A DNA stretch of 64,000 nucleotides. Origin: Immundisolibacter cernigliae. Its GTDB lineage: Bacteria > Pseudomonadota > Gammaproteobacteria > Immundisolibacterales > Immundisolibacteraceae. Position numbers and translations under genes: made by a program. The notes beneath the pieces were generated by a model, which saw only the letters and a program-made list of their open reading frames with translations, had not been told where the DNA came from and made no database searches. The stretch is taken from the NCBI RefSeq assembly GCF_001697225.1, contig NZ_CP014671.1:2542001-2606000 (forward strand). The letters are read 5' to 3'. This document shows positions 1-64,000 of this stretch, one piece after another (the stretch's first letter is position 1; each line of letters opens with the position of its first letter).

Positions 1-163
1 CCGGATACATCTCGGCCGCATCGATGAAGTTCACGCCTTGCGCGGTGGCGTAGTCGATCTGCGCGTGGGCTTCGGCCTCGGTGTTCTGCTCGCCGAAGGT
101 CATGGTGCCCAGGCACAGGCGACTGACCTGCAAGCCGGTACGACCGAGCGGTGAATACTGCAT
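1..163 (-). CDS. Aldo/keto reductase, N-terminal part (runs off the window)
   Basis: The first 54 codons of an aldo/keto reductase are visible on the minus strand, starting MQYSPLGRTGLQVSRLCLGT. The family N-terminal strand (LGTMTFGEQ) and the segment FIDAAEMYP, which carries the Asp and the catalytic Tyr of the NADPH-dependent (alpha/beta)8 barrel, are both present. It most resembles the Tas/YghZ-like subgroup. The rest lies outside the window, so substrate and length cannot be judged. It is divergent from the downstream metY-like gene, with about 100 bp between the start codons. Confidence 0.85.
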   Translation of the reverse strand, partial: MQYSPLGRTGLQVSRLCLGTMTFGEQNTEAEAHAQIDYATAQGVNFIDAAEMYP

Positions 164-262
164 GGCGAAGTTCCATTGGGGGCGAAAAGGCCGATGGTAT
201 AGTCCGGCGCCCCCGTGGCCGGCAAGCCCGGCCGGCCCGCAACATGCCCTGGAGTCGCCTCG

Positions 263-1540
263 ATGGAGCTCGAAACCCTCGCCATCCACGCCGGCTACAA
301 GCCCGACCCGACCACCAAGTCAGTCGCGGTGCCGATCTACCAGACCGTTGCCTACGCCTTCGACAGTGCCCAGCACGGCGCCGACCTGTTCGACCTGAAA
401 GTCGCGGGCAACATCTACACCCGCATCATGAACCCGACCAACGACGTGCTCGAACAGCGCGTGGCGGCGCTCGAGGGCGGCATCGCGGCGCTGGCGCTGG
501 CCTCCGGGTCGGCGGCCATCACCTACACGGTGATGAACCTGGCGCGGGCCGGCGACAACATCATTTCCACCAAGAAGCTCTACGGCGGCACCTACAACCT
601 GTTCGCCCACACGCTGCCGCAGTTCGGCATCCAGACGCGCTTCGTCGATCACGACGACCTGAACGCGCTGCGCGCCGCCATCGACGACAAGACCAAAATG
701 GTCTTCTGCGAGACCATCGGCAACCCGGGCGGCCACGTGCCGGATCTGGCCGGCATGTCGGCCATCGCCCACGCCGCCGGCGTGCCGCTGGTGGTGGACA
801 GCACGGTCGCCACGCCGGCCCTGTGCCGGCCGATCGAGCACGGCGCCGACGTGGTCATCCACTCCCTGACCAAGTACATGGGCGGCCACGGCACCAGCAT
901 GGGCGGCGTCATCGTCGATTCGGGCAAGTTCCCGTGGGCCGAGCACGCGGGCCGCTTCCCGCAGTTCAGCACGCCGGACCCGTCCTATCACGGCACGGTG
1001 ATGACCGACGCCTTCGGGCCGGCGGCCTTCATCGCCCGCGCGCGGGTGGTGCCGCTGCGCAACATGGGCGCGGCGATGGCGCCGATGAACGCGTTCCTGA
1101 TCATGCAGGGCATCGAGACGCTGTCGCTGCGCATGGAGCGGCATTGCGAGAACACGCAGAAAGTGGCCGAATACCTGAAGGATCACCCGCAGGTGAGCTG
1201 GGTTTCCTACGCCGGGTTGCCGGAGCATCCCGACCACGCACAGGCGAACAAATATCTCGGCGGGCGCGCGTCCGGCATCCTGTCGTTTGGCGTCAAGGGC
1301 GGCTTCGATGCCGGTGTGAAGTTCCTGGACGCGCTGCAGCTGGTCACGCGCCTGGTCAACATCGGCGACGCCAAGTCGCTGGCCACGCACCCGGCCTCCA
1401 CCACCCACCGCCAGCTGAACCCCGACGAACTGGCCGCCGCCGGCGTGGCGCCGGACATGGTGCGCCTGTCGATCGGCATCGAGAACGTGGCCGACATCCT
1501 GGCCGACATCGAGCAGGCGCTGGCGGCAAGCGCCGCCTGA
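263..1540 (+). CDS. metY: O-acetylhomoserine (thiol)-lyase, Cys/Met metabolism PLP enzyme
   Basis: A 425-residue PLP-dependent enzyme of the Cys/Met gamma-synthase family. It is likely to make homocysteine (or methionine) from O-acetylhomoserine and a sulfur donor. The start at 263 gives MELETLAIHAGY, the usual N-terminus, with GGAG 8 bp upstream; an in-frame ATG at 215 would add 16 atypical residues. ASGSAAITY and the PLP-lysine segment SLTKYMGGHGT (Lys about 204) are visible, as is the C-terminal RLSIGIENVADI motif. The length suits MetY more than MetB or MetC. O-succinylhomoserine use cannot be excluded from sequence alone. It stands apart from other methionine genes here. Confidence 0.9.
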   Translation: MELETLAIHAGYKPDPTTKSVAVPIYQTVAYAFDSAQHGADLFDLKVAGNIYTRIMNPTNDVLEQRVAALEGGIAALALASGSAAITYTVMNLARAGDNIISTKKLYGGTYNLFAHTLPQFGIQTRFVDHDDLNALRAAIDDKTKMVFCETIGNPGGHVPDLAGMSAIAHAAGVPLVVDSTVATPALCRPIEHGADVVIHSLTKYMGGHGTSMGGVIVDSGKFPWAEHAGRFPQFSTPDPSYHGTVMTDAFGPAAFIARARVVPLRNMGAAMAPMNAFLIMQGIETLSLRMERHCENTQKVAEYLKDHPQVSWVSYAGLPEHPDHAQANKYLGGRASGILSFGVKGGFDAGVKFLDALQLVTRLVNIGDAKSLATHPASTTHRQLNPDELAAAGVAPDMVRLSIGIENVADILADIEQALAASAA

Positions 1541-1610
1541 GGCTGGGCGCCGAAGGCCCGGAGCAACGGCGTACCATCCCCGCCCAGGCGCGTTTCCCGA
1601 CGGAGCTCTC

Positions 1611-2603
1611 ATGGCCATCGACGTACACACCCACATCGTTCCGGCCGAGTTTCCGGCCTATGCCGGGCGTGCCGGCGCGCAGCGTTGGCCGCAGATGCAC
1701 GCCTGCGATCACCCCGGCCACAAGACCGTGGTGATCGGCGACAAGCCGTTTCGGACCGTCAGCGACCACAGCTGGGACGTCGCTCGCCGGCTGGACGAAA
1801 TGCTGGCCGAGGACGTGCAGATGCAGGTGCTCTCGCCCATGCCGGAGCTGCTGTCGTACTGGTTCGATGCCGACGATGCTCTGACCATGGCGCGGCATGT
1901 GAACGGGACCATTGCAGCGATGGTGGCGACCGACCCGGCGCACTTCGCCGGTCTTGGCATGGTGCCGCTGCAGGACCCGGAACTGGCCGCCAAACAGATG
2001 CAAACCCTGCGCCGCGACTACGGTCTGGTTGGCGTGGAGGTTGGCAGCAACATCAACGGCAAGCCGATCGGCCATCCGGACCACGCGCCTTTCTTTGCCG
2101 CCGCGGTCGAGAACGACCTGGCCGTGTTCGTGCACGCCCTGCACCCGGCCGGTGCGGATCGGGTGATCGGCCCGCCGCTGCTGCAGGCGCTGATCGCCTT
2201 CCCGAACGAGAACGCGTTTGCCGTCGCGTCCATGATCACCGGCGGCCTGCTGGAGCAGTTTCCGGGTCTGCGCATCGGCTTCAGCCACGGTGGCGGCAGC
2301 TTCGGCCTGGTGCTGCCGCGCCTGCAGTCCGGCTGGGAGACCACCCGCGGCGAGAATGCCTTCCTGCCGCGAGCGCCCCTGGAATACGCCCGGCGCATGT
2401 ACTACGACACGCTGGTCTACGACGATCTGGCGCTGCGCTACCTGATCGATCTGTACGGCGCCGAGCGGCTGATGGTTGGCTCGGATTATCCGTTCCTGAT
2501 CCGCGAGAAGGCGCCTGGCCGGCGCGTGGTCGGCCTGGAGCTGCCGGCTACCGAGCGCGACGCCATCTTGCGCGGCAATGCCAGGCGGTACCTGAAGCTG
2601 TAG
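1611..2603 (+). CDS. ACMSD-like amidohydrolase-2 family protein
   Basis: A 330-residue metal-dependent TIM-barrel hydrolase or decarboxylase of the amidohydrolase-2 family, which includes aminocarboxymuconate-semialdehyde decarboxylase and resorcylate decarboxylases. The N-terminal metal motif DVHTHIV, a central VFVHALHP, the SHGGGSFG His segment and the C-terminal metal Asp in MVGSDYPF are all present, so the active site looks complete. It follows metY by 70 bp on the same strand and ends before a strong bidirectional terminator. Its neighbourhood (HpaB-like monooxygenase, a second amidohydrolase at 8135) suggests a role in breakdown of an aromatic ring product. The substrate is unknown. Confidence 0.82.
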   Translation: MAIDVHTHIVPAEFPAYAGRAGAQRWPQMHACDHPGHKTVVIGDKPFRTVSDHSWDVARRLDEMLAEDVQMQVLSPMPELLSYWFDADDALTMARHVNGTIAAMVATDPAHFAGLGMVPLQDPELAAKQMQTLRRDYGLVGVEVGSNINGKPIGHPDHAPFFAAAVENDLAVFVHALHPAGADRVIGPPLLQALIAFPNENAFAVASMITGGLLEQFPGLRIGFSHGGGSFGLVLPRLQSGWETTRGENAFLPRAPLEYARRMYYDTLVYDDLALRYLIDLYGAERLMVGSDYPFLIREKAPGRRVVGLELPATERDAILRGNARRYLKL

Positions 2604-2679
2604 GAAAGCGCCGGATGCTTCAATGATTCCCTGGCCGGGCGAGCACCGTCGGCGCAGTCCGGCGCGCCTGAACGGGGAC

Positions 2680-2709
2680 AAAAAAGCCCCGGCGGACCGG
2701 GGCTTTTTT
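2680..2709. terminator. Bidirectional Rho-independent terminator
   Basis: A perfect inverted repeat, AAAAAAGCCCCGG followed by a 4-nt loop and CCGGGGCTTTTTT, lies between two convergent genes: the amidohydrolase ending at 2603 and the DUF1329 gene ending at 2731. The A-run and T-run on both sides make it usable in both directions. Confidence 0.92.
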
Positions 2710-2730
2710 CGGCACTGCGTACCTGAGCGG

Positions 2731-4005
2731 TCAGCGTCGGCCGGCGGCGATCTCGGCCAGGATGCCCGGCACGTAGTCGGCGGGTTTTTCCTTCGGGTCG
2801 TTGAACTTCCAGCTGTCCAGGACGAAGGTCACGACCGTGACGTGGCTGTCCTTGAAGTTGATCAGGTAGTCGGTCTGGATCGGGCCGAATACCTTTTTGC
2901 CCTCGGGCGTGTCCTGCTCCCGCCACAGGCGCGGCAGGAACTGCACCTTCCACAGGTTGCCCGCCTTGTCGTAGTTGTCGGCCATGTGAAAGATCGGGTA
3001 CTCGACGTCGCAGTACCAGGTCTTGCGCGAGTAGTAGTGCTCGGCAGGCGGCGCCACTTCGATCACGTAAACCTCGCGCGGCACCCACTGCAATTTGGGC
3101 ATGCCGTAGGGTTTTTGTTCGGTTTCGACGTAGGGGTATTCCTCGGCCTTGGACTTGGCGTTCTGAACCCAGCCGGGGCTTTTCGGATCGCCCACCGGCA
3201 TCAGCTGCCAGCGTTTCTCCACCAGTTTCTGGTCCTTGTACCAGCCCGGATACCCGGACAGGATCCACGGCTCGTCGGACAGCAAATCGGTACCGCCGAT
3301 CGGGTCGAACCAGGCACCGCCGGACAGGCGGCGAATGCGGCGCACCGATTTCACGTAGGCGAAGATGTCGTCCAGGCGGCCGTCCATGTAACGGTAAGTC
3401 ACCGTGCCCAGGCCGCGGATGTCCTCCGGGTAGTGGGCGTACAGAATCTGCCGGTAGTGCTCCTTGCCGCCGTCGAGCGTGGGCTGCTCGGTCCCGTAAC
3501 GACCCGACATGTACAGCCGGCGGTAGAGCCAGCTGTTCTTGCGCTCGAAGCCGCGTTCCATGCTGAACAGCGCGAAGCCCAGACCCGAGGACGATGTATA
3601 GCCGATCGGACCCGCCAGGTAGTTGTTCCAGACCACCTTTTTGGCTGCATCGGGGTCTGCGACATCGATGTCCGGGAAGGGGATGCCCGCCGTATAGCCG
3701 CTGATGCGGTTATTGGCGCCGTCGAGCTGGGTCTGGCCGCGGTACTTGTCGGTGGTTTCCTTCAGGTCCGCCGGCAGCCCCGGCGCCTGCCACTGCGGCT
3801 GCAGGTTCATCGACAGGCCCTTCTCGCGGACCATCCATTTCTGGGTATCGCTGAGCAGGCTGTCCAGGCTGCGCCCGCCCAGGGTTTCATTCTTGAGGCT
3901 CTCGTAATTGCCGGCATTCAGCACGGTGTCCGGCGCAATCTCGCCGGCAAACGCCGGGACTACCGCCGCGATCAGCACCGCGGCACGAAGGGTCTGTTTG
4001 AACAT
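2731..4005 (-). CDS. DUF1329 family periplasmic/outer-membrane protein
   Basis: A 424-residue secreted protein with a clear signal peptide (MFKQTLRAAVLIAAVVPAFA, then GEIAPD). It belongs to DUF1329, often named outer membrane lipoprotein-sorting protein because of a LolA/LppX-like fold expected to hold a hydrophobic ligand. It lacks an N-terminal lipobox Cys. It follows the DUF1302 gene by 27 bp, the standard DUF1302-DUF1329 pair. Unlike the four other DUF1329 proteins in this window, it lacks the RAGNADGSIP block near the N-terminus and the LRKYG-type C-terminal tail, so it is a distinct subfamily. Function is inferred only from family and context. Confidence 0.85.
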   Translation of the reverse strand: MFKQTLRAAVLIAAVVPAFAGEIAPDTVLNAGNYESLKNETLGGRSLDSLLSDTQKWMVREKGLSMNLQPQWQAPGLPADLKETTDKYRGQTQLDGANNRISGYTAGIPFPDIDVADPDAAKKVVWNNYLAGPIGYTSSSGLGFALFSMERGFERKNSWLYRRLYMSGRYGTEQPTLDGGKEHYRQILYAHYPEDIRGLGTVTYRYMDGRLDDIFAYVKSVRRIRRLSGGAWFDPIGGTDLLSDEPWILSGYPGWYKDQKLVEKRWQLMPVGDPKSPGWVQNAKSKAEEYPYVETEQKPYGMPKLQWVPREVYVIEVAPPAEHYYSRKTWYCDVEYPIFHMADNYDKAGNLWKVQFLPRLWREQDTPEGKKVFGPIQTDYLINFKDSHVTVVTFVLDSWKFNDPKEKPADYVPGILAEIAAGRR

Positions 4006-4032
4006 TGGATTGTTTCCTCGCGAATACGGTGC

Positions 4033-5628
4033 TCAGAACTGATACGTGGCCCGCATCAGGAGCTGGTTGTTGTTGGCGAAGTAGCCGAACAGGTGGGTGT
4101 CGGTCGAAGCTGTCCACGGGTCGCCGTCGCTGAACTTGCTGTCGCCGTCGTGGAAGAAGAAATCGGCCTCGAAGCGGATGCGCCAGTGCTCGCCATACAC
4201 CAGATCGACGCTCGGAATGAAAAAGCCGCCGTTGTTGGACGGATCCCAGCCGGCCGCCAGGGTCGGGTTGATGGTGTCGTAGCGGTAGTTCATCGCCAGG
4301 ATGGCGGTGGCGACGGTGGAATGCTCCTTCTTGACCGCGGCGTGGCCCGGGCCATCGACGACTGCCCGCGGATCGCCCACGGAACGCTTGTCATAGCCCA
4401 GCAGCCAGGTGTCGAACAACTGAACCGAAAACAGCGACGGCCGGGCCGTGCCCAGCCAGCCCTCGGTCTTGAGCTGCTTGTCCATGCGCACCATGGCGCG
4501 GACGGTGTCGTGGTCGGTCACGCCGCCCAGGCTCGGCAGGGGCTGGCAAGTCAGCGGGTTGGCCGGATCGAAGCAGTTGCCGGGCGAGCCGAGCAGGTTG
4601 TAAGGCTTGTCCTTGGTATAGGCGATCTCGGTGCTGAACACCGCGTCCACCGGCTCCACGTAGCCGCTGGCGGTGAAGCCGTAGGTGCTGAGCTTCGGGA
4701 AGTACAGGCTGCCCCACAGGCCCTTGAGGTCGCCCAGGCCGGCGGTCGGGTTCCAGCGGGAGTCGATGACCGGATCGGTGCCGAACCAGCGCAGGTAGTT
4801 CAGCGTGTACTGCACCGGCCCGGCCAGGCCCGACCAGCGCAGGCCCCAGGTGGTGTCTTCCACGTCGCCGTCGCTGTGCCGGTAGTTGTAGCGCAGGAAC
4901 GCCGGGATATCGGTGCCGCGGTCCTTCTGTGGTGCCCAGCGGCCACCGAAGGTGTCGTACAGGGAGCCGATGTCGTGGTCGCGGCCCCAGCCGCCCGGAC
5001 GCAGCAGCACCTGCAGGGTGCCGTCGAGTTCCGGCATCTTGATCTGGCCGTTGATCATGGCCAGGGGGCGCCGGGTGTCCTCGTTTTCGGGTTCCAGGAA
5101 GGCGCGCCAGCGGAAGTCGTAGCCGTGCACGATGTCCATGGCCTGGAAGAAGTCCGACTCGCCCCACACCACCTGCTGGCGGCCAAGCGTGAAGCCGAGC
5201 CGCTCGCCGACGTCGAAGGCGACGTAGAACTCGCGCAGCTCGTCCTCGTTGTACTGGTCGTTGAAGTCGGTTTTCCGCGGCACGAAGAACGGCGCGCCGC
5301 CGAAGCGGGCGTTGTGCTGGTCCTCCAGGTCTTCCGAATAGCGGGTCAGCGGCTCGCGTGCGATGCGGCCGATGGCCTTGAAAAACAGCGGCCCGACCTG
5401 CGTGTCGGCGTTCAGCTGCACCACGCTGCGCAGCATCGACACATCGAACTGGTCGTCGCCGCGCAGGTCCTTGTTGTCGCTCAGATTGGTCGACACGTAC
5501 TGGCGCAGGTAGCCGCCCACGTTGATCTGCGTGTCGCCGACGTCGAACTGCACCGCCTGAGCACCGCCAGCAAGCAACGTTGCCGACGCACCAGCCAAGC
5601 CGTGAATCCATGGCTTCCATTGAGTCAT
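4033..5628 (-). CDS. DUF1302 family outer-membrane beta-barrel protein
   Basis: A 531-residue DUF1302 protein with a signal peptide ending in LLAGGAQA. It has alternating beta-strand sequence throughout, the family motif GFTLGRQQVVWGESDFF, and a C-terminal strand ending ATYQF. The terminal aromatic residue is the expected Bam-complex signal of an outer-membrane barrel. A strong ribosome site (GGGGAGGG) precedes the ATG. It lies downstream of a HpaB-like monooxygenase on the same strand (108-bp gap) and upstream of its DUF1329 partner. The likely role is outer-membrane passage or binding of a hydrophobic substrate; that is inference. Confidence 0.87.
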   Translation of the reverse strand: MTQWKPWIHGLAGASATLLAGGAQAVQFDVGDTQINVGGYLRQYVSTNLSDNKDLRGDDQFDVSMLRSVVQLNADTQVGPLFFKAIGRIAREPLTRYSEDLEDQHNARFGGAPFFVPRKTDFNDQYNEDELREFYVAFDVGERLGFTLGRQQVVWGESDFFQAMDIVHGYDFRWRAFLEPENEDTRRPLAMINGQIKMPELDGTLQVLLRPGGWGRDHDIGSLYDTFGGRWAPQKDRGTDIPAFLRYNYRHSDGDVEDTTWGLRWSGLAGPVQYTLNYLRWFGTDPVIDSRWNPTAGLGDLKGLWGSLYFPKLSTYGFTASGYVEPVDAVFSTEIAYTKDKPYNLLGSPGNCFDPANPLTCQPLPSLGGVTDHDTVRAMVRMDKQLKTEGWLGTARPSLFSVQLFDTWLLGYDKRSVGDPRAVVDGPGHAAVKKEHSTVATAILAMNYRYDTINPTLAAGWDPSNNGGFFIPSVDLVYGEHWRIRFEADFFFHDGDSKFSDGDPWTASTDTHLFGYFANNNQLLMRATYQF

Positions 5629-5657
5629 CGTTTACCCTCCCCAGGGTGATGGAAGTG

Positions 5658-5671
5658 ACCGATCGATCGGT
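5658..5671. promoter_or_regulatory. 14-bp perfect palindrome, possible operator
   Basis: ACCGATCGATCGGT lies 30-43 bp upstream of the DUF1302 start codon, between it and the HpaB-like gene. Perfect short palindromes at this distance are typical of TetR-type operators. No TetR gene is in the window, so the regulator is unknown. Confidence 0.4.
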
Positions 5672-5697
5672 TTATTTCACACTAGATGAACGCGGGT

Positions 5698-5721
5698 CAA
5701 CCTGACTCCAAGTCAAGGTTG
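5698..5721. repeat. Inverted repeat after the HpaB-like gene
   Basis: On the minus strand the sequence reads CAACCTTGACT, TGG, AGTCAGGTTG. The two arms are inverted copies differing by a single extra T. It sits just after the HpaB-like stop codon and about 70 bp before the DUF1302 start. There is no U-run, so it is either an operator (MerR-like spacing is possible) or an mRNA stem-loop between two operon genes. Confidence 0.45.
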
Positions 5722-5736
5722 CCTGCGGTGCGATGT

Positions 5737-7272
5737 CTACGGCCGCTTGGACATGAACAGGTTCACATCGGTCGGATTGATCAGGTCGGCCACCGTCCAG
5801 CCATCCAGGTCGTACTCGCCCATGCAGCGCTCGGCGAAGGCCATGAGTTCCTTGTCCAGGCCGCGCGCCTGGCCGATCCACAAATTCTCCAGGCGGATGT
5901 TCTCGTGGTTGCCGGCGTAGTTGCGCTCGTACAGTTCGTGCCGGCCGGCGAATTCGGTGCCGACGGCGTCCCACAGCAGGCGCATGGTCTTAACCCGGTC
6001 CTCGGCGTCGTGGCCATAGGAGCCGCGCAGGTACTTGTCGATATAACCGCGCAGCTCGGGCACCTTGAAGTCCACGGCGTGCGAGTTCAGGTAAATCAGC
6101 CCACTGGCGACGGCATTCTCGACCAGCTCCTTCAGGCGCGGGTAGGCCATGGTGGCGATCACCCGGTAGGCGAGGGCGCCTTGCACATTGGGCTGAATGG
6201 CGCCGTTGGGGCCGGCTTCCGGCATGCCGCACATGGCGTCCGACAGCGACCAGAACAGATGCCGCCAGGCCAGCGCCTCGCCGATCGCCACCTGCACGCC
6301 GCGGTAATCGCGGCTGCCGGTCAGCTCCACCGCCTTCATCAGCAGGCCGGTGATGAAGTCGAACTTCACCGCCAGGCGCGTGCAGCCGTGAAAGGCAAAG
6401 CGGTTGGCCCAGCCCGACGCCGGCAGGAACTGCGCCGCCTTTTCGCAGTCGCCGTAGATGAACAGGTCCTCCCACGGGATCAGCACCTTGTCCAGCACCA
6501 GGATGGCGTCGTTCTCGTCCAGACGACTGGACAGCGGGTAGTCGAAGGGACTGCCCATCACCTCCGCCTGGTAGGCATAGGACGGGCGGCAGATCAGCTT
6601 CACGCCCGGCGCGTCCATCTTGACCATGCCGGAGATGGCGTAGCGCGGGTCGTTGGTCGGCGTTGGCCCGTACTGGCCCAGAAAGTTGTAGTGCGTCAGC
6701 GCCGAGCCGGTCGCCACCACCTTGGCGCCGGACACGATGATGCCGGCATCGGTTTCCTGCTCGCAGTGCACGTAGACGTCGGCCACTTCCTCCGGCGGGC
6801 GCTGGCGGTCGATCGGCGGGTTGACGATGGCGTGGTTCAGGAATGGGCAGCGCTCCTGATTTTTCACATACCAGCGGCGGGCGTTGTCCTGGTAGGGCGC
6901 GTAGTAGTCCGGGTTGAAGCCCAGCGTGACCATGAAGCTCGCCTTGTAATCCGGCGAGCGGCCCATCCAGCCGTAGGTCAGGCGTGCCCAGGCGACGATG
7001 GCATCGCGCGCGGCGATCAGCTCCTCGCGCGTGCGGGATACCTTGAAGAACGGATGCGTGATGCCGCCGTTGCCGGTGTCGGTGGGCACCGCGATGCCCT
7101 GCGCCGGGTCGTGCAGGGCGTCGTACAGGCGGGCCAGCATGCGCGCCGGGTTGCGGAAGGCCGGGTGCGCGGTGACATCCTTGACGCGCTCGCCGTAGAT
7201 CCAGATCTCGCGCCCGTCGCGCAGGCTGTCCAGGTACTCGGCGCCGGTATAGGGGCGCACCTGATTGGTCAT
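5737..7272 (-). CDS. 4-hydroxyphenylacetate 3-hydroxylase (HpaB) family flavin monooxygenase
   Basis: A 511-residue protein of the HpaB/PvcC family, the oxygenase component of two-component FADH2-dependent aromatic hydroxylases. Family landmarks are [24 protein letters not shown] and the flavin-site segment [13 protein letters not shown], in the usual order and at normal length. A ribosome site GGAGGAG precedes the ATG. No HpaC-type flavin reductase gene is visible in the window, so reduced flavin must come from elsewhere. It heads a likely operon with DUF1302 and DUF1329. The true substrate is not known; 4-hydroxybutyryl-CoA dehydratase is a related fold but the monooxygenase reading fits better. 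Confidence 0.83.
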
Positions 7273-7505
7273 GATCGGCTCCTCCTGTCGTTATGGTCGT
7301 TTCTTCAAAGTAACGCGGGTGCCACCCGGAATTCGCCGCCGCGAACCGCGCCGGGGCACGCCGGCACCGGCGATTTTGGCCCGCCTGGCGCGCGCGTCGC
7401 ATGGTTCACCAAATTCACAAGCCGTTGCGCTTTACGGCAAACCGACCGTCGGCACCGGACCGGCACGCTACATTGACCGTCGACATTCGGCCATCATTGC
7501 CGCCC

Positions 7506-8138
7506 ATGGAAACACCTCCCCTGACCAGCCGCCGCACGCTCGGCCATTACGATCGCCAGGCACAGGCCTTCTGGGACGGCACCCGCGATCATGACGTCAG
7601 CCAGAACCGCGCGGCGCTGCTGCGGCATATCACCGCGCCGGCGCCGCTGCGCATTCTGGACTTCGGCTGCGGGCCGGGGCGCGACCTGATCGCCTTTCGC
7701 GATCTTGGCCACGAGGTGACAGGTCTCGACGGTTCGGCGCAGTTTTGCCAGATGGCGCGTGCCCACAGCGGCTGCGAGGTCTGGCACCAGGATTTCCTGG
7801 CACTGGATCTGCCGGGCGGGCACTTCGACGGCGTGTTCGCCAACGCCTCGTTGTTTCACGTGCCAAGCGCCCACCTGCCGGCGGTGCTGCGTGCCCTTTT
7901 TGGCACACTCAAGCCCGGCGGCGTGCTGTTCGTCAGCAACCCGCGCGGCGACGATGGGGAAGGTTGGCAGGGCGATCGCTACGGCGTCTACCATTCTCTG
8001 GAAGGTTGGCGTCGCTACGTCACGGCCGCTGGTTTCGTCGAGATCGAACACTATTACCGGCCGGCCGGCCAGCCGCGCCACCTGCAACCCTGGCTGGCCA
8101 CGGTCTGGCGCAAGCCCCGCGAGGAGGAGACACCATGA
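7506..8138 (+). CDS. Class I SAM-dependent methyltransferase
   Basis: A 210-residue class I methyltransferase. Motif I is ILDFGCGPGRDL, followed by the acidic residue of motif II (VTGLDGSAQF) and a later FVSNPRG segment. The start at 7506 (METPPLTSRRTLGHYD) is preferred over upstream in-frame starts because it gives the usual short N-terminus before the Rossmann fold. Its stop overlaps the start of the next amidohydrolase (ATGA), so the two are translationally coupled. The acceptor is unknown. Confidence 0.85.
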   Translation: METPPLTSRRTLGHYDRQAQAFWDGTRDHDVSQNRAALLRHITAPAPLRILDFGCGPGRDLIAFRDLGHEVTGLDGSAQFCQMARAHSGCEVWHQDFLALDLPGGHFDGVFANASLFHVPSAHLPAVLRALFGTLKPGGVLFVSNPRGDDGEGWQGDRYGVYHSLEGWRRYVTAAGFVEIEHYYRPAGQPRHLQPWLATVWRKPREEETP

Positions 8139-9133
8139 AAATCGACTGCTTTACCCATGTCATGCCGCCGCGTTTCTACGCCGCCATGAAGGCCAGGATG
8201 ACCGGTCCGGACTACCTGTCGGGCATGATCGAATCGCTGCCGCATCTGGTCGATCTGCCGGCGCGCCTGGCGGTGATGGACCGTCACGGCATCGACGCGC
8301 AGGTCATTACCGCGTCCTCGCCGCCGATCGAGATCGCCATTCCGGACCCCGCCGCCGCGGCCGATCTGGCGCGCCTGGCGAACGACGAAATCGTCGAGAT
8401 GGCCGCTGCGCACCCCGGCCGCTTCATCCCGGTCGGCACGGTGGCCATGAACGACCCGGCGCACATGGCGCGCGAGGCCGAGCGCTGCCTGACGCAGCTG
8501 GGCATGAAGGGCGTGCTGATCTATTCGTCCGCCGCCGGCCTGGCGCTGGACCGGCCGGAGTTTCGCGACTTTTTTGCGGTGATGGCGCAGCACGACTACC
8601 CGATCTGGCTGCATCCGGCGCGCGGCGGCGGCCAGGCCGACTACCGCGGCGAGGATCACTCCAAGTACTGGATCTGGCAGGTGTTTGGCTGGCCCTACGA
8701 GACCACGGCGGCCATGACGCGCCTGGTGTTCGACGGCCTGTTCGACCGCCACCCGGACATCAAGATCATCACCCACCACGCCGGGGCCATGGCGCCGGCC
8801 TTCGAGGCGCGCATCGACGCCATCTACGGCAAGCCCTCGATGCCCGAAATCCGCGCCGCGGCCGACAAGCTGGCGCGCCCGGCCAACGAATACTTCCGCC
8901 TGTTCTATGGCGACACGGCGCTGATGGGTGCGGTCGGCGGCCTCGCCGCGGCTTATGGCTATCTTGGCCCGGACCGGCTGCTGTTTGGCACCGACACGCC
9001 CTTCGACGGCACCGGCGGCGAGGATTTCACCCGCGATACGCTGTTCAGCATCGCCGCGCTGGCGGTGCCGCCGGCCGAGAAGCAAAAGATGCTGTCCGGC
9101 AACGCCATCCGGCTGATGAAGCTGAATGCCTGA
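8135..9133 (+). CDS. Amidohydrolase-2 family protein with variant metal motif
   Basis: A 332-residue amidohydrolase-2 protein (ACMSD/resorcylate decarboxylase group). It overlaps the upstream methyltransferase by 4 bp. The N-terminal motif reads DCFTHVMPP: the first His of the usual HxH pair is Phe, as in decarboxylase subgroups that vary this ligand. The later histidines (IWLHPARGG, ITHHAGAM) and the Asp in LFGTDTPFDG are present. It forms a tight cluster with the methyltransferase and the ornithine-cyclodeaminase-like gene. A decarboxylation or ring-product hydrolysis role is inferred, with no substrate assigned. Confidence 0.8.
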   Translation: MKIDCFTHVMPPRFYAAMKARMTGPDYLSGMIESLPHLVDLPARLAVMDRHGIDAQVITASSPPIEIAIPDPAAAADLARLANDEIVEMAAAHPGRFIPVGTVAMNDPAHMAREAERCLTQLGMKGVLIYSSAAGLALDRPEFRDFFAVMAQHDYPIWLHPARGGGQADYRGEDHSKYWIWQVFGWPYETTAAMTRLVFDGLFDRHPDIKIITHHAGAMAPAFEARIDAIYGKPSMPEIRAAADKLARPANEYFRLFYGDTALMGAVGGLAAAYGYLGPDRLLFGTDTPFDGTGGEDFTRDTLFSIAALAVPPAEKQKMLSGNAIRLMKLNA

Positions 9134-9139
9134 GCTCCG

Positions 9140-10129
9140 ATGGTGACGGCCGGCGGCGTACTGCTGCCGGAGGCACTGTGGCCGCAGGCGGTGTCCTGCC
9201 GGCACTGGGACGAGGCCGAAGTTCACCGCCGGCTGTGTGCCGATCCGGCCGGCTATCTCGCCTTCGCGGCCGGCTATCTGGCCGAACTCGCGTCCGGCCG
9301 GGCGCAGCTGCAAATGCCGGCCAAGCAGGTGCTGGATGACCCGGACGGTGGTGATTTCCGGCTCATGCCCTGCGTGCTGCGCGGCCCGCGCGGCACGCTC
9401 AAGTCGGTCAAGATCATCGGCACCAACCGCCGCCAGACGCTGTTGCCGGGCCAGATCACGGTCGGCGAGCTGCTGGTGCTGGACGCCGCCGAACAGTTCG
9501 TGCGCGAGCGCTTCGACGCCTGCCTGCTGTCGTCTGCCCGCACCGGTCTGGTGGCGGCGCTGGCGCTCGGTCGCCTGGCACCGCGCGCACGGCGCATTGC
9601 CGTGATCGGCGCCGGCCGGGTGGGGTTCTACACGGCGCTGTACTGCGCAGCGCTGGGGACAATCGAGCATATCGACCTTGCCGACCGTGACCACGTCCGC
9701 GCGCGCGATGTGGCAGAAACCCTGGCCCGGCACGGCCTGCCCTGCCGGGCCGTAGCGGCGGCCGATCCGGCCTGCGATGCCTGGCTGCTGGCCACCACCA
9801 GCGAGGCGCCGTTTTGCGAACCGCCTCCGGCGGCACCGACGGTCGTCGTGAGCCTGGGTGCCGATGCCGCCGGGCAGCGCGAACTGGCCGATGCCTGGGC
9901 GGGTCGAGCGCGGCTGTGGGTGGATTCGGCCGACGCCGTGAACTACGGCGACCTGCTGGCCTGGCGCCGGCAGGGGCTGATCGACGACGCACCGCCACCC
10001 GACCTGCTGGCGCTGCGCTGCGATCCGCCCGAACCGGCTGCGCCGGGCGAGCAGCGCCTGTTCATCAGCACCGGCTGCGCGTTGTACGACAACCTGACGG
10101 CGGCCTATCTGCTGGCCGGCGAAGACTAG
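9140..10129 (+). CDS. Ornithine cyclodeaminase / mu-crystallin family protein
   Basis: A 329-residue NAD(P)-binding protein of the ornithine cyclodeaminase/mu-crystallin family. An N-terminal dimerisation part (about 1-120) contains KSVKIIGTNRRQTLLPGQ, related to the family substrate-binding strand. The Rossmann motif is IAVIGAGRVGFYTA, and a C-terminal tail reads LFISTGCALYDNLTA. Members include ketimine reductases, alanine dehydrogenases and opine-type synthases, so this is not necessarily an ornithine enzyme. It starts 6 bp after the amidohydrolase stop and is likely co-transcribed with it. Confidence 0.78.
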   Translation: MVTAGGVLLPEALWPQAVSCRHWDEAEVHRRLCADPAGYLAFAAGYLAELASGRAQLQMPAKQVLDDPDGGDFRLMPCVLRGPRGTLKSVKIIGTNRRQTLLPGQITVGELLVLDAAEQFVRERFDACLLSSARTGLVAALALGRLAPRARRIAVIGAGRVGFYTALYCAALGTIEHIDLADRDHVRARDVAETLARHGLPCRAVAAADPACDAWLLATTSEAPFCEPPPAAPTVVVSLGADAAGQRELADAWAGRARLWVDSADAVNYGDLLAWRRQGLIDDAPPPDLLALRCDPPEPAAPGEQRLFISTGCALYDNLTAAYLLAGED

Positions 10130-10259
10130 CCCCGGCAAGAGGCCCGGACTGTCCGGATATGACGCGACGCGTGCAGGAGCCCGGCCATGCCGGCCGATGG
10201 ATGCGATCACGCCCCATCGCGCAGCACCGCTGCGCTCCAACATCAACGGATACCGCGCG

Positions 10260-11171
10260 ATGAATTCCGCTCGCCGCGAGGCGCTGCTGCCGATCGCCGC
10301 CCTGCTGCTCGCCTGCGCCGGGGCGTGGTTCGTGCCGCAGGCCCTGGTGCCGCTCAAGGCCGCCATCGTGCCGGCGCTCGGCCTGATCATGTTCGGCATG
10401 GGCCTGACGCTGACAGGACCGCAGCTGGCCGCCGTGGTGCGCCGTCCGCGCTGGCTGCTGCTGGGCATCGGGCTGCAGTTCCTGATCATGCCGGCGCTGG
10501 CCTGGGGCATCGCGGCGAAGCTCGGCCTGCCGGCGACGCTGGCCGCCGGCCTGATCCTGGTCGGCGCCTGCCCGGGCGGTACGGCGTCGAACGTCATGAC
10601 CTATCTGGCCCGTGGCGACGTGGCGCTGTCGGTGGCCATGACGGCCGCGTCCACCCTCGTCGCGCCGCTGCTCACGCCCTGGGTCACGCTGTGGCTGGCC
10701 GGCGCGCGCGTGGACGTGCCGGCGCTGGCCATGCTCATCGACATCCTGCGCATCGTGCTGCTGCCGGTGCTGGCCGGCATGCTGCTGCGCCGTTACCTGG
10801 CCGGCTTTGCCGAGCGCCTGGCCGGCTGGCTGCCGGGGCTGTCCATGCTGCTGATCGCGCTCATCGTGGCCATCATCCTGGCCCTGAACCGCCACCAGCT
10901 GGCCGCCACCGGCGTGCTGGTGGCGACTGCCGTGGTGCTGCACAACGGCCTGGGCTTTGCGCTGGGCTATCTGGGCGCACGCCTGGGCGGCGCTGGGCCG
11001 GCGCAGCGGCGCGCCATCGCCATCGAGGTCGGCATGCAGAACTCGGGTCTGGCCACGGCGCTTGCCATCAAGTTCCTGCCGCCGCTGGCGGCGCTGCCGG
11101 CGGCGCTGTTCTCGGTGTGGCAGAACCTGGCGGGGTTGGGGCTGGCGGCCCTGTGGCGGCGCGGGCGGTAG
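10260..11171 (+). CDS. Bile acid:sodium symporter (SBF) family transporter
   Basis: A 303-residue integral membrane protein of the SBF/BASS family with about ten hydrophobic segments. The diagnostic discontinuous-helix motifs are GACPGGTASNVMTY and EVGMQNSGLATALA. The family imports organic anions such as bile acids, pantoate or 2-keto acids using Na+. The start at 10260 (MNSARREALLP) puts the first membrane segment at the normal distance; an in-frame ATG at 10197 would add 21 residues. It follows the catabolic genes and may supply their substrate, but this is inference. Confidence 0.87.
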   Translation: MNSARREALLPIAALLLACAGAWFVPQALVPLKAAIVPALGLIMFGMGLTLTGPQLAAVVRRPRWLLLGIGLQFLIMPALAWGIAAKLGLPATLAAGLILVGACPGGTASNVMTYLARGDVALSVAMTAASTLVAPLLTPWVTLWLAGARVDVPALAMLIDILRIVLLPVLAGMLLRRYLAGFAERLAGWLPGLSMLLIALIVAIILALNRHQLAATGVLVATAVVLHNGLGFALGYLGARLGGAGPAQRRAIAIEVGMQNSGLATALAIKFLPPLAALPAALFSVWQNLAGLGLAALWRRGR

Positions 11172-11288
11172 TTCCGAAAACACCCCGGATTCCGCTGCGC
11201 TGCATCCAGGCTACGGCCGAAATGCCGCCCCGGCAGACACAGTGCGGGCGGCGGCCTTAAGCTGCGCCGCGTCTACAAGGGAGCCCCC

Positions 11289-14051
11289 ATGCCGCTGAGC
11301 TGGAACGAAATCAAGGACCGCGCCCTGGCGTTCTCGCGCGAGTGGGCGCAGGTCGCGTCCGAAGACGCCGAGGCCAAATCCTTCTGGGACGATTTCTTCA
11401 ACGTCTTTGGCGTGTCGCGGCGGCGCACGGCCAGCTTCGAGCGCAAGGTCAAAAAGATTGACGGCAAGGATGGCTACATCGACCTGCTGTGGAAAGGCGT
11501 GGTGCTGGTGGAGCACAAGTCGCGCGGCAAGGACCTGGACCGCGCCTACCAGCAGGCGCGCGATTACTTTCCCGGCCTCATGGACGTCGAGTTGCCGCGC
11601 TACATCGTCGTTTCCGACTTCGCGCGCTTTCGCATCCACGATCTTGAAACCGGCGAGCAGCACCAGTTCCCGCTGCAAGACCTGCACAAGCAGGTGCGGC
11701 GTTTTGCCTTCATCGCCGGCTACCAGACCCACACCTACAAGGAACAGGACCCCATCAACCTGAAGGCGGCCGAGCGCATGGGCCGCCTGTACGACCGCCT
11801 CAAGCTCATCGGCTACGACGGCCATCCCCTGCAAGTGCTGCTGGTGCGCGTGCTGTTCTGCCTGTTCGCGGAAGACACCGGCATCTTCGAGCGCGCGCAG
11901 TTCATGGAATACCTCACCCAGCGCACCGGCGCGGACGGCTCCGACGTTGGCACGCGCCTGGCGGAGCTGTTCCAGGTGCTCAACACCCCGCCCGAACGGC
12001 GCATGCGCACGCTGGACGAACAACTGGCCGCCTTCCCGTACATCAACGGCGCGCTGTTTGGCGAATTCCTGCCCATCGCGGCCTTCGACGGCGCCATGCG
12101 GGACGCCCTGCTGGATGCCTGCGCACTGGACTGGTCCGGCATCAGCCCGGCCATCTTCGGCGGCCTGTTCCAGTCCGTGATGGACGACAAGGCCCGCCGT
12201 AACCTCGGCGCGCACTACACCAGCGAAAAGAACATCCTGAAGCTGATCGGCCCGCTGTTTCTGGACGAACTGCGGGCCGAGTTCGAGCGGATCAAGGGCA
12301 ACCGCGCCCGGCTGTTGGAATTTCACAGCAAGCTGCGCTCGCTCACGTTTCTGGACCCCGCCTGCGGCTGCGGCAATTTCCTGGTCATCGCCTACCGCGA
12401 GCTGCGCCTGCTGGAACTGGACGTGTTGCGCGCCAGCACTGGCGACGCGCGCAGCCACAGCCTGGCGCTGGACCTGCACGGCTTTCTATCCGTGGGCGTG
12501 GACCAGTTCTACGGCATCGAGATCGAGGAATTCCCGTCCCAGATCGCCCAGGTCGCCCTGTGGCTGATCGACCACCAGATGAACCTGAAGGTCAGCGAGG
12601 AATTCGGCCAGTACTTCGCCCGCATTCCCCTCACCAGCAGCCCGCACATCGTGAACGGCAACGCGCTGCGGCTGGATTGGGAGGCGGTGGTGCCGCGCGA
12701 GCGGCTGAGCTACATATTGGGAAATCCCCCATTTAAGGGCCACCACCTACAAAGTGAGGACGAAAAGCGTGACATGCTGGCCTGTTTCGGTGAAGAGAAA
12801 GCTGCTGGTGTTATGGACTTCGTTACCGCCTGGTACTGTAAGGCCGCCACGTTTATCCGCTATACGCCGATAAAGGTTGCGTTCGTCTCGACCAATTCCA
12901 TCACGCAGGGCGAACAGGTTGGAATTTTATGGCGGGCACTACAGCACAAGGCCCCAGTGGAAATACATTTCGCTCACCGCACTTTTCGGTGGAGTAACGA
13001 GGCACGCGGCGTGGCCGCGGTATTTTGTGTGATTATTGGATTCGCGGCGCACAATGCATCCGACAAAATCATCTACGCCTACGATACGGTGGATTCAGAC
13101 CCACATGCGTTCAAGGCCACGCAGATCAACGCTTATTTGGTTGACGCACCCTGGGTTCTGCTCGACAATCGTGCAAGCAATCCATTCGGAATGCCGGAGA
13201 TGATGTACGGCAGCAAGCCAACCGATAATGGACATTTCCTATTTACTGATGACGAGGCCAAAGCATTTCTCGCAGAAGAACCCGATGCGGCGAAATTCAT
13301 AAAGCCTTTTCTCAGCGCTCACGAATATCTTCACAACGAGAAGCGTTGGGTTCTGTGGCTGTTTGGGGCGGCGCCTGATGAGATCAACCGGCTGCCGAAG
13401 GTTAAAGAACGTGTGCAAAGTGTCAACCGCTTCCGCAAGGCCAGCAAGGCAGCCTCAACCCGCGCCTATCCCTACCCGACTTTGTTCCGACAAGTCACGC
13501 AACCGCGATCAGAGTATGTACTAATTCCAGGCCACACCTCAGAAAATCGCGCTTTTATTCCATTCGGTTTCTTTCCAATGGACCACATTGTTGGTAACAG
13601 TTGCTTTTCCTTGCCAGGTGCGACCAGATTTCACTTCGGCGTGATTCAGGCATCAATGCACATGGCCTGGGTGCGCTACACATGTGGTCGCTTAAAGAGC
13701 GATTTCCGGTATTCCAAGGACATCGTCTACAACAACTTCCCCTGGCCGATGGACGCCACCGACAAGCAAAAGGACGCCATCGAAACCGCCGCGCAAGGCG
13801 TGCTGGACGCCCGCGCCAGATTCCCGGATTCCTCGCTGGCCGACTTGTACGACCCGCTGACCATGCCGTCCGAACTGGTGCGGGCGCACCAGGCGCTGGA
13901 CCGCGCCGTGGACGCCGCCTATGTGCCCAGCGGCGGCAAGAAAAACTACGCCTCGGATGCCGAGCGCGTGGCCTTTCTGTTCGACCTCTACCAACGCCTG
14001 ACCAGCCTGCTGCCGGCGGTCAGACCGAAGAAGACTCGGCAAAAAAACTAG
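11289..14051 (+). CDS. MmeI-type (type IIL) restriction-modification enzyme
   Basis: A 920-residue single-chain restriction-methyltransferase, nearly the same length as MmeI. The nuclease motif is D65 (YIDLLW) with E75-H-K77 (LVEHKS), the MmeI-like D-x9-ExK spacing. A helical spacer follows. Methyltransferase motif I is DPACGCGNFL (about 355) and motif IV is NPPF (about 478). The target recognition domain lies at about 500-815, with a conserved C-terminus. Such enzymes cut about 20 nt from the site and protect it by adenine methylation of one strand. No specificity, methylase or anti-restriction partner is nearby, as expected for type IIL. Bases 12715-13735 are clearly AT-richer than the flanks. 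Confidence 0.9.
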   Translation: MPLSWNEIKDRALAFSREWAQVASEDAEAKSFWDDFFNVFGVSRRRTASFERKVKKIDGKDGYIDLLWKGVVLVEHKSRGKDLDRAYQQARDYFPGLMDVELPRYIVVSDFARFRIHDLETGEQHQFPLQDLHKQVRRFAFIAGYQTHTYKEQDPINLKAAERMGRLYDRLKLIGYDGHPLQVLLVRVLFCLFAEDTGIFERAQFMEYLTQRTGADGSDVGTRLAELFQVLNTPPERRMRTLDEQLAAFPYINGALFGEFLPIAAFDGAMRDALLDACALDWSGISPAIFGGLFQSVMDDKARRNLGAHYTSEKNILKLIGPLFLDELRAEFERIKGNRARLLEFHSKLRSLTFLDPACGCGNFLVIAYRELRLLELDVLRASTGDARSHSLALDLHGFLSVGVDQFYGIEIEEFPSQIAQVALWLIDHQMNLKVSEEFGQYFARIPLTSSPHIVNGNALRLDWEAVVPRERLSYILGNPPFKGHHLQSEDEKRDMLACFGEEKAAGVMDFVTAWYCKAATFIRYTPIKVAFVSTNSITQGEQVGILWRALQHKAPVEIHFAHRTFRWSNEARGVAAVFCVIIGFAAHNASDKIIYAYDTVDSDPHAFKATQINAYLVDAPWVLLDNRASNPFGMPEMMYGSKPTDNGHFLFTDDEAKAFLAEEPDAAKFIKPFLSAHEYLHNEKRWVLWLFGAAPDEINRLPKVKERVQSVNRFRKASKAASTRAYPYPTLFRQVTQPRSEYVLIPGHTSENRAFIPFGFFPMDHIVGNSCFSLPGATRFHFGVIQASMHMAWVRYTCGRLKSDFRYSKDIVYNNFPWPMDATDKQKDAIETAAQGVLDARARFPDSSLADLYDPLTMPSELVRAHQALDRAVDAAYVPSGGKKNYASDAERVAFLFDLYQRLTSLLPAVRPKKTRQKN

Positions 14052-14105
14052 CCTGCGCGGGGACGGTCGCCGGTACTGCGCCGGCCGGAGACCGACAGTC
14101 GCGCT

Positions 14106-14185
14106 AACGGTGCCGCGCAACGGGTCATCGCTGGCATGGGCGTGTCGGTGGTGGCGCGAGCCACGGTGTCATTGGATCGGCAGGA
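14106..14185 (+). pseudogene. Possible LysR-regulator C-terminal remnant
   Basis: In the 140-bp gap after the restriction enzyme, one plus-strand frame reads NGAAQRVIAGMGVSVVARAT. This closely resembles the effector-domain segment of LysR regulators (an A-V-x-A-G-x-G-V-S-V/L-L-S/A-R pattern). There is no start codon or DNA-binding part, so at best it is a decayed fragment left by past rearrangement. Chance similarity is possible. Confidence 0.3.
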
Positions 14186-14191
14186 TGCCGG

Positions 14192-14365
14192 TCAGAACAC
14201 CAGCACGCCCAGAAGCACCCCGAACACCAGGACGATCAGGAAGATGATCAGCGCAATGTAGAAGAGCGCCTTGGATATCGATTTGGCGCCGGACGCAACG
14301 CCGCTGAAGCCAAAGAACCCGGCGACAAGTGAAATCACGAAAAAAATCAATGCCCACTTAATCAT
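14192..14365 (-). CDS. DUF1328 small membrane protein (YtjA-like)
   Basis: A 57-residue, two-helix membrane protein starting [20 protein letters not shown]. The first hydrophobic segment is followed by [16 protein letters not shown] and a second long hydrophobic segment. This is the complete DUF1328/YtjA pattern and length. Its function is unknown. It lies 46 bp downstream of the liu operon on the same strand, and convergent with the restriction gene. Confidence 0.9.
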
Positions 14366-14411
14366 TCCAGGTTGCCGCAGCAGCCCGGCCATGCCGGGAA
14401 AACATCGTGCG

Positions 14412-15332
14412 TCAGCCCCGCCGCGCCCGGGCGGCCAGCGCCCGCCCCGCCTTGCTGCCGGACGGCCGGCCGAGCGCCTCGCTGATGTAGGCGCCGGCGG
14501 CGCACAGGGCATCCAGGTCAACACCCGTCTCGATGCCGAGGCCATGCAGCATGTAGACCACGTCTTCGCTGGCCACGTTGCCGCTGGCGCCGGGTGCGTA
14601 GGGGCAGCCGCCCAGGCCGGCCACGGAGCTGTCGACGCTGGCGATGCCAAGGTCCAGGCAGGCCAGGATGTTGGCCAGGGCCTGGCCGTAGGTGTCGTGA
14701 AAATGCAGGGCCAGCGGGGCGGTCGGCAGCGCCTGGCGGACCCGCGACAGCAGCGCGCGCGCCTTGCCGGGCGTACCGACGCCGATGGTGTCGCCCAGCG
14801 AGACTTCGTAGCAGCCCAGCTCGAACAGTGCCGCGGCCAGCTCGGCGACTTTTGCCGGGTCGGTGGCGCCCTCGTAGGGGCAGCCCAGCACGCAGGACAC
14901 GTAGCCGCGCAGGCGCACGCCGGCGGCGCGGGCCGGCGCGGCGATGGCGGCGGCGCGCTGCAGGGACTCGTCGATCGTGCAGCGGGTGTTGTGCTGCGAG
15001 AAGGTCTCGGACGCGGCGGTGAAAAGTCCGAGTTCGTCGATGCCGCAGGCCAGCGCCCGTTCGAGGCCCTGCACGTTGGGCGCCAGGGCGGCGTAGCTGA
15101 CGCCCGGCCGGCGCTTCAGGCCCGCGCAGACGGCCTGCGCGTCGGCCATCTGCGGCACCGCCTTGGGACTGACGAAGGCGGCGACTTCGATGTAGCTGAG
15201 GCCCGTTGCCTGCAGGCGGTCGATCAGGCCGAGTTTCACATCTGGCGGCACGGTGTCCGGAATGTTCTGCAGGCCGTCGCGGGGCCCCATCTCGCAGATG
15301 CGGATACGCTGCGGCAGGCTGCCCGGCAGCAC
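14412..15332 (-). CDS. liuE: Hydroxymethylglutaryl-CoA lyase
   Basis: A 306-residue HMG-CoA lyase that splits HMG-CoA into acetoacetate and acetyl-CoA, the last step of leucine breakdown. The DRE-TIM signature GPRDGLQN near the N-terminus, the metal-binding HFHDTYGQ and the catalytic-Cys loop [14 protein letters not shown] are all present. It is the last enzyme of the liu cluster, with 1 bp between it and the biotin carboxylase subunit gene upstream. The symbol follows Pseudomonas liuE; mvaB is a synonym. Confidence 0.93.
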
Positions 15333-15333
15333 G

Positions 15334-17328
15334 TCAGGTCTCCTGCGGGACGAAGCTGACCAGCACCGCGGCGGCCGGCACGAAATCGCCGGTCGCCCCG
15401 CCGACGCTCTCGATCACGCCGTCGTGCGGGGCGACGATGCGGTGCTCCATCTTCATCGCTTCGAGCACCAGCAGCAGGTCGCCCTTGGCCACCTGTTGAC
15501 CGACCTGCACGGCCACCTGCACCAGCTTGCCGGGCAGGGGCGCGGTCAGGCGCAGTTCGGCTTCTTCCTCGCCGGCCTCGGCGGCCAGCGGGTCCAGGTA
15601 ATGCAATCGCAGTCGCTGCGGGCCGGCCAGTTCGAAACTCCCGCCGCTGCGCCAGACGCGCCAGGTTTGCTGCCCGGCCGGGCCATCGACGGTGACTGTG
15701 GCCTCATCCCGGCGGCCGTCGAGCGGACCGTCCAGATCATCGCACTGCCAGTCGTAACCGCCATCGTTGCGGCCGGTGAGGGTGATGGCGTGCTGCGTCT
15801 GGTCGGCTGTCTGCCACAGCACGGTGCGCCTGGCCGGCACGCCGACCCGAAACGGCCCGGCCAGCGACCACGGCGAGGCGCGGTCGTTGCCGTGCCCGCT
15901 TAAAGCCGCTGCCTGTTCGTCGCTTGTCAGGCGCCAGGTGGCGGCCAAAAGCGCGTCGACCGCTGGCGGCGTGGCTGCGACCAGGCCGTCCAGCACGCCT
16001 TCCAGCCAGCCGGTGTGGTGCTGCACGGCGGCGAAATCGTCGGTAGCCAGAATGCGCTCCAGCAGCGCCACGTTGCTGGCCACGCCCACGGTGGCCGTCT
16101 CGGCCAGCATGGCCAATAACCGCGCGCGGGCCTGTTCGCGGTCCTCGCCCCAGGCGATCAGCTTGGCCAGCAGCGAGTCGTAATGCGAGGGCACGCTGTC
16201 GCCGGTCTCAAACCCAGTATCGACGCGCCGCCCCGGCCCGGCGGCGGGCAGCGCCAGCGTGTCCAGCCGGCCCACGCCGGGCAGGAAGCCGCGCGCCGGG
16301 TCTTCCGCGCACAGGCGCACCTCGATGGCATGGCCGCGGCGCGGGATGTCGGCCTGCGCCAGCGGCAGCGGCTCGCCGGCCGCCACGCGCAGCTGCCATT
16401 CGACCAGGTCGAGTCCGGTGACCAGCTCCGTGACCGGGTGCTCCACCTGCAGGCGGGTGTTCATTTCGAGGAAATAGAAGGCCCCGTCGGGCGCCAGCAG
16501 GAACTCCACCGTGCCGGCGCCGCGGTAGCCGACCGCCTGCGCGGCGCGTACCGCTGCCGCGCCCATGGCCGTGCGCTGCGTGTCGGACAGGCTCGGCGCC
16601 GGGGCTTCCTCCACCACCTTCTGGTGCCGGCGCTGCACGGAGCAATCGCGCTCGAACAGGTGCAGCGCGTTGCCGTGCGCATCGGCGAACACCTGCACCT
16701 CGACGTGCCGGGCGCCGGTCACGTAGCGCTCCAGCAGCAACGTGTCGTCGCCAAAGGCGGCCAGCGACTCGCGCCGCGCGCCGGCGATGGCGTCGGCCAG
16801 GCCATCGGGCGCGTCCACGCGGCGCATGCCGCGCCCGCCGCCGCCGGCCGCGGCCTTGACCAGCAGCGGGTAGCCCACGCCACCGGCCGCCTTGATCAAC
16901 TGCGCGTCGTCCGCGCCCGGCGCGTCGAAGCCCGGCACCACCGGCACCTCGGCCTGCACCACCAGGCGCTTGGCGGCGTCCTTGGCGCCCATGGCCTCGA
17001 TGGCCTCCGGCGGCGGGCCGATGAAGACCAGCCCGGCCTGCGCGCAGCGGCGCGCGAACTGCGCGTTCTCGGCCAGAAAGCCGTAACCGGGGTGGATGGC
17101 CTGCGCGCCGCTGGCGAGTGCGGCGCCGATCACGGCCTCGATGTTCAGATACGACTGCGCCGCCGGCGCCGGTCCCAGGCGTTGTGCCCGGTCGGCCAGG
17201 CGCACGTGGCGGGCGCCGGCATCGGCGTCCGAGTACACGGCCACGGTGCGGATGCCCAGCCGGCGGGCGGTGGCGATGACGCGGCAGGCGATTTCGCCGC
17301 GGTTGGCGATCAGGATCGTGTTGAACAC
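15334..17328 (-). CDS. liuD: Methylcrotonyl-CoA carboxylase biotin-carrying subunit
   Basis: A 664-residue biotin carboxylase/biotin carrier fusion. The GTG start gives VFNTILIANRGEIACR, the normal N-terminus; it lies 1 bp after the upstream gene's stop. The ATP-grasp biotin carboxylase domain covers about 1-445 (GGGGRGMR, EMNTRLQVEHPVTE). A linker follows, then a biotinyl domain with EAMKMEH (Lys about 626). With the carboxyltransferase at 18129 it should form methylcrotonyl-CoA carboxylase. Neighbouring liuA, liuC and liuE support this over propionyl- or geranyl-CoA carboxylase, although geranyl-CoA specificity cannot be excluded from sequence alone. Confidence 0.92.
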   Translation of the reverse strand: MFNTILIANRGEIACRVIATARRLGIRTVAVYSDADAGARHVRLADRAQRLGPAPAAQSYLNIEAVIGAALASGAQAIHPGYGFLAENAQFARRCAQAGLVFIGPPPEAIEAMGAKDAAKRLVVQAEVPVVPGFDAPGADDAQLIKAAGGVGYPLLVKAAAGGGGRGMRRVDAPDGLADAIAGARRESLAAFGDDTLLLERYVTGARHVEVQVFADAHGNALHLFERDCSVQRRHQKVVEEAPAPSLSDTQRTAMGAAAVRAAQAVGYRGAGTVEFLLAPDGAFYFLEMNTRLQVEHPVTELVTGLDLVEWQLRVAAGEPLPLAQADIPRRGHAIEVRLCAEDPARGFLPGVGRLDTLALPAAGPGRRVDTGFETGDSVPSHYDSLLAKLIAWGEDREQARARLLAMLAETATVGVASNVALLERILATDDFAAVQHHTGWLEGVLDGLVAATPPAVDALLAATWRLTSDEQAAALSGHGNDRASPWSLAGPFRVGVPARRTVLWQTADQTQHAITLTGRNDGGYDWQCDDLDGPLDGRRDEATVTVDGPAGQQTWRVWRSGGSFELAGPQRLRLHYLDPLAAEAGEEEAELRLTAPLPGKLVQVAVQVGQQVAKGDLLLVLEAMKMEHRIVAPHDGVIESVGGATGDFVPAAAVLVSFVPQET

Positions 17329-17329
17329 G

Positions 17330-18121
17330 TCAGCGCATCCATTCCGGGGCCCGGCGGGCGAAAAAGGCACGCAGTCCTTCCTGACCTTCGTCCGACACGC
17401 GAAGGCGGGCGATCAGGGCGGCGGTGTCGCGCTTGAGCGCGTCGCGGTCGGCGGCCGTCTGCACGTCCTCGACCAGGCGCTTGCAGGCCACCAGCGCCTG
17501 CGGCCCGCCGTGCAGCAGGTGCTCGACCAGGGTGTTGACGGTGGCGTCGAGCGCCTGTGCGGCCACCGCCTCGTGCAGCAGGCCGATGCGCAGGGCGTGA
17601 CGGGCGTCGAAGCGCTCGCCGGTCAGGAAATACCGCCGCGCCTCGCGGGCGCCGATGGCGCGGATGACGTAGGGCGCGATGGTGGCCGGCGCCAGCCCCA
17701 GACGCACTTCGGTCAGGCCGAACTTTGCGTCCGCCGTGCCCACGGCGATGTCGCAGCAGGCCACCAGCCCCACGCCGCCGCCCAGCGCACTGCCGTTGAC
17801 GCGCGCAATGGTGGGCTTGGGCAGGCGGTCCAGCAGCTCCAGCAGGTTGGCGAGCTGGCGGGCATCGGCCTCGTTTTCGGCGGCGCTGAAGCCGATCATC
17901 GACTTCATCCAGCCCAGGTCGCCGCCGGCCGAGAAGGTCTCGCCGACACCGGTCAGCACCACCACCCGCACCGCCGGATCGGTGCCCAGCCGGCCCAGCA
18001 GATGGCTCAGTTCGGTGATGACCACATCGTTGAAGGCGTTGTGCACCTGCGGGCGGTTCAGCGCCAGCGTGGCCACGCCGCGGTGGTCGGTATGCAGGGT
18101 CAGGGTTTGCAGGGTGTCCAT
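17330..18121 (-). CDS. liuC: Methylglutaconyl-CoA hydratase (enoyl-CoA hydratase family)
   Basis: A 263-residue crotonase-fold protein. The start is the ATG at 18121 (MDTLQTLTLHTDHRGVATL), 7 bp after the liuB stop and preceded by GAGGCGG. The oxyanion-hole segments (ETFSAGGDLGWMKSM, then NGSALGGGVGLV) and the catalytic region EVRLGLAPATIAPYV are typical of 3-methylglutaconyl-CoA hydratase. It should convert methylglutaconyl-CoA to HMG-CoA, between the carboxylase and LiuE. Position and GDLGWMK favour this over a generic FadB-like role. Confidence 0.9.
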   Translation of the reverse strand: MDTLQTLTLHTDHRGVATLALNRPQVHNAFNDVVITELSHLLGRLGTDPAVRVVVLTGVGETFSAGGDLGWMKSMIGFSAAENEADARQLANLLELLDRLPKPTIARVNGSALGGGVGLVACCDIAVGTADAKFGLTEVRLGLAPATIAPYVIRAIGAREARRYFLTGERFDARHALRIGLLHEAVAAQALDATVNTLVEHLLHGGPQALVACKRLVEDVQTAADRDALKRDTAALIARLRVSDEGQEGLRAFFARRAPEWMR

Positions 18122-18128
18122 GGCCGCC

Positions 18129-19736
18129 TCACATCCGAAACACGCCAAAGCGCGGCTCGCCAATCGGCGCGTTCAGCGATGCCGACAGGGCCAGGCCGAG
18201 CACCGTGCGGGTGTCGGCCGGGTCGATCACGCCGTCGTCCCACAGCCGGGCAGTGGCGTAGTAGGGATGGCCCTGGACCTCGTACTGCTCGCGAATCGGC
18301 GCCTTGAAGGCGTCTTCCGCCTCGGCCGACCAGCTGTCGCCGCGCGCCTCGATGTTGTCGCGCCGCACCGTGGCCAGGACACTCGCGGCCTGCTCGCCGC
18401 CCATCACCGAGATGCGGGCGTTGGGCCACATCCACAGAAAGCGCGGCCCGTAGGCGCGCCCGCACATGCCGTAGTTGCCGGCCCCGAACGAGCCGCCGAT
18501 GATGACCGTGAACTTGGGCACCTGTGCGTTGGCCACGGCGTGGACCAGCTTGGCGCCGTCCTTGGCGATGCCGCGGCTCTCGTACTCGCGCCCGACCATG
18601 AAGCCGGTGATGTTCTGCAGGAACAGCAGCGGAATCCTGCGCTGACAGCACAGCTCGATGAAATGCGCGCCCTTGAGGGCGGACTCCGAGAACAGGATGC
18701 CGTTGTTGGCGATGATGCCGACCGGATAACCCCACAGGTGCGCGAAGCCGCACACCAGCGTGGTGCCGTACAGCTGCTTGAACTCCTGGAATTCGGAGCC
18801 GTCCACCAGGCGGGCGATGACCTCGCGCACGTCGAACGGCTGGCGCGCATCGGCCGGCACCAGGCCGTACAGCTCGTGGGCGTCGTAACGCGGCGCCACC
18901 GGCTCGCGCAGCGGCAGGTCGATGGTCTTGCTGCGGTTGAGCGTGCCCACGATGTCGCGGGCAATGCCCAGCGCGTGCAGGTCGTTCCTGGCCAGGTAAT
19001 CGGTGACGCCCGAGGTGCGGCTATGCACGTCGCCGCCGCCCAGATCCTCGGCGCTCACCACCTCGCCGGTGGCCGCCTTCACCAGCGGCGGGCCGCCCAG
19101 GAAGATCGTGCCCTGATTTCTGACGATCACCGTCTCGTCGCACAGCGCCGGCACATACGCGCCGCCGGCCGTGCAGGAGCCCATGACGATGGCGATCTGC
19201 GGGATGCCGGCCGCCGACATCACCGACTGGTTGTAGAAGATGCGCCCGAAGTGGTGCTGGTCGGGGAATACCTCGTCCTGCAGCGGCAGGAAGCCGCCGC
19301 CGGAATCGACCAGGTAGATGCACGGCAGGCGGTTCTCGAGCGCGATCTGCTGCGCACGCAGGTGTTTCTTGACCGTCAGCGGGTAGTAGGTGCCGCCCTT
19401 GACGGTGGCGTCGTTGGCGACGATCACCACCTCCTGCCCGCACACCCGGCCAATGCCGGTGACGATGCCGGCCGACGGCGCCTCGTCCCCGTAAAGACCC
19501 AGCGCCGCCAGCGGCGAGAGTTCCATAAACGGCGTGCCCGGATCGAGCAGCGCCTCCACGCGCTGCCGAGGCAGCAACTTGCCGCGCGCGGAGTGCTTGG
19601 CCTTGGCGTGCTCGGGGCCGCCGGTGGCGTACTGCGCCAGCTTGGCCTTCAGGTCCGCCACCAGCGCGCGGTTGTGCGCGGCGTCGGCCTGGAACTGCGG
19701 CGTGGCGGGATTCAGCTTGCTGTCCAGTACCGGCAC
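18129..19736 (-). CDS. liuB: Methylcrotonyl-CoA carboxylase carboxyltransferase subunit
   Basis: A 535-residue acyl-CoA carboxyltransferase with both crotonase-like halves. Markers are [25 protein letters not shown] (acyl-CoA site) and, in the C-terminal half, [11 protein letters not shown] and [16 protein letters not shown]. Length and motifs match the beta subunit of methylcrotonyl-CoA carboxylase. It precedes liuC by 7 bp and is separated from liuA by a quinone oxidoreductase and a thiolase, which are not part of the classic liuABCDE order. Confidence 0.92.
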
Positions 19737-19768
19737 GCGGGGCCTCCTCGGTTCGGTGTGCGGCCGGG

Positions 19769-20734
19769 TTACGCCGGATCGTCCGCGGCCACCCGCAGCA
19801 GGATTTTGCCCCGCGTGTGGTGACTTTCGCTCATCTCGTGCGCACGGGCGGCTTGCTCCAGCGGCAGCAGCGGGCCGATCTGCGGGCGCAGCCGGCCCTG
19901 CGCGGCCAGCTGCGCGATCTTCTCAAGCTGCGCGCCGTCGGCCCGCGCAATCAGCAGCTGCGAGCTCACCGGCCCGATCTGCAGGTCCTGTTCGGTGGCC
20001 ACCGGACTGAGCAGCACGATGCGCGTGCCGGCGTGTACCAACGGCCGGGCGCCCTGCAGGGACACGCCGGCAAAGGCGGCGAAGATCACGTCCACACCGG
20101 CCGGGAACTGTGCCGCGATGCGGGCGGCAAAATCCGGTGCCTGGTAGTCCACCACCAAGGCGGCGCCCAGGCTGCGCACGAACTCATGATTGGCCGGGCT
20201 GGCGCTGGCGATGACCGTTGCCCCCGCGTCGCAGGCCAACTGCACGGCCAGGCTGCCGACGCCGCCGGCCGCGCCGGTGATCAGCACCACCTCGCCGCGC
20301 TTCAATTGCGCGACTTCGAACAGGCCCTGCCAGGCTGTGTGGCCGGCCACCGGCAGCGCCGCTGCCTGCTCGAAGCTCAGATTGGCCGGCTTGTGCGCCA
20401 GCTTGGCGGCCTCGACCGGGACATATTCGGCGTAGCCACCCCAGTGCATCAGCCGCTGCTGCAGAAAGACCAACACGGCATCGCCGACCGCAAAATCCCG
20501 CACCGCGGCGCCGACCTGGGCCACCACGCCCGAGACCTCGCGACCCATGATGGCAGGGAATTCGTAGGCCACGAAATCCTTCAGCTGACCTTTCCGGATG
20601 CGCCAGTCGATGGGGTTGACGGCGGCCACGCGGACCGCCACCAGCACCTGCTCGTGGGTGATCGGCGGCATGGGCCGGTCGACGAGTTGCAGTTGCTCTG
20701 GGCCGCCGAAGTCATGGATGACGATCGCTTTCAT
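19769..20734 (-). CDS. NAD(P)-dependent quinone-oxidoreductase-like MDR protein
   Basis: A 321-residue medium-chain dehydrogenase/reductase of the zinc-independent quinone oxidoreductase group. The start at 20734 gives [17 protein letters not shown]. The N-terminal GroES-like domain contains [11 protein letters not shown], and the nucleotide-binding motif is [18 protein letters not shown]. Zinc-ligand cysteines are absent. It sits inside the liu operon between liuB and the thiolase, with short gaps, so it may reduce an enoyl-CoA or a quinone-like intermediate; this is inference. It is not required in known leucine degradation. Confidence 0.85.
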
Positions 20735-20863
20735 GCGCAGGGGCGCTCTGGTTTGGGGGAAGCCGCCCGGCAGCGACGAAGGGCTGTCATTACAAGGAGC
20801 GGGCCATGCCCGCTCCTGCACCACACGCGCCGGGCCGTGGCGCGGGGTGAATGGAAGGAGCGC

Positions 20864-22042
20864 TTACAACAGCTCCACCGCCAGCGCGGTGGCCTCGCCA
20901 CCGGCCAGGCAGATCGCCGCCACGCCGTACTTGCCGCCGCGCCGGCGCAGGGCGTTCAGCAGCGTCACCACGATGCGCGCGCCGGAGGCGCCGACCGGAT
21001 GCCCCAGCGCGCAGGCCCCGCCCAGCACGTTCATCTTCTCGTGCGGGATGCGCAGTTCCTGCATCACCGTCATCGGTACCACGGCGAAGGCCTCGTTCAC
21101 TTCGTACAGATCGGGCTTGTCCGGCGTCCAGCCGAGCTTGCGCAGCAGCAGCTCGATGGCGCCGACCGGCGCGGTGGTGAACCAGGCCGGGTTCTGGGCG
21201 TGGGTGGCGTGCCCCAGCACCCGTGCCAGGGGCTTCAGGCCGCGGCGGGCGGCTTCTTCCTCGGCCATCAGCACCAATGCGGCGGCGCCATCGGAGATGG
21301 ACGACGAGTTGGCGGCGGTGACCGTGCCGCCTTCCTTGAAGGCGGGCTTCAAGGTGGGAATCTTGTCGATCTTCGCCGTCAGCGGCTGCTCGTCCTTGTC
21401 GTAGCTGACTTCGCCCGCCTTGGTCTTGACCGTCACCGGCACGATCTCGGTGGCCGAGTCGCCCTCATTGGTGGCGCGCTGGGCGCGGCGCAGGGACTCC
21501 ATGGCAAAGGCGTCCTGCTGCTCGCGGCTGAAACCCTGCTTGTCGGCGCAGCGCTCGGCAAAGGCGCCCATCAGCAGGCCCTCGCGCACGTCCTGCAGAC
21601 CGTCGCAGAACATGTGGTCGAGCACCTGCCCGTGGCCCATGCGCAGGCCCTGGCGCACCTTGGGCAGGAGGTACGGCGCGTTGCTCATGGACTCCATGCC
21701 GCCGGCCAGGGCGACCTTCACGTCGCCGCTGCGAATCTGGTCGAAGGCGTACATGGTCGCCTTCATGGCCGAGCCGCACATCTTGTTGACGGTGGTCACC
21801 GGCACGCCCAGCGACAGGCCGGCCTTGAGCACCGCCTGGCGGCCGGGCGCCTGGCCCTGGCCGGCCGGCAGCACGCAGCCGATGTGCGCATCCTCGATCT
21901 GCGCCCCGTCCACGCCGGCATCGGCGACCACGGCGGCAATCGCGGCGGCGCCCAGATCCGAGGCCGACAGGCTGGCGAACTGGCCCTGAAAACTGCCCAG
22001 GGCGGTACGCCGGGCGGCAACGATGACGACGTTGGTTGTCAT
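20864..22042 (-). CDS. Acetyl-CoA C-acetyltransferase (thiolase)
   Basis: A 392-residue type II thiolase. The start at 22042 gives MTTNVVIVAARRTALGSFQG. The nucleophile Cys89 is in NKMCGSAMKA, the His motif is ALGHPVGASGAR and the second Cys lies in CLAGGEATA, so all three active-site blocks are intact. It should interconvert acetoacetyl-CoA and two acetyl-CoA. In the liu operon it can finish leucine breakdown once acetoacetate is activated; no CoA transferase or acetoacetyl-CoA synthetase is visible nearby. atoB or phaA would be possible names, so no symbol is given. Confidence 0.92.
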   Translation of the reverse strand: MTTNVVIVAARRTALGSFQGQFASLSASDLGAAAIAAVVADAGVDGAQIEDAHIGCVLPAGQGQAPGRQAVLKAGLSLGVPVTTVNKMCGSAMKATMYAFDQIRSGDVKVALAGGMESMSNAPYLLPKVRQGLRMGHGQVLDHMFCDGLQDVREGLLMGAFAERCADKQGFSREQQDAFAMESLRRAQRATNEGDSATEIVPVTVKTKAGEVSYDKDEQPLTAKIDKIPTLKPAFKEGGTVTAANSSSISDGAAALVLMAEEEAARRGLKPLARVLGHATHAQNPAWFTTAPVGAIELLLRKLGWTPDKPDLYEVNEAFAVVPMTVMQELRIPHEKMNVLGGACALGHPVGASGARIVVTLLNALRRRGGKYGVAAICLAGGEATALAVELL

Positions 22043-22134
22043 GGTGATGTGCTCCTGATGCAGTGAAGTGCTTGAGCGACACAACCGCTTTTGGCGGTGT
22101 GCTCCTTGTGAATCTGATCGAACGGCGCGACCGC

Positions 22135-23295
22135 TCAGGCGGTCTGGTCGAACAGCTCGCGGCCGATCAGCATGCGGCGGATTTCGTTGGTGCCGGCGCC
22201 GATGTCGTACAGCTTGGCGTCGCGCAGCAGCCGACCGGTGGGGTAGTCGTTGATGTAGCCGTTGCCGCCCAGGCACTGGATGGCTTCCAGTGCCACGCGC
22301 ACCGCGCTTTCCGACGCGTACAGCAGGCAGGCGGCGGCGTCCTTGCGCGACGGCCGGCCGGCGTCCACCGCCTCGGCCACGCGGTAGGCAAACGCCCGTG
22401 CCGACTGCAGGGCCACGTACATGTCGGCGAGCTTGCCCTGCATCAGCTGAAAGGTGCCGATGGCCTGCCCGAACTGGCGGCGCTCGTGCACGTAGGGCAG
22501 CGCCACGTCCATGGCCGCCTGCATGATGCCCAGCGGCCCGCCGCACAGGGTCACGCGCTCCGAATCCAGGCCTCGCATCAACACCTTGACGCCCTGGTTG
22601 ACCGCGCCCAGCACGTTTTCAGCCGGAATTTCGCAGTCCCGAAACACCAGCTCGCAGGTGTTGCTGCCGCGCATGCCGAGCTTGTCGAGCTTCTGCGCCG
22701 TGCTGAAGCCCGGCATCCCCTTCTCGATGATGAAGGCGGTGATGGTGCGCGAGCCCTTGGCGGCGTCGTCGGTGCGCATGTAGACCACCAGCACGTCGGC
22801 ATCCGGGCCGTTGGTGATCCACATCTTGCTGCCGTTGGCGATCCACACCTCGCCACGCTGCACCGCCGTGCAGCGCATGGAGCCGACCACGTCCGATCCG
22901 GAACCGGGCTCGGACATGGCGAGCGCGCCGACGTGTTCGCCGGAGCACAGCTTGGGCAGGAACCTGCGCCGCTGCGAGTCGGTACCGTTCAGGTACAGGT
23001 TGTTCACGCACAGATTGGAATGCGCGCCATAGGACATGCCCACCGACGCGCTGGCGCGGGAAATTTCCTCGATCGCCACCAGGTGCGCCCGGTAGCTCAT
23101 GCCGCTGCCGCCGAATTCCTCCGGCACCGTCATCCCCAGCAGGCCGAGCTCGCCCATGCGCTGCCACAGGTGCATGGGGAATTCGTTGCTGCGGTCGATC
23201 TGGTCCGCCAGCGGCGCCACCTCGTCACGTGCAAAGCGCGCCACGGTGTCGCGCAGCAGGTCGAGTTCTTCATCCAGATGCACGTCGAATGACAC
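22135..23295 (-). CDS. liuA: Isovaleryl-CoA dehydrogenase
   Basis: A 386-residue acyl-CoA dehydrogenase. The GTG start at 23295 gives [18 protein letters not shown], the common IVD N-terminus; the longer upstream frame would add unlikely residues. Family signatures are [13 protein letters not shown] near the flavin site and the C-terminal [20 protein letters not shown]. It should oxidise isovaleryl-CoA to 3-methylcrotonyl-CoA with FAD and heads the liu operon. No MerR-type liuR gene precedes it, unlike in Pseudomonas. It is divergent from a cytochrome c' gene. Confidence 0.92.
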
Positions 23296-23319
23296 CGCCA
23301 GCCCCCGCCGGTGATTGAG

Positions 23320-23349
23320 TTGAACGACCGGTAACGGGCCGAATACTAT
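23320..23349 (+). promoter_or_regulatory. Candidate sigma-70 promoter for the cytochrome c' gene
   Basis: TTGAAC at 23320-23325 and TACTAT at 23344-23349 are separated by 18 bp, about 107 bp upstream of the cytochrome c' ATG. It is a plausible but not strong match, in the 160-bp divergent region shared with liuA. Confidence 0.35.
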
Positions 23350-23455
23350 CACCTGCGGTGCCCCTCCAAGGCGCCCGAAAGCGGGCCAAGTGGCCTGTGT
23401 TAGAGTCCAAACCGACCGCATATCGCCCTTTTACAGACCGAGGAGTTCCAGCCCG

Positions 23456-23917
23456 ATGAAGCGTCAAACCGCCCTGTCCTGCGCTGCCGTTCTGTTCGCC
23501 GTCACTGCCGTGGCACACGGCGCAGGCGAGCCCACGCCCGCCGAGCGCGCGGTCGGCTACCGCCAGAGTGTGTTTCATGTCATCGCCGGCAACTTCGGCC
23601 CCATGGCCGGCATGGTCAAGGGCGAAATCCCCTTCGACGCCAAGGCCTTCGCCCTGCGCGCCGAGCGCGTGGCCTTTCTGAGCACCCTGCCGCTGGAGGG
23701 CTTCATCCCGGACAGCCGGGTCGGCAAGACCGACGCCAAGCAGGAAATCTGGGACAACATGGACGACTTCAAGGCCAAGATGGAAAGCTTCCAGACCGAG
23801 GCCGGGAAGCTGGCCGAAGCGGCCAAGACCGCCTCTGCGATCGATGCGCTGAAGCCGCAGTTCGGCAAGGTCGGTCAGGCCTGCAAGGACTGCCACGACA
23901 AGTACAAGGAAGACTGA
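23456..23917 (+). CDS. Cytochrome c' (class II c-type cytochrome)
   Basis: A 153-residue periplasmic protein with signal peptide MKRQTALSCAAVLFAVTAVAHGA and a four-helix-bundle sequence. The single heme site CKDCH (Cys143, Cys146, His147) lies near the C-terminus, which is the class II arrangement. Such proteins bind NO or CO through a five-coordinate heme and may protect against nitric oxide or shuttle electrons. The ATG follows GAGGAG. It reads away from liuA and converges with the helix-hairpin-helix gene. Confidence 0.9.
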   Translation: MKRQTALSCAAVLFAVTAVAHGAGEPTPAERAVGYRQSVFHVIAGNFGPMAGMVKGEIPFDAKAFALRAERVAFLSTLPLEGFIPDSRVGKTDAKQEIWDNMDDFKAKMESFQTEAGKLAEAAKTASAIDALKPQFGKVGQACKDCHDKYKED

Positions 23918-23971
23918 CGACCGGTCGGGCCTGGCCGGGTGGGGTCGGACGCGGCCGCGCCGCGACGCCCA

Positions 23972-24008
23972 TAAAAAAGGCCGGTCACCCCGGGCGGGGT
24001 GGCCGGCC
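23972..24008 (-). terminator. Rho-independent terminator of the helix-hairpin-helix gene
   Basis: On the minus strand a 13-bp stem (one mismatch) with loop GCCC is followed by six U residues. It lies 24 bp past the stop of the gene at 24032-24331, and could also receive transcription from the convergent cytochrome gene, though without a U-run in that direction. Confidence 0.85.
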
Positions 24009-24031
24009 ATCTGACGCGCAAGGCGTCCCGA

Positions 24032-24331
24032 TTACGGTGTCGGTGCAGTCGCCGCTGGGGCGCAGTTTTCGCCCAGCGTGATGTTGGTGCGGTTGGCCTC
24101 GATGGTCTTGGCGCCGATGCCTTTGACCTTTTCCAGATCGTCCGCGGACTTGAATGGCCCATTCTCGGTCCGGTAAGCGACGATGGCCTGGGCTTTGGCG
24201 TCGCCGATGCCCTTCAGGCCGGCGGTGAGTGCCGGCGCGTCGGCGCAGTTGATGTCGACCGGTTCGGCAGCGGCGATTCCCGCCGCGAGTGTCACAAACA
24301 AGGCAACGCAGGTATTCCGGAACTTCGACAT
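24032..24331 (-). CDS. ComEA-like helix-hairpin-helix protein
   Basis: A 99-residue secreted protein. It starts MSKFRNTCVALFVTLAAGIA with a signal peptide ending in AAAE. The tandem helix-hairpin-helix segment reads INCADAPALTAGLKGIG, then DDLEKVKGIGAKTIEANR. This is the small ComEA family that binds double-stranded DNA in the periplasm, often linked to DNA uptake, although many members are of unknown role. No other competence genes are in the window. It is a single gene with its own terminator. Confidence 0.88.
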   Translation of the reverse strand: MSKFRNTCVALFVTLAAGIAAAEPVDINCADAPALTAGLKGIGDAKAQAIVAYRTENGPFKSADDLEKVKGIGAKTIEANRTNITLGENCAPAATAPTP

Positions 24332-24539
24332 GGTCTGTACTCCCGTTTGGTGCTTTGGTTGAGGTGAAGTGCCTTTCAGGACAGTGTCGTCAAGAACAGG
24401 CAGTGGCAAGCGTACATGTAAAAAATAACGCGTGAAAGGTCTGTTCGGGGGGTGTAACTAACCGCCCGGTGATGCGTCCAAGCACTCACGAAACGCCCGT
24501 TGCCTGAAACGGCTCGGTTATCCGGTGCGAGGAGGTGCC

Positions 24540-25490
24540 ATGAAACGCTTCAGGTTGAGTGTTCCGGGTGCATCGGCGATCACGCCGCGAGCGGTGTATC
24601 AGGCGCGTCGCCAGTTGCTGCTGGCCGGCGCCGGGGCGGGACTGGCGCTCGCGTGGCCGGGTTTCGCCAGGTCGGCGTCGGCCGTCGGGCCGCTCGCGGC
24701 GGTGCCGCGCGGGCCGTTCGGAACCGATGAGGCGCTCACGCCGCGCCAGTTCGTGACCGGTTACAACAATTTCTATGAATTCGGTACCGACAAGGCGGAC
24801 CCGGCCGCCAATGCCCACACGCTGCGCCCGCGGCCGTGGCAGGTTCAGATCGACGGCGCGGTGAGCCGCCCGCTCACCGTTGATATCGAAGAATTGCTGC
24901 AGCCGAAGAACCTGCAGGAGCGCATCTACCGCCTGCGCTGCGTGGAGGGCTGGTCGATGGTGATCCCGTGGATCGGCCTGCCGCTGGCCGATGTGCTGCG
25001 CCGGGTCGAGCCGCTCGGTTCAGCCAAGTACGTCGAATTCACCACCCTGCACGACCCCGAGCAGATGCCCGGCCAGAAACGCGACGTGCTGCCCTGGCCG
25101 TATGTGGAGGGCTTGCGCCTGGACGAGGCGATGCATCCGCTCAGTTTCCTGGCGGTGGGCCTGTATGGCGATGTGCTGCCCAACCAGAACGGCGCCCCGC
25201 TGCGGCTGGTGGTGCCGTGGAAATACGGCTTCAAGAGCGTGAAGTCGATCGTGCGCATCCGCTTTGCCGAGCAGCAGCCGCAGACGGCGTGGAACGTGGT
25301 GGCGCCGCAGGAATATGGCTTCTACGCCAACGTGAATCCGCAGGTCGATCACCCGCGCTGGTCGCAGGCGCGCGAGCGGCGTCTGGGCGAGGGCCTGCTG
25401 GCGTCGCGCCGGCCGACGCTGCCGTTCAACGGCTACGCCGAGCAGGTGGCCAGCCTGTACGCCGGCATGGACCTGCGCCGGGATTTCTGA
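24540..25490 (+). CDS. msrP: Methionine sulfoxide reductase catalytic subunit MsrP (molybdoenzyme)
   Basis: A 316-residue sulfite-oxidase-fold molybdoprotein that repairs methionine sulfoxide in periplasmic proteins. A twin-arginine signal (RR at 23-24, [16 protein letters not shown]) indicates Tat export with cofactor bound. Cys134 in [10 protein letters not shown] is the expected molybdenum ligand; IPWIGLPL and [11 protein letters not shown] are family motifs. The ATG follows a strong GGAGG. The membrane partner MsrQ starts 3 bp after its stop. Confidence 0.94.
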
Positions 25491-25493
25491 GGC

Positions 25494-26123
25494 GTGCGTC
25501 GCGGCGCACTGCAAGCCCGCCTGTGGGCCGCCGGCCTGTGGACGCTGGCACTGACGCCGGCCCTGGTATTGCTGGCGCGCGCCCTGGGTAATCGCCTGGG
25601 TGCCAATCCGATCGAGGAACTCACGCTCGAACTGGGCCAGTGGGCGCTGCGCTTTTTGCTGCTGACGCTGGCCGCCACGCCGCTGCGCCGGCTGACCGGC
25701 TGGACGGTGCTGCTGCGCCACCGGCGCCTGTTGGGACTGACGGCGGCCAGTTACGCGCTGCTGCATCTGCTGGTCTACGCCGTGCTCGATCAGGGCCTGC
25801 TGTGGTCGCAGATCGTCGGTGACATCCTGAAGCGGCCGTTCATCACGGTCGGCATGGCGGCCTTCGTCCTGCTGCTGCCGTTGGCAGCGACCTCGTTCGA
25901 TGCGGCGATCCGGCGGCTGGGCGCCCGTCGCTGGCAGGCGCTGCACCGGCTGGTATACGTGGCTACCGGCCTGGCGCTGCTGCATTTCTGGTGGAAGGTG
26001 AAGGCTGACACCGCCGAGCCGACGATTTACCTGACGGTGTTTGCACTATTATTGGTGGCCCGTTTCGTGGCCCCTGGCCACCGTTTCCGGCGCCGGCCGC
26101 CAGCCGGCCGCCAGCCCGCCTGA
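25494..26123 (+). CDS. msrQ: MsrQ, heme-binding membrane subunit of the MsrPQ system
   Basis: A 209-residue membrane protein of the ferric-reductase-like family that passes electrons from the quinone pool to MsrP. It begins with GTG 3 bp after the msrP stop. About six hydrophobic helices are visible, with His residues in LLRHRRLLGL, LLHLLVY, LHRLVYVATGLALLHFWW that are candidate heme ligands. The family sequence WQALHRLVY is present. The pair msrP-msrQ is complete and tightly coupled. Confidence 0.92.
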   Translation: MRRGALQARLWAAGLWTLALTPALVLLARALGNRLGANPIEELTLELGQWALRFLLLTLAATPLRRLTGWTVLLRHRRLLGLTAASYALLHLLVYAVLDQGLLWSQIVGDILKRPFITVGMAAFVLLLPLAATSFDAAIRRLGARRWQALHRLVYVATGLALLHFWWKVKADTAEPTIYLTVFALLLVARFVAPGHRFRRRPPAGRQPA

Positions 26124-26135
26124 TCCGGACGCATC

Positions 26136-27026
26136 TTGGATTCATTACGCACGCTGCGCGATTTCCTGCGCTGGGGCGCCAGTCGCTTTGCCGGCGCTGG
26201 TCTTTTTTATGGCCATGGAACGGACGGTGCTGCGGACGAGGCGGCGGTCCTGATCGCGCATGTACTGCACCTGGATTTGCCGCTGGCGCCGGAGTTTCTG
26301 GACGCCGCGTTGACTGTCGAGGAGCGTGTGGCGGTGACCGCACTGCTGCATCGACGCATCAGCGAGCGCCTGCCGGCGCCGTACCTGACCGGCGAGGCCT
26401 GGTTCGCCGGGTTGCGCTTCGCCGTGGATCCGCGGGTGTTGATCCCGCGCTCGCCGATCGGCGAGCTGATCCAGAACGGTTTTGCACCGTGGCTGGACGA
26501 CACAAGCCCGACACGCATTCTGGACATCGGCACCGGCAGCGGTTGCATCGCGATTGCCTGCGCGCTGGCATTTCCAGAGGCCACGGTGGACGCAGTCGAC
26601 ATCAGCCAGGACGCGCTCGACGTCGCGGCAATGAACGTGGCCCGCTACGGCCTGCACCAGCGGGTGCGTTTGCTGCGGTCCGATCTTTACGAGGCGCTGC
26701 TGGCCGGCGAGGGTTATGACCTCATCGTCAGCAACCCGCCGTATGTGCCGGACGCGGAATACGCCGGCCTGCCGGACGAGTACCGCCACGAGCCGCCGGG
26801 CGCCCTGGTGTCGCCCGATGCCGGCCTGGACCACCCGCTGCGCATCCTGCGTGGCGCAGCGATGCATCTGAGTGACGGCGGCCTGCTGGTGCTGGAGGTC
26901 GGTGCCACCTGGCCGGCGCTGGTCGAGCGCCTGCCGCAGCTGCCGTTCACGTGGGTGGAATTTGCCCGCGGCGGCGAGGGCGTGGCCGTGATCAGCCGTG
27001 AGGACTTGCTCCAGGCGCTGGCCTGA
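26136..27026 (+). CDS. prmB: 50S ribosomal protein L3 N5-glutamine methyltransferase
   Basis: A 296-residue N5-glutamine methyltransferase starting with TTG at 26136 (MDSLRTLRDFLRWGASRF). SAM motif I is ILDIGTGSGCIAI and the catalytic motif is SNPPYVPD. The N-terminal part with LIPRSPIGELI distinguishes PrmB (ribosomal protein L3) from PrmC (release factors), which normally lies beside prfA. It follows msrQ by 12 bp and converges with rapZ. Confidence 0.91.
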   Translation: MDSLRTLRDFLRWGASRFAGAGLFYGHGTDGAADEAAVLIAHVLHLDLPLAPEFLDAALTVEERVAVTALLHRRISERLPAPYLTGEAWFAGLRFAVDPRVLIPRSPIGELIQNGFAPWLDDTSPTRILDIGTGSGCIAIACALAFPEATVDAVDISQDALDVAAMNVARYGLHQRVRLLRSDLYEALLAGEGYDLIVSNPPYVPDAEYAGLPDEYRHEPPGALVSPDAGLDHPLRILRGAAMHLSDGGLLVLEVGATWPALVERLPQLPFTWVEFARGGEGVAVISREDLLQALA

Positions 27027-27038
27027 GTCCGTCCGCCT

Positions 27039-27908
27039 TCAGCCGGCCAGCTGGCGGTGGCGCACCAACACGCGCTCCGCCGGGTTTGTGTCCTGCCGCG
27101 TCCTGAAATGCTCGCCCAGACGATGTGCCATGTAGACCGAGCGGTGCCGGCCGCCGGTGCAGCCGATGCCCACCGTCACCTGGCTGCGGTCGCTGGCGGC
27201 AAAGCGCGGGAGCCAGTTGTCCAGAAACTGCCGGATGTCGGCGAACAACTGCTGCGCATCCGGCTGCCGGTCCAGGAACTCCCGCACCGGCGCATCCAGG
27301 CCGGTGAACTCGCGCAGCGCCGGATCCCAGTGCGGATTGGGCAGGCACCGCATGTCGAACACCATGTCGACATCCAGCGGCGTGCCGAACTTGTAACCGA
27401 AGGACTGGAACACCAGCGTCGGCGCCTGCCGGCCGTGGCTGAGCAGGTCGCGCACGCTGCTGCGCAGCTGGTAGATGTTCAGGCTGGAGCTGTCGATGCA
27501 GAGGTCCGCGAGTTCAGCGATCGGCGCCAGGCGCGCCTGTTCGGCGTCGATGGCCTCGCTGATCGAGCCGCCCTGACCGGCCAGCGGGTGCTGGCGCCGG
27601 GTTTCATTGTAGCGATTGATCAGGGTTTGCCGGTCGGCGGTGAAGAACAGCACCTGGCAGTCGACGGCGTTGTCGCGGATCGCTTTCAGGATGCCGGGCA
27701 GCGCCGTCAGATCGGAGAAGTTGCGCGCATCGATGCCGACCGCGGCCGGCGTGTCAGCGCCGCTGCGCGTCAGTTCCTGACCCAGGGCCGGCAGCAGCGC
27801 GATCGGCAGGTTGTCGACGCAATAGAAGCCTAGGTCCTCGAGCGCACGCAGCGCCGTGGACTTGCCGGCCCCCGACAGGCCGCTGACGATGATCAGGCGC
27901 TGCGGCAT
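27039..27908 (-). CDS. rapZ: RNase adapter protein RapZ
   Basis: A 289-residue P-loop protein. The ATG at 27908 gives MPQRLIIVSGLSGAGKST with Walker A at residues 10-17. The segments CVDNLPIALLP, FSFGYKFG-like FQSFGYKFGTP and the C-terminal IGCTGGRHRSVY are family hallmarks. In enterobacteria RapZ brings the small RNA GlmZ to RNase E to control glmS; elsewhere it is a nucleotide-binding YvcJ homologue. It lies 13 bp after rpoN, in the position where hpf and ptsN normally come first. Confidence 0.95.
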   Translation of the reverse strand: MPQRLIIVSGLSGAGKSTALRALEDLGFYCVDNLPIALLPALGQELTRSGADTPAAVGIDARNFSDLTALPGILKAIRDNAVDCQVLFFTADRQTLINRYNETRRQHPLAGQGGSISEAIDAEQARLAPIAELADLCIDSSSLNIYQLRSSVRDLLSHGRQAPTLVFQSFGYKFGTPLDVDMVFDMRCLPNPHWDPALREFTGLDAPVREFLDRQPDAQQLFADIRQFLDNWLPRFAASDRSQVTVGIGCTGGRHRSVYMAHRLGEHFRTRQDTNPAERVLVRHRQLAG

Positions 27909-27921
27909 GGGTGGGTTCAAA

Positions 27922-29391
27922 TCAACTCTTGCGGCGGGCCGCCTTGCGCCGCTCGGTGGTGGAGGCGATGCCCATGCCCTCGCGATATTTGGCCACTGTG
28001 CGGCGAGCCACGTTGATGCCCGCCTTCTGGAGCTGTTCGGCCAGGTCGTTGTCGCTGAGCGGGTTGCCGGGAGTTTCGGCAGTGATCAGGTCGCGGATGC
28101 GGGCACGGATGGCGGTGGCCGAGGCCGAGCCGCCGTCGCTGGTCGATACGTGACTTGAGAAGAAGAACTTCAGCTCGTAGATGGCGCGCGGGGCATGCAT
28201 GTACTTGCGGTTGGTGGCGCGCGAGATGGTCGACTGGTGCAGACCCAGTTCGTCGGCGATGTCCTGCAGCACCAGCGGCACCATGGCGTGCGGGCCTTCC
28301 TCGAAGAACCCGACCTGGCGCTGCACGATGGCCCGCGCCACGCGCAGCAGGGTGTCGTTGCGGCTTTTGAGGCTGTTGATGAACCAGCGGGCTTCCTGCA
28401 GGCGATTTTTCAGGTATTCGTTCTCGGCACCGCTGTCGCGGCGGCGGATCATGCCGGCGTAGGTCTGATTGATTCGCAGTTTGGGCGCAATGGCGGGGTT
28501 CAGCTCGACCTGCCACACGCCGTTGATCTTTCGCACCAGCACGTCCGGGACGATGTACTCGGGCTCGTCTGCGTCAAGGCTGGTGCCGGGGCGCGGGTTC
28601 AGGGCCTGGATCAGATGTACGGCCTGGTCGACGGTCTCGGCCGGCAGGCCGGTGGCGCGTTGCAGGGCCTTGTAGTCGTGCTCGCCCAGCAGCGCTATGT
28701 ACTCGAGCACCGACAGCGCGGCCTCGCGCAGCTGCGCATCGAGGCCCTCGAGCTGCTCGACCTGCAGGCGCAGGCACTCGGCCAGGTCGCGCGCGCCGAC
28801 GCCGGCCGGGTCGAAGTGCTGGATGCGCCGCAGCACCGACAGCAGCTCGGTTTCGTCCACCGGTTCGCTGCGTCCCTCGCTGGCGGTCAGGCACAGCTCG
28901 GCGACCGTTTGGCCGAGGTAGCCGTCGGCTCGGATGGCGTCCAGGATGAGTTCGGCGATCGCCCGGTCGTCGGGGCTGAACGGCGTCAGATCAAGCTGCC
29001 ACAGCAGATGGTCGTACAGCGTCTCGGCTTTGCTGGACACGGCAGTGAAGTCGCCGCCGTCATCCTCGTCGCGGCTGTTGGCGCCGCTGCCTGCCCCCAG
29101 GTCGATGAAGGTGTCTTCCCAGTTGCCGTCGACCGCCAGTTCCTGCGGGATTTCGTTGTCACCGTCGAACTCCAGGGCGCGCTCGGGCTGCTCCGGCATG
29201 ACCGGCAGCTGCGGTTCTTCGGCGAGTTCGGCTGTTTCTTCGTCTGCTTCCAGCAGCGGGTTGGCGTCCAGCGCTTCCCGAATCTCCAACTGCAGGTCCA
29301 GCGTCGACAGCTGCAACAGGCGGATTGCCTGCTGCAGCTGCGGCGTCAGCGCGAGGTGCTGCGAGACGCCAAGTTCAAGACCTTGCTTCAT
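27922..29391 (-). CDS. rpoN: RNA polymerase sigma-54 factor
   Basis: A 489-residue sigma-54. The N-terminal activator-interacting region begins MKQGLELGVSQHLALTPQLQ; an acidic region follows at about 55-120. The core-binding domain and helix-turn-helix come next, and the RpoN box ARRTVAKYRE (462-471) ends the protein, so it is full length. It lies 68 bp downstream of lptB, the usual neighbour. No clear sigma-54 promoter or enhancer-binding protein was found in this window. Confidence 0.96.
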   Translation of the reverse strand: MKQGLELGVSQHLALTPQLQQAIRLLQLSTLDLQLEIREALDANPLLEADEETAELAEEPQLPVMPEQPERALEFDGDNEIPQELAVDGNWEDTFIDLGAGSGANSRDEDDGGDFTAVSSKAETLYDHLLWQLDLTPFSPDDRAIAELILDAIRADGYLGQTVAELCLTASEGRSEPVDETELLSVLRRIQHFDPAGVGARDLAECLRLQVEQLEGLDAQLREAALSVLEYIALLGEHDYKALQRATGLPAETVDQAVHLIQALNPRPGTSLDADEPEYIVPDVLVRKINGVWQVELNPAIAPKLRINQTYAGMIRRRDSGAENEYLKNRLQEARWFINSLKSRNDTLLRVARAIVQRQVGFFEEGPHAMVPLVLQDIADELGLHQSTISRATNRKYMHAPRAIYELKFFFSSHVSTSDGGSASATAIRARIRDLITAETPGNPLSDNDLAEQLQKAGINVARRTVAKYREGMGIASTTERRKAARRKS

Positions 29392-29459
29392 GCGACTGCC
29401 AGGCGGAATCTTCGGTTAGCAAGAAGCGTACCGTATGCCGCGCCCTGCGCAAAGCCGGG

Positions 29460-30181
<722 letters not shown>

Positions 30182-30185
<4 letters not shown>

Positions 30186-30694
30186 GGCGCCGCTTTCTCG
30201 GCGCCGCGCTGGGGTTGAATGATCATGCGGATGCGCCCGCCCTCGCCGCCGCTGCCGGTGACCAGGTCGCGCACGGTGTCGTACACCAGTTGATCGCCCT
30301 GAAACACGTCGCCCTGGCGGGTGATGTGGGCATCCCCGCGCAAATAGAGCTTCTTCTCGCCGATCACGTATTCCATTTGCCGGCTGGTGGCCACCACATC
30401 GCCTTCGTCGGGCTTGGGCTGCTGTTTGTAGCGGGCCGGTTTGCCGTTGGCGACATAGCGGGTCGGTTTGCGGTTTTCGGTGTGGATGACCAGCGTGTCG
30501 GAGTTGATCTGCATCGTGCCCTGCACCACCACCACGGCGCCGGTGTAGGTGTTCAGGCCCTTGGCCTCGTCCAGCTCGACCCGATCGGCATCTATATAGA
30601 TCGGCTGCTGGCGGTCCGAATCCAGGGCCATGACGGAACCGGCAAGGCACAGCAAGGCAAGGCCACACAGCGGGCGAGTGGATGAAAAACGCAT
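30182..30694 (-). CDS. lptA: LPS transport periplasmic protein LptA
   Basis: A 170-residue periplasmic protein with a signal peptide ([20 protein letters not shown], cleavage near VMA-LDSD). It has the beta-jellyroll OstA sequence [21 protein letters not shown], which forms the periplasmic bridge for LPS. The start at 30694 is chosen because it opens the signal peptide; the longer upstream frame lacks one. The usual lptC gene between kdsC and lptA is not found here. Confidence 0.92.
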
Positions 30695-30871
30695 GGGTGT
30701 CAGTTGTATGGGCAAAAATATGCAGCGGACGGGAGCGCCGCCGCCGGCAAGTCTAGCAGTCCGCCCATTGCTGGCAGGGGCGCGGCCGGTCGAGCCGGGA
30801 TTTGGCGGTCGTGTCGATTGCCCGCGCGCTGCGCGCCGGTGCCAGCGCGCCATGAATCCATCCTGGATTGC

Positions 30872-31414
30872 TCATTCCGGCAACGGGGCAGCCTCACGGG
30901 CATCGACGATCAGGTCGCACAGTTCGCGCGCCGCACCGCGGCCGCCGCCCAGCGTCGTGATCCAGCGCGCCATCGCGCGTACCCGCGGATGGGCGTCCGC
31001 CACCGCGACCGGCAGCGCGGCCAGGCGCATGGCGGGCAGATCGATCACATCGTCCCCCAGGTAGGCGGTGGCCTGGCGGTCGATGCCCAGGTGCTGCAAC
31101 AGGTCCAGAAAGTCCCGGTCCTTGTGCTGGCAACCCTGGCGATACATGTCGACCTGCAGCTCATCCATGCGTCGGATGACGGCCGACGAGCGGCGCCCGC
31201 TGAGCGCCGCCACCTTGACCCCGGCCTCGCGCAGCAGCTTGAAGCCATGTCCGTCGCGCACGTGAAAGGCCTTGAACTCGGTGCCGTCATCGCCCAGGTA
31301 CAGGCGGCCGTCGGTCAGCACGCCGTCCACGTCGAACACTACCAGCTCGATACGGGCGGCCAGCGCCCGCAATTCGCTATCCAGTGCCGCGTGATTGTTA
31401 TCCCCTGATGTCAT
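30872..31414 (-). CDS. kdsC: 3-deoxy-D-manno-octulosonate-8-phosphate phosphatase KdsC
   Basis: A 180-residue HAD-superfamily phosphatase that removes phosphate from Kdo-8-phosphate in LPS core synthesis. The HAD nucleophile motif is VVFDVDGVLTDG (Asp28, Asp30). Motif II is AALSGRRSS, and motif IV is AYLGDDVIDLPAM. It is the short, capless tetrameric type typical of KdsC. The start at 31414 gives MTSGDNNHAAL. kdsD lies 162 bp upstream; lptA is 177 bp downstream. Confidence 0.94.
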   Translation of the reverse strand: MTSGDNNHAALDSELRALAARIELVVFDVDGVLTDGRLYLGDDGTEFKAFHVRDGHGFKLLREAGVKVAALSGRRSSAVIRRMDELQVDMYRQGCQHKDRDFLDLLQHLGIDRQATAYLGDDVIDLPAMRLAALPVAVADAHPRVRAMARWITTLGGGRGAARELCDLIVDAREAAPLPE

Positions 31415-31438
31415 GCCGATTTGTCCATTTGTGCAGAA

Positions 31439-31459
31439 GCGCAGCTGCGCTGCGCGATG
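31439..31459. repeat. REP-like palindrome GCGCAGC-N3-GCTGCGC
   Basis: A 7-bp perfect stem with a TGC loop, followed by GATG, lies in the kdsC-kdsD gap. The same unit with a TTT loop occurs at 54809-54829. Two intergenic copies suggest a dispersed palindromic repeat; more copies would be needed to confirm it. Confidence 0.4.
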
Positions 31460-31576
31460 GCCTTGGTTGCAACCCGTCGTCCGGCATGGCCGGGCACCTG
31501 CGAGGCAGAACGCCGGCACATCGATGTGCCGGCGAAGCCGGCGCAGCAAACTCGATCGATGCGCTTCGGCCCCGCT

Positions 31577-32584
31577 TCAGATCACGCCCGCATCCAGCAG
31601 CGTGTGCATGTTCAGCGCACCGACCAGGCGCCCGTCGCTGTCTTCCACCAGCAGCGCGTTGATGCGCCGCCTTTCCATCAGCTGCGCCGCCTCGGCCGCC
31701 AGCAGGTCCGGACCGATGCGCACCCCGCCTTGTGTCATGACCTCGGCAATGCCCACGGTCCGCACGTTGTCGACCTTTTCCAGCACCCGCCGCAGGTCGC
31801 CGTCGGTGAATACCCCCACCGCGCGACCGTCGGCGTCCACGACGGCGGTCATGCCCAGGCCCTTGCGGGTGATTTCGAGCAGCGCTTCGGCCAGGCTGGC
31901 CGCGTGGCCCACCGTTGGCATGCGTTCACCCTTGACCATCACGTCGGCCACATGCAGCAACAGGCGCCGGCCGAGCTTGCCGCCCGGGTGGCTGCGCGAG
32001 AAGTCATCGCGCGAGAAGCCCCGCGTGTGCAGCAGCGCCACCGCCAGCGCGTCGCCCAGGGCCAGCGTGGCGGTCGTACTGGCGGTCGGCGCCAGGCCCA
32101 GCGGGCAGGCTTCGCGCTCCACGCTGGCGTCAAGATTCACGTCCGACTCGCGGGCCAGCGTCGAGGCAGGATCGCCAGTGACGGCGATCAGGCTCACACC
32201 GAGCCGCCGGATCATCGGCAGGATGAGCAGGATTTCCGAGGTCTCGCCGGAATTGGACAGGGCCAGCACCACGTCCTGCGGCGTGATCATGCCAAGGTCG
32301 CCGTGACCGGCTTCGCCCGGATGCACGAAAAAAGCCGGCGTGCCGGTGCTGGCCAGCGTGGCCGCGATCTTGCCGCCGACGTGGCCGGACTTGCCCATGC
32401 CCAGCACCACCACCCGCCCGCGGCAGGCCAGCAGCAGCCGGCAGGCCTGCACGAAAGGCTCGCCCAGCCGTGGCGCCAGTTGGCGTATTGCTTCGGCTTC
32501 GGTTTCCAGCACATCCCGGGCGAGCTGCAGCAGCGTCGCCGGATCGATGTTCGGATCGGTTCGTGGGACGTCTTTGAGATACAT
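31577..32584 (-). CDS. kdsD: Arabinose-5-phosphate isomerase KdsD
   Basis: A 335-residue isomerase making arabinose-5-phosphate, the first committed precursor of Kdo. A SIS domain covers about 45-180 (VVVLGMGKSGHVGGKIAATL, ALSNSGETSEI), with GLAPTASTTATLALGDAL and SRSHPGGKLGRR. Two CBS domains follow (VFTDGDLRRVL in the first). It is first in the kdsD-kdsC-lptA-lptB-rpoN-rapZ strand block and has a 420-bp intergenic region upstream. Confidence 0.95.
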   Translation of the reverse strand: MYLKDVPRTDPNIDPATLLQLARDVLETEAEAIRQLAPRLGEPFVQACRLLLACRGRVVVLGMGKSGHVGGKIAATLASTGTPAFFVHPGEAGHGDLGMITPQDVVLALSNSGETSEILLILPMIRRLGVSLIAVTGDPASTLARESDVNLDASVEREACPLGLAPTASTTATLALGDALAVALLHTRGFSRDDFSRSHPGGKLGRRLLLHVADVMVKGERMPTVGHAASLAEALLEITRKGLGMTAVVDADGRAVGVFTDGDLRRVLEKVDNVRTVGIAEVMTQGGVRIGPDLLAAEAAQLMERRRINALLVEDSDGRLVGALNMHTLLDAGVI

Positions 32585-33004
32585 GCGTGAGGACTTCCAA
32601 TTCGCGATGGGCGGGGCGCAGGCCCTCCGCCATTATCGTCACTGGGCCGGCGCGTGTCGCATCAACGGCCGGCGCACCAAAACACCCGGGGGCAACATTT
32701 CCAATTGTTGACAGTGTGATTGGGCCGATGCTACGGTCCGCCCCGCGCAGTGCTGGTAGCGGCCTGGAGGGCGCAGCGCCAGCACTGTATAAGGGTGAAG
32801 AGGGGGTTTGGCTACGGGAAGGGGTGCCCGCAGCCTGACAAAGCATAGTTACTGCGCCGAATGTTCAAGGTATTCGTGCGGCTGGCATCCTGAACGGCCG
32901 GTCGTGCGCGTGCGCAGCGAAGCCAACCCCTCCTAGTCCGGACGAGTTTGTCGCCGTGCCTTATGGCCGGCCATAGCCGTTAGTGGATGTAACCGGGAGG
33001 GGAT
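32585..33004. promoter_or_regulatory. 420-bp divergent intergenic region before the first envelope module
   Basis: No convincing gene is seen here. On the plus strand a perfect TTGACA (32708-32713) is followed 18 bp later by TACGGT, a possible promoter for the DUF1302 gene. TATAAG at 32788-32793 is another weak -10 candidate. A 14-bp palindrome TATGGCCGGCCATA lies at 32962-32975, 30 bp before the DUF1302 start and close to its GGGAGGGG ribosome site. The kdsD promoter on the other strand must also lie here. All regulatory readings are tentative. Confidence 0.4.
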
Positions 33005-34807
33005 ATGAAATTACGCAAGAACGTCACACAGCCGACCAGCACGGGTCGTTACTGGCTGGCCGCAGCGGCACTCGCCGCAGCCGGTAGCGCTGCCCAGGCC
33101 GCCAATTTTCAGTTGTTCGATGGTGCGGTCGAGGGCTCCTTCGACACCACGCTGGGCTACGGCCTGCAGCTGCGGACCGAGAAAATGGACCCGTCTTTGA
33201 GCATTCCCCATCCCAGCCGCTGGGCGCCGGGCCAGACCGAGGCCGGGCTGCTGCTTGGCAACAATCAGTACGGCAATCGGGAGCTGTTCAACAAGAAGTG
33301 GGATATTTTCTCCAACCTGGTCAAGGCTTCGCATGACCTGCAGGTGAATGGCGACGGCTGGAGCGCGTTCATGCGCGGCAATTACTTCTACGACTTCGCC
33401 ATGGCCAGCGAGAGGGACAGCATTCCGAAGGAATCGGAAAACCGCGCGATCATGCATGGCGACATCACCGACGCCTATTTCCTGACCCGGCTCGGCAGCG
33501 CGGACCAGTTCACGGTGCGCTTGGGCAAGCAAGTCATTTCCTGGGGCGAGAACACCTTCATCGGTCAGTCGCTCAACGACATCAATACGGTAGACATCAG
33601 CAAGTTGCGCCAGCCGGGCGTCGAGCTCAAGGACGCGTTGGTCGGTACACCGGCGGCGTATTTCAGTTGGCAGATGAGTGAGGCGCTGTCGCTCGAGACC
33701 TTCGTGCTGCTCGGGTATGACGAGCTGAAGGTCGATCCCTACGGTGGTTTCTTCGGCACCCAAGACGCCATCACCGACGGCGGCGGCTTTGCCAACGAAT
33801 TTGGTGTCCCGTTCGATCTTTGTCGGGCGCCTGACGGCGGCACCTGTAACCTGGCGCTCGGCCCAGCCCAGGTGCCGCGATGGGGCGACGACATTCCATC
33901 ATACGGGGGGCAGTATGGCGTAGCGCTGCGTTACTACGCGCCAAATCTGGGCAATGGTTTCGACTTCGGGCTCTACTACCAGAATCTGCATGATCACAAC
34001 CCGCAGTTGTCTTCGTACGCGGGCCCGACTGCTAATGCCGGCGGGCGTATAGGGACCTACTTCGTCGACTACGCCAAGGATGTCGAACGCTACGGCTTCA
34101 GTTTCAACACGACTCTCGGTTCGTGGGCGGTGGGTGGCGAGTACAGCTACCGGCGCAATGCACCGCTGCAAGGCACGGACTTCCTCGCGGTCGCCGCGAC
34201 AGGTCGGGAACTGGGCCCAACGGGGGCACCCAACGGCACGCTCTACGCGCCAGGGACCAAATACGAGGGCTTCGAGCGCTACAAGCGGCATCAGATTCAG
34301 CTGACTGGCCAGCGTCTGTGGGGGCCCATGCCCATGCTGATGGGCGCCGACCAATGGAACACCATCGGCGAAGTGGCCTACGGCTGGGCAGAGGACATGC
34401 CGGGTCACGACCTGAATGGCCATGAAATAACTCCGACCGTGCTGGCCTCGAAGAACGGGTTCGTTCGGTTTGACGATGTGACCAACCACTTCTGGGGCTT
34501 GGTGGCCCGCTCGACGCTCACCTACAACAATATCCTGTTCAACCGTATCAACATGGACTTCAACACCGCCTTTAAGTGGGACGTAGAGGGCGTGTCGCCG
34601 GAGTTCGGTGGTGCGACGCTGTTCATTGGCGGTCGCAAGCAATTGTCGGTCGGTGTGACCTTCGACTATGCGTTGAATTGGAAGCTGGGTATCAACCAGA
34701 CCTTCATCTTCGACGGCGATAACGACCAGTGGCGTCCGAACGGCAGCCGCCCGGTCAACAACACCGACCGCGACTTCCTGTCGCTGGACCTAAGTTACTC
34801 GTTCTGA
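33005..34807 (+). CDS. DUF1302 outer-membrane beta-barrel protein (module B)
   Basis: A 600-residue DUF1302 protein with a signal peptide ending in AGSAAQA. The family core NKKWDIFSN, NYFYDFAM, KQVISWGENTFIGQSLNDI and NTVDISKLRQPG are present. The C-terminus LSLDLSYSF ends in Phe with alternating hydrophobics, a typical outer-membrane assembly signal. The paralogue at 42605 shares these motifs and is 64 residues shorter. It is the first gene of a plus-strand module with two DUF1329 genes, a YCF48-like gene and an RND gene. Likely role: outer-membrane passage of a hydrophobic compound, by inference. Confidence 0.88.
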   Translation: MKLRKNVTQPTSTGRYWLAAAALAAAGSAAQAANFQLFDGAVEGSFDTTLGYGLQLRTEKMDPSLSIPHPSRWAPGQTEAGLLLGNNQYGNRELFNKKWDIFSNLVKASHDLQVNGDGWSAFMRGNYFYDFAMASERDSIPKESENRAIMHGDITDAYFLTRLGSADQFTVRLGKQVISWGENTFIGQSLNDINTVDISKLRQPGVELKDALVGTPAAYFSWQMSEALSLETFVLLGYDELKVDPYGGFFGTQDAITDGGGFANEFGVPFDLCRAPDGGTCNLALGPAQVPRWGDDIPSYGGQYGVALRYYAPNLGNGFDFGLYYQNLHDHNPQLSSYAGPTANAGGRIGTYFVDYAKDVERYGFSFNTTLGSWAVGGEYSYRRNAPLQGTDFLAVAATGRELGPTGAPNGTLYAPGTKYEGFERYKRHQIQLTGQRLWGPMPMLMGADQWNTIGEVAYGWAEDMPGHDLNGHEITPTVLASKNGFVRFDDVTNHFWGLVARSTLTYNNILFNRINMDFNTAFKWDVEGVSPEFGGATLFIGGRKQLSVGVTFDYALNWKLGINQTFIFDGDNDQWRPNGSRPVNNTDRDFLSLDLSYSF

Positions 34808-34818
34808 TGCACCGACGT

Positions 34819-34852
34819 GGGCCGGTGTTTGGGATTGACACCGGCCCTTTTT
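34819..34852 (+). terminator. Intrinsic terminator inside the module, after DUF1302
   Basis: A perfect 10-bp stem (GGGCCGGTGT / ACACCGGCCC) with a 9-nt loop is followed by TTTTTC. It lies between the DUF1302 stop and the DUF1329 start. It probably causes partial termination and so a higher level of the beta-barrel transcript than of downstream genes. Confidence 0.85.
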
Positions 34853-34873
34853 CTTCATGATTCGGGGGAAGCC

Positions 34874-36310
34874 ATGCAAGGGGTGAAATGGGCGGCGAGC
34901 CTGGCGCTTGCCGTGGGGTGTACGGGTGTGCCGCTGATGGCGAGTGCCAAGGTGTCGCCGGAAGAAGCAGCCAAGCTCGGCATCGAAGGCACCGAGTTGA
35001 CGCCGATGGGCGCGATCCGCGCCGGTAATGCCGATGGCAGCATTCCCGCCTGGGATGGCGGCATCAAGACGCCGCCTGTGGGCTATACCCAGGGTGGCTG
35101 GTATATTGATCCCTATGCGGACGACAAGATTCTGTTCACCATCACGGCGCAGAACCACGAGCAGTACAAGGACAGGCTGTCAGCCGGTCAGATCGCGATG
35201 CTGAAAAAGTACCCGGACAGCTACAAGCTGAACGTGTACCCGACGCGGCGCAGCGCGTCGTATCCGAAGGAAATCTACGAGAACAGCATCTGGAACGCCA
35301 CCAACACTGAGTTCTGCAACCCATCACTTGGTAAGGATCGGGAGGAGCGTTGCGTCAAACGCGAGGTCTATCGCCCAGGCATCTTCTTCCCAATACCGAA
35401 AACCGGCGGTGAGGCCATGTGGAACCATACCTATTACTGGTTCGGCAAGTACTACACTGTCACGCATTATGGCTTCAACGCGTTCGCCGATGGCACCTAT
35501 GCCGAATTCGCCACCCGCGAGCGGTGGATCGTGCCCGCTGCCATGAATCCGGATGAGATACCGAAGGGCGATGTGTTCACCCGTAATGGTGGAGCGGCCT
35601 GGTGCTTCTCGCAGGAAACCCTGGCGCCGCCGCGCAACGCGGGCAGCATTTTCGGTGGCTGCAACTATTTCGAGACCACCGACTTCGATGCCTACCTGTA
35701 CGTGCCCGGCCAGCGCCGAGTGCGCAAGGCTCCGGAAATTGGCTTCTATGACAGCCCGAGTTCCAACTCGGACGGCCTGCGCACTGCCGACTCAAAGTAC
35801 ATGGGCGCCATGACCGGTGACGTGGAATGGTACACGTGGACGGCCGAGCGAAAGGAGATGTTCGTACCGTACAACGCGTACAAAATGGCGCAGCCGGGCA
35901 TCAGCATGAAGGACATCGTGCGGCCGGGGCACATCAATTCGGACCTCGTACGTTACGAACTGCACCGGGTGTGGGCCATCGAGGGCAAGATCAAGCCAGG
36001 ATTTCGGCATCTGTCGCCACACCGAGTCACTTACATAGACGAAGACAGCTGGGCCGGCGTAGCATCTGACATGTACGATGCACAGGACAACCTGTGGCGC
36101 GTGTCCGAGGGCTATTTGCTTAATTACTACGACGTTCCGACCGTTCATCATTTTGCCGACGATCATTCCGACCTGATCAACGGCAGGCATGCTTCCAATG
36201 CCGGCTGGCCGAATATCAGCGGCAATCCGGGTGACTTGATCAATTATCACGTCATGCCGGATCCCGATGTTCAGACGCCCGCTGGATTGCGCAAATATGG
36301 CATGCGCTGA
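34874..36310 (+). CDS. DUF1329 periplasmic protein (module B, first copy)
   Basis: A 478-residue DUF1329 protein. The start at 34874 (MQGVKWAASLALAVGCTG) opens a signal peptide cleaved near LMASA-KVSPEE. Conserved blocks shared with three paralogues here are RAGNADGSIPAWDGG, LFTITAQN, YPTRRSASYP, GQRRVRKAPEIGFYDSP, RYELHRVW and the C-terminal PAGLRKYGMR. It has several Cys (CNP, RCVKRE, WCFS, GGCNYF) that could form disulfides in the periplasm. It follows the terminator at 34819 and is 89 bp before a close paralogue. A lipid- or ligand-carrier role is inferred from the family fold. Confidence 0.87.
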   Translation: MQGVKWAASLALAVGCTGVPLMASAKVSPEEAAKLGIEGTELTPMGAIRAGNADGSIPAWDGGIKTPPVGYTQGGWYIDPYADDKILFTITAQNHEQYKDRLSAGQIAMLKKYPDSYKLNVYPTRRSASYPKEIYENSIWNATNTEFCNPSLGKDREERCVKREVYRPGIFFPIPKTGGEAMWNHTYYWFGKYYTVTHYGFNAFADGTYAEFATRERWIVPAAMNPDEIPKGDVFTRNGGAAWCFSQETLAPPRNAGSIFGGCNYFETTDFDAYLYVPGQRRVRKAPEIGFYDSPSSNSDGLRTADSKYMGAMTGDVEWYTWTAERKEMFVPYNAYKMAQPGISMKDIVRPGHINSDLVRYELHRVWAIEGKIKPGFRHLSPHRVTYIDEDSWAGVASDMYDAQDNLWRVSEGYLLNYYDVPTVHHFADDHSDLINGRHASNAGWPNISGNPGDLINYHVMPDPDVQTPAGLRKYGMR

Positions 36311-36399
36311 CGGTACCGGTTCTCTATATCGCTCAGGCTTTGACTGGGCGCCGGTGTCGGGCTTCAGGAAATGACTTCAAACCTTTTTGAGTGATTGTT

Positions 36400-37851
36400 A
36401 TGCAAAACTTACCGATCATCGCCGGCCTTGCCTTTGTCGGAGCTGCGGCGCTCTTTGCCGGGTCGGCTGTCGCCAAGGTATCGCCTGAGGAAGCGGCGAA
36501 GCTGGGCCTTGAGGGGACGGAGTTGACGCCAGTCGGCGCCATCCGCGCCGGCAACGCCGACGGCAGCATTCCGGCCTGGGATGGCGGCATAAAGGCGCCG
36601 CCGGCCGGTTATGAAGAGGGCAAGTGGTACGTGGATCCCTACAAGGACGATCAGGTTCTGTTCACCATCACGGCGCAGAACTATCAGCAGTACGAGGACA
36701 AATTGTCCGCTGGCACCATTGCCATGCTCAAGAAATACCCGGATACGTTCAAGATGAACGTCTATCCAAGTCGTCGCAGTGCCTCTTTCCCGCAGTGGCT
36801 GTACGACGGCTCTATCTGGAATGCCGCCAACACCGATTGGTGCAACCCGCCTCCGGGTGGACCCAACACTGCCCAGCGCTGCGTGAAACAGGAGGTCTTT
36901 CGCCCGGGTGTGCCGTTTCCCATTCCCAAGGATGGCGGGGAGCTGATGTACAACCACACGTTCTACTTCTTCGGCAAGTGGTTCACGTCGGTTGCGTATG
37001 GCTTCAACGCATTTCCGGATGGCGCCTACGCCGAGCATGTAAAGCGCGAGCGTTGGTTGGTGCCGATGTATTTGGTCGGGGATGAAAAACCCAAGGGCGA
37101 AGTGTTCGACCGCAAGGGCGGTGCGGCGTGGTGCTTCTCGCAGGAAGATCTTGCGCCGCCGCGCACGGCCGGGACCATGTTCAGCGGCTGCAACTATTTC
37201 GAATCGGTCGACTTCGAAGCCTACCTGTACGTGCCCGGCCAGCGCCGGGTCCGCAAGGCTCCGGAAATCGGCTTTTACGACAGCCCGGGCACAGGTTCGG
37301 ACGGTCTGCGAACCGCCGATGCGCGCAACCTGTTCGCGCAGACCGGTGGCGAGGAGTGGTACGACTGGTCGCCACCGGTGCGCAAGGAGATGTATATCCC
37401 CTACAACAGCTACAAGCTGGCCGATCCGCAATACACCTTCAAGGACATCGTGCGCAAGGGCCACGTCAACTCGGACATCAAGCGCTACGAACTGCACCGG
37501 GTATGGGTCATCGAGGGCAAGCTGAAGCCGGGATTCCGCCATCTTGGCCCGCATCGCCTGGTGTACGTGGACGAGGACAGCTGGGCGGCGGCGCTGTCCG
37601 ACATGTACGATGCGCAGGGCAACCTGTGGCGCGTGTCGGAGGCCTATCTGCTCAATTATTACAATGTGCCGATGGTGCACTGGTGGGGAGACGACCACTC
37701 CGATCTGGTCTCCGGCCGCCATGCAGGCGTCAACGGCTATTTCAACCACGGCGCCAAGCTCGGCACCTTCCCGCCGGATTTTTCGCCTTCCGGCAAGCCT
37801 GATCCGGACCTGATGACGCCGGCTGGTCTACGTAAGTACGGCGTCCGTTAA
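36400..37851 (+). CDS. DUF1329 periplasmic protein (module B, second copy)
   Basis: A 483-residue DUF1329 protein that closely parallels its upstream neighbour. The start at 36400 (MQNLPIIAGLAFVGAAALFA) opens a signal peptide cleaved after AVA; an in-frame GTG at 36391 is the alternative. Shared blocks include KVSPEEAAKLG, RAGNADGSIPAWDGG, YNHTFYFFGKWFT, EIGFYDSPG and C-terminal PAGLRKYGVR. The two tandem copies may have split roles or simply raise dosage. It is followed by a strong terminator at 37984, before the YCF48-like gene. Confidence 0.87.
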   Translation: MQNLPIIAGLAFVGAAALFAGSAVAKVSPEEAAKLGLEGTELTPVGAIRAGNADGSIPAWDGGIKAPPAGYEEGKWYVDPYKDDQVLFTITAQNYQQYEDKLSAGTIAMLKKYPDTFKMNVYPSRRSASFPQWLYDGSIWNAANTDWCNPPPGGPNTAQRCVKQEVFRPGVPFPIPKDGGELMYNHTFYFFGKWFTSVAYGFNAFPDGAYAEHVKRERWLVPMYLVGDEKPKGEVFDRKGGAAWCFSQEDLAPPRTAGTMFSGCNYFESVDFEAYLYVPGQRRVRKAPEIGFYDSPGTGSDGLRTADARNLFAQTGGEEWYDWSPPVRKEMYIPYNSYKLADPQYTFKDIVRKGHVNSDIKRYELHRVWVIEGKLKPGFRHLGPHRLVYVDEDSWAAALSDMYDAQGNLWRVSEAYLLNYYNVPMVHWWGDDHSDLVSGRHAGVNGYFNHGAKLGTFPPDFSPSGKPDPDLMTPAGLRKYGVR

Positions 37852-37983
37852 GAGTCGAGTTGTTGAGTAGCCGTGTAGCGCCTTATATGCACTACATGGG
37901 TGAGGTTCCTGGTGTTCGCCGCAGATGCCAGGGGGCCGCACCGCAGAACGTAACATCACTTCGCGATACAGCGAATAGCGACA

Positions 37984-38009
37984 GCCCCCTTCACTGGGGG
38001 CATTTTTTT
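37984..38009 (+). terminator. Rho-independent terminator after the second DUF1329 gene
   Basis: Stem GCCCCC / GGGGGC with loop TTCACT and tail ATTTTTTT. It separates the porin/DUF1329 part of module B from the YCF48-like and RND genes, 22 bp before the YCF48-like start region. Confidence 0.88.
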
Positions 38010-38031
38010 CCTTATGTGATAGGGGGATAAG

Positions 38032-38793
38032 GTGCCAGGAAGAATTCATCGCAATGTTGCGTTGCGACTTCGCGCCCTGCTCGCGATGCTCATGCTCGCT
38101 TCGGTTTCGATGCTCGCCGCTCCCACGCGCGCCGAGGAATCCCATCCCGCGGCAACCGGCCGCAACGTCGCGCGTGCATTACTGCTGGACGCCACGCGAG
38201 CGGGCGAGCGCATCGTCGCAGTGGGTGAACGGGGCATCGTCCTTTATTCGGACGACGAGGGAGCGACTTGGAAGCAGGCCGCTGTTCCGGTCGATCCGAC
38301 TCTTACCGCCGTGACCTTTGTCGATGCGCAGCATGGCTGGGCCACAGGGCATGACGCGACCATATTGGCCACCGTGGACGGGGGACTGACGTGGGTTAAA
38401 CAGTTCAGCGACCCGGAGCTGGACGTGCCGCTGCTGGCTTTGTACTTCGAGGATCTGCGCACGGGATTTGCTGTCGGCGGCCGGGGCAATTTCTTTCGCA
38501 CCACGGACGGCGGGGCGACGTGGAGCAATGAGGTCATTCTGACCCGTGATGAGTTCGATGGTCACCTGTTCGGGATTGGTAAGGCCGCTTCCGGGAGCCT
38601 TTTCATGGCATCCGAGCAAGGCGTGCTGTTCCGGTCGGATGATGCGGGAGCGACCTGGCTACAGCTTGATAGCCCATATAACGGCTCATTTTTCGGCGTT
38701 TCCTTCCATGGTCCTCGCATCCTGGCCTACGGAATGCGCGGCCATGTCGCGGTCAGCGACGATAATGGTGCGTCGTGGCGCATGGTGCCTACC
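38032..38793 (+). pseudogene. YCF48-like beta-propeller gene, 5' part, cut by an IS element
   Basis: The first 254 codons of a secreted YCF48-family (photosystem II assembly factor-like) beta-propeller. A signal peptide ends near AAPTRAEE, followed by repeats such as YSDDEGATWKQ, ATVDGGLTWVKQ, FRTTDGGATWSN and FRSDDAGATWLQ. The reading continues to WRMVPT at 38793, where an IS481-family element begins; read-through into the IS would stop at 38925. The 3' part resumes in frame at 39880. Joining the two gives 328 residues, close to the 319-residue intact paralogue at 45851, so the insertion is recent. Confidence 0.9.
38788..38793. repeat. Target site duplication (left), CCTACC
   Basis: The 6-bp CCTACC abuts the left end of the IS and recurs at 39874-39879. 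It matches the NCTAGN preference known for Bordetella IS481 at five of six positions (counting the free N positions). Confidence 0.85.
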
Positions 38794-39760
38794 TGTCACG
38801 TCCCGGCCGATTATTTGGCCTTCGATGAAACAGCTCCGGTTTTGAAGCGTACCAGTGCTGAAGCGCTTGAGCCGGAGTCTGGGCGTTCAGTGCCTTCTGC
38901 GGCAAGTGGTGGTTGTAGAGCGTGACATAGCGGTGCAGGGTCTGCTCCAGGTCCTCGCTGGACCTGAAGTGGTGCGTGCGCAGCAGGTCCGCGATGCGCC
39001 CGTTGAAGCGCTCGACCATGCCATTGGTCTGCGGGTGGCGCGGGGGCGTCAGACGGTGCTCGATGCCCAGTTCCTGGCACAGGCGATCGAACTCATGCGT
39101 CCCGGTCGGGGCCCGCGCCCGGCTCCCGAACAGCCGGTCCGTGAACTCGGTGCCGTTGTCGGTGAGCAGGCGCGTGATGCGCACCGGGCAGGCCGTGGCC
39201 AGGGCACTGAGGAAGGCGCGCGCCGAGCGCGCGCTCTTGTCGGCTTTCAGGGCCACGTAAACCCAGCGGGTGGCCCGATCGATGGCCACGAACAGGAACC
39301 GGCGCCGGTCCTCGTCGGCCATCTGCGGCAGGTACTTCACGTCGACGTGCACAAAGCCGGGCACGTAGGTCTTGAAGGTCTTGCTGACCGCTTTGTCCGG
39401 CGCCGGGCGCAGGGCGCGCAGGTTGCCCACGCCGTGGCGGCGCAGGCAGCGGTCCAGCCCGGAGCGGGACACGTCCGGACACAGGAACTCGCGCGTCACC
39501 GCCAGCAGGTCGTCCAGCGGCAGCAGCAGGGCCCGGCGCAGGTAGACCACGATCGCCTCCTGGCCGGGGGTCAACGTCGTTTGCAGGCGGTGCGCGGTGT
39601 GCGGCCGGTCGTAGACATCCGGGCGCCGCTTCCATTTGTAGATCGTCGGCTCGGTGACGCCAAAGCGGCGGGCCAGCACCGCCACCGGCTCATCACTGGC
39701 CGCGATCTGCGCCCGCACGTGGGGCGTGGTGCGGGCTTGTTTGTGCAGTGCAATCAGCAT
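38789..39760 (-). CDS. IS481 family transposase
   Basis: A 323-residue DDE transposase. An N-terminal helix-turn-helix (RFGVTEPTIYKWKRR) is followed by the integrase core: HVDVKYLPQ (first Asp), LTDNGTEFTD (second Asp) and HPQTNGMVERFNGR (Glu). The C-terminus ends LFHRRPNNRPGRDR. The stop codon (TAG, complement of 38789-38791) lies in the target duplication, outside the IS, so the target DNA supplies the end of the gene. The frame is intact, so the element may be active. It is transcribed against the host gene. Confidence 0.92.
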   Translation of the reverse strand: MLIALHKQARTTPHVRAQIAASDEPVAVLARRFGVTEPTIYKWKRRPDVYDRPHTAHRLQTTLTPGQEAIVVYLRRALLLPLDDLLAVTREFLCPDVSRSGLDRCLRRHGVGNLRALRPAPDKAVSKTFKTYVPGFVHVDVKYLPQMADEDRRRFLFVAIDRATRWVYVALKADKSARSARAFLSALATACPVRITRLLTDNGTEFTDRLFGSRARAPTGTHEFDRLCQELGIEHRLTPPRHPQTNGMVERFNGRIADLLRTHHFRSSEDLEQTLHRYVTLYNHHLPQKALNAQTPAQALQHWYASKPELFHRRPNNRPGRDR

Positions 39761-39873
39761 GCGGACACCTCCCGATCAACCGCTTTCCCGTCCCCTGCCA
39801 GCTCCCGGAACACCTCGCGCGCCAGCAGCAGCGGGGACCGAGACGGAACTATATGATGATCCGGGATGGAACA
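38794..39873 (-). mobile_element. IS481 family insertion sequence, 1080 bp
   Basis: The ends are imperfect inverted repeats starting TGT: left TGTCACGTCCCGG (38794 on) and right, complemented, TGTTCCATCCCGG (from 39873). They match at 16 of 25 positions. The element is flanked by the direct repeat CCTACC and carries one transposase gene. Removing it with one copy of the repeat restores the YCF48-like reading frame exactly (VPT-GTDKS), which fixes both boundaries. Confidence 0.92.
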
Positions 39874-39879
39874 CCTACC
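39874..39879. repeat. Target site duplication (right), CCTACC
   Basis: Second copy of the 6-bp repeat flanking the IS. The host reading frame resumes with the next base (GGC ACG GAC). Confidence 0.85.
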
Positions 39880-40104
39880 GGCACGGACAAGTCCCTTATG
39901 TCCGCCACGGTTACGGCGGATGGCGTACTGGTACTGGCGGGGCTGGACGGTGCGATTGTCACCACGCGCGACGGCGGTGAAACGTTTGCGCTCGCGCCCC
40001 AGGAGGATCGGCGCAAGATTGCACGTCTGTTACCGACACGGGACGGTGCGTGGCTGGCGTTTGGCGAGAACGGCGTCAACCGCCTGACGCTCGAAGTCAA
40101 ATAA
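39880..40104 (+). pseudogene. YCF48-like beta-propeller gene, 3' part after the IS
   Basis: The last 74 codons and stop of the disrupted YCF48-like gene. GTDKSLMSATVTADGVLVLA aligns with GTQQFLFDGVVLPDGALLLV of the intact paralogue, and a final propeller blade reads VTTRDGGETFALAP. Without the IS it would be translated in frame with 38032-38793. A separate in-frame ATG at 39900 exists, but a signal-less fragment is unlikely to work. Confidence 0.88.
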
Positions 40105-40138
40105 GTCATCGCCCTCTATTACGGTTTTCGGAGGAGAA

Positions 40139-42514
40139 ATGTTAACGTCCAATTATGCGTCCGGCATGGCCCGTGTTTCGGCATGGCTGGCCGATGCGCT
40201 GATTCGTCATCGGGTCATGATTCTCGTCGTGCTGGGTTTGATCACTGCTTTCCTCGGTTATCACGCCTCTTTTCTGCGGATGGACCCCGGCTTCACCAAG
40301 TCCATCCCGCTGGGTCATCCGTACATGCAGACTTATAGCAAGTACACTGACCAATTCGGCGGCGCAAACGTCATCATCGTCGCCTTGATGCAGAAGGAAG
40401 GCGATATATTCAACGTTGATTTCTTCAAAACGCTTGAAACGGCGACCCAGGACGTTCTGTTCATAAAGGGCGTTGACCGATCCTCCGTCACCTCGTTGTT
40501 CACGCCCAACGTGGACTATGTACTGGTGAATGAGGAGGGCTTTGTCGGCCATCGTGTGGTTGAGCCGGATTTTCAGCCCAATCAGGAAAGCATCGAGCAG
40601 GTGCGGCGCAATCTGCTGGTCTCGCAGCACGTCGGGCGCCTCGTGTCTCATGATTTTCGCGGCGCCCTGATCCGTGCCGAGCTGGTAGACAAAGACCCCG
40701 CTACCGGCAAACCATTGGACTACACAGAAGTTGCGGCCGCGCTGGAGCAAATTCGCGCCCGCTACGCCAGCGATACCGTCGAGGTAAGAATCATCGGCTT
40801 CGCCAAGTTCATCGACGATGTCATCAATGGCGCGCTTGGGGTGTTGCTGTTCTTTGTCGTGGCGGTGTTGGTCACCGCCATAATGTTGTATTTCTATTCG
40901 AATTCGCTGCAAATCACCGTTTTGGCGATTCTGGTTGCGGTGACGGCGGTGGTGTGGCAACTGGGCCTGGTGCGTCTGCTGGGCTACGGCATCGATCCCT
41001 TGTCGATATTGGTCCCGTTTCTCATTCTGGCGATTGGGGTCAGCCACGCCATCCAGATGACGAATACATGGAAGCTGGAAATTCTCGGCGGGGCTACCGC
41101 GCGCCAGGCCGCCCGCGAGGCCTTCAACAAGTTGTTCATTCCGGGTACCACCGCCTTGCTGGCCAATGCAGTGGGTTTCGCCGTGATCATGGTTATCGAC
41201 ATCGACATCATTCAGGAGCTTGGTATAACAGCCAGCATTGGTGTTGCGGTGATGGTCGCGACGAACAAGTTCATGCTGCCGGTGCTGCTGTCCTACGCCA
41301 GCATGAGCCCGCGCACGGTTGAGCGCATCCGGGCGCGGGTTCTGGTTCAGGAAAAGCCCTTCTTTCGCTTTCTCGCAAGCTTCGCCGACCGCAAGAAGGG
41401 GTCGGTAGTTATCCTGGTTTCCATCGTCTTGCTTGGGTTCGGCTGGTGGAAGTGGCAGTCTCTGGTGATCGGTGATAGCGAAGCCGGCGCGCCGGAATTC
41501 TGGCCGGAGGCGCGCTATAACCAGGATATTAAGGCAATCATCAATAACTTTCGGGTCGGAATCGACGAGTTGACGGTCATCGCGGAGATGCCGCGTGACG
41601 GTTGCACGACCTACGGGATGATGAAGACGATTGATCGATTTGTGTGGCACGTTGGAAATGTTGAAGGTGTCCAGTCGGTGGCCTCGCTGTCGTCGGTGAT
41701 GCGCGACCGCAACATTGGCAACAACGAAGGCCATATCAAGTTCGCCGAGCTTCCGCGCACGGCGGCGGGCCTCGGCTCGGCGATGCGCAACATTGAACTG
41801 AACCAGAAGCTGTTCAACGACACCTGCGAGGCGATCCCGATTCGCGTGTTCCTGTGGGACCACAAAGCACCAACGCTGACTCGGGTAGTCGAGGCGATCG
41901 AGGAATTTGAACAGCCTGCTGAGGGAGACGGCGCCAAAGTGTCGTTCAGGCTTGCGTCCGGGCCGGCGGGCGTGATGGCGGCAACTAACGAGGCTGTGGA
42001 ACGGGCCGAACTGACCATGATGGGAGCCCTTTTTGTGGCGGTGGGCATCTTGTGCTATTTGACCTTCCTGTCGTGGCGCGCTTCGCTGTGCATCCTGTTG
42101 CCGCTGGCGTTGGTTTCCATTCTCGCCAACGCGGTGATGGTTCTGCTGAACATCGGGCTGAAGGTGTCGACACTACCCGTGGTGGCGCTTGGCGTCGGCG
42201 TAGGTGTGGATTACGGCATCTATCTGTTTGCCCGCACGCAGGCCCACATCCGCAACGGCCTGTCCCTGAAGGATGCTTACTATGAGGGTCTCAAGCAGGC
42301 CGGCACTGCCGTTATCTTCACCGCCAGCACCATGTCGATTGGCGTTGCGACCTGGTTCTTCTCCGATCTGAAGTTCCAGTCGGACATGGGCGTGCTTTTG
42401 GCCTACATGTTCTTCGTCAACATGGTCGGTGCGGTGTTGTTGTTGCCGGCGTTGGCGGCATGGCTGATCGACGTCGAGAAAGAGCGGGTGTCGACACGCG
42501 GGCTGTCGCACTGA
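40139..42514 (+). CDS. MMPL/HAE3-type RND superfamily transporter (module B, intact)
   Basis: A 791-residue inner-membrane RND protein with two similar halves. TM1 lies at about 26-45, a periplasmic loop runs to about 230, TM2-6 lie at about 232-390, TM7 at about 419-440, a second loop to about 620, then TM8-12. It belongs to the MMPL/hopanoid-transporter-like group rather than AcrB-type pumps. In the second half, VDYGIYLFAR (Asp691-Tyr692) matches the proton-relay pair of MmpL proteins; at the same place in the first half the residues are Ser302-His303 (GVSHAIQM). A strong GGAGGAG precedes the ATG. No membrane-fusion protein or TolC is adjacent. Confidence 0.88.
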   Translation: MLTSNYASGMARVSAWLADALIRHRVMILVVLGLITAFLGYHASFLRMDPGFTKSIPLGHPYMQTYSKYTDQFGGANVIIVALMQKEGDIFNVDFFKTLETATQDVLFIKGVDRSSVTSLFTPNVDYVLVNEEGFVGHRVVEPDFQPNQESIEQVRRNLLVSQHVGRLVSHDFRGALIRAELVDKDPATGKPLDYTEVAAALEQIRARYASDTVEVRIIGFAKFIDDVINGALGVLLFFVVAVLVTAIMLYFYSNSLQITVLAILVAVTAVVWQLGLVRLLGYGIDPLSILVPFLILAIGVSHAIQMTNTWKLEILGGATARQAAREAFNKLFIPGTTALLANAVGFAVIMVIDIDIIQELGITASIGVAVMVATNKFMLPVLLSYASMSPRTVERIRARVLVQEKPFFRFLASFADRKKGSVVILVSIVLLGFGWWKWQSLVIGDSEAGAPEFWPEARYNQDIKAIINNFRVGIDELTVIAEMPRDGCTTYGMMKTIDRFVWHVGNVEGVQSVASLSSVMRDRNIGNNEGHIKFAELPRTAAGLGSAMRNIELNQKLFNDTCEAIPIRVFLWDHKAPTLTRVVEAIEEFEQPAEGDGAKVSFRLASGPAGVMAATNEAVERAELTMMGALFVAVGILCYLTFLSWRASLCILLPLALVSILANAVMVLLNIGLKVSTLPVVALGVGVGVDYGIYLFARTQAHIRNGLSLKDAYYEGLKQAGTAVIFTASTMSIGVATWFFSDLKFQSDMGVLLAYMFFVNMVGAVLLLPALAAWLIDVEKERVSTRGLSH

Positions 42515-42604
42515 GTTTGGTCGATATATGTGGGCGCGGGGTGTACTGATGGTTGTCGCGTGCTTTAGAATTTGTGGTTCATGGAATGATGAGGAGGGAA
42601 GAAC

Positions 42605-44215
42605 ATGACCAAGCGCATGCAATTACGCACAGCGATTGCGGCCGCTGCGGCGGGCTTGATTTCGGGCCCGGCGCTGGCGGTGGATTTCAAGATCGGCGAA
42701 CTGGAGGCCGCGTTCGATACCGACCTCACTTGGGGTCTTTCGATGCGCACGGCAAAGCCCGATCCGCTCAATCAGGGCGTTTATGGCAATCGCTACCTGT
42801 TCCAGGACAAGTGGGACATTTTTTCCAACGCCATCAAGGGCTCGCATACCCTGGAGGTCAAGGGCGACAGCTATGGCGCCCTGGCACGGGGCAACTGGTT
42901 CTACGATTTCGAGATGGCGAATCAGAATCTTCCAAAAGCCTCTGAAAATCGCGCCAAGCAGCACGGTGACATCACCGATGCGTATGTTTACAAGCACCTG
43001 CTGCCTGACCAGAACCTGTCGGTCCGTCTGGGCAAGCAGGTGATTTCCTGGGGTGAAAGCACCTTCATCGGCCAGGCGCTGTCGGACATCAATACGGTCG
43101 ACATCTCCAAGCTGCGCACGCCGGGCTCCGACCTGAAGGACGCCTTCCTGGGCACGCCTGCCATCGATATTGCGTATACCTTCGCCGACAACTACACGCT
43201 CGAAGGCTTCTACCTGTTCGGGTACGACGAGATCAAGGTCGATCCGATGGGCGCCTTTTTCGCCACCCTGGACGCCATCGCGGACGGTGGCGGTTTTGCC
43301 AACGCGGTGGTCGGCGGGAGGCCGCGTTGTCTGGCGCCTGACGGCGTGGCCTGCGATCTGCTGGGCGGCGGTCTCGTGAGGAGCGGGGACGACATTCCTT
43401 CCTACGGCGGGCAATGGGGTCTTGCATTCAGGGTGTTTCTGCCCAATTTCGGCAACGGTGGCGAGGTCGGCCTTTATTACCAGAACCTGCACGACCACCT
43501 GCCCATGTTGTCGGCGACGCGCAATGTAGCTGGGCCGGGCGGGCGTTTTTTCATTGAATACCCGGAGAATATCGAGCGCTTCGGCGTCTCGTTCAACACC
43601 AATCTTTCCGGTGTCGCGCTCAGTGGCGAATATTCGTGGCGGCGAAATGCGCCGATTCAGCTGCTCGGGCCGCTGCTGCAGGGGGCTGGCATAGCTCCTG
43701 GCTTGGCGCCCGGCGCCAGCGTCAGAGGCTATGAGCGAATCGAGCGCCATCAGGCACAGTTCAGTGTCAACAAGAACTGGGGCGTGACGCAGTGGCTGAA
43801 GGCGGACGCCAACGCCACGGTGGCGGAGCTCATGTGGGGCTGGATCGGCGGGCTTCCGGATTCCTCAGCTCTGTTCGAACCGGACATCAGCAAGGACTTC
43901 GGCAAGCTGGTGGTTCGCCACGCACTGACCTACAACGCAGCCCTGTTCAATCTGATCGCACTGGAGCCGAGCGTGGCGTTTAGCTGGGATATCCACGGAT
44001 TTTCCAACGAGCTGGGCGCGGCCAAGCTGGTGGTGGACGACCGCAAGGCGATCACCGTGGGTCTTGGCTTCCTGTATGGCGGCGGCAAGTGGACCGGCAA
44101 CATCAGTTACACGAATTTCTTCGGTCCGCAAAACGATTTCAATAGGGCGGCCAGCCGCTACAACGGCACTGACGATCGGGACTTCCTGTCGTTCAACGCG
44201 AGCTACTCGTTCTGA
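42605..44215 (+). CDS. DUF1302 outer-membrane beta-barrel protein (module C)
   Basis: A 536-residue DUF1302 protein with a signal peptide ending LISGPALA. It parallels the module B copy: QDKWDIFSNAIKGSH, NWFYDFEMA, KQVISWGESTFIGQALSDI, NTVDISKLRTPG, and C-terminal LSFNASYSF with terminal Phe. It starts 90 bp after the module B RND gene with AGGAGGG upstream, and is followed in 27 bp by a DUF1329 gene. Its composition is more GC-rich than the module B equivalent. Confidence 0.88.
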   Translation: MTKRMQLRTAIAAAAAGLISGPALAVDFKIGELEAAFDTDLTWGLSMRTAKPDPLNQGVYGNRYLFQDKWDIFSNAIKGSHTLEVKGDSYGALARGNWFYDFEMANQNLPKASENRAKQHGDITDAYVYKHLLPDQNLSVRLGKQVISWGESTFIGQALSDINTVDISKLRTPGSDLKDAFLGTPAIDIAYTFADNYTLEGFYLFGYDEIKVDPMGAFFATLDAIADGGGFANAVVGGRPRCLAPDGVACDLLGGGLVRSGDDIPSYGGQWGLAFRVFLPNFGNGGEVGLYYQNLHDHLPMLSATRNVAGPGGRFFIEYPENIERFGVSFNTNLSGVALSGEYSWRRNAPIQLLGPLLQGAGIAPGLAPGASVRGYERIERHQAQFSVNKNWGVTQWLKADANATVAELMWGWIGGLPDSSALFEPDISKDFGKLVVRHALTYNAALFNLIALEPSVAFSWDIHGFSNELGAAKLVVDDRKAITVGLGFLYGGGKWTGNISYTNFFGPQNDFNRAASRYNGTDDRDFLSFNASYSF

Positions 44216-44242
44216 ACGGGCGCCGGGTTCATTCTGGAGGAT

Positions 44243-45706
44243 ATGAAGATGTTCTTTTTCAACGGTAGCCGTTGCGTGGTCGTTGCGGCACTGGCCGGAC
44301 TGTCGATGGCAGGTGCGGCCAACGCCAAGCTGAGCGACGAGGAAATCGCCCAGCTCGGCATGACCGGCACGCCGCTGACGCCGGTCGGCGCCACCCGTGC
44401 CGGCAACGCCGCCGGCACCATTCCGGAGTGGACCGGCGGGATTCAGGCGCCGCCGGCCAATTTCAAGCCGGGCGCGGGCTGGGCCGACCCCTTTGCGGAC
44501 GACAAGCCGCTGTTCACCATCACCGCGCAGAACTACCAGCAGTACGAGAAGAATCTGCTGCCGGGCCAGATTGCCATGTTCAAGCAGTATCCGGACAGTT
44601 TCCGGATGCACGTCTACCCGACCCGGCGCAGCACGTCCTATCCGGACTGGTTCGTCGAAAGCACCAAGGTTCAGGCCAAGCATATCGACATCTGCCCGCA
44701 GTACGCGCAGAAGAACGAAATGTGCCTGATCGATGCGCAGCCCGGCGGTGGGGTGCCGTTTCCCATTCCCAAGAGTCCCGAGGAGGCTGGCTGGAACACC
44801 CTGCTCGGGCACTACAACGGCACGACCATGGACGCCATGGGCAACGGCGCGCTGATCGATTCGCTGGGCAATCGCACCGACGTGATCATCCGCTCGCGCG
44901 AGTTCTGGCCGTACCAGCTGCCGGCCGACAAGCGGCCGTCGAACGAGTGGTTCACGCAGTGGGGCGGCGCGTTCCTGTGCGATTCGTGGCAGATCGAGCA
45001 GCCGCCGCGCTCCTCGGGGCTGGTGTTTGGCGGCTGCATGTACGCGCAGAACGTCGATTTTCAGGTCTACCTCTACATCCCCGGCCAGCGACGTGTGCGC
45101 AAGGCGCCTGAGATTGGTTTCCACGACAGTCCTTCCTTCGGCTCGGATGGCCAGCGCACGGTGTCCTCGCGCTGGATGTGGTGGTTCGGCGGCAAGGAGC
45201 CGCGCCACAGCTACAAGCTCGAGAAAGGCAAGGAGCTTTTCGTGTCGGCCAATTCGTACAAGATTGCCGATCCGAACCTGAACTACGACGACATCTATGG
45301 CAAGAAGCACATCAATCAGGACTTGCTGCGCTACGAGCTGCACCGCATGTGGGTGATCGACGGCGAGCTCAAGCCGGGCTACCGCCACCTCTACAAGCGC
45401 CACGTGGCGTATTTCGACGAGGACACCTGGATGGGCGTGGCCTTCGAGGCCTACGACGCCAAGGACCGGCTATGGCGCATGGGCGAACAGCACGTGCTGA
45501 ACCTGTATGACAAGCCCCTTCTGCGCATCATGGGCGACTCGCAGATCGATCTGATCAACGGGCGTTACACCACCTACCCGTACTGGCACGACACCGCAGG
45601 CCGGCTGACCGGTTTCGGGCCGCCGAAGTTCGAGACCACCGAGGACATGACCGTCGACATCTCCGTCTACACGCCGCAGGGATTGCGCAAGTTCGGTACG
45701 CGTTGA
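44243..45706 (+). CDS. DUF1329 periplasmic protein (module C, first copy)
   Basis: A 487-residue DUF1329 protein. The signal peptide ends MAGAANA, before KLSDEEIAQLGMTG. Conserved blocks are PVGATRAGNAAGTIPEWTGG, LFTITAQNYQQYE, YPTRRSTSYPDWF, GQRRVRKAPEIGFHDSP, RYELHRMW and C-terminal PQGLRKFGTR. It shares with 49393 the segments PLTPVGA and SFGSDGQRTVSSRW, which the module B copies lack, so the two module C proteins are closer to each other. The partner DUF1302 gene is 27 bp upstream. Confidence 0.87.
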   Translation: MKMFFFNGSRCVVVAALAGLSMAGAANAKLSDEEIAQLGMTGTPLTPVGATRAGNAAGTIPEWTGGIQAPPANFKPGAGWADPFADDKPLFTITAQNYQQYEKNLLPGQIAMFKQYPDSFRMHVYPTRRSTSYPDWFVESTKVQAKHIDICPQYAQKNEMCLIDAQPGGGVPFPIPKSPEEAGWNTLLGHYNGTTMDAMGNGALIDSLGNRTDVIIRSREFWPYQLPADKRPSNEWFTQWGGAFLCDSWQIEQPPRSSGLVFGGCMYAQNVDFQVYLYIPGQRRVRKAPEIGFHDSPSFGSDGQRTVSSRWMWWFGGKEPRHSYKLEKGKELFVSANSYKIADPNLNYDDIYGKKHINQDLLRYELHRMWVIDGELKPGYRHLYKRHVAYFDEDTWMGVAFEAYDAKDRLWRMGEQHVLNLYDKPLLRIMGDSQIDLINGRYTTYPYWHDTAGRLTGFGPPKFETTEDMTVDISVYTPQGLRKFGTR

Positions 45707-45757
45707 TTTCCACGCCCTGCGGCGGTCGTGCCGCGCAGGGCCGTACATAAACCCACC

Positions 45758-45791
45758 AGACACCCTGCGGTTCAGCAGAGCCGCAGGGTGT
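45758..45791 (+). repeat. Perfect 12-bp stem-loop after the DUF1329 gene
   Basis: GACACCCTGCGG, a 10-nt loop and CCGCAGGGTGTC, 51 bp after the DUF1329 stop and 60 bp before the YCF48-like gene. There is only a short T pair after it, so it is a weak terminator or an mRNA stabiliser. It takes the place of the strong terminator at 37984 in module B. Confidence 0.7.
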
Positions 45792-45850
45792 CTTGGTCAG
45801 ACGCCGATGCCGGAGCGCTCGGCGCCCGAGATGAGCTTCGAGAGGGATAA

Positions 45851-46810
45851 ATGTTCGTTCGACTCGCCAGTTTCCTGCTGGCTTTTTTATGCCTGACGGC
45901 CTCGGCACGGGCCGATGTGACGCCGCAATCGGCGTTGAAGGTGCCCCTGGCGCCGCGGGTGGTGTTTCTGGGGCTGGCGAGCGCCGGCGAACGGGTGATC
46001 GCGGTCGGCGAGCGGGGCGTGATCATCCGCTCCGATGATCGGGGCGCCAGTTGGGTGCAGTCGGACGTGCCGGTGCGGGCCACGCTGACGGCGGTGAGCT
46101 TCGTCGATGCCCAGACCGGTTTCGCGGTCGGGCACGATGCGGTGGTGCTCAAGACCACCGACGGCGGGGCGAGCTGGACGCTGCTCAACTTCGAGCCCGA
46201 TTCGCAGGTGGTGCTGCTGAACGTGCGCTTTCGCGACGCCCGCAGCGGTTACGTGGTCGGCAGCAACGGCCAGCTGTGGAGTACGCAGGATGCCGGGGCC
46301 AACTGGCAGCGCACCACGCTGTCCGTGGAGGACTGGTACCAGAACCACGTTTTCGACATCGCCTGGGCGGCGGACGGGGCAACCCTGGCGGTGGCCGAGA
46401 AGGGCGTGCTGTACCGCTCCGCCGACGGCGTCGCGCCGTTCGAGGCGATCGACTCTCCCTACGAGGGATCGTTCTTCGGGGCGCTGAGACTGCCCGACGG
46501 GCGCCTGCTCATCTACGGCATGAACGGTCATGCCTTCGTGTCGGCAGACGGCGGGCTCGCCTGGCAGCGGGTCGATACCGGTACGCAGCAGTTCCTGTTC
46601 GACGGTGTGGTGCTGCCGGACGGTGCGCTGCTGCTCGTCGGCGGCGGCGGCACGCTGGTGCGCCTGGCCCCGCACACCCTGGAGGCATCGGTAAAGCAGC
46701 TCGTCGAGCGCGCCGGCATCACCGCGGTGTTGCCGGCGGGTGATGCGGTGTACCTGGCCACCGAGGCCGGCGGCGTACAGCGCAGACCGCTTGCCGGGCA
46801 GTTCGACTGA
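45851..46810 (+). CDS. YCF48-like beta-propeller protein (module C, intact)
   Basis: A 319-residue secreted protein. The signal peptide MFVRLASFLLAFLCLTASARA precedes a series of YCF48/BNR-like blades: IRSDDRGASWVQ, LKTTDGGASWTL, WSTQDAGANWQR, FVSADGGLAWQR. YCF48-like propellers are usually periplasmic or lumenal assembly scaffolds that bind other proteins. It is the only intact copy of this component in the two full modules, because its module B paralogue carries an IS. It has several Asp-rich turns but no catalytic motif. It may bind or assemble the barrel, DUF1329 and RND parts; this is inference. Confidence 0.85.
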   Translation: MFVRLASFLLAFLCLTASARADVTPQSALKVPLAPRVVFLGLASAGERVIAVGERGVIIRSDDRGASWVQSDVPVRATLTAVSFVDAQTGFAVGHDAVVLKTTDGGASWTLLNFEPDSQVVLLNVRFRDARSGYVVGSNGQLWSTQDAGANWQRTTLSVEDWYQNHVFDIAWAADGATLAVAEKGVLYRSADGVAPFEAIDSPYEGSFFGALRLPDGRLLIYGMNGHAFVSADGGLAWQRVDTGTQQFLFDGVVLPDGALLLVGGGGTLVRLAPHTLEASVKQLVERAGITAVLPAGDAVYLATEAGGVQRRPLAGQFD

Positions 46811-46916
46811 GAGCTTGTGACATTCAAGCTCTCAGCCCGGCCAGGGATGGGCGGGAGCGAGTCCGGGCATGTGCCGGACTCGCGACAGAAGAAATGCACA
46901 GGACGTGCATTTCTTC
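46811..46916. repeat. Three consecutive perfect stem-loops
   Basis: Hairpin 1 at 46811-46831 (GAGCTTG / CAAGCTC, 7 bp), hairpin 2 at 46857-46883 (GCGAGTCCGG / CCGGACTCGC, 10 bp) and hairpin 3 at 46888-46916 (GAAGAAATGCAC / GTGCATTTCTTC, 12 bp) fill the gap between the YCF48-like stop and the RND start. No long U-run follows. They may be a REP-like cluster, an mRNA processing or stability element, or a regulatory leader of the RND gene. Confidence 0.75.
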
Positions 46917-46978
46917 ACAAACTCTGATCCGCCGCCCCCTGCGACGGCCCTCAACGCGATTTCAGGACGATCGATTCC

Positions 46979-48385
46979 ATGGCTGCAGACCTGGGTTACG
47001 GCGCCGGACTTGAGCGCTTCTCGGCGAAGATTTCCAACTTTCTGGTAGGCCAGCGCGTGCTGGTACTCAGCGTCATGCTGGCGCTGACGGCATTGCTCGG
47101 CTACGAGGCGTTGATGCAGCGCCTCGACCCCGGCTTCGACAAGTCGGTGCCGCTGTCGCACCCGTACATGAAGACCTATATCGACTACAAGCCGGAGTTC
47201 GGCGGCTCGAACACCATTACCGTGTTCGTGCAGGACCGCAGCGGCGACATGTTCAATCCGGCCTTCTTCAAGGTGCTGGAGCAGGTGACGCAGGACATCC
47301 TGGTCATGGATGGCGTCGATGCCCGTACGGTGACCTCGCTGTTCACGCCGAACGTGAACTACGTGGCGGTGACCGAGGAAGGCTTCACAGGCTCACGCAT
47401 CGTGCCGGCCGATTTCGAGGCGACCGAGGAGGGCCTCGAGCGGGTAAGGCAAAACCTGTACCGGTCCGACGAGATCGGCCGCACCGTGGCCAAGGATTTT
47501 TCCGGTGCGCTGGTGATCGCCGAGCTGGTCGAGCGCGATCCGGCCACCGGCGTCAAGCTCGACTACCAGCAGGTCGCCGAACGCCTGGAGCAGCTGCGCG
47601 ACAAGTACGAGTCGCAGGCTGTCGACATCGGCATCATCGGTTTTGCCACCTTCATTGGTGACATCATCGACGGCGCGCGGGGCGTCATTGTGTTCTTCGC
47701 CATCACGCTGGCGGTCACCTTCGTGCTGCTGGTGTTCTTCGCCGGCTCCTGGAAGCTGGCCGTGGCGGCAATCGCGGTTTCGCTGACGGCCGTGGCCTGG
47801 CAGCTGGGGCTGGTCAAGCTGCTCGGGTACGGCGTGGACCCGCTGTCCATCCTGGTGCCGTTCCTGGTGCTCGCCATCGGCGTCAGTCATGCGGTGCAGA
47901 TGACCAATGCCTGGCGCCTGGGCATTCTGTCGGGGATGGACAGCCCGGCGGCGGCGAAGGATGCGTTCAACAAGCTGTTCATTCCGGGCGCCACGGCCCT
48001 GGTGTCGGATGCGGTCGGCTTCGCCGTGATCATGATCATCGACATCGACATCATCCGCGAGCTGGGCATCACGGCCAGCATCGGTGTCGGCGTGATGCTG
48101 CTGACCAACAAGTTCATGCTGCCGGCGATCCTGTCGTACCTGAGTTTGAACGAGCGTGAGCTGGCCCGCGCCCGTCGCGGTTCGGAGGGGGCGGACCATC
48201 CGTTCTGGAATCTGCTGGCCCGCTCCAGCCGGCCGCTGCCGGCGGCCGTCATCGTTGTGCTGAGCCTGGGGCTGGTGGCGTACGGGGCATCGAAGTCGAA
48301 CGACCTGGTCATTGGCGACTCCGAGGCTGGTGCCCCGAGTTCTGGCCCGATGCGCGCTACAACCGCGACATCGACAAGATCGTGA
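46979..48385 (+). CDS. MMPL/HAE3-type RND protein, N-terminal part (module C, frameshifted)
   Basis: A 468-codon frame holding TM1, the first periplasmic loop and TM2-7 of an RND protein paralogous to 40139-42514. Homology runs to DSEAGAP (about 48336) and then ends in an unrelated 16-residue tail. The paralogue continues EFWPEARYNQD; here the same sense appears in the next frame. One base is missing around 48335-48337 (CCCCGAG where CCGGAG is expected). Adding one base gives a 789-residue protein, against 791 for the paralogue. It has the SH pair (GVSHAVQM) but not the DY pair. Confidence 0.85.
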   Translation: MAADLGYGAGLERFSAKISNFLVGQRVLVLSVMLALTALLGYEALMQRLDPGFDKSVPLSHPYMKTYIDYKPEFGGSNTITVFVQDRSGDMFNPAFFKVLEQVTQDILVMDGVDARTVTSLFTPNVNYVAVTEEGFTGSRIVPADFEATEEGLERVRQNLYRSDEIGRTVAKDFSGALVIAELVERDPATGVKLDYQQVAERLEQLRDKYESQAVDIGIIGFATFIGDIIDGARGVIVFFAITLAVTFVLLVFFAGSWKLAVAAIAVSLTAVAWQLGLVKLLGYGVDPLSILVPFLVLAIGVSHAVQMTNAWRLGILSGMDSPAAAKDAFNKLFIPGATALVSDAVGFAVIMIIDIDIIRELGITASIGVGVMLLTNKFMLPAILSYLSLNERELARARRGSEGADHPFWNLLARSSRPLPAAVIVVLSLGLVAYGASKSNDLVIGDSEAGAPSSGPMRATTATSTRS

Positions 48386-49347
48386 GCAATTTCACGGTGG
48401 GTCTGGATGAGTTCGTGGTCATCGCCGAGTCGAGCAAGGACAGCGCCTGTGTCAACTACGGCGTGATGGAGACCATCGACGATTTCGTCTGGCACATGCG
48501 CAACGTGCCGGGCGTGCGGTCGGTGAAGTCGCTGTCGCAGGTGGTGCGCGAACGCAACGTCGGCAACTACGAGGCGAATCCGAAGTTCCTCGGCCTGCCG
48601 CGCAACGAGCAGATGATCGCCGCCAACATCTATCGGGTGGAGATGTCGCAGCGGCTGTTCAACAACAATTGCAGCGTGATGCCGGTGACCATCTACCCGG
48701 TGGATCACCAGGCCGGCACGCTGCAGCGCATCGTCGAGGCCATCAAGGCGTACCAGAAGGCCAATGCCAACCCGGACGTCACCTTCCGCATGGCGATGGG
48801 CAATGCCGGCATCTGGGCGGCGACCAACGAGGCGGTGAAGGGGTCGGTTAGGACCATGGACGTGATCCTGTTCCTGGCCATCGTGGTGTGCGTGTTCCTG
48901 ACCTTTTTCTCCTGGCGTGCCGCACTGTGCGTGATGCTGCCGCTGCTGGCGGTATCGATCTTTGCCAACGCGGTCATGGTGTTCCTGAACATCGGCCTGA
49001 AGGTGTCCACGCTGCCGGTGCTGGCGCTGGGCGTCGGTGTCGGGGTCGACTACGGCATCTACCTGTTCGCGCGTGCTTTCGTCCACATGCGAAACGGTGC
49101 TGACGTGGAGACGGCTTTCCGCAATTCCTACCGCGAGGTCGGAACGGCGGTAGTGTTCACGGCGGTGACCATGAGCCTTGGCGTGGCGCTGTGGTATTTC
49201 TCGGACCTGAAATTCCAGTCCGACATGGGCGTGTTGCTGGCCTACATGTTCTTCGTCAACATGCTGGGCGCGGTGTTGCTGATGCCGGCCATCACCCGCT
49301 TCCTGATGGGGCGGCAGATGACCCAAGGATCGACACCGGCGGCCTGA
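48382..49347 (+). CDS. MMPL/HAE3-type RND protein, C-terminal part (module C, frameshifted)
   Basis: The second half of the broken RND gene, 321 codons from a GTG at 48382. It contains the second periplasmic loop, TM8-12 and the motif VDYGIYLFARAF. Its first GTG overlaps the stop of the first half (GTGA), so translation by coupling could in principle give two separate half-proteins. The simplest reading is a single-base deletion making a pseudogene, or a sequencing error in the CCCC run. The C-terminus ends MGRQMTQGSTPAA. Confidence 0.82.
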   Translation: MSNFTVGLDEFVVIAESSKDSACVNYGVMETIDDFVWHMRNVPGVRSVKSLSQVVRERNVGNYEANPKFLGLPRNEQMIAANIYRVEMSQRLFNNNCSVMPVTIYPVDHQAGTLQRIVEAIKAYQKANANPDVTFRMAMGNAGIWAATNEAVKGSVRTMDVILFLAIVVCVFLTFFSWRAALCVMLPLLAVSIFANAVMVFLNIGLKVSTLPVLALGVGVGVDYGIYLFARAFVHMRNGADVETAFRNSYREVGTAVVFTAVTMSLGVALWYFSDLKFQSDMGVLLAYMFFVNMLGAVLLMPAITRFLMGRQMTQGSTPAA

Positions 49348-49392
49348 GCGGTCGCCGGCTCGGATTCCAGACAAACGGAAGGAGGGGGAGTC

Positions 49393-50826
49393 ATGCGAAA
49401 CAAGGCACGCATCCTGGGTGTCGCCGGGGGGCTGATGTTGACCGTCAGTGCCGCTGCCTGGGCCAGGATCACACCCGAAGAAGCGGCCCAGCTGGGCCTG
49501 ACCGGCACGCCGCTGACTCCCGTCGGCGCCGAGCGCGCCGGCAACGCCGACGGCAGCATTCCCGAGTGGACCGGCGGCATCCAGCAGCCGCCGGCCAACT
49601 TCACGCCCGGCGGACCGTGGGTCGATCCGTTTCCGGACGACAAGCCGCTGTTCACCATCACGGCCCAGAACTACGCCCAGTACCAGGACAAACTGACGCC
49701 CGGTCAGGTGGCCATGTTCAAACAGTATCCGGACAGTTTCCGGATGCACGTGTACCCGACCCGGCGCAGTGCGTCGTTCCCGGACTGGGTATACGAGGCG
49801 ACACGAAAGCAGGCATTGAACGCCGAGCTGTGCCCGGGCTGGGAAAACGGTGCCGTGTGTCTGCAGAACCATGTCGACGGCGGCGGTTATCCGTTCCCGA
49901 TTCCCAAAAATGCCTTCGAGGTGGGCTGGAACCACTATCTCGCCTACCAGGGCCAGGCCATCGAGGGCATGATGAACGCGCCGTTGATCGATTCGCTGGG
50001 CAACCGGGTCGATGTGATCATGGAGCAGTGGCAGTCGTGGATGTGGTGGGTGCCCAAGGCCGAGCGCCCGGCCAGCGACTGGTTCCACCGCAGCGGCGGA
50101 CCGCTGCTGTGCGACGCCTTCCAGGTCAAGCAGCCGCCGCGCCAGTCGGGGCTGATCGGTGGCGGTTGCAATTTCGCGCAGGAATTCGACTTCCAGTCCT
50201 ATCTGTATGTGCCCGGCCAGCGGCGGGTGCGCAAGGCGCCGGAAATCGGCTTTCAGGACAGCCCCTCGTTCGGCTCCGACGGGCAGCGCACGGTGTCCTC
50301 GCGCTGGCAGTGGTGGTTCGCCGGCAAGGAATCGCGCCACGACCTGAAGCTCAACGGCAAGAAAGAGCTGTTCGTGCCCTACAACGCCTACGCGCTGGCC
50401 GATCCTGGCAAGCGGCCGGCTGATCTGTTTGGCAAGAAGCACGTCAACCAGGACCTGATCCGCTACGAGCTGCACCGGGTGTGGGAGGTCGAGGCGACGC
50501 TGAAATCCGGCCAGCGGCATCTGTACAAGCGCATCGTGGCGCACATCGACGAGGACACCTGGCATGGCATGGGCCACGAGGCCTACGATGCGCGCGACCG
50601 ACTGTGGCGCATGGGAGAGGGTTACGTACTGAACCTGTACGACAGCCGTTCGCACCTGATCTGGGGTGATCAGCTGGTTGACCTGGTAAACGGCCGCTAC
50701 ACCACCTTCTTTGGCTGGTATGGCAATCTGGGAATGGGCCAGCCGAAGGTCGGACTGCTCAAGGACTCGAACATCGATGCGGAAATCTTCACCCCGCAGG
50801 GCATGCGCAAATTCGGCACGCGTTGA
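49393..50826 (+). CDS. DUF1329 periplasmic protein (module C, second copy)
   Basis: A 477-residue DUF1329 protein. The signal peptide MRNKARILGVAGGLMLTVSA is cleaved near AWA-RITPEE. Blocks shared with 44243 are TGTPLTPVGAERAGNADGSIP, YPTRRSASFPDW, IDSLGNRVDVIM, SFGSDGQRTVSSRWQWWF and C-terminal PQGMRKFGTR. A very strong ribosome site (GGAGGGGG) precedes the ATG. It lies after the RND gene, so module C brackets its propeller and RND genes with two DUF1329 genes. In module B both DUF1329 genes are together upstream. Confidence 0.87.
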   Translation: MRNKARILGVAGGLMLTVSAAAWARITPEEAAQLGLTGTPLTPVGAERAGNADGSIPEWTGGIQQPPANFTPGGPWVDPFPDDKPLFTITAQNYAQYQDKLTPGQVAMFKQYPDSFRMHVYPTRRSASFPDWVYEATRKQALNAELCPGWENGAVCLQNHVDGGGYPFPIPKNAFEVGWNHYLAYQGQAIEGMMNAPLIDSLGNRVDVIMEQWQSWMWWVPKAERPASDWFHRSGGPLLCDAFQVKQPPRQSGLIGGGCNFAQEFDFQSYLYVPGQRRVRKAPEIGFQDSPSFGSDGQRTVSSRWQWWFAGKESRHDLKLNGKKELFVPYNAYALADPGKRPADLFGKKHVNQDLIRYELHRVWEVEATLKSGQRHLYKRIVAHIDEDTWHGMGHEAYDARDRLWRMGEGYVLNLYDSRSHLIWGDQLVDLVNGRYTTFFGWYGNLGMGQPKVGLLKDSNIDAEIFTPQGMRKFGTR

Positions 50827-50841
50827 GCGCGAGGGGGCGGC

Positions 50842-51369
50842 ATGAGTGAGGGCGCCGCCCGCCCGTTCGTGCCGGTGGGCATCGCGGTACTGACGGTCAG
50901 TGATAGCCGCGGCCTGGAGCTGGACGGCTCTGGCCGCGTACTGATCGAACGGCTTTCGGCGGCCGGCCATCGCCTGGCTGGCCGCGCCATCCTGCCGGAC
51001 GATGTGTACCGGATTCGCGCGCAGGTGTCGGCCTGGATTGCCGATCCGGCGGTGCACGTGGTGCTGAGCACCGGCGGCACCGGACTTACCGGCCGGGATG
51101 GCACGCCGGAGGCGGTGGCGCCGCTGCTGGACAAGACCATCGACGGCTTCGGCGAAGTATTTCGGGCTCTTTCGTTCGAGGAGATTGGGGCGTCGACGAT
51201 TCAGTCGCGGGCGGTCGCGGGGGTGGCCAACGGCACCTACATTTTTTGTTTGCCCGGATCATCCGGCGCCTGCCGCACGGCGTGGGATAAGCTGATCGCC
51301 CCGCAGCTCGATTACCGCACCCGGCCCTGCAACCTGGTGGAATTGATGCCGCGGCTGCTCGAGCGCTGA
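50842..51369 (+). CDS. moaB: Molybdenum cofactor biosynthesis protein MoaB
   Basis: A 175-residue MogA/MoaB-fold protein. VAVLTVSDSR-like IAVLTVSDSRGLELDGSG and the molybdopterin-binding loop LSTGGTGLTGRDGTPEAV are intact, with a C-terminal LPGSSGACRTAWDKLI. It binds or adenylylates molybdopterin during cofactor synthesis. It starts 15 bp after the last DUF1329 gene, perhaps by read-through, but its role relates more to molybdoenzymes such as MsrP at 24540. Confidence 0.9.
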   Translation: MSEGAARPFVPVGIAVLTVSDSRGLELDGSGRVLIERLSAAGHRLAGRAILPDDVYRIRAQVSAWIADPAVHVVLSTGGTGLTGRDGTPEAVAPLLDKTIDGFGEVFRALSFEEIGASTIQSRAVAGVANGTYIFCLPGSSGACRTAWDKLIAPQLDYRTRPCNLVELMPRLLER

Positions 51370-51405
51370 GCCGCTCGCCCGAATGCCCGCCAAGGAACTC
51401 ACGTC

Positions 51406-51795
51406 ATGATGAACGGTTTGTCTGCCAAGGAAGTCGAACACCTGCGCCAGCGCCTGCGCGACGAACACGCCCAGCTGCGCGGCGAAGTGGCGGGCGAGCT
51501 GGCTCGCACCGAGCAGGGCCGTTATCTGGACCTGGCCGGCCAGGTCCATGACCGCGGCGACGAGGCGGTGGCCGATCTGCTCGAGGATCTTGAAATCGTC
51601 GCCCTCGACCGGCATGTGCATCGTGTACGCTTGATCGAGACCGCCCTGGCGGCGATCGACCAGGGACGTTATGGCCTGTGCCGCGTGTGCGGCGAGCAGA
51701 TCGGCAGCGCCCGCCTGGAAGCCGAGCCGGCCGCGGAGCGCTGCATCGGCTGCCAGACAACGCTTGAAAGCGGACAACACGCGCCAACCCTCTGA
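51406..51795 (+). CDS. DksA/TraR-family C4 zinc-finger protein
   Basis: A 129-residue protein with an N-terminal helical region (about 5-85, coiled-coil-like) and a C4 zinc finger: Cys92, Cys95, Cys113, Cys116 (LCRVCG and RCIGCQ). This is the TraR/DksA layout that acts in the RNA polymerase secondary channel with ppGpp. The acidic tip resembles DxxDxA only loosely (DEAVADLLEDLE), so it may be a DksA-like paralogue rather than DksA itself. It is followed by a NUDIX gene within 11 bp. Confidence 0.87.
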   Translation: MMNGLSAKEVEHLRQRLRDEHAQLRGEVAGELARTEQGRYLDLAGQVHDRGDEAVADLLEDLEIVALDRHVHRVRLIETALAAIDQGRYGLCRVCGEQIGSARLEAEPAAERCIGCQTTLESGQHAPTL

Positions 51796-51805
51796 GGCGC
51801 CGCCC

Positions 51806-52210
51806 GTGCGACCGCAACTGGCGGTCGGCGTGTTCGTGTTCGACGCCGCCGGGCGGGTGCTGCTGATCCAGCGCGGTCGCCCGCCGGCAAAGGGACTGTG
51901 GTCCGTGCCGGGGGGCAAGGTGGAGTGGGGCGAGGCGGTGGCCGATGCCTGCCGGCGCGAGGTGCGCGAGGAAACGGGCATCGACGTGTCGATCGGGCCG
52001 CTGGTGACCTGGATCGAGCGCATGGACCCGTCCCACCATTACGTGATCCTGGACTTTGTCGGCGCGCCGCTGCGGGACGATGTTCCGCTGCAGGCCGGCG
52101 ACGATGCCGCGGCTGCGCGCTGGCTGACCGACGATGAATTGCTGGACCTGCCCCTGACCGCCGGCCTGCTGCCGGTGCTGGCGCAGGCGCGCAGCCTGAT
52201 CAGGCGATGA
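51806..52210 (+). CDS. NUDIX hydrolase
   Basis: A 134-residue NUDIX hydrolase. The GTG at 51806 starts just before the conserved first strand (PQLAVGVFVFDAAGRVLLIQ). The NUDIX box has GKVEWGEAV and REVREETGI in the right spacing for metal-pyrophosphate hydrolysis. The substrate is unknown; this size fits nucleotide-sugar or ADP-ribose pyrophosphatases or 8-oxo-dGTP cleaners. Its end overlaps the convergent epmB gene by 11 bp. Confidence 0.87.
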   Translation: MRPQLAVGVFVFDAAGRVLLIQRGRPPAKGLWSVPGGKVEWGEAVADACRREVREETGIDVSIGPLVTWIERMDPSHHYVILDFVGAPLRDDVPLQAGDDAAAARWLTDDELLDLPLTAGLLPVLAQARSLIRR

Positions 52211-53207
52211 CGGACTTGCCGGGTTCGCCGGGAATTTCCCGCACCAGGCGCGGCACCAGATAGCCCGGCAGCCGCGCGCGCAGGGCGTCGATCAGCGCTT
52301 CTGCGGTGGTCTGTGACACTTCGAAATGCGCGGCGCCCTGCACGCGGTCCAGCAGGTGCAGGTAGTACGGCAGCACGTTCGCACGGTGCAGACGCTCGCT
52401 GAGCGTCGCCAGCGTGTCGGCGTCGTCGTTCACGCCGCGCAGCAGGACGGCCTGATTCAGCAGCGTGACGCCGGCGTCCGCGAGTGCCGCCAGGGCGGCG
52501 TCGACCTCGGCGTCCAGCTCGGCCGGGTGGTTGCTGTGCAGGACCAGTACCTTGCGCAGCGGCAGCCGGCGCAGCCACGCCATCAGGTCGCCGTTCACCC
52601 GCTGCGGCAGCACCACCGGCAGGCGGCTGTGGATGCGCAGCGTGTGGATATGCGGGATGGCTGCGAGGCGCTGGGCCAGTTCAGCCAGCCGTGGGTCGCT
52701 GAGCGTGAGCGGATCACCGCCGCTCAGGATCACCTCGCCAATGTTCGGATCGGCGGCGATGGCGGCCAGCGCCGGTTCCAGTCGTGAGCCGCCGGCGTGC
52801 GCGTCGGCGTAGGGGAAATGGCGGCGAAAACAGTACCGGCAGTGCACGGCGCAGGCGCCGGTGGCGATCAACAGCGCCCGGCCGTGGTATTTTTTGAGCA
52901 GTCCCGGCACCGGCTGGGCGGCCGACTCGGCGAGCGGGTCGGCGCTGAAGCCGGGCCGGGTTTCGCATTCAAGGTCCAGCGGCAGCACCTGGCGCAGCAG
53001 CGGATCGGCGGCGTCGCCCGGCCGGATCCGCTGCAGATAGGGCGCCGGCACGCGCAGCGGAAACAGCGCCGCGCCGCGCCGCGCGGCCGGCAGCAGGCTG
53101 TCCGGCAAGCCCAGGACGTGCAGCAGCTCGGCCGGGTCGACGATGGCCTCGGCCAGCAGTCGCTGCCACGGCGCGGTCACGCGGGTCACCGCGGCAGGAT
53201 AAGGCAT
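52200..53207 (-). CDS. epmB: EF-P beta-lysylation enzyme, lysine 2,3-aminomutase EpmB
   Basis: A 335-residue radical-SAM aminomutase. The 4Fe-4S cysteines are Cys119, Cys123 and Cys126 in CAVHCRYCFRRHF, with SGGDPLTLSD and HSNHPAELD downstream. It converts alpha-lysine to beta-lysine for attachment to elongation factor P by EpmA. It is divergent from efp with only 38 bp between start codons, so their promoters must overlap. Its stop overlaps the NUDIX gene. Confidence 0.94.
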   Translation of the reverse strand: MPYPAAVTRVTAPWQRLLAEAIVDPAELLHVLGLPDSLLPAARRGAALFPLRVPAPYLQRIRPGDAADPLLRQVLPLDLECETRPGFSADPLAESAAQPVPGLLKKYHGRALLIATGACAVHCRYCFRRHFPYADAHAGGSRLEPALAAIAADPNIGEVILSGGDPLTLSDPRLAELAQRLAAIPHIHTLRIHSRLPVVLPQRVNGDLMAWLRRLPLRKVLVLHSNHPAELDAEVDAALAALADAGVTLLNQAVLLRGVNDDADTLATLSERLHRANVLPYYLHLLDRVQGAAHFEVSQTTAEALIDALRARLPGYLVPRLVREIPGEPGKSVIA

Positions 53208-53245
53208 GTACTCACTCTCGATGACGTTCCGATAAAGAGGAAATT

Positions 53246-53815
53246 ATGGCGTCTTACAGCACCAACGAATTTCGCGCCGGGCTCAAGGTGATGCTCGACG
53301 GGGACCCCTGCGACATCATCGAAAACGAGTTCGTGAAGCCCGGCAAGGGCCAGGCCTTCAACCGCGTGCGCCTGCGCAACCTGCGCACCAGCCGGGTCTG
53401 GGAGCGCACCTTCAAGTCCGGCGAAACCATCGAAGCGGCCGACGTGGTCGATACGGAAATGCAGTATCTGTATAACGACGGCGAGTCCTGGTGCTTCATG
53501 AATCCGAGCACTTTCGAGCAGGTCCATGCCGGCGCCGCCGCCATCGGCGACAAGGCGCAGTGGCTCAAGGAGCAGGACAGCTGCACGGTCACCTTGTGGA
53601 ACGGCGAGCCGCTGCTGGTGGCGCCGCCCAACCAGGTCGTGATGAAGGTTACCTACACGGAGCCTGCCGTGCGCGGGGACACCAGCAGCGGCGCCACCAA
53701 ACTGGCCACGCTGGAAACCGGCGCCACGGTGAAGGTGCCGCTGTTCGTGGAAATCGACGACCTGCTGCGGGTAGACACGCGTACCCGCGAATACATATCC
53801 CGCGTCAAGGAATAA
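53246..53815 (+). CDS. efp: Translation elongation factor P
   Basis: A 189-residue EF-P, which relieves ribosome stalling at polyproline stretches. The modified residue is Lys34 in [10 protein letters not shown], the EpmA-type lysine form rather than the arginine form used with EarP. The three-domain sequence is complete and ends EYISRVKE. The ATG follows AGAGGAAA. epmA starts immediately after its stop. Confidence 0.96.
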
Positions 53816-54808
53816 GTGACGGACGCTCGCCCCGCGGCGCCGGACTGGCGCCCCGGCGCCAGCCTCGAAACGCTGCGCCTGCGCGCGCGGCTGCTGGAAC
53901 AGATACGCGCCTTCTTTGCGGCGCGTGGCGTGATGGAAGTCGATACGCCGTTGCTCGGCCCGGCGCCCAGCAGCGACCCGCAGCAGCACTGCCTGGATGT
54001 CGAGCTGCCCGGCGTGGGCCGGCGCTACCTGCAGCCGTCGCCGGAATTCGCCATGAAGCGCCTGCTGGCGGCCGGCAGCGGCAGCATCTACCAGGTCTGC
54101 AAGGCGTTTCGGGCCGGCGAGCACGGTCCGCGGCACCGGGTCGAGTTCACCCTGCTGGAGTGGTACCGGGCCGGTTTCGACTACCGCGCGCTGATGGACG
54201 AAGTGCAGGCGCTGGTCTGTGGCCTGCTCGGCCGGCCGGCGGCGCAGGCTTTCAGTTATGGCGCGCTGTTCGAGCGCCACGCCGGGGTCGATGCGTTCAC
54301 GACCGATGAGGCGGCGCTGTGGCGGCGCGTGGTGGCGGCCGGCATCGAGCCGTCAGCGGCGCTGCGGGCCGCCGGGCGCGATGCAGCGCTCGACATTTTG
54401 CTCACGCGCCTGATCGAGCCGGCCATCGCGCCGCTGGGCGTGGTTTTCATCCACGACTACCCGGCCAGCCAGGCGGCGCTGGCCCGCCTGCGACCGGGCC
54501 GGCCGCCCATCGCCGAGCGCTTCGAGCTGTACGTGGACGGCATCGAGTTGGCCAACGGCTGGTCCGAGCTGACCAATGCGGCCGAGCAGCGTCGTCGATT
54601 CGAACAGGACAACCGCATCCGGCAGGCGGCCGGCCTGCCGCAGGTGCCGCTCGACGAGCAGCTGCTGGCAGCGCTGGCGCACGGCCTGCCGGACTGCGCC
54701 GGGGTCGCGCTGGGCTTCGACCGCCTGCTGATGCTGGCCGCGGGCATGGCCGATATCGGGGCGGTACAGGCGTTTTGCGAGCAAGGAAGCGCCGGGAAAA
54801 CCGGGTAG
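53816..54808 (+). CDS. epmA: EF-P lysine ligase EpmA (LysRS-like)
   Basis: A 330-residue paralogue of the lysyl-tRNA synthetase catalytic core, starting with a GTG directly after the efp stop. Class II motif 2 lies in VCKAFRAGEHGPRHRVEFT and motif 3 in GVALGFDRLLML. There is no anticodon-binding domain, as expected for EpmA. It attaches beta-lysine (from EpmB) to Lys34 of EF-P. The arrangement epmB, efp, epmA makes the full pathway local. Confidence 0.94.
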   Translation: MTDARPAAPDWRPGASLETLRLRARLLEQIRAFFAARGVMEVDTPLLGPAPSSDPQQHCLDVELPGVGRRYLQPSPEFAMKRLLAAGSGSIYQVCKAFRAGEHGPRHRVEFTLLEWYRAGFDYRALMDEVQALVCGLLGRPAAQAFSYGALFERHAGVDAFTTDEAALWRRVVAAGIEPSAALRAAGRDAALDILLTRLIEPAIAPLGVVFIHDYPASQAALARLRPGRPPIAERFELYVDGIELANGWSELTNAAEQRRRFEQDNRIRQAAGLPQVPLDEQLLAALAHGLPDCAGVALGFDRLLMLAAGMADIGAVQAFCEQGSAGKTG

Positions 54809-54829
54809 GCGCAGCTTTGCTGCGCGATG
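54809..54829. repeat. REP-like palindrome GCGCAGC-TTT-GCTGCGC
   Basis: A perfect 7-bp stem with a 3-nt loop followed by GATG, directly after the epmA stop and before the convergent Dabb gene. It matches the unit at 31439-31459 apart from the loop and may act as a weak terminator. Confidence 0.4.
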
Positions 54830-54855
54830 ATCGCCCGCCGCAGCCGGGCTCTTGC

Positions 54856-55164
54856 TCAGCACACGTAGTCGAAGGCCACCACGCAGTCGTCGAAGCTGCC
54901 GTCGAGCAGCGGACCGATGTCCTGGGCGATCGCCACGTGCTCCGGCGACGGCAGGTAGCGGTCACGGGCGGCAGCGTCGCGAAAATCCATCGAGAAGCCA
55001 TAGTTGAAGCCGCGGTTGATGCCTTCCGGGCTCGAATAGGCGCCGCCGCTGAAGCCGAGCAAACCGTCGAAGCTGCCGACCATGGCGCCGAAGCGGTCGA
55101 ACAGGGACTGCGCCTCCTTGCTCGTGCCAGGCTTGAGCTTGACCATCACCATGTGCCGAATCAT
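54856..55164 (-). CDS. Dabb (stress-responsive A/B barrel) domain protein
   Basis: A 102-residue dimeric alpha/beta-barrel protein starting MIRHMVMVKLKPGTSKEAQS, with HMVMVKLK as the first Dabb strand and the typical FDYVC-like end. The family includes small enzymes and stress proteins of mostly unknown function. It is a single gene converging with epmA and divergent from pntAA. Confidence 0.85.
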   Translation of the reverse strand: MIRHMVMVKLKPGTSKEAQSLFDRFGAMVGSFDGLLGFSGGAYSSPEGINRGFNYGFSMDFRDAAARDRYLPSPEHVAIAQDIGPLLDGSFDDCVVAFDYVC

Positions 55165-55323
55165 TGCGTTTCTCCGTTTGGGGGTTTGGGCCAGCGTGTA
55201 GAATGCCGGCACTTTTCACGCCGGCCGCGCGCGGCCGGGCGAGTTTGCCACAGCGCCGCCTGCCATCTCCTGGAGCCGATCGGGGGCTCGCCGCGCGGTT
55301 AACGCCACGACAAGAAGCATTCC

Positions 55324-56442
55324 ATGACGGTGTTGGTGGGGGTGCCGCGCGAGCGCGCGGCAGGCGAGTGCCGCGTGGCAGCAACGCCGGAATCGGTCAA
55401 GAAACTGCTGGCCCTGGGTGCGCAGGTGTGCGTGGAGGCGGGCGCCGGTGAGGCCGCCCGCTATGCGGATACCGCCTATGCGCAGGCCGGTGCCCGCGTG
55501 ACCACCGCGGCCGAGACCCTGGCGGCCGACGTGGTGCTCGCGGTGCGCCGGCCGGTGGCCGAACAGCTTGCCGCCATGCGGCCAGGCGCGCTGCTGGTCG
55601 GCTTTGCCGATCCTCATGCCGGCGGCCTGGACGCGCTGGCGCAGGCGGGTCTGAGCGTGCTGGCGGTGGAGCTGATCCCCCGAATCTCCCGCGCGCAGGG
55701 CATGGACGCGCTGTCCTCACAGGCCAACATCGCCGGCTACCGGGCGGTGCTGGAAGCGACGTCGCATTACCGGCGCTTCCTGCCGCTGATGATGACCTCC
55801 GCCGGCACCGCCAAGCCCAGCCGCGTGGTGATTTTGGGCGTGGGCGTCGCCGGTCTGCAGGCCATTGCCACCGCGCGGCGCCTGGGCGCGCAGGTGGAGG
55901 CCTTCGACGTGCGCCCCGAGACGCGCGAGCAGGTGCTGTCGTTGGGCGCCAAGTTCATCGACATCGACCTTGGCGAGAGCGGCGCCGGGGCAGGGGGCTA
56001 TGCCCGCGAACTGTCGGCGCAGGCGCAGCAGCGCCAGCAGGAACTGCTCGGCGAGCGCCTGAAGGCGGCCGACATCATCATCACCACCGCGCTCATTCCA
56101 GGTCGCCCGGCGCCGGTGCTGGTGCCCGAGGCGGTGGTGCAGGGCATGCGGCCCGGCTCGGTGATCGTGGACCTGGCCGCTGCGAACGGCGGCAACTGCC
56201 CGCTGACCGAGGCTGACCGGGTTGTGGAAAAACACGGCGTGACACTGGTCGGCATTACCGACTATCCGTCGCGTGTGGCCACCGATGCCAGCGCCTTCTA
56301 TGCCCGCAACCTGCTGAACCTGCTCGAACTGGCGCTGCGCAAGGACGAGGCCGGCACGCGCATCGAGCTGGACCTGCAGGACGAAATCATCGCCGCCGCG
56401 CTGGCCGTGCAGGCCGGCACGCTGCGTTTTGCAAAACCCTGA
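55324..56442 (+). CDS. pntAA: NAD(P) transhydrogenase alpha subunit, NAD-binding part
   Basis: A 372-residue soluble domain I of proton-translocating transhydrogenase. The alanine-dehydrogenase-like N-terminus (VGVPRERAAGECRVAATPES) and the Rossmann motif VVILGVGVAGLQAIATARRL bind NAD(H). It lacks membrane helices, so this is the split three-gene form (pntAA-pntAB-pntB). The second alpha part starts 12 bp downstream. Confidence 0.94.
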   Translation: MTVLVGVPRERAAGECRVAATPESVKKLLALGAQVCVEAGAGEAARYADTAYAQAGARVTTAAETLAADVVLAVRRPVAEQLAAMRPGALLVGFADPHAGGLDALAQAGLSVLAVELIPRISRAQGMDALSSQANIAGYRAVLEATSHYRRFLPLMMTSAGTAKPSRVVILGVGVAGLQAIATARRLGAQVEAFDVRPETREQVLSLGAKFIDIDLGESGAGAGGYARELSAQAQQRQQELLGERLKAADIIITTALIPGRPAPVLVPEAVVQGMRPGSVIVDLAAANGGNCPLTEADRVVEKHGVTLVGITDYPSRVATDASAFYARNLLNLLELALRKDEAGTRIELDLQDEIIAAALAVQAGTLRFAKP

Positions 56443-56454
56443 CGAAGGACCGCC

Positions 56455-56739
56455 ATGACCGCCATCGTCGTTTCGCTATACATCTTCGTGCTGGCCTGCT
56501 TCATCGGCTACCAGGTGATCTGGGGCGTGACGCCGGCCCTGCACACGCCGCTGATGTCGCTGACCAACGCCATCTCCGGAATCATCATCGTGGGCGCCAT
56601 GCTGGTGACCGGCTTTCACGAGGCCGATGGCCTGACCCGCGGCATCGGCTTCGTGGCCGTGGTGCTGGCCTCGATCAACATCTTCGGCGGCTTCCTGGTC
56701 ACCCAGCGCATGCTCGCCATGTTCAAGAAGAAGACCTGA
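56455..56739 (+). CDS. pntAB: NAD(P) transhydrogenase alpha subunit, membrane part
   Basis: A 94-residue membrane protein with three or so hydrophobic helices ([49 protein letters not shown]). The [12 protein letters not shown] motif is typical of the alpha2 membrane subunit. It lies between the soluble alpha part and pntB, 2 bp before pntB. Confidence 0.93.
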
Positions 56740-56741
56740 AC

Positions 56742-58127
56742 ATGGCTGCCAGCACGCTGGCCGTGGCGTATCTGGCCGCCGCGGTGTTGTTCATCCTGGG
56801 TCTGAAGGGCCTGGCCTCGCCGCGCACGGCGCGCGCCGGCAACCTGTATGCAATGGCCGGCATGACGCTGGCGGCCCTGGTCACCCTGGCCTCGCCGCAG
56901 GTTGCCGATTACGGCTGGATCGTGGCCGGCGTTGCCATCGGTGGCGGCATCGGTGCGGTGCTGGCGCGGCGGGTCAAGATGACCGACATGCCGCAGCTGG
57001 TGGCCATCCTGCACAGCTTCGTGGGGCTCGCCGCCGTGCTGGTGGCGCTCGGTACCTACTTCACGCACCGCGACGCGGGTGCCCTGGACGCGCTGCTGAT
57101 GGCGGAGCTGGGCATCGGCAGCTTCATCGGTGCGATCACCTTCACCGGCTCGGTGATTGCGTTCGGCAAGTTGCAGGGCCTGATCGGTTCGGCGCCGCTG
57201 CGCTTTGCCGGTCAGCACTGGGTGAATCTGGCGCTGGCGCTGCTGATGGTGGGGTTTGCCGGGCAGTTCGTGCTCGGCGGTGGTCTGCCGGCCTTTGCCG
57301 CCATGACGGCGCTGGCGCTGCTGCTGGGCGTGCTGCTGATCCTGCCGATCGGCGGTGCCGACATGCCGGTGGTGGTATCGATGCTGAACTCGTACTCCGG
57401 CTGGGCGGCTGCGGCGACCGGTTTCACGCTGCACAACGAGCTGCTGATCATCACCGGCGCGCTGGTGGGCGCGTCCGGCGCCATCCTGTCGTACATCATG
57501 TGCCGGGCCATGAACCGCTCGATCCTGAGCGTGATCTTCGGCGGCTTTGGCACCGGCGAGGAGGCGGCCGCCGCCGGTGGCGGCGTCGAGGGTCGGTCGG
57601 TCAAGTCGGCGGCCGTCGAGGATGCAGCGTTCATGCTGGAGAACGCCGGCAAGGTCATCATCGTGCCCGGTTACGGTCTGGCCGTGGCGCAGGCCCAACA
57701 CGCGACGGCCGAACTGGTCGACGCGCTCGAAAGGAAGGGTGTGGAGGTCAAGTTCGCCATCCACCCGGTGGCCGGGCGCATGCCGGGGCACATGAACGTG
57801 CTGCTGGCCGAGGCCGACATTCCCTACGACAAGGTGTTCGAGATGGAGGAGATCAATCCGGATTTCGCCACCTGCGACGTGGCGCTGGTGCTGGGTGCCA
57901 ACGATGTCACCAACCCGTCCGCCAAGACCGACCGCGCGAGTCCCATCTACGGCATGCCGATCCTGGACGTGCACCGGGCGCGGCAGATTTTCTTCGTCAA
58001 GCGCAGCATGAAACCCGGTTATGCCGGCGTCGACAATGCGCTGTTCTATCAGGACAACTGCGCGCTGGTGTTCGGCGACGCCAAAAAGGTGGTGGAGGCG
58101 CTGATCCAGGCCTTGGGGCATTCCTGA
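56742..58127 (+). CDS. pntB: NAD(P) transhydrogenase beta subunit
   Basis: A 461-residue beta subunit with about eight N-terminal membrane helices forming the proton channel, and a C-terminal NADP(H)-binding domain III. VIIVPGYGLAVAQAQH and HPVAGRMPGHMNVLLAEADI are the nucleotide-binding segments, and LGANDVTNPSAKTD is typical of domain III. The complex reduces NADP+ with NADH using the proton gradient, giving NADPH for biosynthesis and redox repair. Confidence 0.95.
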   Translation: MAASTLAVAYLAAAVLFILGLKGLASPRTARAGNLYAMAGMTLAALVTLASPQVADYGWIVAGVAIGGGIGAVLARRVKMTDMPQLVAILHSFVGLAAVLVALGTYFTHRDAGALDALLMAELGIGSFIGAITFTGSVIAFGKLQGLIGSAPLRFAGQHWVNLALALLMVGFAGQFVLGGGLPAFAAMTALALLLGVLLILPIGGADMPVVVSMLNSYSGWAAAATGFTLHNELLIITGALVGASGAILSYIMCRAMNRSILSVIFGGFGTGEEAAAAGGGVEGRSVKSAAVEDAAFMLENAGKVIIVPGYGLAVAQAQHATAELVDALERKGVEVKFAIHPVAGRMPGHMNVLLAEADIPYDKVFEMEEINPDFATCDVALVLGANDVTNPSAKTDRASPIYGMPILDVHRARQIFFVKRSMKPGYAGVDNALFYQDNCALVFGDAKKVVEALIQALGHS

Positions 58128-58228
58128 GCGCTTCCAGGCGCCCTGATTGGCGCATGAAAGGGGTCTGCGGCGGGTCCGGCGGCTGGGTCGGATGCTCGCG
58201 CGGGGTGTCATTTCCCGGGCGCCGCGGC

Positions 58229-58234
58229 TATAAT
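58229..58234 (+). promoter_or_regulatory. Perfect -10 box of the rimP-nusA-infB operon
   Basis: TATAAT lies 66 bp before the rimP start. A clear -35 box is not seen (GTGTCA or TGTCAT at 17-18 bp is weak). Transcription would begin near 58241 and include the hairpin at 58261. Confidence 0.6.
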
Positions 58235-58260
58235 CGCCGCCCTCTATTCAGCGTGCATTG

Positions 58261-58283
58261 AATGGGCCTTTGGCCCATTTTTT
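58261..58283 (+). terminator. Leader terminator/attenuator upstream of rimP
   Basis: A perfect 8-bp stem AATGGGCC / GGCCCATT with loop TTT is followed by TTTTATTT. It sits between the probable promoter and the rimP start codon, so it would terminate much of the operon transcription early unless countered. Intrinsic terminators in this position are known from rimP leaders in other gammaproteobacteria. Confidence 0.82.
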
Positions 58284-58299
58284 ATTTCAGGTACGGGAT

Positions 58300-58800
58300 T
58301 TGTCGGGGTCATTGACCGAGCGGCTGCGCGATTTGCTGGGGCCAGCGCTTGAAAAACTGGGCTACGAATTGATACAGGTGGAGCAGATCGCTACCCGCCG
58401 GCCGGTGCTGCGCCTGTACATCGACCTGCTGGCGGATGCCGGGGCTGGAGTCACGCTGGATGATTGCCAGAAGGTGAGCCAGTACGTGAGCGGTCTGTTG
58501 GATGTCGAGGACCCGCTGCCGGGTGCCTATGCGCTGGAGGTGTCGTCGCCGGGCCTGGACCGGCCGCTGGTGACGGCGGAGCATTTTCGCCGCTTTGTCG
58601 GCAGCGAGGCGCGCCTGCAATTGCACCGGCCGCTGCAGGGTGCGCGGCGTCTGCGTGGCCGCCTGTGCAGTGAGGCCGATGGCGTGATCGAAATTGAAGT
58701 GGATGGCCAGCGGCTGAGTCTGCCACTGGCAGAAATCAGGGCTGCCCGACTGGTGCCGGACCTGGCGGCGGAACTGCGGAGCAAGGGCGATGGACACTAA
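58300..58800 (+). CDS. rimP: Ribosome maturation factor RimP
   Basis: A 166-residue protein for 30S subunit maturation. The TTG at 58300 gives a start that matches known RimP N-termini (LSGSLTERLRDLLGPALEKL); a TTG at 58312 is an alternative, and the frame further upstream runs through the terminator. Conserved segments are LRLYID, VSGLLDVEDPLPGAYALEVS and SPGLDRPL. Its end overlaps nusA by 11 bp. Confidence 0.9.
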   Translation: MSGSLTERLRDLLGPALEKLGYELIQVEQIATRRPVLRLYIDLLADAGAGVTLDDCQKVSQYVSGLLDVEDPLPGAYALEVSSPGLDRPLVTAEHFRRFVGSEARLQLHRPLQGARRLRGRLCSEADGVIEIEVDGQRLSLPLAEIRAARLVPDLAAELRSKGDGH

Positions 58801-60292
58801 GGAAATCCTGCAGGTCGTTGACGTCGTCTCGAACGAGAAGGGCGTCTCCAAGGAAGTCATCTTCGAGGCCATCGAGGCCGCGCTGGCGGCCGCCACACGC
58901 AAGGTGGGCGGCGAACACATGGACGTGCGGGTCGCCATCGACCGCCACAGCGGCAGCTACGAGACCTTTCGCCGCTGGACGGTGGTCGACGACGAGGCCG
59001 ACGAATTCGATCCGGAGCAGCAGTTCACGCTGTCGGGCGCGCAGCGCGATCATCCCGGCGTGGCCGTCGGTGACGTGATCGAGGAGCCGCTGCCGGCGGT
59101 GCCGTTCGGGCGCATTGCCTCGCAGATGGCCAAGCAGGTCATCGTGCAGAAAGTGCGCGACGCCGAGCGCGAGAAGATCGTCGAAACCTACACGCCGCGC
59201 ATCGGCCACATGCTGGTCGGCCAGGTCAAGCGCCTGGACCGCGGCAACCTGATCGTGGACCTGGGCGGCAACGTCGATGCCCTGCTGACGCGGGACGAGA
59301 TGATCGCCCGCGAGAACATCCGCATCGGTGACCGCGTCTGCGCCCTGCTGGCCGACGCGCGCATCGAGCAGCGCGGGCCGCAGCTGTTCCTGACCCGGCG
59401 CGCCCCCAAGCTCATGATGGAGCTGTTCCGGCGCGAGGTGCCGGAAGTCGCCGACGGCATCGTGGAAGTGATCGCTTGTGCCCGGGACCCGGGTGTGCGC
59501 GCCAAGATCGCCGTGCGCAGCTACGACCCGCGCATCGATCCGATCGGTGCCTGCGTCGGCATGCACGGCACGCGCGTGCAGGCGGTCTCGAACGAGCTGG
59601 CCGGTGAGCGGGTGGACATCGTGCTGTTTGACGTCAACCCGGCGCAGTTCGTGCTGAACTCGCTGTCGCCGGCCAAGGTGGTATCGATCACCATGGACGA
59701 AGAGAGCCACACCATGGACGTGGCCGTCGCCGAGGACCAGTTGTCGATTGCCATCGGCCGCGGCGGACAGAACGTGCGCCTGGCCAGCGAGCTGACCGGC
59801 TGGGAGCTGAACCTCATGACCGAGGAGCAGGCCTCCCAGAAGCAGGAAGCCGAGATCGGCACCCTGCGTCAGATGTTCGTCGACAAGCTCGATCTGGACC
59901 AGAGCGTGGCCGACATCCTGGTCCAGGAAGGCTTCACCAGCGTCGAGGAAGTGGCCTTCGTGCCGGCCGCCGAGCTGTTGGCGATCGAGGAATTCGATGA
60001 GGACCTGGTGCAGGAGCTGCGCAGCCGAGCCCAGAACCTGCTGTTGACGCAGGAAATCTCGCGCGAGGAAGAGTTCGGCGATGTCGAGCCGGCGGCCGAT
60101 CTGCTGGAAGTCGAGGGCATGTCCCGGCGTCTGGCGTATCGGCTTGCCGCCCACGGCATCGTCACCCGTGAGGACCTGGCCGACCAGGCGGTCCCGGATT
60201 TGCTTGACATCGACGGCTTCGACGAGACGCTCGCCGGCCAGCTCATCATGGCTGCGCGGTCGGCGTGGTTCACCGACGGCGCTCAGGCCTGA
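58790..60292 (+). CDS. nusA: Transcription termination/antitermination factor NusA
   Basis: A 500-residue NusA. An N-terminal polymerase-binding domain covers about 1-125, an S1 domain about 135-200 ([16 protein letters not shown]), and two KH domains about 200-345 ([36 protein letters not shown]). Two C-terminal acidic repeats follow, as in gammaproteobacteria. It overlaps rimP by 11 bp and is followed by infB after 14 bp. NusA may itself act on the leader terminator at 58261. Confidence 0.96.
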
Positions 60293-60306
60293 GAGGTTCA
60301 GATCCA

Positions 60307-62859
60307 GTGGCAGCACAGTCCATAGAACAGTTCGCCGCGTCCATCCGCGTGCCGGTCGATCGTCTGCTGCGCCAGTTGCAGGAGGCCGGCGTCGGCGTCC
60401 GCGCTGCCGGTGACTCGATCACCGACGACGAAAAGGCGGCCCTGCTGGGCCATTTGCGCCGTGCGCACGGCGCCGAGGCAAGCGAAACCAGCCCGACGCC
60501 GCGCAAGATCACGCTGACCCGCCAGGTCGTGTCCGAGCTGCGCCAACCGGCGGTCGCCCGCCGGCCGGGCCCGGGCGCCGCGCCCGCAGTGGCCGCGAAC
60601 AAGGTGACCGTGGTCACGCGCAAGCGGCGCACCTACGTCAAGCGTGAAGACCAGGAAAGGGTTGGCGAGGAAACGGCGGCCGAGAGCGATACCGTAACGC
60701 CGGTCGAGCAGCCGGCTCCCGAGTCCGAGCTGATCGTGCAGGCTCCGGAGCCGGTCGTCGAGCCGGCGCCCGTTGCGGAACCTGAACAGCCCGCCGTCGC
60801 GCAGGCAACGTCCGCCGCCGAGGCGCCGCCGCGTCGCACGACCGAGCCGCAGCCGGCGGCGCGTCCACAGCCGCAAGCCCCGCGCCAGGCGCCGGGCAAG
60901 CCGCCCGCGCGCGGTGCGCAACCGGCGCCGCGCCGCGATGAGCCCGGCCGCGGTGCCGGCAAGCAGCGCAAAAAAGGTGGGCGTGACGAGCGCGGCGGCT
61001 TTGGTGATGACGCCCAGGGGCGCCTGCGCAGCCGTTCCCGGCCGGGTGCCCATCGCGGGGCAGGCGCAGGCGCCGGACGGCACCAGTTCGAACGCCCGCA
61101 GGGTGCCATCACCCGCGAGGTTGAGGTGCCGGCCAGCATCACCGTGGCGGAGCTCGCAAGCCGCATGTCGGTCAAGGCGGCCGAGGTGATCAAGTGCCTG
61201 ATGCGCATGGGCCAGATGGCCACCATCAATCAGGCGCTGGATCAGGACACAGCGATGCTGGTGGTCGAGGAGATGGGCCACACCGCCGCAGTGGCGGCGC
61301 CACAGAGCCCCGAATCCCTGCTCACCGAGCTGGCGCCGACCGGCGAGGGCACAGCCCGCGCCCCGATCGTCACGGTCATGGGTCATGTCGATCACGGCAA
61401 GACCACACTGCTGGACTACATCCGCAAGTCGCAGGTGGCGGCCGGCGAGGCCGGCGCCATTACCCAGCATATCGGTGCCTATCACGTGACCACGCCGCGC
61501 GGCGCGGTCACGTTCCTGGACACGCCCGGCCACGCGGCCTTCTCGGCCATGCGCGCCCGCGGCGCGGCGCTGACGGACATCGTCATCCTGGTGGTGGCCG
61601 CCGACGACGGCGTGATGCCGCAGACCATCGAGGCGGTGCAGCACGCCAAGGCGGCGGGTGTGCCGCTGGTGGTGGCAGTCAACAAGATGGACAAGCCGGA
61701 TGCCGAGCCGGATCGGGTCAAGCAGGAGCTGATCCAGCACGACGTGATCGCCGAGGACTTTGGCGGCGAGGTGCAGTTCGTGCCGGTGTCTGCAAAGACG
61801 GGCGCCGGCATCGACGCCCTGCTGGAAGCCGTGTTGCTGCAGGCCGAGGTGATGGAACTGAAGGCGGTGACCGAAGGTCCCGCCGTGGGCGTGGTGGTAG
61901 AGGCCAAACTCGATCGCGGTCGCGGCCCGGTGGCTACCGTCCTGGTGCAGGCCGGTACGCTCAGGCGCGGTGACATGGTGCTGGCCGGCGGCGAGTTTGG
62001 TCGCGCCCGCGTGCTGCTGGACGAGCACGCGCAGCCCCTGCTGGAAGCCGGCCCGTCGCGGCCGGTGGAAGTGCTCGGCCTGTCCGGCGTACCCAACGTG
62101 GGCGATGTGTTCAATGTGGTCGAGGACGAGCGCAAGGCGCGCGAAATCGCCCTGTTCCGCCAGCAGGCGGCGCGCGAGGCGAGCCTGTCGCGGCGCGAAG
62201 CGGTGCCCGGCGGCGACATCTTCAGCCAGCTTCGGGCGGCCCAGATCAAGAGCCTGAACGTCATCATCAAGGCCGACGTGCAAGGTTCGGCCGAAGCGAT
62301 CGCCAGCTCCCTGCTGGGGCTGGCGACGGACGAGGTCACCGTGCGCGTGGTGGCCTCGGGCGTGGGCGGCATCACCGAGACGGACGTCAACCTGGCCCTG
62401 TCCACCGGCGCCCTGTTGGTTGGCTTCAACGTCCGGGCCGACGCCACGGCGCGCAAGCTGCTGAAAGAAACCGGCGTCGAGGTTCGTTACCACAGCATCA
62501 TCTACGAGGTGATCGACGAGGTGAAGCGGGCGCTGGGTGGCCTGCTCGAACCGGAAATCCGGGAGACCATCCTGGGCCTGGCGGAAGTGCGCGAGGTGTT
62601 CCACTCGGCCAAGTTTGGCGCCGTTGCCGGCTGCATCGTGTCCGACGGCGTGGTGCGCCGCCGCTGCCCGATCCGCGTGCTGCGCGGCAACGTGGTGATC
62701 TACGAGGGCGAGCTCGAATCCTTGCGCCGGCACAAGGACGACGTGCCCGAGGTGCGGGCGGGCACCGAGTGCGGTATTGCCGTCAAGCAGTACAACGACG
62801 TGCAGGTCGGCGACCAGATCGAGTGCTTCGAGCGTACGTCGGTGGAGCGCACGCTGTAA
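60307..62859 (+). CDS. infB: Translation initiation factor IF-2
   Basis: An 850-residue IF-2 GTPase that places fMet-tRNA on the 30S subunit. The GTG at 60307 gives [20 protein letters not shown], the IF2-N domain. A long basic, Pro/Ala/Arg-rich linker covers about 100-270, then a second IF2-N-like domain. The G domain has GHVDHGKTT (359-367), DTPGHAAF and NKMDKPD, followed by the beta-barrel and C-terminal domains. It is full length for the group. Confidence 0.96.
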
Positions 62860-62862
62860 GCC

Positions 62863-63207
62863 ATGCAGGGCGTCGACCGCACCCGCCGCGTGGCGCAGGC
62901 GATTGCCGAGGAACTTCCCGCTGCGCTGCGCGAGGTGAAGGACCCGCGCGTGACCGGCCTGATTACCATTCACGGGGTCACGGTCAGCCGCGACCTTGGC
63001 GTCGCCAAGGTCCGCTTCGATGTGCTGGGCGGCGCCGATACCGCGGCTGCGGTGGCCGGTTTGCACCACGCAGCCGGTTTTCTGCGCAGTCGTCTGGCGA
63101 CTGCCCTGCGCCTGCGGCGGATGCCGGAACTGCGTTTCGAGCTCGACCCACCGTCGCGCATCGAGGACCTGTTGCGGCGCATCGGAGCGGAGGGTGGGGC
63201 CGCTTGA
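62863..63207 (+). CDS. rbfA: Ribosome-binding factor A
   Basis: A 114-residue KH-like protein for 30S (16S 5'-end) maturation. Conserved sequence includes RRVAQAIAEELPAALREVKD and RVTGLITIHGV; PELRFELDPPSRIEDLL closes the domain. It begins 3 bp after infB and its stop overlaps the truB start by 3 bp. It lacks the longer C-terminal tail seen in some species. Confidence 0.95.
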   Translation: MQGVDRTRRVAQAIAEELPAALREVKDPRVTGLITIHGVTVSRDLGVAKVRFDVLGGADTAAAVAGLHHAAGFLRSRLATALRLRRMPELRFELDPPSRIEDLLRRIGAEGGAA

Positions 63208-64000
63208 GGCGTCGTCGCGGCCGCCCGGTCAGCGGTGTACTGCTGCTGGACAAGCCAACCGGCGTGTCATCGAATCACGCCCTGCAGACCGCGCGGCGAC
63301 TGCTGAACGCGGCCAAGGCCGGTCACACCGGCACACTGGACCCGCTTGCCAGCGGCCTGCTGCCGCTGTGTTTCGGCGAGGCGACCAAGGTGTCGCAGTT
63401 CCTGCTGGGGGCGGACAAGACCTACCGCGCTCGGGCCCGCCTGGGCATCACCACCAGCACCGGCGACCGCGAAGGCGAGGTGCTGCGCCAGCGCCCGGTG
63501 GCGGTGGACGCCGCACGCCTGGCCGCGGCCTTGGTGGCTCACACCGGCGATCTGTTGCAGGTGCCGCCCATGTATTCCGCGCTCAAGCAGGGCGGCGAGC
63601 GCCTGTACGCGCTGGCTCGCCGCGGCGAGACGGTCGAGCGCCCGGCCCGGCCGGTCCACGTGAGCCGGCTTGAGCTGCTGGAATTTGACGAAAGCGGTTT
63701 CGAGGTCGAGCTGGACTGTTCCAAGGGCACCTACGTGCGCAGCCTGATCGAGGACATCGGCGAGGCACTGGGCTGCGGCGCCCACATGACGGCGCTGCGT
63801 CGCCTGCGGGTCGGCGCGCTGGATGTGCGCCAGGCAATAGACCTGGAACGGCTGCGGGCACTGGCCGCGGATGACCCGAATGCGCTGGATGCCTGTCTGA
63901 TGCCGATTGCGGAAGCCCTGGCCCACTTGCCGCAGCTGGAACTGGCCCCGCCCGAGGCGGTGAGCCTGCAACGCGGTCAGGCGCAGACCTTGCGCCAGCC
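63204..64000 (+). CDS. truB: tRNA pseudouridine(55) synthase TruB (3' end outside window)
   Basis: The first 265 codons of TruB, starting with TTG at 63204, which overlaps the rbfA stop. The catalytic Asp46 is in GHTGTLDPLASGLLPL; further motifs are VPPMYSALKQGGERLY and CSKGTYVRSLIEDIG. It makes pseudouridine 55 in the T-loop of tRNAs. The frame is open to the window end and would continue into the C-terminal PUA-like domain. Confidence 0.94.
   Translation, partial: MRRRRGRPVSGVLLLDKPTGVSSNHALQTARRLLNAAKAGHTGTLDPLASGLLPLCFGEATKVSQFLLGADKTYRARARLGITTSTGDREGEVLRQRPVAVDAARLAAALVAHTGDLLQVPPMYSALKQGGERLYALARRGETVERPARPVHVSRLELLEFDESGFEVELDCSKGTYVRSLIEDIGEALGCGAHMTALRRLRVGALDVRQAIDLERLRALAADDPNALDACLMPIAEALAHLPQLELAPPEAVSLQRGQAQTLRQ

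Follow-up and report, generated by a model that had tools for sequence, protein, structure and literature searches.

Type IIL enzymes of the MmeI family are single chains of five domains: a nuclease, a helical spacer, a gamma-class N6A methylase, a target recognition domain (TRD) and C-terminal helices. Hallmarks of the family are cleavage about 20/18 bases from the site and protection via methylation of one strand, and a separate methyltransferase partner is not needed. Published engineering of MmeI-type enzymes has consisted of changes to TRD residues.

For MmeI of Methylophilus methylotrophus (PDB 5HR4), catalytic roles are known for D70, E80 and K82 of the nuclease and for H314, the NPPF motif and W570 of the methylase; K487, S488 and K489, directly after NPPF, make minor-groove contacts to base pairs 2 and 4, and T752 is well conserved (PMC4833311). 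Movement of recognition segments has been described in other classes of enzymes. In Domain Movement, reported for S subunits of Type I and Type IIG systems, a TRD is replaced by recombination in flanking conserved or repeat sequences (PMC3077401). In the passages of PMC3983042 that summarise earlier work on Type III mod genes, the recognition segment moves across species by recombination in DNA encoding conserved methylase motifs. The gene described here appears comparable in these respects, but it is of MmeI type, without a second TRD slot or a separate S subunit. Compared with what those passages describe for mod, it is a gamma-class Type IIL gene, and its segment begins at motif IV and extends through the TRD, with a shorter, TRD-only unit also exchanged.

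An MmeI-family enzyme in Immundisolibacter cernigliae

The window, a stretch of 64,000 nucleotides of the I. cernigliae genome (NZ_CP014671.1), carries at 11289-14051 (+) a gene for a 920-aa MmeI homologue. All five Pfam domains (MmeI_N, _hel, _Mtase, _TRD and _C) are found above cut-off in the protein, phmmer matches its residues 1-919 end to end onto residues 1-918 of MmeI (5hr4_C; 1121 bits), and the PADLOC model REase_MTase_IIG scores 1157 bits. The residues that align with the catalytic residues of MmeI are conserved, namely D65, E75 and K77 in the nuclease and H309, N479-P-P-F482 and W568 in the methylase. Judged from its sequence, the product belongs securely to the Type IIL MmeI family, and by analogy with the family it is predicted to cleave about 20/18 downstream of its site. 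The gene is flanked by an SBF-family transporter gene on one side and by DUF1328 and HMGL-like lyase genes, on the opposite strand, on the other; no methylase gene was found among the immediate neighbours examined. Features referred to in the text are the following (window coordinates, strand, basis).

11168-14373 (no strand): segment absent from the congeneric genome G001 (comparison with G001)
11289-14051 (+): MmeI homologue gene (Pfam, phmmer, PADLOC)
11289-12713 (+): host-like 5' flank with nuclease, helical spacer and first methyltransferase half, including motif I FLDPACGCG (GC3 0.90; proteobacterial grouping)
11481-11519 (+): nuclease active site D65...E75-H-K77, equivalent to MmeI D70, E80, K82 (alignment to MmeI; roles from PMC4833311)
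12714-13712 (+): AT-rich block, the probable specificity cassette, with motif IV, the DNA-contact loop after it, the second methyltransferase half and nearly the whole TRD (GC3 change points at 476-808; foreign codons; separate phylogeny)
12723-12734 (+): motif IV NPPF, residues 479-482, putative left anchor of the exchanged segment (nucleotide breakpoints of recent swaps at 483-485)
12741-12749 (+): loop H485-H486-L487, equivalent to MmeI K487/S488/K489 (mapped onto MmeI; minor-groove contacts from PMC4833311)
13152-13748 (+): target recognition domain, residues 622-820 (Pfam MmeI_TRD)
13206-13493 (+): predicted recognition residues for base pairs 1 and 2, Y640, K643, A721, R734 and Q735 (mapped from MmeI Y642, K645, A723, F737, Y738)
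13530-13709 (+): predicted recognition residues for base pairs 3, 4 and 6, G748/N770, S771/R807 and K803/D805 (mapped from MmeI E751/N773, A774/R810, E806/R808)
13713-14051 (+): host-like 3' flank with NNFPWP, the putative right anchor region starting at residue 815, and the C-terminal helical bundle (GC3 0.87; Pfam MmeI_C)

The protein thus resembles MmeI (5HR4; PMC4833311) over its full length, with the same five domains, active sites and positions of the recognition residues. It differs in having an HHL loop where MmeI has KSK, R and Q instead of F and Y at MmeI positions 737/738, G at 751, H749 in place of T752, and K-D instead of E-R at 806/808; its recognition sequence is predicted to differ as well.

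A block of foreign codon usage that spans motif IV and nearly the whole TRD

The first-pass annotation of this region had reported a sharp fall in G+C just before NPPF and a recovery near residue 815. Its counts are exact (26/60 at 13021-13080 and 38/60 at 12301-12360), and a two-change-point fit to third-position GC (GC3) places the block at residues 476-808, with a gain of 62 lnL units. The two-unit support intervals are 472-478 on the left, at most 7 codons upstream of NPPF, and 789-812 on the right, and both edges agree with what had been seen. GC content is 64.6% before the block (11289-12713), 51.8% within it (12714-13712) and 64.3% after it (13713-14048); the corresponding GC3 values are 0.90, about 0.57 and 0.87. 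What has to be corrected is the equation of the block with the TRD: the Pfam TRD spans residues 622-820 and the block begins about 145 residues earlier, so that motif IV and the second methyltransferase half belong to it as well.

Shuffling the order of codons (12 tries) gave gains of at most 13.6 lnL units. Among the 31 other genes of the window, gains did not exceed 16.3, and no 333-codon stretch had a GC3 below 0.80. Given its own amino acids and the codon usage of the gene's flanks, the block is expected to have a GC3 of 0.90; the observed value is about 0.56 (z -21.9). Its codons are foreign to the host, with ATA used 4 times and TCA 5 times, versus 0 and 0 in 2221 reference codons, and with leucine encoded by CTG at 5 of 19 sites, versus 232 of 280 in the reference genes. 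Codon usage in the flanks matches the reference (GC3 0.89 versus 0.90). We infer that the composition of the block is partly, not fully, adapted to its GC-rich host. A second MmeI gene in the same genome has a GC3 of about 0.90 throughout and lacks the dip; the dip is therefore imposed neither by the fold nor by the host.

Flanks and block have different histories

Phylogenies rest on an alignment of 96 homologues, mostly from 80 genome loci picked by similarity to the query protein, TRD included. In the flank tree, the query lies among proteobacterial genes together with L003, a gene of a Syntrophaceae MAG. The block tree places query and L003 as sisters (99%) within a clade of 10 genes (100%), the cassette clade, the other carriers of which are AT-rich Bacteroidota, Spirochaetota (Leptospiraceae), Cyanobacteria and Campylobacterota. 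The flank data reject a cassette clade of 9 or 10 genes (p-AU 4e-116 with 92 genes, 3e-92 with 30 genes). The block data reject the proteobacterial flank clade weakly and marginally (p 0.037), and a sister relationship of query and L003 in the flank data obtains p-values of 0.87 and 0.047 on two gene sets. The MmeI gene is a real mosaic, as had been proposed: the trees of its middle and of its ends are incongruent, and the codon usage of the middle is foreign to the host.

Identity between block and flanks was then compared in relatives. L005, the nearest proteobacterial relative by its flanks, shares 70% identity with the query over the flanks and 53% over the block. L003, the closest relative, is uniformly 69% identical in flanks and block and shows the same dip, which is the outcome that the first-pass annotation had named as counting against its proposal. 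No donor closer than 69% identity was found and the breakpoint of the query's own event could not be placed by identity; no close homologue was found in genomes of the same genus, family or order. The second MmeI copy of this genome is excluded as the donor, its block being only 48% identical. Phages were considered as an AT-rich pool and rejected: kin blocks occur in no more than 4 of 50,697 phage records (38-44% identity), and viral_contigs yielded no confirmed one. Plasmids do carry relatives (285 records), all less than 60% identical.

Exchange of the middle segment across the family

Domain replacement, invoked in the first-pass annotation for this one gene, is demonstrably common among its homologues. 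We found 120 pairs in which the N-terminal flanks share at least 80% identity and the TRD lies 20 points or more below both flanks. As a single gene can belong to several pairs, they do not count as independent events. Left nucleotide breakpoints lie at 480-500 in 43 pairs, the sharpest cases being at 483-485, in the first codons after NPPF, and at 600-700, the TRD start and just beyond, in about 56 pairs; in some distant pairs the breakpoint fit marks only a short variable stretch at 483-510. Right breakpoints fall mostly at 740-790 and less often at 803-850, at or before a conserved stretch ending in NFPWP. The Microcystis genes L010 and L055 illustrate the pattern, with identities of 99/60/59/98%, i.e. 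near-identical flanks around a diverged middle, and four Microcystis genes (L010, L032 and L055/L049) combine flanks that are 97-99% identical with three different cassettes.

The loop after NPPF and the predicted recognition sequence

Residues H485, H486 and L487 align with the DNA-contacting K487, S488 and K489 of MmeI, and all base-contacting residues listed for MmeI map between NPPF and residue 807 of the query. The start of the block at motif IV may matter because, in the crystal structure, this loop contacts base pairs 2 and 4. Among homologues, the loop HH[LYM] is paired with YKARQ at the position-1/2 sites in 10/10 cases and AM[IV] with [FW]MACQ in 6/6, counts that refer to related sequences and not to independent events. 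The top 20 columns by mutual information with loop residue 485 are all inside the block, and 721, 734, 735 and 640, the MmeI position-1 and -2 residues, are among them. Whole-block swaps nearly always changed the loop. TRD-only swaps kept it, and mainly involved SKI-type loops, which tolerate several TRD classes (FMRGE, FMARD and FQRAF). The loop after NPPF is in this way linked to recognition of base pairs 1 and 2.

Applying the MmeI rules of PMC4833311, the predicted target of the query is approximately 5'-(A/G)CNRAG-3'. Position 1 is predicted to be A from A721 and Q735, with G as the base that R734 would fit; for position 2, Y640/K643 make C probable, as in MmeI; and position 3 is written N (G748/N770). 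R or G is predicted at position 4 by R807 with the small S771, the methylated A at position 5, and G at position 6 by the K-D pair K803/D805. Since the flank relatives L005 and L019 carry other recognition residues (FMRGE, RDS), kin of the block and kin of the flanks should read different sites. That the replacement gave a new recognition site, as the first-pass annotation held, is what these residues predict.

The locus and the timing of the exchange

In G001, which is 91-92% identical on both sides, window 11168-14373 (about 3.2 kb) is replaced by 58 bp, and the MmeI and DUF1328 genes are either an insertion here or a deletion in G001. Because the gene is absent from the same place in G001 and because L003 shares the combination of flanks and block, the swap probably predates the gene's arrival in this lineage.

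Within the segment absent from G001 lies the DUF1328 gene (53 aa, window 14195-14353 (-)), which was perhaps gained or lost along with the MmeI gene. The same segment also holds, just within its edge and between the SBF and MmeI genes, a copy of a dispersed repeat (window 11184-11207), CCCGGATTCCGCTGCGCTGCATCC, which has 47 sites in the genome at ≤3 mismatches; the reversed control pattern has 0. The second MmeI gene of the genome (978 aa, L124:5747-8683 (-), G000:C1:1795752-1798664), which has no AT-rich block, overlaps a Fic/DOC-family gene (L124:8680-9840) by 4 bp and adjoins a Y1 (IS200-like) transposase gene, a setting that suggests a mobile arrival of its own. In the TRD it shares 75% identity with L092 and L097, in the N-terminal flank only 54-57%.

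A dip in GC3 across the family

Block GC3 is lower than flank GC3 in 91/96 homologues, from many phyla, and the family-mean change points are at 468 and 813. Conserved and variable sites show the same deficit. On its left, the dip starts near 470 in some genes and at about 580-635 in others, two positions that match the two classes of swap breakpoints. In the 74 carriers for which sufficient surrounding DNA was available, GC3 of the flanks tracks that of neighbouring genes (slope 1.04, intercept 0.02) and block GC3 lies below it (slope 0.79, intercept -0.01), which rules out that the flanks are GC-rich rather than the block AT-rich. Block GC3 depends mainly on the gene's own host (R2 0.82), with a further dependence on which hosts carry kin blocks (coefficient about 0.2, t 2.6-3.9, exceeding every permutation in 5 of 6 settings). 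Some GC-rich carriers, among them L002 (from the same genome), L058 and L092, have no dip or a tiny one. Given its presence in 91/96 homologues and in the uniformly similar L003, AT-richness alone cannot date or localise a replacement.

Two carriers, L003 and L009, are exceptions in that their flanks are richer than their surroundings. L003 has flanks of 50% GC, contig surroundings of 45% and a block of 40%; with flanks richer and block poorer than the surroundings, this gene too looks imported and mosaic. In L009 (Adhaeribacter rhizoryzae, match 4001-6724), GC3 is 0.60 in the flanks, 0.30 in the neighbourhood and 0.24 in the block, and the flanks, not the block, look foreign.

Discussion

We consider it probable that the gene described here is a Type IIL MmeI-family gene with an exchangeable specificity cassette as its middle part, which begins at motif IV and ends with the TRD. 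Replacement would occur by homologous recombination anchored in near-invariant motifs, after NPPF or at the TRD start on one side and before NFPWP on the other; a start at motif IV would carry the loop along and so keep it matched to the TRD. As one enzyme both cuts and methylates, the two activities would change specificity together. The query's own cassette would derive from a lineage carried by AT-rich hosts and would have been joined to a proteobacterial-type gene before arriving here. We read the family dip as the trace of an AT-biased pool of exchanged cassettes, each incompletely adapted to its host. Several observations speak against this account, among them the marginal result of the block-data test. 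L003 is equally similar to the query in block and flanks, dip included, and a single old import explains such a lasting dip poorly, because at 69% identity synonymous sites should have adapted. Also, the dip is nearly universal and extrapolation (slope 0.79, intercept about 0) would call for donors with a higher AT content than any host, so that mixing among the sampled hosts alone is insufficient and an intrinsic contribution is possible.

Such a contribution could in principle be the whole explanation, with selection or local mutation holding the silent sites between motif IV and the TRD end AT-rich in every MmeI-family gene, whatever its origin, for example to slow translation while the TRD folds. 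This would account for a dip at the same columns (468 and 813) in 91/96 homologues, for its persistence in the uniformly diverged pair of query and L003, for its presence in every conservation class of sites and for the mean offset that remains once the carriers of kin blocks are taken into account. We nevertheless regard it as unlikely, since L002, L058 and L092, where the dip is absent or tiny, show that it is not required, and since the variable left edge, matching the two breakpoint classes, and the dependence of block GC3 on the hosts of kin blocks both argue against it.

More doubtful still is a recent replacement within the lineage of this genome, the reading of the first-pass annotation, by which a resident gene acquired an AT-rich TRD and a new site. 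Host-like flanks around a block of foreign codon usage, and phylogenies that differ between the two, are what it predicts, but relative to G001 the entire gene counts as an insertion, so that there was probably no long-resident gene to be altered, and L003 has the same combination of flanks and block at uniform identity. Ordinary within-gene heterogeneity, i.e. a domain under weaker conservation in which codon choice is relaxed or the amino acids favour AT, deserves hardly any credence. The TRD is indeed somewhat less conserved (mean entropy 1.63 versus 1.2-1.3 in the flanks), but GC3 does not vary with site conservation in either flank or block, and in the block it is depressed at conserved sites too, the amino-acid-matched expectation of 0.90 is far from the observed 0.56, the borders are sharp, and nothing comparable occurs in the 31 control genes. 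The amino-acid-matched and conservation-class tests thus rule out amino-acid composition and relaxed conservation as causes of the dip.

Returning to the exchangeable cassette, we lean slightly towards a wider statement: that across many phyla the traded unit is the motif-IV-to-TRD cassette and not the TRD alone, that loop and TRD are kept matched in it, and that it circulates as a pool with a lasting AT-rich signature at silent sites, unlike the rest of the gene. The literature searched, in which coverage of key work on the MmeI family and on recognition-domain movement was incomplete, contains no description of such a unit or of its composition in MmeI enzymes, and we claim novelty with caution.

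Cassette exchange is how MmeI-type enzymes appear to change the DNA sequence that they read, and the silent-site GC dip is a marker of exchanged specificity cassettes that can be read from sequence only. The breakpoints show where nature cuts when making chimeric MmeI-type enzymes, and exchange of the whole block from motif IV has evidently been successful many times in nature.

Follow-up and report, generated by a model that had tools for sequence, protein, structure and literature searches.

Cassettes of genes for an outer-membrane protein, two further envelope proteins and an RND pump are known from Castellaniella defragrans: its AmeABCD system consists of a DUF1302 protein, a DUF1329 protein, a YCF48-type protein (COG4447) and the HAE3-type RND protein AmeD of 787 amino acids (PMC6394551). 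According to the authors, composition and organisation of AmeABCD are conserved in the lineage, and deletion of ameABCD lowers the tolerance to monoterpenes (PMC6394551). A cluster of DUF1329, YCF48 and MMPL genes is strongly expressed in a benzene-degrading enrichment, and the same paper cites a report that deletion of a DUF1329 gene of Delftia impairs growth on phenanthrene (PMC13101534).

The proton relays of RND pumps have been described for several members of the superfamily. MmpL3 has two cross-pairs, Asp256-Tyr646 and Asp645-Tyr257 (PMC10466384), and its dyads are described likewise in PMC6463170. AcrB has D407 and D408 on TM4 and K940 on TM10, while SecDF combines an essential TM4 Asp with a TM10 Tyr and a TM11 Arg (PMC8277102); in Ptch1, TM4 contributes two Asp and TM10 one Glu (PMC9949057), and in human Dispatched1 three conserved Asp lie in TM4 and TM10 (PMC8630017). 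Asp256, Asp344 and Asp407 are conserved across MmpL3, HpnN and AcrB (PMC10466384); in MmpL7, both Asp-Tyr pairs are missing (PMC8427324).

Ame-type cassettes and the predicted fold of the pump

The window (the whole stretch of 64,000 nucleotides of Immundisolibacter cernigliae that was analysed) has adjacent genes for DUF1302, DUF1329, YCF48-type and RND proteins:

33005..34807, + strand: DUF1302 protein (AmeA-type outer-membrane protein), cassette 1 (PF06980, 462.1 bits)
34817..36310, + strand: DUF1329 protein (AmeB-type), cassette 1 (PF07044, 338.5 bits)
36391..37851, + strand: second DUF1329 protein, cassette 1 (match at genome positions 2578664-2579746)
38032..38925, + strand: YCF48/BNR protein (AmeC-type), cassette 1 (profile match; comparison with congener G001)
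40139..42514, + strand: RND/MMPL transporter (AmeD-like) of 791 aa, cassette 1 (ORF, PF03176, AlphaFold2, Foldseek, VIA-align 2)
42605..44215, + strand: DUF1302 protein, cassette 2 (PF06980, 408.4 bits)
44243..45706, + strand: DUF1329 protein, cassette 2 (PF07044, 318.4 bits)
45851..46810, + strand: YCF48/BNR protein, cassette 2 (PF14870, 68.8 bits)
46979..48385, + strand: N-terminal part of a paralogous RND gene, with GVSHAVQ (ORF; frame broken near 48.33 kb)
48382..49347, + strand: C-terminal part of the same paralogue in a different frame, with GVDYGIY (ORF)
49393..50826, + strand: DUF1329 protein after the second RND gene (match at genome positions 2591654-2592715)

The cassettes are of the known AmeABCD type: the same four parts are present, with AmeD compared by its description rather than by its sequence. 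The difference is that the window has two cassettes in tandem and extra DUF1329 genes, in the order DUF1302, DUF1329, DUF1329, YCF48, RND in cassette 1 (33005-42514) and DUF1302, DUF1329, YCF48, RND, DUF1329 in cassette 2 (42605-50826). The congener G001 has the same gene order as both cassettes (with L048 for the last gene). Homology of the cassette 1 YCF48/BNR protein (297 residues) to G001 extends as far as residue 254, the point of overlap with a transposase-type ORF.

The earlier note had linked this type of pump to DUF1302/DUF1329 loci, and the link is borne out. Among 83 loci flanked on either side by 4 kb or more (taken from 175 loci with at least 800 bits, some of which cover the same place), 68 have DUF1302, 67 DUF1329 and 78 YCF48, and in 65 all three partners lie within 10 kb of the RND gene. 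Searches of a distant clade with phmmer and window queries had found DUF1302/DUF1329 in none of 15 loci, but a clade without these partners was rejected as a sensitivity artefact: Pfam models identified DUF1302 together with DUF1329 or LolA_like in four of five loci (L055, L186, L197 and L201). At the fifth, L198, two neighbours were tested with Pfam models and neither was DUF1302 or DUF1329/LolA_like.

The 791-aa protein belongs to the RND superfamily, with 94.2 bits to PF03176 (Pfam MMPL; cut-off 20.5). Its top NCBIfam match is TIGR00921 (HAE3) with 154.5 bits, which is under the curated cut-off of 351.9, and we therefore call the protein HAE3/COG1033-like only; it also stays below the cut-offs of the NCBIfam HpnN models (77.5 bits for a cut-off of 751.85 and 33.2 bits for a cut-off of 1100). 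The AlphaFold2 model (pLDDT 91.4) has its helices and strands in RND order, as two repeats of six helices each and a pair of periplasmic porter regions. Foldseek finds MmpL4 as the top match of the model (E 2.5e-26), with MmpL5 and MmpL3 also among the top matches, and VIA-align 2 gives Z of 41-43 to chains of Ptch1, NCR1, AdeB, AcrB, SecDF and MmpL proteins; NPC1-type and HpnN chains are matched too, and Foldseek and VIA-align 2 matches cover residues ~5-786. The predicted structure has an ordinary RND fold.

The putative relay site and its conservation

The residues of the site and its surroundings are encoded as follows:

40994..40996, + strand: codon of Asp286, just ahead of the TM4 helix (alignment counts)
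41042..41047, + strand: codons of Ser302-His303, mid TM4 (ORF translation, alignments, predicted helix 287-316)
41054..41056, + strand: codon of Gln306 (65 of the 69 other rows have His, see below)
41165..41167, + strand: codon of Asn343, TM5 (alignment counts)
42209..42214, + strand: codons of Asp691-Tyr692, mid TM10 (ORF translation, alignments, predicted helix 679-705)
42221..42223, + strand: codon of Tyr695 (67 of the 69 other rows have His)

Ser302-His303 would correspond to D407-D408 of AcrB and D256-Y257 of MmpL3, and Gln306 and Tyr695 to the MmpL3 gate residues F260 and F649; this register is ungapped and was derived from a conserved glycine and flanking residues, with AcrB and MmpL3 numbering taken from the literature. 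The relay of the MmpL3 type (HAE2), with Asp-Tyr in both TM4 and TM10, is absent, as TM4 has Ser302-His303, and so is the AcrB-type (HAE1) relay of Asp-Asp on TM4 and Lys on TM10, in the place of which are Ser302-His303 and Asp691-Tyr692. The earlier note had described this asymmetry between the two halves of the protein encoded at 40139-42514, and it is confirmed by re-reading of the codons, which places S302, H303, Q306, D691, Y692 and Y695 at these numbers, and by alignments of 10 (A1) and 67 (A2) sequences in which all six residues are invariant. Other acids in TM4 filling the role would have spoken against an asymmetric relay; residues 290-312 of the 791-aa protein contain no Asp or Glu.

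Relatives were gathered by a pattern scan and by profile and protein searches of whole genomes, and all counts cover the fetched part of the matches; the collecting HMM was built from SH-type proteins and the sampling is therefore centred on this type. Removal of duplicates reduced an earlier set from 222 to 201 rows and a later one from 375 to 337 rows (identical central stretch or length below 640 aa), and without L046, a HAE1-type protein, 336 distinct rows were left for the counts.

The full signature, SH..Q on TM4 and DY..Y on TM10, is present in all 170 distinct relatives that score at least 800 bits. In the 201-row set, at the same threshold, it is carried by every one of the 79 pattern-scan rows, where DY was partly selected because G[VI]GVDYGI was one of the two patterns, and likewise by all 79 that came from profile and protein searches, which are free of motif selection. 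By these counts the SH/DY asymmetry is a signature of the lineage. The pattern scan places the lineage in Pseudomonadota and also, for the most part in MAGs, in genomes under the labels Desulfuromonadales, Nitrospirota, Verrucomicrobia and Nitrospinota.

His303 together with Gln306 occurs in 267 of the 336 distinct rows. Residue 302 of these 267 is Ser in 239, Gly in 20, Arg in 5 and Cys, Asn or Ala in one each; residue 692 is Tyr in 255 and Phe in 11 and residue 695 is Tyr in 266, with one gap at either position. Residue 691 is Asp in 264 rows, Asn in two (L298 and L361) and a gap in one, and in this sample D691 is hence not strictly universal among His303+Gln306 proteins. An acid at 302 or 303 is found in none of the 267 rows, and at 302 in none of all 336 aligned rows.

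The remaining 69 rows, of the COG1033 type, share D691 on TM10 (67 rows) and differ at the other positions: residue 303 is Asp in 45, Tyr in 10, Glu in 6, Asn in 4, His in 2 and Val or Met in one each (55 rows thus have one of Asp, Glu and Asn), and His is the residue at 306 in 65 rows and at 695 in 67. How residue 303 aligns is uncertain in a few remote rows (L176 has Leu in one alignment and Met in another). D691 is missing from just two of the 69, L052 and L380, and these are placed within the lineage. MmpL3, the yardstick of the earlier note, is not the nearest comparison: that is offered by the COG1033-type relatives, which hold the TM4 acid at 303.

Outside the lineage, other COG1033 subgroups likewise include rows without the TM4 acid, nine with Tyr303 and two with His303/His306. 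The proposal that the His303 lineage is the only one without a TM4 acid was withdrawn when wider sampling identified these rows, and because of them a special mechanism does not have to follow from loss of the TM4 acid.

The RND gene of cassette 2 has the same SH and DY motifs, as the earlier note had said; it is, however, a single gene that a frameshift has cut in two, with its parts in different frames and overlapping near 48.33-48.38 kb, rather than a pair of genes. Both congeneric genomes searched carry the paralogue as one open frame (L048, 806 aa; L049, 794 aa). Gene decay as the source of the asymmetry was rejected, since many genomes conserve the motif in genes with an open frame and the frameshift is confined to the paralogue and absent from both congeners.

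History of the site and accompanying changes

When the His303 label is placed on a mixture-model tree of 110 rows, built without the motif columns, it requires 2 changes compared to a mean of 33.4 for shuffled labels; the His303+Gln306 label requires 3 changes on a FastTree tree of all 336 rows, compared to a shuffled mean of 63.4. Both trees were flagged for long branches meeting. The distribution fits one origin of His303+Gln306 and two losses, in L052 and L380, on an unrooted tree on which gain and loss look alike. The two His303 rows that keep His306 (L368 and L370) sit elsewhere on the tree, and their His303 probably has a separate origin.

D691 is lost too in L052 and L380, the two rows inside the lineage without His303+Gln306, and this joint loss suggests that His303 and D691 work as a pair, although two cases are few. 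The same two members could be read differently, namely that the pump is driven by another ion, or is not proton-driven at all but a passive or chaperone-coupled lipid conduit in which the TM10 acid is structural. There are precedents: MmpL7, without its Asp-Tyr pairs, is said to use an unidentified coupling (PMC8427324), and simulations of Ptch1 suggest cation binding at an anionic triad (PMC9949057). We consider this reading quite unlikely: the titratable residues H303, D691 and Y692 are near-invariant across very wide divergence, which suggests chemistry beyond packing, and in the work on AmeABCD both the wild type and the mutant accumulated Nile Red only when the protonophore CCCP was present, a result that shows efflux driven by protons in the cell, though not by AmeD in particular (PMC6394551).

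Positions specific to the clade are 302, 303, 306, 339, 343, 695 and 739, plus 286. The replacement itself is one of an acid by His at 303, because the TM4 acid of COG1033-type relatives is at 303, no aligned row has an acid at 302 and D691 is already common. Along with this change go His306 to Gln, His695 to Tyr, Thr343 to Asp or Asn and a new Asp or Glu at 286.

These new acids lead to another possible explanation: the carboxylate of the first half could be Asp343 of TM5 or else Asp286, located where TM4 ends, and the relay would effectively have two acids, as usual. Both arise in the lineage that lost the TM4 acid. Asp343 is present in 191 of the 267 rows (Thr in 67 of the 69 others), and residue 286 is Asp or Glu in 258 of the 267 and acidic in only one of the 69, L052. 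But Asp343 is absent from 76 of the 267 rows (Asn, Ala, Leu, Thr or Gly in 75, of which Asn accounts for 47, and Glu in one), including the 791-aa protein itself, which has Asn; residue 286 is Asn or Ser in 9 of the 267 and lies just ahead of the TM4 helix, 17 residues before H303, which is far for a direct partner. A substitute acid at either position is thus unlikely. Within TM4 (residues 291-311), no Asp or Glu is found in 226 of the 267 proteins and a single acid in the other 41: 37 have it at 309, nearly two helical turns from the relay site, three at 300 and one at 305.

A further explanation is an exchange of the two halves by circular permutation, with the acid-bearing C-terminal half being the ancestral N-terminal half. 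In phmmer alignments the C-terminal half of the query falls on the first half of AcrB-type chains and of several MmpL chains, and the profile of the C-terminal half scores higher in the first half of the HAE1 paralogues L006-L008. When profiles of the halves were compared with 43 rows (including L052 and the Gly-His rows; HAE1-type rows were set aside and one more row had matches to a single half), three rows had a crossed preference in one profile (L043, L044 and L176), but in 40 each of the two profiles scored best on its own half. The order of halves is therefore collinear with that of the COG1033-type rows, and permutation is disfavoured to the point of being extremely improbable.

A candidate one-acid relay

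Asymmetry as such is common in RND pumps, as AcrB, SecDF and HpnN have their acid on TM4; what stands out is an acid on TM10 only, together with a conserved His on TM4. The view of the earlier note that the asymmetry is a trait of an RND subgroup holds insofar as the whole lineage shares it; only its direction is special. MmpL3 has the TM10 Asp-Tyr in common with the 791-aa protein and differs in TM4 (Asp-Tyr instead of Ser-His) and, in the assumed register, in its gates (Phe260/Phe649 instead of Gln306/Tyr695). The hopanoid transporter HpnN (5khn) resembles it in having a single-acid site and, in the phmmer alignment, a Gln in TM4 and a Tyr in TM10 one turn on, but is a mirror image at the site itself, with Asp-Phe on TM4 and Ala-Phe on TM10 in place of Ser-His and Asp-Tyr; its TM4 Asp is taken to be D344 of PMC10466384. 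AcrB and other HAE1 pumps share the RND fold and probably also the principle of an acid of one repeat facing a base of the other, with sides swapped: acids on TM4 and base on TM10 in AcrB, His on TM4 and acid on TM10 here. In the open-access literature seen, we found no description of a TM4 His that replaces the acid of an RND pump, which is weak evidence of absence.

Such comparisons allow the reading that nothing is mechanistically special about the site, RND pumps being often asymmetric and one acid on either helix being sufficient. The TM4 acids of AcrB with K940 on TM10 and the essential TM4 Asp of SecDF (PMC8277102) agree with it, and so do the Asp on TM4 and Ala on TM10 of HpnN and the COG1033 rows, in which the acid at 691 is common (67 of 69) while 303 varies between D, E, N, Y and H. 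What speaks against it is Tyr695 in 266 of 267 rows and His303 and Gln306 occurring one without the other in only three of the 336 (L052, L368 and L370); a specific set of residues therefore appears to be selected, instead of a site merely freed of its acid, and we see the reading as possible but doubtful. The coordinated changes around the site suggest a rewired relay as the most economical reading, and changed coupling or stoichiometry is plausible.

We lean slightly towards a one-acid, His-containing relay in the inner-membrane RND subunit of an Ame-type envelope cassette, the parts of which are a DUF1302 outer-membrane protein, a DUF1329 LolA-like protein, a YCF48-type protein and the RND pump. 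Export of hydrophobic compounds has been reported for AmeABCD and may be the task of this pump too. By analogy with the cross-pairs of MmpL3, a His303-Asp691 dyad would replace Tyr257-Asp645, and a Ser302-Tyr692 contact, without an acid, would replace Asp256-Tyr646. Protons would be bound and released at His303-Asp691 between the two six-helix repeats, and their binding would, as has been proposed for RND pumps elsewhere, set the repeats in motion and thereby operate the porter domains; residue 286 with its acid, and residue 343 in the majority of members, may aid proton entry. More tentatively, the whole lineage may run an inverted relay, with the TM4 His and the TM10 Asp as a charge-relay dyad that would be the only titratable pair of the core in many members: its pKa would resemble that of histidine, each cycle would probably use one proton and gating would be by periplasmic pH, unlike the TM4-carboxylate relays of AcrB, SecDF, HpnN, MmpL3 and Ptch1.

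The number of protons per RND cycle is debated even for AcrB and tied to its two TM4 carboxylates (PMC8277102). The lineage is a natural experiment in which the TM10 acid is kept and the central TM4 positions, 302 and 303, are free of acids, and the Asp, Glu, Asn and Tyr found at 303 in its relatives point to direct swaps. Cassettes of this kind have been linked to growth on monoterpenes (PMC6394551) and on phenanthrene and benzene (reports cited in PMC13101534), and the relay would give a first mechanistic handle on these widespread and little-studied DUF1302/DUF1329/YCF48/RND cassettes.

TM4 variants and the partner genes

In TM4, position 302 (residues follow the 791-aa protein) is inferred to correspond to AcrB D407. 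Five of the relatives (L numbers), namely L286, L289, L292, L295 and L339, have a basic residue there, Arg302, beside His303. Nine COG1033-type RND proteins have Ala-Tyr in TM4 together with an Asp in TM10 and are another group without a TM4 acid:
L367, L369, L371, L372, L375, L377, L379, L382, L383, Ala-Tyr in TM4

A further variant has Gly-His in place of Ser-His at residues 302-303:
4775-9332, (-) strand, L201, Gly-His variant of TM4, adjoining LolA_like and DUF1302 genes

Since this gene adjoins both partners, the His signature and the LolA_like/DUF1302 genes co-occur outside the core group too, at the single Gly-His locus examined.

Lineage members without His303 and Asp691

Two members have lost both residues in open frames:
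4497-6749, L052 (genome G004), open RND frame
L380 (genome G916), open RND frame

Both may be relay-dead paralogues, comparable in this to MmpL7.

Apparent damage in the two tandem cassettes

Between the YCF48 gene (38032-38925) and the RND gene (40139-42514) of the first cassette lies
38789-39760, (-) strand, transposase-type ORF with rve integrase core

Homology of this YCF48 gene to the congener (G001) ends at residue 254 of 297, approximately where the transposase-type ORF starts, and the gene therefore looks truncated by insertion. In the second cassette, a frameshift divides the RND gene (46979-49347) in two; a sequencing error is a possible source. The whole genome (G000, 3.24 Mb) has 13 DUF1329 matches, several as neighbouring pairs.

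With the frameshift taken as real, each cassette has one damaged part, YCF48 (apparently) in the first and RND in the second, so both cassettes might jointly supply the full set of parts.
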